Below are positions 1-20,883 of a stretch of DNA of 20,883 nucleotides, piece by piece. The DNA is from a virus: positions 1 to 20,883 of IMG/VR virus record IMGVR_UViG_3300021440_000141; one strand, written 5' to 3'. Position 1 is the stretch's first letter, and each line of letters opens with the position of its first letter. The notes under the pieces are model-generated. The model saw nothing but the letters and a program-made list of their open reading frames with translations, was not told where the DNA came from and did not search any database. Both the position numbers and the translations under genes were made by a program.

Positions 1-3000
1 GTCAACAAATGTTAGAGCATTCAAAACATACGGATGTGGAGGGCAAACGTCCCAGGCATAATTATCCCACGGACCTGGTAGCAATTCGTCTTCGCAGTTG
101 GCATCCCAGTGTCCGGGATCAACATAATCCATATTATCAGGTCCGAAGGTCAAAACAGTATTGATCTTGTACGAATCAGACGCAGTACCAACAGCAATAT
201 CTGAAGTTAGATATGTACTTGTGTAATCTCTAATCTGGGTGTGGTATGGCTTAACATCCTTAATGAAGTCAATGATATTATTAATTTCGTCTGGTGTATA
301 TAGACGATCCTGCATCAATGGAATGTTATTTTCCTTAATGTAGATATATGATGTCTTGAATAACCAGTCTGGATTTTTCTGTTCGCTCAATACATAATTA
401 GTCATTGCAAAAAACAATTCGTTTTGATCTACTAGGAATTCATCAACCATTACTTGTGTTCTAAATGCATCAAGTAATTGTCTTAATTCAACAGACATTC
501 CGTACATATTCACAGATGTATAAATTGTATCTAGTAATTTGATTGCACTATTTTCAATAGCAACTTCTTCTAAACTTAATGCAGGAATGTTAGGATTCAA
601 TTGAACAACATTGTACAGAACAAACCTTCCATCAAGTGTTCCCTGCGTTACCTGAAGTATAGTGCCTACTTGAAGTTGACCTGCTACCAGGGCTGCATTG
701 GCATCTGCAAGTGTGCTGAACACAATTGTAGGAATTGCATCTTCATATCCCACCTTGTACCAATTAGTATAGGTCCAGTAGTCATCTGTAGTAACGCCTG
801 CATTCCAGCCTGGGTTATCATCACGAACAGGAATGTGACTCAATAACTCATTAGCAGATTGTACAAATACTTTTCTTGCATCGTGTATTCTTATGAACAT
901 TCCCTGTCGTGGGCGATATTCAATACCGTATTTTTCTGCTTCGCTAAGAGTTGGATCTGGAACAGGCAGTATTTCTCCATAGAACGAAACATCCCAGGCA
1001 GTAGTATCCCATCCTAATATATCCCAAGGAATATCAAATCCTACTGGAATCCCATACAACCATTCATCGGACGTAGGTAGTACCTTTGTCCATGCACAGA
1101 GGCTGTCAACCATCTTGTTCCAATATTGATCTGTAACAATTGAATTTGGGTCACCTTCTCTAAAGAATTGCCATTGCGTATGCTCTTGGTCGTCGCGTTC
1201 TGTTAACCTGTATTGAACTTGGATATTGTTACCCTGGTATGCAAGAATTTCCTGAACGTTATAGAACATGTAAGAATTGTTTGTCAGTAACTGCTGTATT
1301 GGTGAGAAGAATGCAAATCCCTGACTCTTAGGAGATTGCAATAGTCTCGAAACATCGAGTGCAGCCATTGTTCTATTTTCAACATTAGGAATGTTAGTTG
1401 TGTTCAAGACCCAGAAATAATATTTAACTTCTGTGGCACTTGTGAATCTATTAGATGTAACTATCTGAACATAAGTTGTAATATCGCGTGGTGTCCCTGT
1501 GCCGGTATAAAGTTCTGGCACCACATCGCTTTCAACCCATTCGTAAATATTGACAGTGCCGCCTGGGAAAATTTGTCCCCAGTGATCTCGTCTATAAACT
1601 AGATTATCTACTTCGGATTCAGCTGGTGTGCCATCTGCATTATATGAAATTGGTTGTTCATAATATACATATCTTGTTGCAGATAAATCCCACCACAATT
1701 GACCGACTTGTCTTGGTCCGAAGGTAATATTTTCATTAAACAATCTAGGATCGGCGGTAACATTATATCTTGCAGGATCCTGCATCGATGTATATGTAAT
1801 ATTCTGTTTTGCAGGGCCCGGTAAGATATTCTTAAATGGGTCATAGACAGGTAGCTGAATTAGTTCAGTTCCTGTGCGTGTTCCAAAAACACTTGCACTT
1901 TCAAACAATGAAGTATTGATAAGTGGTTCTTGTGTCCTGAATATCTGATGACCAGTAGGTATTTGAATTGTGGGTACAACTGATGTATAAACATTCCAGT
2001 GTGGTGGTGTTAAGTCAACACCGTCTACCCAAATATGATCTCCCAAAGAAACATAAGAAGGTGTGCCTACGCCAGGTTCGACCAAGAAGCGCATGGTCTT
2101 GAATAACATTAATCTAGTGAAATTTTCGTAATTAGGTACTTCATTAAGAGTTATCGGGTTTGCATTTAATGTTAAGAGGTTATAATAATTGTATGTTGGA
2201 TCAATATCGGTTTGTGTTTGATTAAATGCAAACCCTAGTGCAAAGTTATTTTCACCACTTAGTGTTGGTGGGGGAGCTATCTGAATTATTGCAAATGTAT
2301 ATCCCGAGCCTGTGTTAGTAATATTTAATTCAGATATTGCACCCGAGACAGCTACGGCTTCCGCAGTCGCGCCTACGCCGTCGCCGATGATAGTTACTGC
2401 TGGTGCCGAAGTATAGTTTGCACCTGTTTTATTTATAATTGCCGATGTGATTGCACCAGGTGACTGTGGCGATGCTGTTATGGATACTGTAGCTATGGTA
2501 TATCCTGTACCAGGTGTTATTATTGTAAATCCTGTTACCTGTCCGTCTGTGATTACTGAACTTGCAGTTGCACCGGCGCCGTCACCTAAAATAGTTACAC
2601 CCGGTGGAACAATATATCCGGAACCAATATTTACAGGATTTAATTCTAATATCTGTCCGACGTTATATGGGTTTTCAATAGTCACCGTCGGAGCAACTAA
2701 GTATCCAGAACCAGTGTTTGTAATATCGATGCTCACGATTACACCATCGACTATATTGGCTATAGCCGTTGCTGTCGTACCTCCCACTGGTGGATCCGAG
2801 ATAATTACAGTAGGTATAAATGTATAACCGGCACCAGCCGTAGTGACTGTAATAAAGTGTATTTCTCCAAATGGTGGTGCAGTTGGGCTCGATGCCGTAG
2901 CTGTTGCAGCATGAATTATTGTCGCAGTCGCAGTCGCGTTAGAACTTGGTTCACCGTCGTCAATTATGGGAGTTGCTTGTGCCTCAATTACCTGCAATAC

Positions 3001-6000
3001 AACCATATTGCCGAAATCTGTGTCGTTGGCACCATTCGTAAGTTGTGGAGTAATTAGATATCCGGGTAGTGTTCTCAAGAATAATTCATCAGCCTCATTT
3101 TTCCATACATCAAACCACTGATTTTCATTTACTAGTTTGTAAACACTCCAGTCTTCTGTGAATGTCTTTGCAATCCAAACCGTGTCATTTTCTGCAGGAT
3201 TGAGTACTGAGGTACCCCAATTTACGGCAGTCTGCGATACATCAAAAGATGACCAATCAACATCGTTGAAGTTTACATAACCTGCATTAGGTAATGGATA
3301 TTCAATTCTATCTGTTAATGGAAACCCTAAAGAAAGCTCTGTATCTGTAGGACGAACAATCCATTTATCAACTTGATCAATATCGATATTGACAATATTA
3401 TCTAGGGTAGGATCTCTAACAATAAGACCTTGCCATACACTATATAACTTGTCAAGATTGTTAGGTTCGAGGCCGCTATTAATATCTACGTCCGGTGCAG
3501 ATAGGTAGCCATATCCCTGATCAATTATTTCTACGCGAGAAATTCTACCTGCCGTATCAAGAACGGCATATGCTTTCGCCGTTCTTGTTTCAAGTGTTAG
3601 TGTCCAGTTTGCTTCGACAAAAGGCCCGGGCCCTTGTACTATATTACTTGAATAATATACAAAATTTCCTGTATCATTTACAATTCGAGCAACAGTACCT
3701 ACTCCATACACGGCTGCTGTTGAGAAATCAATCCAAGGACTATTGGGTGTAGGATCTGGACGATCTACAATAATTCTTGGAACTTGAATATATGTATTTT
3801 CTGCATTGACAATGTTAATTAATCTTACGACCCCAATTTCAGAGGGAACATAATTCATTCTGGCAACAATTACTTCGCCTGTATTCTGTTCGGGCTTGAG
3901 AATAAATTCAGTCGAGACCTGCTCAACAGTATTGCCAAAATCTCCTAGCTTTAGTGCCCACTCTTCAAATACCTCGATAATTTCATCAGACTGAACCTTG
4001 GTAGATCTGAATAACTTTTCAAATGCCTGGCTTGTACCCTTCTGTCTAATAGCACCTTGGTAGAATAGATATTGGACATCATTTGACACCTGCAGGTTAT
4101 CGAGGTAGCTCTTGCTCTCGTAACCAATTAGATGACGACCAAGGTCTTCAAGACTCGGATTATCTAACGCAACGTTAGGGTCATAGTAATAACGCATAGC
4201 ATCAACAATGCTATCGTAATTAGGTACAAGCTGATCTTCAATAATGAGATAACCTGGTGCTTCCATCTTTCCGTACCAACCATTACTTCTAAATCCGTTG
4301 AAACGCAATCTCTGCTGTCTCGAACGTAACAACGGCGAATAGACTATGTCATTGAAGTTTGTAACATTATCAAAGATGAGAATATGTTCTGTTTCTGTTG
4401 TATTAACCTGTAGGAAATAAATTCCACCGGACGCAAGGTCAGCAGGCTCGACAGTAATTGTCACGCCTTGCCTATCAGTTGTTGTACCGTTTGGCGGAAT
4501 TGCTACACCAAACTTATCTAGAATACTATATACACCATTTGAAATAGCTTCGACGTCTTCTGGGTATCCGCGAATAGCCTCAAGTGTTGCCCTATTTGCG
4601 AGTGGGCTTAATTGTATAGATGCATCAGGTGCCCACTCGGTATTTAACCAGAATAAGAACTGTTTTGCAGATCCGAGCCAATCACTCAATAGGTTTGTAT
4701 CTTGGTTTACTTCGTCAAATTTCCAACCACGAGATGCTAACCAGGCACCCCATCCGATGAGCATATCGAATACCTCTTGAGCATTATTTAAAATAGAACC
4801 GTAAGGTATTTTTGTAATTGTTGTCAGAGACTCAGGTTTATATGTCACAGACACACCACCCACAATTGGCAATGCTTTTAATTTCTGATAACCACTAGCT
4901 TCAAATTTCTGTACAGTTTGAGTTACAAGACTAATATAGAAAACACCATTGTATCGTACAATGTCTCCCTGAACGTAAGTAGCGCCCGGAGTAAAATAAT
5001 GGAACGGTGCTGGTGTTCCGCCGACAGTAACGTCGATTAGTTTGGCGGTAGATCTATCAAAAACGGTAAACTCAGAATGCAGTAAATCGTATCCGTAGAC
5101 TACAAAGGTACCATCGGCCAACGCACGAATTACCACACCACTGTAGATGTAGGTATCAACTACAGGGCTCTTATGTAGAAATACATCAAAGTTAGTAGCA
5201 GGAATAATTAGACTATTTGTTGTTGATCCGCCGGTAATAGATTCTAGATACATGTTGGTAGTATCTTTGTTTGTAAAACCGGCCAATTTATTAGCTAAGT
5301 TTACATCAAGCGTTCTTACCTTCTGACCGAATGTAGAAGAGACGTCCTTACCTAATAAAAGAATTCTATCACTAATCCAACGCTGATATCCGAATCGTAT
5401 CTGAATTATACCGTCAACTGATTCAGCATGAACAAGTTGGTCAGCATTTTTTGGACGCATCCATGCAAAGAATGGATCGTCGTCTGTGTATAGATCATTT
5501 TGCACATATTGCCAATTGATACTAGACATAACGGTTGTAGTTAAATCTGGACCTGTGGTAGGAATGGTAATCATGTCAGGAGACAATTCTGTTCCTATGG
5601 TGTCGAACATTAATTCACCGTAAGGTCCGGGCCTCATTAGATACAAGAATTCCTGTACACTAAATGCATAAGCCGATGTTGACATCCATGCCTGTTCTAC
5701 AGGACTTCCGTCCCCATATACCCAATCCTTTTCAAATCCATCAAACGGTGCGTAATAATTTCCAGAAAATGCAACATTGAATAAAGTCATTACAGGAATA
5801 ATTTCGCCGGCCGCATCAACCGGAATGAGCGTAGATAATCCGGGGCGTGCCCACATTTTTTGTGGCTGAACAATAAGTGTTATTGGATTATAGATTGCGC
5901 ACGGACCTTGACGAATAATACCGTCCTCGAGGTCGGCCCACATGTTGTTGTTTCCGGCTGCTGTAGATGTCCAAACTTCTTGACCTGCTAGATTCAATAC

Positions 6001-9000
6001 AGGATTTCCGTATTCAAATCTCCACCATGACGGTTCGTCACTAAAGCCCAGCATATTCCAAGGTTGTGTATCTGGGTTATAAGTATCGTAATAGTATTGG
6101 AAAATTCCTTTCCAATTACCTGGTAAATCTAGTGCGTCACCGGTTGGTGTTACAGCATCAGTGTAATTATATAGTTTCCATATATTTCCGACGCCGGGCA
6201 CAAAACTAGGAACTACAGATGGTTCTAGACTTGCGGTAGGCCATTCGTTGGTACGATAGTTTGCCCTATTCTTGGCAGACCATTTATTTAGATATGAAAC
6301 GGTAATATCTAAAAATTCTTGCCTTGAGTATCTTGTTTGTCTAAAATATCCTGTTTCGACCGATTCTACTCTTAAAGGAACACGATATTGATCTCTTAAT
6401 CTTAATTGAAGACCGTTATAGATTCTCTTTTCTAATTCTAATAATAGATCGTCCCTATAATCACCATATGCAATTGTCTTTGATCCGTCATGACCAATAA
6501 TAACATTTGTAGGATTTACATAAGTTGCATCTAATTCAATTCTAGGAATGTAAATTGGGTATGCACCAATCTTCGTAGGAGTAGACGGAATGTATGTAGG
6601 GAGCGGTTCTTTATACAGAGTGAAGTAAACATCCTTAATACCAACACCTAAATTTAATTGAACATCTATTGAGAGATTGGTAGAAATAATTTCATAGTCA
6701 ATTCCCACAAGAAGAATTTGCTCTTGTGTTGGATTAGTTACATCATATACATACAAAACATTTCGTGGATCATTTAAGTCAACATAATCTGTTAAGGTAA
6801 CTAAACTATTTCCACTACCGGTGAATGATTGATTTGCAAATGGCGATCCCTGTGCTGCCATATAGGAATATGCAAATGCATTGGAAAATTCTTTAGAGAT
6901 GTTGAGAATTCGTAGAATTTCACCTACCCAGGCACTAATAACAATTGTATTGTTATTGTATTGAACTGGGCTAAATTCTTGATTAATAAGCTGTTTTGCA
7001 GTGCTTAGATATCTATTCTTAAATTTTGTATATTCATCTTGACTGAATCTTTCAGCAAGAATAAAATCAAGATCATCTGACGATGACACCAACATCGATT
7101 TCAGTATTGGTGCTACGTTCTGTAGGATAAATGTTCCTAATGTTCTGTTTTTACCTAAATCTCTGTAATTATTATTGCCTCCAAAAGCAACACCTGTAAA
7201 GCCAGGTTGATTAGCAATAATAGACGAAAATTGCGGAATTAAATCACTTGCACTAATTTCGCTGACTTCTAACTGTGTAGGATTTGCTTCTAATTGTTGA
7301 GGGATTGCAAAATATCCGGTGGCCGCTGGATCTAATAAACCATGAGTATAAGTTTGAATTTCTACAACAGGTACAACAGTTTGAGTGGTTGTGAATAATG
7401 TTGTTAGATATAATTCTAAATCAACATATATGTTATTATTGATTTCAATAAAAGTATATCCATTAGGATTTGTTAACAGATCAAGAGGAAGAATCTCGGT
7501 ATCATTTACAGATACTATGACATCAGCAAGCGGCTGATAAGGGCCCCCTCCTATAACATAACCGTATGGAGTAACACTTAATTTAAATTGATATTCAGTA
7601 CCGTAACCAACAGCATATTTGTCAATAACTCTTTGCTTACTTGTAGCAGGGCAGAAGACAGGGCCGCTACCGAGATCTATACCAAAAATGACAACATCGT
7701 CGTTCAATGCTAATGCTGTATTGAAAGTAATTTGATTAGGGCCTGTTACTGTATAATTTTCTGTGACACCTTCGAGTTGATAAACTCCATTAACCAATAC
7801 CTGTAGGTATGATTGTCCGTATCCTGCAGGCAATGTGGGAATTGTTGTATTGAAAATAGTTTGTGCAGCAAGTGCTGGTACAGTGTTATAGTCCGGTGGA
7901 TTATCCACCAAAGAATAACCAAAAATAACAACATCGTCGTTCAATGCCAATGCGGCATTGAAGGTAATCTGATTAGGGCCTGTTACCTGGTATGCTCCTG
8001 TAATTCCCTCTAATTGGAATACACCGTTCACATATACCTGTAGGTATGATTTATCTAGGGCTGCAGGTAATGTGGCAAGAGTTGTATTGAAAATAGTTTG
8101 TGCGGCAAGTGATATAAAACTTTCGTAGTCTGGTGGAATAGCAATTTCAGATGAACTATAGATAACCACATCATCATTTGATGCCAGGCCTATGTTAAAT
8201 GTGATTTGATTGGCACCAGTTACCTGGTATGCACCAGTTACGCCCTCTCTCTGGAATACGCCATTAACGAATACCTGTAGGTATGATTGTGTCGGCGAAT
8301 TTGCTATAGTATTGAGAGATGTGTTGAATATTGTCTGTCCTGGACCAGAAACAAATGATTCAAATGTAGGTGCCGACCCATTATCCTCACACTGGCACGG
8401 TTGGTATAAATTCCAGTTATTGTAAAGAATAGGTTCGGTTATTAATTTGTAATAGTAGTAACCATCGATGTCCATTCTATCTGATGTATATGTGTATCTT
8501 TCGGTGATTAAGTCATTCTGAAATACTATGTCAGTCGCTTGACCTAATCCTGTATAAATGATTGGAAATTTCAATACAGGATCAACAGTTGCACCCGGTT
8601 CCGAATTAACCTTGTAAGAAAATATTTCACTACCGTAGAATGTGCTTTCGGGATAGGTAACCGGATCATCAAGTGGAATTCCATTATGATCATACAACAA
8701 GAACAACGGTGGCTGATTTACAGATACCTTGTCATTATAGGCTTTCTGCCATATACCCATACTGAAATACCAGGTCTGTCCTCGTTGAGCACCGTTCCAT
8801 GGTGCGTCTTCTGTAATGAAGACAATATCACCTTCAAGGACAGGTGTTGCCCAAGATGTATATGGTGCAAAATTAATTGTTCCATCGCCTTGTAGATTTG
8901 CCTGGAAAATATAATGACTCATGGTTGTAAAGTCACCTGCATCCCATTCGGTAAATGGAGCAATATCCCAGTTTGCCGTGTCCCATGGATAAAAGTTTGC

Positions 9001-10107
9001 CACCACCGGTGCAAGGTCATTCATGAAACAAACTAGATCACCGTCTTGCATTACGATGTCGAGGTTAGCATTAATAAACGAAAGTTGTTGATTTTGGTAA
9101 TCGGAGAGTAGTATAGGAAACCCAAAGGCATCATCTCTAAATCCGTATTGAATTTCGTCTCTAAATTGTGTTCCTGATTTGTATAGCTCTAAATCAGCAA
9201 TAAACTGAATAATAGGTCTTAGTGCGCGAGATGCATTTGATGGAAATGCGATACCTGTTGCGGCCACTGTGGCATTAATAGCATCGATGTGAAACCATTT
9301 ATTTGTTCTGGACCATGCATTTCTATCTTGCGCACCGCGCTCTATGGTAATATAATCACCATAGCTAGGCATTGCCTGCGTATCCCACGATGTGGCATCC
9401 CAGAATTGATTGTTGATTAATCTGCCATTAGAAAGTTCAAGAATACCATCCCACGGTAAAAATTCAAATAATGTGCCAGAAGTAAAATCTGGAAATTGTG
9501 GTACAAGCCCAATACCCCTACAATTTCCAAAATTCTCCACAATCAATGGTTCCAGATTTAGTGGATCATCCACTAAAAGAATAGTCATACCTGTAGTTAA
9601 TGTTAGATTTGGAGGAGTAGCCGTAGGCGGAGTAGTGTACGATGACTTGCCGATAATATCTGTAGCCAATACACCACTGATGTTAATGGTAGGAAGACCT
9701 TGCTCGACCCAGTAATAATTCTGATAGTTAATAAACATATCATAATCAATTGGTGGTCCAAAGCTATAATATTCAGACTCAAATAGTCTATCTTGATTAA
9801 GTGTATTACCGCCGTAGTATTCTATGCGCTCTAATAAGTCGTCGTAGAAGAAAATATTTGTCTTCTCGCTCTCTGCATTGCGCGAGTAAGCGGTCGGTTC
9901 AAGTTGCCACCAGGTACGGTTCTTAGATGGTTCTGGTAGATAAAAGTCGGAGATCGGATTATAGAAACCTGGATCACGACGTCCAAGATATCCTGCTAGG
10001 TAATCGCTATCTTTCTTTGAGAAAACTTGATCAAACGTGGCGTCAAAGAATTTTCTTTCTGTAACTGTTTGAAAAACTGCTGGCAGTTTCTTGATATACT
10101 GGGTCAT
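1..10107 (-). CDS. Giant virion structural protein, probable baseplate/tail-fibre network component (C-terminus beyond window)
   Basis: One open frame runs from ATG at 10105-10107 to the left edge with no stop, giving at least 3369 residues (roughly 380 kDa). The start is firm: the frame has a stop just upstream (TAG at 10141-10143) and no other ATG between. A weak SD (GGAAA, 10113-10117) precedes it. The N-terminus begins MTQYIKKLPAVFQTVTERKF. Visible parts are three 79-residue tandem repeats (583-819), six GxGY beta repeats (about 2420-2615) with a lone copy near 2201, clusters of WD-x3-WD motifs (236-241, 375-388, 3028-3038, 3334-3352), and a Trp/Tyr-rich block QLWWDLSATRYVYYEQ near 2803. 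There is no signal peptide or membrane segment. It follows gp6, where T4 has gene 7, and has its own late-type promoter. I recall similar very large unnamed structural proteins in aquatic T4-like phages. Homology to T4 gp7 or gp10 is not visible. The virion role is inference from context and composition. Confidence 0.85.
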   Translation of the reverse strand, partial: MTQYIKKLPAVFQTVTERKFFDATFDQVFSKKDSDYLAGYLGRRDPGFYNPISDFYLPEPSKNRTWWQLEPTAYSRNAESEKTNIFFYDDLLERIEYYGGNTLNQDRLFESEYYSFGPPIDYDMFINYQNYYWVEQGLPTINISGVLATDIIGKSSYTTPPTATPPNLTLTTGMTILLVDDPLNLEPLIVENFGNCRGIGLVPQFPDFTSGTLFEFLPWDGILELSNGRLINNQFWDATSWDTQAMPSYGDYITIERGAQDRNAWSRTNKWFHIDAINATVAATGIAFPSNASRALRPIIQFIADLELYKSGTQFRDEIQYGFRDDAFGFPILLSDYQNQQLSFINANLDIVMQDGDLVCFMNDLAPVVANFYPWDTANWDIAPFTEWDAGDFTTMSHYIFQANLQGDGTINFAPYTSWATPVLEGDIVFITEDAPWNGAQRGQTWYFSMGIWQKAYNDKVSVNQPPLFLLYDHNGIPLDDPVTYPESTFYGSEIFSYKVNSEPGATVDPVLKFPIIYTGLGQATDIVFQNDLITERYTYTSDRMDIDGYYYYKLITEPILYNNWNLYQPCQCEDNGSAPTFESFVSGPGQTIFNTSLNTIANSPTQSYLQVFVNGVFQREGVTGAYQVTGANQITFNIGLASNDDVVIYSSSEIAIPPDYESFISLAAQTIFNTTLATLPAALDKSYLQVYVNGVFQLEGITGAYQVTGPNQITFNAALALNDDVVIFGYSLVDNPPDYNTVPALAAQTIFNTTIPTLPAGYGQSYLQVLVNGVYQLEGVTENYTVTGPNQITFNTALALNDDVVIFGIDLGSGPVFCPATSKQRVIDKYAVGYGTEYQFKLSVTPYGYVIGGGPYQPLADVIVSVNDTEILPLDLLTNPNGYTFIEINNNIYVDLELYLTTLFTTTQTVVPVVEIQTYTHGLLDPAATGYFAIPQQLEANPTQLEVSEISASDLIPQFSSIIANQPGFTGVAFGGNNNYRDLGKNRTLGTFILQNVAPILKSMLVSSSDDLDFILAERFSQDEYTKFKNRYLSTAKQLINQEFSPVQYNNNTIVISAWVGEILRILNISKEFSNAFAYSYMAAQGSPFANQSFTGSGNSLVTLTDYVDLNDPRNVLYVYDVTNPTQEQILLVGIDYEIISTNLSIDVQLNLGVGIKDVYFTLYKEPLPTYIPSTPTKIGAYPIYIPRIELDATYVNPTNVIIGHDGSKTIAYGDYRDDLLLELEKRIYNGLQLRLRDQYRVPLRVESVETGYFRQTRYSRQEFLDITVSYLNKWSAKNRANYRTNEWPTASLEPSVVPSFVPGVGNIWKLYNYTDAVTPTGDALDLPGNWKGIFQYYYDTYNPDTQPWNMLGFSDEPSWWRFEYGNPVLNLAGQEVWTSTAAGNNNMWADLEDGIIRQGPCAIYNPITLIVQPQKMWARPGLSTLIPVDAAGEIIPVMTLFNVAFSGNYYAPFDGFEKDWVYGDGSPVEQAWMSTSAYAFSVQEFLYLMRPGPYGELMFDTIGTELSPDMITIPTTGPDLTTTVMSSINWQYVQNDLYTDDDPFFAWMRPKNADQLVHAESVDGIIQIRFGYQRWISDRILLLGKDVSSTFGQKVRTLDVNLANKLAGFTNKDTTNMYLESITGGSTTNSLIIPATNFDVFLHKSPVVDTYIYSGVVIRALADGTFVVYGYDLLHSEFTVFDRSTAKLIDVTVGGTPAPFHYFTPGATYVQGDIVRYNGVFYISLVTQTVQKFEASGYQKLKALPIVGGVSVTYKPESLTTITKIPYGSILNNAQEVFDMLIGWGAWLASRGWKFDEVNQDTNLLSDWLGSAKQFLFWLNTEWAPDASIQLSPLANRATLEAIRGYPEDVEAISNGVYSILDKFGVAIPPNGTTTDRQGVTITVEPADLASGGIYFLQVNTTETEHILIFDNVTNFNDIVYSPLLRSRQQRLRFNGFRSNGWYGKMEAPGYLIIEDQLVPNYDSIVDAMRYYYDPNVALDNPSLEDLGRHLIGYESKSYLDNLQVSNDVQYLFYQGAIRQKGTSQAFEKLFRSTKVQSDEIIEVFEEWALKLGDFGNTVEQVSTEFILKPEQNTGEVIVARMNYVPSEIGVVRLINIVNAENTYIQVPRIIVDRPDPTPNSPWIDFSTAAVYGVGTVARIVNDTGNFVYYSSNIVQGPGPFVEANWTLTLETRTAKAYAVLDTAGRISRVEIIDQGYGYLSAPDVDINSGLEPNNLDKLYSVWQGLIVRDPTLDNIVNIDIDQVDKWIVRPTDTELSLGFPLTDRIEYPLPNAGYVNFNDVDWSSFDVSQTAVNWGTSVLNPAENDTVWIAKTFTEDWSVYKLVNENQWFDVWKNEADELFLRTLPGYLITPQLTNGANDTDFGNMVVLQVIEAQATPIIDDGEPSSNATATATIIHAATATASSPTAPPFGEIHFITVTTAGAGYTFIPTVIISDPPVGGTTATAIANIVDGVIVSIDITNTGSGYLVAPTVTIENPYNVGQILELNPVNIGSGYIVPPGVTILGDGAGATASSVITDGQVTGFTIITPGTGYTIATVSITASPQSPGAITSAIINKTGANYTSAPAVTIIGDGVGATAEAVAVSGAISELNITNTGSGYTFAIIQIAPPPTLSGENNFALGFAFNQTQTDIDPTYNYYNLLTLNANPITLNEVPNYENFTRLMLFKTMRFLVEPGVGTPSYVSLGDHIWVDGVDLTPPHWNVYTSVVPTIQIPTGHQIFRTQEPLINTSLFESASVFGTRTGTELIQLPVYDPFKNILPGPAKQNITYTSMQDPARYNVTADPRLFNENITFGPRQVGQLWWDLSATRYVYYEQPISYNADGTPAESEVDNLVYRRDHWGQIFPGGTVNIYEWVESDVVPELYTGTGTPRDITTYVQIVTSNRFTSATEVKYYFWVLNTTNIPNVENRTMAALDVSRLLQSPKSQGFAFFSPIQQLLTNNSYMFYNVQEILAYQGNNIQVQYRLTERDDQEHTQWQFFREGDPNSIVTDQYWNKMVDSLCAWTKVLPTSDEWLYGIPVGFDIPWDILGWDTTAWDVSFYGEILPVPDPTLSEAEKYGIEYRPRQGMFIRIHDARKVFVQSANELLSHIPVRDDNPGWNAGVTTDDYWTYTNWYKVGYEDAIPTIVFSTLADANAALVAGQLQVGTILQVTQGTLDGRFVLYNVVQLNPNIPALSLEEVAIENSAIKLLDTIYTSVNMYGMSVELRQLLDAFRTQVMVDEFLVDQNELFFAMTNYVLSEQKNPDWLFKTSYIYIKENNIPLMQDRLYTPDEINNIIDFIKDVKPYHTQIRDYTSTYLTSDIAVGTASDSYKINTVLTFGPDNMDYVDPGHWDANCEDELLPGPWDNYAWDVCPPHPYVLNALTFVD
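2263..2850 (-). repeat. GxGY beta-repeat array in the giant protein (about residues 2420-2615)
   Basis: Six degenerate units occur in a row, each with a G-x-G/N-Y turn usually followed by a P/T/V/I strand and often GDG-GATA: GAGYTFIPTVII, GSGYLVAPTVTI, GSGYIVPPGVTI, GTGYTIATVSI, GANYTSAPAVTI and GSGYTFAIIQI. A related single unit, GYGYLSAPDVDI, sits near residue 2201 (about 3480-3520). Units are about 30 to 38 residues. The pattern is typical of beta-rich stalk or adhesin-like segments in phage structural proteins. No enzymatic motif is visible. Confidence 0.8.
7651..8361 (-). repeat. Three in-frame 237-bp tandem repeats (79 residues each) in the giant gene
   Basis: Units lie at 8125-8361, 7888-8124 and 7651-7887 (residues 583-661, 662-740, 741-819). 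The period is exactly 237 bases at landmarks 7690, 7927 and 8164, with no indels. Each unit carries QTIFNT, then SYLQV-VNGV-Q-EGVT, then Y-VTG-NQITFN and NDDVVI. This matches the common phage fibre repeat of the type 'VYLNGVxLxxGxDYT...ITFxxxLxxGDxV', a small all-beta module. Copies 2 and 3 are clearly more alike than copy 1, suggesting stepwise duplication. The third copy decays at its end. Confidence 0.88.
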
Positions 10108-10120
10108 GTAGGTTTCCGAA

Positions 10121-10147
10121 ATAGTAGGTAATGTGTCTACCTACTAT
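10121..10147 (-). other. Perfect 10-bp inverted repeat (hairpin) upstream of the giant gene
   Basis: ATAGTAGGTA (10121-10130) and TACCTACTAT (10138-10147) are exact reverse complements around the 7-base loop ATGTGTC. On the minus strand the hairpin lies between the gp6 stop and the giant gene's start, three bases before its weak SD. No run of T follows on either strand, so it does not look like a standard intrinsic terminator. It overlaps the late-type promoter at 10145-10152. A transcript initiating near 10139 would lack most of the 5' arm, whereas read-through RNA from gp6 could fold it. The structure is seen directly; a function in mRNA processing or translation control is inference. Confidence 0.7.
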
Positions 10148-10152
10148 TTATC
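10145..10152 (-). promoter_or_regulatory. T4-type late promoter (GATAAATA) for the giant gene
   Basis: The minus strand reads GATAAATA, seven of eight bases of the T4 late core TATAAATA. With T4 spacing, transcription would start near 10139 and leave a leader of about 32 bases before ATG at 10107. The same octamer occurs in the two other long gaps in front of minus-strand genes here. T4-type late promoters are read by RNA polymerase carrying the phage sigma gp55 and the clamp-coactivator gp33; those genes are not in this window. Confidence 0.6.
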
Positions 10153-10176
10153 ATAGAAATTATCTACCTATATAAT

Positions 10177-13100
10177 TCAGACGCGGAGGTTTTGATCTGT
10201 CAAATTGTCTACGATTTGAACGTTATTCACGGTAGCAGTTGATAAAAATAACTCTGTAGGTGTCGCTACAATTTCGAACAAGTTACCAAATTGTGAATTA
10301 GCATTGTTAGGAACAATAACAACCGAACTAATAATTCTCGAAAGCTGCTGGTGGATAAATGCGGCTAATTCTGTGTAGAAGAATTTCTCACCAAAGTCCC
10401 AGTTTCTAATATCAAAATAAGTATCAATTGCCTGAATTACCTGTGTCTTGACTTCGTTATCACTTATGTTAGTTGATGGTGCCTTAACAACCTTAAATGT
10501 TGCCTGTAATTCCGATTCTGCAGTAGTTCCAAATAACAATTTAAATGTTCCCGAATTCCACACCATAGCATCGCTAACCATTTTATATTTGTCAAGATCC
10601 TGAAATTGTATTCTCAATTCTTCGGTGGTAGGTGGTGAAGGAAAGGTTAATGCACTTCCATTTGAATTTTTCCAGACGATAACATCTCTATAGTAACTGT
10701 CAGTAATAACAATCATATCAATGATGTTTGTTACAGATGGATCAATTCGCTGATCGATAGGAGCATAATGACTCCATTTGAAATACAACGGGATTCTCTC
10801 GAGTGTTGGTACCGTTGTATTCTGTGTAAATACCTTTCCATTCTTATCGAAGTGATACCTATCTATGCTCTGTAGTATATACCTACCTGTGGGATAATTT
10901 ACAAGATCATTTGTATCTTCAAAATTCAATGCGTAATACACACCAAATCCAGGCGGACTAATAGATGATAAGATATATGACTTATTAAAGAAATAATTTT
11001 TCATTATATCTTGTTTATCTACTACTGAATCTGTTCCTGCCATCCACGGGAATGTAGATACATCGTTGTTGAAAAATGCTGTCAGTTGATTTGCAATCGT
11101 TGCATCTGTACCTGGGTATGGTGGAGAGACAGGAGCCCAGTTAAATTCTATCTGTGATAAATTGTTAACAAACATCAAATCAACTTCATCCATATATACG
11201 TAAATAAACCCAGGGGTTATTACTGTACCGGGGTCTAAAATTTCAGATGTCAATGTCAATTGCATATTAGCAATGTAGGGCGGACTATACAACAATGTAG
11301 GATTTGTTGGATTAACGGGGAAGTAAACAAATAAATCTCCGGTATAATTTTCGAGAAGGGTGTTCCAATTACATACCCAAGGACGTGTGGTTTGATATCC
11401 AGTAACTTCATTATCAACCAGTTCAAATACAATTCTATCAGTTGGTGTAATAATTCGATCAAATCCCTCCGGATCGTCAGGAATACCGTCACTATCGGAG
11501 TCTACCAATGAAACTTCAACCTTAGATGTATCTAAATATCCGTCGTCTTGAATAAACACTCCTGTGATGTTGAATGGCACCTGTACTTTCAGAAAGTTGT
11601 TCGGTGGATCTGTTATTACAGGTTCATTATTATTAACTGTGTTATTTGTATTAACAAGTGGCATAATTTCTATACTATCTTGTAATGCAAGGCCTGTAGC
11701 ACTATCGATAACAACTTGATTAGGTTCCCAGAAGAATCTAACATTTCTATAAGATTCAAATACATAAACTCGACCACGACCAGTGATATCATAGGTAGTA
11801 GTTCCTATTTGGTTGTTGCTTGCAATTGCAACATAGAGTAGACCACCAGCTGCATTTGGTGCCCAATCTGAATAAATTGAGCCAGGAAGTGGGTCTGCAT
11901 ATTCCCATGGTTGGTCAACTTGGTTTGACAATCCGGGGGTTGCTGTTGTTGATGTGTGCCATTCATTTGTCAGCAAATCATAATATAACCAGAACGAAAT
12001 TCCTGCATTAATTGCCAGGGTAATTTCGTCAATTTCGGTTGTGGTCAAATCATTTCTAAATGCTGGATATACCTTTAATGCCTGAAATGTGTTTTGTTCT
12101 TCTTTTCCTAATTCGATAGGGCCTACATTTGCAAAAGGATTCAATGGATTAACAACTAATGGCAGTCCGTATTGAATTACTGAATTAACCGGCACAGAAT
12201 TGATCGTTAACGGTGATGCAAGATTGCCCATATTCAATACTGAGCCATCTGTTATAAATCCCCATGGCTGATATGTTCCGCCGTTGACATTGAGTGGATT
12301 TAACGTGTTTACTAATATCTGGGAATTATCTGTTGCAGGACTATCGCTAAAGAAACCCGTGTCATTCTTAAACTTTACTGGGCTTGTTTTCCAGAATAAA
12401 GAAAGACTTGGGTCACCAACGGTAGGCACCAAATCTAAAAGAGAACGGCCGGTGTTTGGTGGATTGACCCTAATTTTCTCCTCAAACTGCAAAAGATATT
12501 CGTCGTAGAAGAATGTGCTTATCTTACTATTTCTTAATACTTCTTGTATTGTATTAATAAGAATAGTTTCAATATTACCTGAATTGCTCGAATCCTCAAT
12601 AACTTGTGCCAACACATTTTGATTATCTCTAAACAATGCACCGTCTTGACCGAAGATAATCAAATCTCTGTGAAAGCCGGTAGGATCATTTAAATCAAGG
12701 TAACGGCTCTGTCCACTATAGGTTCTGTTAATTGCCTGTAGTTTAGCAATCTGGTTTCCGTATACCAACGGTAATACATTATAGTCACTACCGTTGACCA
12801 TACGAGATTGTGTAGAAAATACTTCTGGGGCACGAAGTTTAATCTGTTCATCGGTTTCGGTTGCAGCAGCATTACCGATAGTCTGTTCAAGATTGAATAC
12901 AATACGTAATGTGTAATTCTGTAGATCCGACCCGATATAAGGAATGTTGATTTGCAAACCTTGTGCATCTGTAGGACGAATTACGAGTGCCTGATTTGCA
13001 CTAATACGAACCCAGAATCTAAATAGCCCTGTAGGAACATTGCCAAAGTTACCATCGGCAAATCTAACAGTTACGGTATCATTTGCACCAGAGATAGCTG

Positions 13101-14091
13101 AGAAAATATTTCTCTCAGAAAACTGAATACTATTGTAGATAATATTTTCACCTGCAAGGGCTGGAACTTTGGCCCACTGTGATAATACATTACCGCTCTG
13201 GTCTGTTTCCTGAACATAGACGTCGGTTTGGTTAATATTTTGTATTTCGATAGGGAATAGTCTATTAGGAACAGGAAACTCAAAGTTGGTATCAATGTTA
13301 ATTAGATTACCCTGTTTGAAGTACAAGAAGAATCCGGTGTTAGCAGATGATACACCTAGACTATCATTTCTATAAATGAAGTTAAATGCATTTGCAGGAT
13401 TTGGATGTCTTTCAAAGATTGTTTCGTTTGTAACAAAATCTGGATTGCAAACGTCAATTGGATATTGTTGCCCATTTATGCTGATGTTTGTTGAGTAGGC
13501 TACACTTAGACCTGTAACGTTGTTTAGTTGGTATAGATCGGTCGGAATTCCGCCGATCTTGCCACTCTTTGTAGGACGACCAAACGGGTTAAGTGAACTA
13601 AATGCTGCATTACAAATCTGTATAAACTGATCAAACCAATCTGGATTGTTTTGATCATTCCAGAAGACTGTTACGTCGTTGATGTTTACACCATTTGCAT
13701 CTGTTAATGGTTGGTCTGTCTGTACAGCGGCAATCTTAAATAGACCACTTGCGGGAATATTTCTGCTAGGTACATAATTGACCATCTGTGCCAAACGAAT
13801 GACACTTTCTCTACGTTCAGCAGTATCAATGAAATTTTCGCGACTATTTAGGTCAGTTCTAAATGCAAGGCTTGTTCCGAAGTATGCAAGCAATTCAATA
13901 ATTGCAATAAATTCAGAACTTTCAATGTAGTCGTTAAAATCTTCAGGATAATAGGTCTGAATATAATTGATTAGAGCCTGCTTTAGAGTATCGAAGTCAT
14001 AAGCAGTATAATCGATGAATTGGTATGCTTTAAAGACTTTCTTATAGTCCTCGGCAGCGAATAGGTTTGACTGGCGAATTGATTCTGACAT
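10177..14091 (-). CDS. 6: Baseplate wedge protein gp6, extended form
   Basis: The 1304-residue product starts MSESIRQSNLFAAEDYKKVF. Its N-terminal block, including ENFIDTAERRESVIRLAQMV and YVPSRNIPASG (roughly residues 84-116), is characteristic of gp6 from T4-like phages. The C-terminal block (about 1150-1304) has the expected NWDFGEKFFYTELAAFI segment. In T4, gp6 dimers with gp7 form the inner baseplate ring and interact with gp25 and gp53. T4 gp6 is about 660 residues, so some 600 extra residues appear to sit in the middle. Within them an acidic loop, D864-S-D-S-D-G-I-P-D-D-P-E875, resembles a calcium-binding thrombospondin-3 or EF-hand-like loop. The start codon overlaps the gp25 stop by one base (TAATG), implying coupled translation; purine-rich AGAGAGAC lies upstream. 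The identity is secure, the insert's role unknown. Confidence 0.93.
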   Translation of the reverse strand: MSESIRQSNLFAAEDYKKVFKAYQFIDYTAYDFDTLKQALINYIQTYYPEDFNDYIESSEFIAIIELLAYFGTSLAFRTDLNSRENFIDTAERRESVIRLAQMVNYVPSRNIPASGLFKIAAVQTDQPLTDANGVNINDVTVFWNDQNNPDWFDQFIQICNAAFSSLNPFGRPTKSGKIGGIPTDLYQLNNVTGLSVAYSTNISINGQQYPIDVCNPDFVTNETIFERHPNPANAFNFIYRNDSLGVSSANTGFFLYFKQGNLINIDTNFEFPVPNRLFPIEIQNINQTDVYVQETDQSGNVLSQWAKVPALAGENIIYNSIQFSERNIFSAISGANDTVTVRFADGNFGNVPTGLFRFWVRISANQALVIRPTDAQGLQINIPYIGSDLQNYTLRIVFNLEQTIGNAAATETDEQIKLRAPEVFSTQSRMVNGSDYNVLPLVYGNQIAKLQAINRTYSGQSRYLDLNDPTGFHRDLIIFGQDGALFRDNQNVLAQVIEDSSNSGNIETILINTIQEVLRNSKISTFFYDEYLLQFEEKIRVNPPNTGRSLLDLVPTVGDPSLSLFWKTSPVKFKNDTGFFSDSPATDNSQILVNTLNPLNVNGGTYQPWGFITDGSVLNMGNLASPLTINSVPVNSVIQYGLPLVVNPLNPFANVGPIELGKEEQNTFQALKVYPAFRNDLTTTEIDEITLAINAGISFWLYYDLLTNEWHTSTTATPGLSNQVDQPWEYADPLPGSIYSDWAPNAAGGLLYVAIASNNQIGTTTYDITGRGRVYVFESYRNVRFFWEPNQVVIDSATGLALQDSIEIMPLVNTNNTVNNNEPVITDPPNNFLKVQVPFNITGVFIQDDGYLDTSKVEVSLVDSDSDGIPDDPEGFDRIITPTDRIVFELVDNEVTGYQTTRPWVCNWNTLLENYTGDLFVYFPVNPTNPTLLYSPPYIANMQLTLTSEILDPGTVITPGFIYVYMDEVDLMFVNNLSQIEFNWAPVSPPYPGTDATIANQLTAFFNNDVSTFPWMAGTDSVVDKQDIMKNYFFNKSYILSSISPPGFGVYYALNFEDTNDLVNYPTGRYILQSIDRYHFDKNGKVFTQNTTVPTLERIPLYFKWSHYAPIDQRIDPSVTNIIDMIVITDSYYRDVIVWKNSNGSALTFPSPPTTEELRIQFQDLDKYKMVSDAMVWNSGTFKLLFGTTAESELQATFKVVKAPSTNISDNEVKTQVIQAIDTYFDIRNWDFGEKFFYTELAAFIHQQLSRIISSVVIVPNNANSQFGNLFEIVATPTELFLSTATVNNVQIVDNLTDQNLRV

Positions 14092-14513
14092 TAGAAAGTC
14101 TCTCTATCTTTTAGGCTGAATGAAACAAATAGATTATCTGTTATCGATTCCGGTTTAAATAATAATACCATAATAACATTTAGTGCTTGATCTTCTTGGT
14201 ATACATCAACAGACACCAATTCAACACGTGGTTCGGATTGTATAACTCGAACAGCATCTTCAATAATTGCATTTTTAGTATACTCATCAAATGGATCAAA
14301 TAATAAATCGTAAATTCGAGTACCAAACGCAGGTAACATTACTCTTGCACCAAGTGGTGTGGCAAAGTGATTTAGGATATCACGTTTAACCAATTCAACG
14401 TTGGTTAGCGAATATGGTGGATTAGGTTGATTAACGGTATTAAAGCCAACAAAATATGGCACCCTTGTAATGCGTTGTTGTTGGACTAATCCTCGTTGAT
14501 TTTGTGCTGCCAT
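14091..14513 (-). CDS. 25: Baseplate wedge protein gp25 (sheath-initiation component)
   Basis: This 140-residue protein belongs to the gp25-like family shared by contractile phage tails and type VI secretion (TssE); T4 gp25 is 132 residues. Characteristic features are the central block LPAFGTRIYDLLFDPFDEYT (residues 60-79) and the conserved EPR motif at residues 94-96, followed by a beta-rich C-terminus. In T4 the family sits in the inner baseplate and contributes to nucleating the sheath. It was once called lysozyme-like, but no catalytic residues are expected or seen. It starts 51 bases after gp5 ends, behind a late-type promoter and an AGGGA SD (14518-14522), and its stop overlaps the gp6 start. 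Confidence 0.95.
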   Translation of the reverse strand: MAAQNQRGLVQQQRITRVPYFVGFNTVNQPNPPYSLTNVELVKRDILNHFATPLGARVMLPAFGTRIYDLLFDPFDEYTKNAIIEDAVRVIQSEPRVELVSVDVYQEDQALNVIMVLLFKPESITDNLFVSFSLKDRETF

Positions 14514-14528
14514 ATATTCCCTTTTTGT

Positions 14529-14536
14529 TATTTATC
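14529..14536 (-). promoter_or_regulatory. T4-type late promoter (GATAAATA) for gp25-gp6
   Basis: GATAAATA on the minus strand lies in the only sizeable gap between gp5 and gp6 (14514-14564). T4 spacing puts the start near 14523, leaving a very short leader (about 10 bases) that still contains the AGGGA SD at 14518-14522. No hairpin with a T-run is visible in this gap, so read-through from gp5 is also likely. Confidence 0.58.
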
Positions 14537-14564
14537 AAGAGAATTATATGGAGTGTTATTAATC

Positions 14565-16838
14565 CTATGATTGAGTTCGTCTATCACATCCGTTAGGATC
14601 AACATTTTGAACAATCATTGTTATAATTTTAGGACCGCGTGTACCGACCTGAGTAAACCACTTAGATTCTCTCAAAGATGCGCCGGCAAGATCATAATTT
14701 CCTGCCTTCATTGCTGCCAGGAATCTTACAAATTTGGCTAGTCTAGCTTCGCCCATGTTATAACATAGGTCAGCACATGCTCTTTTTCTTACATCTGATA
14801 AGTTACCCCAAACATCAATGCCTAACAATCTTTGGGCACCAGATATAGAAATAGGTGCATCTAACTGGAACCATGTGGATACCTGTGTTGGCGATATTGG
14901 TGTAGGAACGGGAAATTGTGGAATTTCATTTGTTCTTAATAGGTGTCCTATTCCGCCAGTTGGTAAACCTAATGAATCATTATATGAAACATATTTTACA
15001 CCTTCGTGAATCTTAAGCTGGCATTCATATGCCGCCATATTGAAATCTTTAGATACAACACTTTCTTTTGCCGGTGTTGTAGGAAGATCCTTGTTGTTGG
15101 CACCAGGATCAGTATTGGGTGCAGGCGATGTTGTATTTGGGTTACCTGGCCCTGCAGATCCCTGATAAGTTTTAGCACCTTCTGTTTGTGTCGGTTTATA
15201 TCCTGCAATAGATGCGAATGTAAATGTCTCGTGTTCGGGACATGGTTCGTAGGTTGGAAAGGTACTAACCGTTGTTTGAATACCTTCAGAATTTCTTTTG
15301 AATTTAGATTCTGGATCAGCCCATGTTGCAAGAATATTAACTTTCTGTGTTAGCTGTTTTACTTCTGCAGGTGTTACTGCTGGTGGAGTTGCAATGTTGA
15401 CTGCTGGTCCTGCGGTTCCCGGACCACCTGTTGTTGCACCAGGTCCGCTTCTTAGTCCCGGGAAATCTCCGACTATTGTTCCGGCTGTAATTCCGCCCGA
15501 TAAACTTAATGAACTACCGTTAATACTTGAATTTACACCTAGTGTATTACCTAATGCTGTTGCACCAGTAACATCGAGTGTGCCACGAATTTTTACTGCA
15601 CCAACATTTTTAATAGATGGTGCAGTTAGATTATATTCGCCGTCTGCACTCATATCAATTGTTCCGGTAACTTTTAATTCAAGATTTTCACCAATGGTAA
15701 TGTATGAATTTTTCTTAACGGTTGTATGAGTATTACCAAATGCCTGAGTTACAATATTGCCACCAATTCCCTTACCTTCACCGACATATTTGTAAAGTGG
15801 GATGGTAAGCGGTTTAGGAATATTATTGATATCATATGTAAAGGTTGTTGTAGAGTCTACGGTATCCTTGGCAGCTTTCATGAATATGTTCTGGCCAGCT
15901 TCAATATTGATATTTCTATCTGCACGTAAATTAATGTCTTGTTGAGCACGCATAGAAATATTTGCAGCACCAAAAATACTAACATTGCCATTTTGGTCCA
16001 TTTCTACCCAGGCTGTACCATCGCGGTTAATTAAATAGATAAATCCGTTTGTTTCATCTAATCTAATCTGTGCACCGGATTTTGTAGTAAGCTGAACATA
16101 TTCAGTTCCGGAACCGTCATCCATGATAAAGGACGATCCGCCTTTTCTACGAATATTATCCGGTGATGCATTCACATCAACCACAGGGCCCGGTGTAATG
16201 ATACCAAATACGTTACTTGGTGCCTCACGTCTTGCACTAGATGTTGTTACGCCGCGTCCCTGATCTGTTATAAGGCCCTGATTTCCTAATCCCTTAAACT
16301 TTGTTTTTTCGTAAGGCTTTATGGCCCTGTCGGGTATTGTAACCGATCTGTTATTCTTATTGTATTCTGCAATGGGAATTTCTTTCCCTGGATACTGCCA
16401 ATTCTTCACATTGGCGGCCATTGCCGGAACCATGTTATTCATGAACTGATCGTAGAGTGATCCAATCCAAATTCCTTTAGATGCATCGCCGTTAATAAAC
16501 ATTACCAGAACTTGGTTATTGATATCTGGTGGAACCATCCAGAATCCATAAGATGTCTGGGTCATATCAAAGTTCTGGTAATCAGTTTTACTAATTGTGT
16601 TGACGTTTGTGGCTCCAGCAAAAGGCGAACAATAATTTACTGTGATCCAAGATTGTTCTTCGAACGGAGGTGCACCAAATTCGGGAATCCATACCTGTAA
16701 TCTTCCCATCTTTTGAACGTCAGCTACGCCTTTAACAAACCCGACATATACACCGTATAGACCGGTTGTTCTGCCAAGTTGGCGACTTTGCTCGCTGGGT
16801 GTTGATCTCGTTGTTCGTGCGTTAGAATCTAATGCCAT
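14565..16838 (-). CDS. 5: Baseplate hub spike gp5 with C-terminal T4-type lysozyme domain
   Basis: The 757-residue protein forms the puncturing spike and digests peptidoglycan during entry. Residues about 25-135 form the gp5/VgrG OB-fold (GRLQVWIPEFG at 45-55, KGIWIGSLYDQ at 121-131). Residues about 235-460 contain beta-helix-like strands (NVSIFGAANISM, DINLRADRNINIEAGQNIFM, then ITIGENLELKVTGTIDM). A Pro/Gly/Thr/Asn-rich linker spans about 460-600. A T4-lysozyme (GH24) domain ends the protein: E612, D621 and T627 match the T4 catalytic E11, D20 and T26 with identical spacing, and CYNMGEARLAKF and ESKWFTQ match the helical lobe. In T4 gp5 the lysozyme lies between the OB-fold and the beta-helix, so the order is different here. 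The start is three bases after the stop of the preceding hub gene, suggesting coupling. Domain calls are from motif reading. Confidence 0.94.
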   Translation of the reverse strand: MALDSNARTTRSTPSEQSRQLGRTTGLYGVYVGFVKGVADVQKMGRLQVWIPEFGAPPFEEQSWITVNYCSPFAGATNVNTISKTDYQNFDMTQTSYGFWMVPPDINNQVLVMFINGDASKGIWIGSLYDQFMNNMVPAMAANVKNWQYPGKEIPIAEYNKNNRSVTIPDRAIKPYEKTKFKGLGNQGLITDQGRGVTTSSARREAPSNVFGIITPGPVVDVNASPDNIRRKGGSSFIMDDGSGTEYVQLTTKSGAQIRLDETNGFIYLINRDGTAWVEMDQNGNVSIFGAANISMRAQQDINLRADRNINIEAGQNIFMKAAKDTVDSTTTFTYDINNIPKPLTIPLYKYVGEGKGIGGNIVTQAFGNTHTTVKKNSYITIGENLELKVTGTIDMSADGEYNLTAPSIKNVGAVKIRGTLDVTGATALGNTLGVNSSINGSSLSLSGGITAGTIVGDFPGLRSGPGATTGGPGTAGPAVNIATPPAVTPAEVKQLTQKVNILATWADPESKFKRNSEGIQTTVSTFPTYEPCPEHETFTFASIAGYKPTQTEGAKTYQGSAGPGNPNTTSPAPNTDPGANNKDLPTTPAKESVVSKDFNMAAYECQLKIHEGVKYVSYNDSLGLPTGGIGHLLRTNEIPQFPVPTPISPTQVSTWFQLDAPISISGAQRLLGIDVWGNLSDVRKRACADLCYNMGEARLAKFVRFLAAMKAGNYDLAGASLRESKWFTQVGTRGPKIITMIVQNVDPNGCDRRTQS

Positions 16839-16841
16839 ATG

Positions 16842-19601
16842 TTATCCGCGAAAAATTGGTGGTAATCCGGCCAGTGGATTTGGAATAGCTGTAGGAATAT
16901 TTGATGTTAGCCTTGCTGAAGCATCTCCTACAGTTTTACTACCTAATTCAATAATCTGACCCTTTGCATTTCTGACCTGTTCTTGAATACCAGCAATCTG
17001 GTTCGTAAGCTGATTATTAAATACCGCCACTTGGGACAATAGATTATCTGTAGGAATACCGCCCATGATTGTTTGTGTTTTTACAGCAGTAGCTGGAATC
17101 AAATTCTTAGATACAAGGTCGGTCGGCGATGTTGGAACATTCTGTAATTTAGAAGCAGCTTCGAGTTGATCTACAACATTCAGCACTCTAATTTCGGGAT
17201 CAAGTATAGCTTCTAATTCTTGTGTAAATTTTCCACCTTCAAATTTGCTTGTTACTCTTGTTACCTTGTAAACACCACTAAATGTTTCAACATCACTATT
17301 TGGTGTATTTGTATCAGGATTTTCGTCAATATTGAATAGTCGAGGGGTTCTAAATCTCACAATAAAGAAATTATCTGTGCCAACAATATTTACAGAATCG
17401 GTTGCCTTAAAGTGTGCATTCTTGAGCCATTCAATTGCTTCGGATTGTTCTTTTTGGGAGTTGAATATCTGTGTGCCTTCATGTCCCACTGGTTGAGGAA
17501 ATAACCAAAACGGATCTCCCTTAATTGTTAGCCTGATATTTTGAAAAGATCCATCTAACCCACTGTGTAATGCGGTAGAAAACATGTTAGATAATTTTTG
17601 TATTCCCGAATTACTATTAGATTCAACACCTTGACCAATTTGCCTATCTTGCATGGCTTCCATTCTCGCTATAGGACGCAATTTCCCACGAGAGTCTTTT
17701 ACAAAATTTGCATATGCATCAAGAGATGCAGTAGAGGTTGGATCAACATCCGAAATAAAATTATATTGTTTAAGAGAAACTTTTTCTGTGATGGGTTTAG
17801 CTAAATTAGTAGCTCTGGTTCTTACAGAATTTAATTCTCCATTATTATCTATGCCACCCCTGTCCTGAACTTCTTTAAGATAATTTAGTCTACTCTCTGG
17901 CTTAGATTTTTCTAACAAAGTGAGATATCTCGACTGAACCTCAACAGGTAGACTAGATGTTTTTATAGCAACCTGCGCCTCCTCAAATGCCTTGGTAGCC
18001 TCAACGGTATTAGATGTTTTTGCACTATTCTGCATAGATATAGCCGTGTTTAACATAGCCGAAACATTTGCGTCCTCAACAGCATGATCCTGATTTACAA
18101 CACCCTTAGCAGACATTGCAGAGTTTAGATATATACCTCCGAATCTAGCCTGGGTTGCCGTATATGCATTGTTTATAGTTAAATCAAAATTAAGAATTTG
18201 ATCATTTAGACCAGTGAATAGATAATCATACTTTTTCTTAAGTATTTTATTTTTCACATATGTTAATAATCTCTTTCTTTCATCGGCAAGTGTGAGTGGC
18301 GGCGACGACGTTTGAAATACATTAGCATCAAGTATGCCTATATTATATTCTACAATAAAGATTGTAAATTCTTTGGATATGTCCTGTCTACGTGGATCAT
18401 ACTTTAATGGTCTGGTTTCAGTAAAAATTCTCCATATATATTTCATTTGGTTGGGTTCCTGTGTCATAGGAACTCCGTCAGCACCGGGCCGCGGCGCATT
18501 CAGCATCTTTTTCTGAAAATCTGGAGACTGTGATAATAATGTATCAATAACCTTATCGAGCGCCGTATCTGCTGAAAAGGTAGCATCCTTATTTTCAAAT
18601 ATTAAGAAATTATCTGATCTTCGTGAATTTGTATTTTTATCTATTGGTGTAATCTTATATTTTGCTAATTCCGGGTCGACAACAATCTTATATGAATCTG
18701 GAATGCTGGCATTATTAATCAATGTAGCCAATTGAGCAGAGTTTAATCTATCTTCTAATTGCTTCATTGCATCACCGAAGTTTTCAATGTCTGCTAAAAC
18801 AGTATTTTGTTTAATAACAAAGTTTGAATTTGCTTGAGCGTATTCGTTGTAAATAATTGCTGTAATTTCATACCTTGTGCCAACTTCTGAAACGTGTGCT
18901 TTTGTGCTGGTAAATTTAGTTGTCCAGAACCATTTCAGTCCTTCAAGATTTCCCATTGATCCCAGGTTAGCCTCGGACGTGCCGGGCTCTCGTGTCTTAA
19001 ATTCCAATTGCAAATAGATAGGCATAACTGTCCAGTTGCCTATACCGAGGCCGACAGATTGATAGAATAACTTATCCATGAGTCCTGCACCGGATGGTTC
19101 TATAATTTCAAACTTTACATTTGTGGAAATACCTGTTCCCGATTCTACGGTCGGTGTGGTAATTCCTATAATTTCAACCTTATCAATTGTTAGGTCTGAT
19201 ACACCAGATTCAGCAATAATGGTTTGATTAGATGAATTGAAAATTGTTCCCTTTGCAGAACTTTCTGGATCTGTAATAAACAATTTCCAATGGTAGGTGG
19301 CAACATCATAACTATCAAGGATGTTAGGTTGGAATTGAAAGTTAAGTGCAATCTTATCAAAATCCTCTACTGCCGGTGTTGTCACAATATTATCTGTCTT
19401 GTGTGCAATTCCGGGGATAACTTTAGCTGCCGGTGATTGCCTATTTAATCTTGCAGTTTCGGCCATTGACTGATTTAGGGACACACCTGATCTAGCAAGT
19501 CGCGCAGTTTCGGCAGCCGATTGATTGATAGCTGATTTAGTAGATTGAATTTGCGATATTGCGTCCGCCGGGGACATGAATCCTTTAAATATATCTGCCA
19601 T
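16842..19601 (-). CDS. Probable baseplate hub protein (gp27-like role)
   Basis: A 919-residue protein lies between gp53 and gp5, where a hub component that seats the gp5 spike would be expected. Toward the C-terminus (about 770-800) the segment FSGVYKVTRVTSKFEGGKFT followed by QELEAIL resembles the conserved 'Y-V--V-h-f--G-f-t--L' strand pair of gp27 and GpD-type hubs. The N-terminus is helical with a 17-residue duplication. The middle is mixed, including Lys/Arg-rich NKILKKKYDYLF. T4 gp27 is only 391 residues, so this would be a much enlarged version or a fusion. No membrane segment or catalytic motif is visible. The start follows the gp53 stop by one base and has no recognisable SD, so it probably depends on translational coupling. 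The structural role is well supported by context; assignment as the gp27 equivalent is inference. Confidence 0.65.
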   Translation of the reverse strand: MADIFKGFMSPADAISQIQSTKSAINQSAAETARLARSGVSLNQSMAETARLNRQSPAAKVIPGIAHKTDNIVTTPAVEDFDKIALNFQFQPNILDSYDVATYHWKLFITDPESSAKGTIFNSSNQTIIAESGVSDLTIDKVEIIGITTPTVESGTGISTNVKFEIIEPSGAGLMDKLFYQSVGLGIGNWTVMPIYLQLEFKTREPGTSEANLGSMGNLEGLKWFWTTKFTSTKAHVSEVGTRYEITAIIYNEYAQANSNFVIKQNTVLADIENFGDAMKQLEDRLNSAQLATLINNASIPDSYKIVVDPELAKYKITPIDKNTNSRRSDNFLIFENKDATFSADTALDKVIDTLLSQSPDFQKKMLNAPRPGADGVPMTQEPNQMKYIWRIFTETRPLKYDPRRQDISKEFTIFIVEYNIGILDANVFQTSSPPLTLADERKRLLTYVKNKILKKKYDYLFTGLNDQILNFDLTINNAYTATQARFGGIYLNSAMSAKGVVNQDHAVEDANVSAMLNTAISMQNSAKTSNTVEATKAFEEAQVAIKTSSLPVEVQSRYLTLLEKSKPESRLNYLKEVQDRGGIDNNGELNSVRTRATNLAKPITEKVSLKQYNFISDVDPTSTASLDAYANFVKDSRGKLRPIARMEAMQDRQIGQGVESNSNSGIQKLSNMFSTALHSGLDGSFQNIRLTIKGDPFWLFPQPVGHEGTQIFNSQKEQSEAIEWLKNAHFKATDSVNIVGTDNFFIVRFRTPRLFNIDENPDTNTPNSDVETFSGVYKVTRVTSKFEGGKFTQELEAILDPEIRVLNVVDQLEAASKLQNVPTSPTDLVSKNLIPATAVKTQTIMGGIPTDNLLSQVAVFNNQLTNQIAGIQEQVRNAKGQIIELGSKTVGDASARLTSNIPTAIPNPLAGLPPIFRG
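19440..19526 (-). repeat. Duplicated 17-residue helical segment at the hub N-terminus
   Basis: NQSAAETARLAR (residues 26-37) and NQSMAETARLNR (43-54) are 17 residues (51 bases) apart. The alternating Ala/Leu/Arg/Glu pattern predicts amphipathic helix. A repeated helix at a protein end may be an assembly or docking element; this is inference. Confidence 0.75.
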
Positions 19602-19602
19602 A

Positions 19603-19890
19603 TTATTGTTTTAAAATGTTAGCAGGAATAAAAATTTCAAGCCCTGCCACAAAATCATTTATAGGATCGATAATTAGATCCGGATTTCTTATACAGAATA
19701 CCCACCATAGTCTGGGTGTTCCGTATTCTTGTTGACTTAATAGGTCAGGCCTTTGATCAAATGCTGGTGGAATAATAAGTAACTTATCAAAGTCACTAGC
19801 AGGAACATTCCTAGGAACCCATAAGTCGAGGTACCAATCCTTGATAGGTGTTGCCAGATACTGGCTGGTATCTTTTGAATTTTGTGCCAT
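19603..19890 (-). CDS. 53: gp53-like baseplate wedge protein (short form)
   Basis: This 95-residue protein contains QQEYGTPRLWWVFCIRNPDL followed by IIDPINDFVAGLEIFIP (about residues 53-89). That arrangement, tyrosine-glycine, Trp-Trp, N-P-D, D-P, G, then I-x-IP, is the hallmark of gp53 and related LysM-like tail wedge proteins. T4 gp53 is 196 residues, so this is a compact version. In T4 gp53 joins the wedge to the central hub region. The ATG overlaps the preceding stop by one base (TAATG), with AGGA (19899-19902) eight bases upstream as SD. The next gene begins one base after its stop. Confidence 0.8.
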   Translation of the reverse strand: MAQNSKDTSQYLATPIKDWYLDLWVPRNVPASDFDKLLIIPPAFDQRPDLLSQQEYGTPRLWWVFCIRNPDLIIDPINDFVAGLEIFIPANILKQ

Positions 19891-20567
19891 TAGATATATC
19901 CTTTTCCTAATAGTCTGCCGTCTCTAAATTCGTCGAGATTAAATTCATCTCTTAGCTTAATAGGAACATATTGTGTATCTAATTCTATTGAAACTGCTAA
20001 ATGCGTTGGAACATACGTAAATCCATCAGTCGACGATCTAGGAAGACTTACTCCAATGTTTGCAGAATAGATAGCATTATTAGTTGTATTCACTGGAACA
20101 TAATCAATATTGGCATCATATGTGTAATCAAAGGATTTTACCAACACAGGAACATTATTAAATTGGAATTCTCCTAGATAATTAAATATCAATACCGGGG
20201 GAGGTGTACCAGCACGATTGTACGGATTTATACCAAAGTAGGATTTCGTAACTGCACGGAAGAAGTGGAGTACCGCCAATAAATACAGTGCTTCATCGTT
20301 TGACTGTGCTGTAAATTCTGCAGCAATTGTTATAGGCTTTGGATATGATCGAATATAAGCATTATATCCATAGTTTGTTTGAATGAAGCTACTGCCGTCA
20401 TATTCTGCAACACTACCAGATGTAATAGCAGGCGTATAAGGAAACAAAACACCTCGTGTGGAGTACAGTGGAAATAATAAATTTGAAGGATCGCGGGGGC
20501 CAAGAATAGTCTGAGCTTGGTCTATGCTCTTTGGCTGTAATCTTGCTCTGAAATCTTGTTGTGGCAT
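19890..20567 (-). CDS. Tail-tube/baseplate junction protein of the gp48/gp54 type
   Basis: The 225-residue protein has the block LFPYTPAITSG (41-51), then AEFTAQSNDEALYLLAVLHF (83-102), PPPVLIFNYLGEFQFNNVPV (122-141) and KSFDYTYDANIDYVPV (144-159). I recognise this set from T4-like phage proteins annotated as baseplate tail-tube cap or junction (gp48/gp54). They cap the hub and start tail-tube polymerisation. T4 gp48 and gp54 are 364 and 320 residues, so this one is shorter. It is the first gene of the minus-strand run, with a strong SD AGGAGA (20576-20581) and a late-type promoter just upstream. I cannot decide between gp48 and gp54 by eye. Confidence 0.7.
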   Translation of the reverse strand: MPQQDFRARLQPKSIDQAQTILGPRDPSNLLFPLYSTRGVLFPYTPAITSGSVAEYDGSSFIQTNYGYNAYIRSYPKPITIAAEFTAQSNDEALYLLAVLHFFRAVTKSYFGINPYNRAGTPPPVLIFNYLGEFQFNNVPVLVKSFDYTYDANIDYVPVNTTNNAIYSANIGVSLPRSSTDGFTYVPTHLAVSIELDTQYVPIKLRDEFNLDEFRDGRLLGKGYI

Positions 20568-20575
20568 ACCGTTTG

Positions 20576-20581
20576 TCTCCT
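20576..20581 (-). promoter_or_regulatory. Ribosome binding site AGGAGA of the gp48/54-like gene
   Basis: AGGAGA on the minus strand lies 8 bases before the ATG at 20565-20567. It is the strongest SD in the module and supports the chosen start of its first gene. Confidence 0.75.
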
Positions 20582-20589
20582 ATCTTGCT

Positions 20590-20597
20590 TATTTATC
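20590..20597 (-). promoter_or_regulatory. T4-type late promoter (GATAAATA) heading the baseplate module
   Basis: GATAAATA on the minus strand stands 22 bases before the first ATG. T4 spacing gives a start near 20584 and a 17-base leader that includes the AGGAGA SD. This is the best-placed of the three copies and probably drives the gp48/54-like, gp53, hub and gp5 genes. Confidence 0.65.
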
Positions 20598-20624
20598 TTG
20601 GTCATAAACTGGTATGTTAATTCT

Positions 20625-20672
20625 GAAACCCTTGACACTTAGACGATACCCTGTTACACTACACGAAACCCT
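20625..20672. repeat. Three direct repeats at a 20-bp period over the rightward promoter
   Basis: GAAACCCT (20625-20632), GATACCCT (20645-20652) and GAAACCCT (20665-20672) are spaced exactly 20 bases apart, close to two helical turns. Similarity extends past the octamer between the first two units (TGACACTTAGAC versus GTTACACTACAC). The -35 box begins at the end of unit 1, the -10 box lies in the tail of unit 2, and unit 3 sits at the expected start site. This geometry suits an operator for a DNA-binding protein, though part of the similarity follows from overlap with promoter boxes. Confidence 0.6.
20632..20660 (+). promoter_or_regulatory. Sigma70-type promoter for the divergent gene
   Basis: TTGACA at 20632-20637 is a perfect -35 box. 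A 17-base spacer separates it from TACACT at 20655-20660, four of six matches to TATAAT. The start is expected near 20667, giving a leader of about 24 bases. It contrasts with the late-type boxes of the opposite strand, so the rightward gene is likely early or middle. Confidence 0.7.
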
Positions 20673-20679
20673 AATTAGG
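20670..20679. other. 10-bp palindrome CCTAATTAGG in the leader of the rightward gene
   Basis: CCTAATTAGG is a perfect palindrome at the expected start of the transcript. It shares bases with the third GAAACCCT copy and with the SD. It could be a dimer binding site or coincidence; a stable RNA hairpin is not possible because there is no loop. Confidence 0.35.
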
Positions 20680-20690
20680 AGACGAAATTT

Positions 20691-20883
20691 ATGATAAACA
20701 TCACAGACGAAGACGGTGACGAACCCGAAGAAATGATGATTATAGCACCGACTAAGAAAATCAATTATCTTAACAACAAGGATATGTTAAAAGAAATTCA
20801 TCGTAGTAAGAGTTCTTTTAGTGAATATACAGATCCGAAATATATTGATTACGATGTGATTGTTGACGACTTACAGGAAATTT
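20691..20883 (+). CDS. Unidentified small acidic protein, start only (3' end beyond window)
   Basis: ATG at 20691 opens a frame of 64 codons to the right edge. AGGAG (20677-20681) sits nine bases upstream and a sigma70-type promoter precedes it, so the start is well supported. The N-terminus is MINITDEDGDEPEEMMII, strongly acidic, followed by KKINYLNNKDMLKEIHRSKS and then a Tyr/Asp-rich stretch (SEYTDPKYIDYDVIVDDL). No known domain is recognised. The mix of an acidic tail and a short basic helix is common in small phage regulators, but I would not assign a function. It is the only plus-strand gene in the window. Confidence 0.75.
   Translation, partial: MINITDEDGDEPEEMMIIAPTKKINYLNNKDMLKEIHRSKSSFSEYTDPKYIDYDVIVDDLQEI

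Follow-up and report, generated by a model that had tools for sequence, protein, structure and literature searches.

A C-Terminal T4-Type Lysozyme in the gp5-Type Spike Protein of an Uncultured Phage with T4-Type Baseplate Genes

Results and Discussion

The window analyzed here, the whole of a 20,883-base virus sequence whose minus strand carries T4-type baseplate genes, encodes a gp5-type central spike protein in which a lysozyme of the T4 type (GH24) occupies the C terminus, behind an OB domain, octad repeats and a Pro/Gly/Thr-rich linker (Table 1). We put at roughly 0.7 the probability that this protein is the gp5 spike of an uncultured T4-like myophage of the jumbo lineage, a trimer that would bear tethered lysozymes beyond its tip as replaceable cargo and cut the cell wall locally. 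An end-mounted lysozyme is the normal layout in this jumbo-phage lineage, and what is new from the window is an uncultured clade without an M23-like part.

Table 1. Features of the window and of related records (handle given before the coordinates where the feature lies outside the window)
Feature	Position	Strand	Basis
gp6-like baseplate wedge gene	10177..14091	-	PHROG 10646 'baseplate wedge subunit', 1032 bits
gp25 baseplate wedge gene	14091..14513	-	Pfam GPW_gp25, E 5.4e-11
gp5-type central spike / tail lysozyme gene	14565..16838	-	757 aa, single uninterrupted ORF; PHROG 13211 match
C-terminal GH24 (T4-type) lysozyme domain, residues 600-757	14565..15041	-	Pfam, PDB phmmer, AlphaFold/Foldseek, triad
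Pro/Gly/Thr/Ser-rich linker, residues 546-597	15048..15203	-	composition; pLDDT mostly < 50
Conserved end-of-spike segment with 'PTYEPCPEHE', residues 517-545	15204..15290	-	conservation among relatives
Octad-repeat beta-helix part 2, residues ~357-466	15441..15770	-	8-residue period; T4 gp5 BLAST; weak Gp5_trimer_C
Octad-repeat beta-helix part 1, residues 276-326	15861..16013	-	8-residue period; DUF2345; model strands
OB-fold region, residues ~27-130	16449..16760	-	Pfam Phage_base_V; AlphaFold strands 27-128
919-aa virion structural protein gene, directly upstream of gp5	16842..19601	-	PHROG 11190, E 4.3e-51
gp53-type baseplate wedge gene	19603..19890	-	PHROG 7145, E 4.1e-22
Free RaK2-like lysozyme genes	L004 5619-6107; L055 8416-8904; L056 6671-7159; L057 6616-7104; L059 6619-7107		
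gp5 ORFs of His-bearing relatives	L018 725-3139; L038 663-3095		

The Lysozyme Domain and Its Catalytic Residues

The placement of a lysozyme over the last 158 residues, proposed by an earlier sequence-only reading, is borne out by the open reading frame and by Pfam, PDB and Foldseek matches. Pfam Phage_lysozyme matched residues 610-729 with an E value of 9.5e-7, exceeding the curated cut-off, and residues 607-741 aligned to T4 lysozyme in a phmmer search of the PDB (E 2e-10), a search that picked up T4 gp5 through its lysozyme region only. AlphaFold2 was run on the window protein together with 27 relatives and returned a monomer in which the lysozyme domain (601-753) was predicted with confidence, with pLDDT mostly 75-92 across residues 601-750; Foldseek matched this modelled domain to T4 lysozyme (TMt 0.79, E 6.5e-9), so that the predicted structure has the T4 lysozyme fold. 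The remaining regions were of low confidence, as one would expect when a single chain of an intertwined trimer is modelled alone. With profile, sequence and structure searches concordant, a spurious lysozyme match is ruled out.

The proposed triad also held: E612, D621 and T627 align with the E, D and T of T4 gp5. The triad is kept in 43 of 46 relatives, which suggests selection on the enzyme. The nearest named lysozyme, that of phage C48C1 (39%), is a free gene with no spike fusion. T627 corresponds to the catalytic Thr at position 26 of T4 lysozyme. This Thr is replaced by His in the relatives L018 ('GLLHGGIGHL') and L038 ('NLLHGGIGHL'), and L012 deviates at the same position ('GGICGGVAHL'). 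A scan of viral contigs for further T26H lysozymes returned nothing beyond the query. An engineered T26H variant of T4 lysozyme is reportedly a transglycosidase, going by the title of a 1999 study by Kuroki et al. that PMC9213883 cites, and the natural T26H lysozymes of L018 and L038 may therefore use a retaining mechanism to cut the wall.

Domain Order and the Octad-Repeat Region

PHROG 13211, 'baseplate hub subunit and tail lysozyme', spans residues 20-326 of the protein (E 1.2e-62). Within this stretch, Pfam Phage_base_V, the phage/T6SS OB domain, matched best over residues 95-129 (E 3.6e-10), and the OB match is present in all 28 full-length relatives. Between the OB domain and the lysozyme, Pfam returned two sub-threshold matches, DUF2345 at 291-324 and Gp5_trimer_C at 358-406, the former recurring in 26 of the 28 relatives.

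The octads read GNVSIFGA/ANISMRAQ/QDINLRAD/RNINIEAG/QNIFMKAA. Hydropathy showed a period of 8 at residues 276-326, matched by 0 of 2000 shuffles, as for the helix of T4 gp5 (428-575; likewise 0 of 2000) analyzed as a control; the period was weaker at 357-470 (P 0.03), and the same test gave no 8-residue period in the linker region (467-600). In the AlphaFold model a strand recurs about every 8 residues from ~277 to 335, and one-to-one BLAST aligned residues 358-414 with the T4 gp5 beta-helix at 506-562 (E 0.001). The second part of the repeats differs in length among relatives. These periodicities and matches make a beta-helix of the gp5/VgrG kind a well-supported assignment, on sequence grounds, for the middle region, in line with the prediction made from the letters of this stretch.

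The resulting domain order is unlike that of T4, as had been claimed. In T4 gp5, run as a control, the OB domain was recovered at 33-173, the lysozyme at 183-310 and the helix repeats from 484; the two proteins have in common an OB domain, an octad beta-helix and a T4-type lysozyme with the same triad, but in T4 the lysozyme comes after the OB domain and ahead of the helix, whereas that of the window protein (601-753) follows both the OB match (95-129) and the repeats (276-466).

The Layout among Relatives and Named Phages

The sequence-only reading had stated that the layout would be known rather than new if most relatives shared it, and they do. An IMG/VR scan yielded 48 uncultured relatives, two of them cut by the contig end; in all 46 whose contigs reach the region, the lysozyme follows the helix region in frame. 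Six named jumbo phages sharing the N-terminal part (RaK2, 121Q, GAP32, CBB, XbC2 and Vibrio 2.275.O) also carry a C-terminal GH24 domain in one chain, which rules out a layout peculiar to the window phage. RaK2 gp078 (886 aa) was described in 2013 as having 'a very unusual domain composition', with a beta-helix between two regions and the lysozyme C-terminal, unlike T4 gp5 (PMC3622015), and a passage of the 2017 CBB paper places the OB domain of gp5 at the N terminus and the lysozyme at the C terminus, with a possible M23 domain (PMC5259590). Both accounts set this order against that of T4, and the architecture is therefore already known.

OB domain, beta-helix and C-terminal GH24 stand in one chain in RaK2 gp078, CBB_240, GAP32_234 and 121Q_587, as in the window. 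GAP32 and RaK2 differ in having an M23-like domain between helix and lysozyme; M23-like matches, all weak, were obtained for RaK2, GAP32 and Vibrio 2.275.O beside GH24, and an M23 match was found neither in the window protein nor in the 28 aligned relatives. RaK2-like gp5s further differ in lacking the conserved PTxEP segment described below. They may have acquired their lysozyme independently: a single fusion ancestral to the window-clade and RaK2-like fused lysozymes, which the tree separates, was weakly rejected with free RaK2-like copies included (AU p 0.02). The test run without these copies rejects more strongly, but it is not a fair test and was set aside. These free copies, each a second lysozyme gene near or adjoining gp5, have an intact E-D-T triad, group with the fused lysozymes of the same phages and look like a duplication.

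Gene order around gp5 matches that of PA5oct-like and RaK2-like phages, and the neighbourhood of gp53, large structural protein, gp5, gp25 and gp6 is the same in GAP32, CBB, XbC2 and 121Q. From its position, the 919-aa structural protein would take the hub (gp27-like) role. An ORF at 1-10107 (3369 aa, open at the window edge) is a giant structural ORF; inside it, at ~7.7-8.4 kb on the minus strand, three near-identical tandem motif copies like 'SYLQVFVNGVFQLEGVTGAYQVTGPNQITFN' are visible by eye.

GH24 is absent from the gp5 chain of PA5oct/Paride, SCTP-2, Atu_ph07, Phosso and XacN1. Among named phages, PA5oct/Paride (Arenbergviridae) has the N-terminal part nearest to that of the window: its gp5 shows 54% identity across 99% of residues 1-325, lies in a similar gene order and ends in a related FEPCPEH segment, but it is 477 aa long with no lysozyme past that segment. 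In Synechococcus phage S-SSM5, the gp5 annotated as tail lysozyme (L064 16254-18797) has an OB match, no detectable GH24 and, by eye, a long helical-looking stretch separating the OB match from repeats at the C terminus; the genome has a GH24 match in a different protein (9784-12645). That cyanophage thus does not have the window layout.

A Conserved Segment Precedes an Exchangeable End

The region between helix and lysozyme (467-600) had been called a long flexible linker. Its ends are indeed of low complexity, and 90% of residues 546-597 are drawn from PGSTANQDEK; the middle (~491-545), however, is conserved, so that the region is more than a tether. The lysozyme-free homologues of PA5oct-like phages and SCTP-2 terminate within 5-8 residues of the last His of the motif '(N/P)T(F/H)EPCP(E/D)H', and in the window clade the same segment precedes linker and lysozyme. 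A 'PT[YHF]EPxxxH' segment was seen at the ends of the L002 and L053 gp5 proteins, and in L054 and L060. In the alignment, L025, L030 and L041 carry an inserted stretch immediately before the conserved segment, and a CBM_5_12 match occurs in the gp5 of 6 of the 28 aligned relatives.

The segment might form the tip, dock PAAR or bind metal. PAAR proteins turned up in PA5oct-like phages, SCTP-2 (a match with internal stops), Atu_ph07, Phosso, T4 and L041, a 362-kb record; they were not detected in RaK2, 121Q, GAP32 or Vibrio 2.275.O and are absent from the records of three shorter relatives (82-131 kb, likely fragments). T4 aside, this split coincides with presence of the segment, which, with few lineages checked, is only a lead. 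The one PAAR protein of L041 is encoded ~130 kb away from gp5, so that its role as the tip of that spike is only assumed.

What follows the segment varies. The gp5-type protein of the Agrobacterium phage Atu_ph07 (L054, 4.0-6.6 kb) continues past it into a stretch that matches the lysozyme of phage lambda (E 7.6e-6) and ends in a predicted trypsin-like serine protease domain (Pfam Trypsin_2, E 6e-17); phage tail spikes bearing a protease, as this match suggests, are unusual. Phosso (L060) has the segment followed by other cargo and resembles Atu_ph07 by eye. XacN1 carries an SLT_3 domain without the conserved segment. With lysozyme-less homologues ending at the segment and others bearing different enzymes, the distal end looks like a slot for swappable cargo. 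Closer to the window, its N-terminal part pairs with that of L018 (100/99 support, 83% identity), whereas the two lysozymes are 52% identical and fall into separate groups of the lysozyme tree. This conflict suggests that the C-terminal module has been swapped between close relatives.

A more tentative proposal, which we hold to be somewhat short of an even bet, generalizes this pattern: the end past PT[YH]EPxxxH would be a modular slot for exchanged, unrelated enzymes, the phage counterpart of evolved VgrG, with the L018 and L038 lysozymes possibly using a retaining mechanism. For a specialist, the points worth following may be the natural T26H variants and the pattern of a cargo slot.

A Model for the Spike and Its Alternatives

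Based on these data, a model can be drawn in which three chains would form the spike, the OB domains plugging the hub and the octad repeats building a triple beta-helix; homology identifies the parts, and the trimer is extrapolated from it. Past the helix, the chain would lead through the 'PTYEPCPEHE' segment and a Pro/Gly-rich tether of about 50 residues into the T4-type lysozyme, an order read off the sequence. When the sheath contracts, the outer membrane would be pierced by the spike, and the three muramidases tethered past its tip would thereby reach the periplasm and cut peptidoglycan locally, letting the tube pass. Placement of the lysozyme at the membrane-facing tip of the spike is plausible. 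The T4 gp5 chain is cleaved during maturation; such a cut was said to be inapplicable here, and rightly, since a C-terminal lysozyme leaves no equivalent position between lysozyme and helix. As a replaceable distal module, the lysozyme would not need that cut.

Chain order does not by itself fix where the enzymes sit. They could fold back on their long linkers and pack beside the beta-helix in a T4-like arrangement, and the ~130 residues from helix end to lysozyme (467-600) would suffice to reach back. The linker ends, however, are of low complexity, vary strongly and in some relatives include CBM_5_12, features that fit a loose tether better than a docking path, and we regard folding back as unlikely. 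Slightly less probable again is a proteolytic release of the C-terminal lysozyme, while the particle assembles or later, that would leave it to work as an independent enzyme, either soluble or bound to the baseplate. The established processing of T4 gp5 lends this some support, as does the free lysozyme of the same type encoded beside or near gp5 in RaK2, 121Q, GAP32, CBB and XbC2; yet inspection of the alignment revealed no conserved cleavage motif, and CBB_240 peptides were detected in virions, according to a passage that gives no position within the protein (PMC5259590).

That the domain is a lysis endolysin fused by chance to a structural protein is very improbable. In its favor, the sole Phage_lysozyme match in the 362-kb L041 record is the gp5 domain, but a lone GH24 says little, the search of L041 for lysis enzymes having covered GH24 only, and the domain is covalently part of a spike gene within a baseplate cluster. 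The tethered, end-mounted lysozyme is the preferred reading.

Implications

Among known systems, the nearest working analogy is evolved VgrG. Such proteins, for example VgrG-3 of Vibrio cholerae, bear a peptidoglycan-cutting extension past the spike's C-terminal end (PMC5471719), and the window protein likewise has its enzymatic extension after the beta-helix. The window protein is nevertheless no member of VgrG: VgrG belongs to the T6SS and has a gp27-like part fused in the chain, whereas in this phage baseplate protein the OB domain lies near the N terminus with no gp27-like match before it, and the structural gene upstream is separate.

For the window alone, the outcome is a confirmed, already described architecture. 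More generally, a contractile tail can carry its wall-cutting enzyme elsewhere than between hub and spike, attached beyond the spike end as in evolved VgrG. Such a layout makes the spike end a natural point of enzyme attachment, and distal attachment is a simple route by which phages may alter how they cut the wall.
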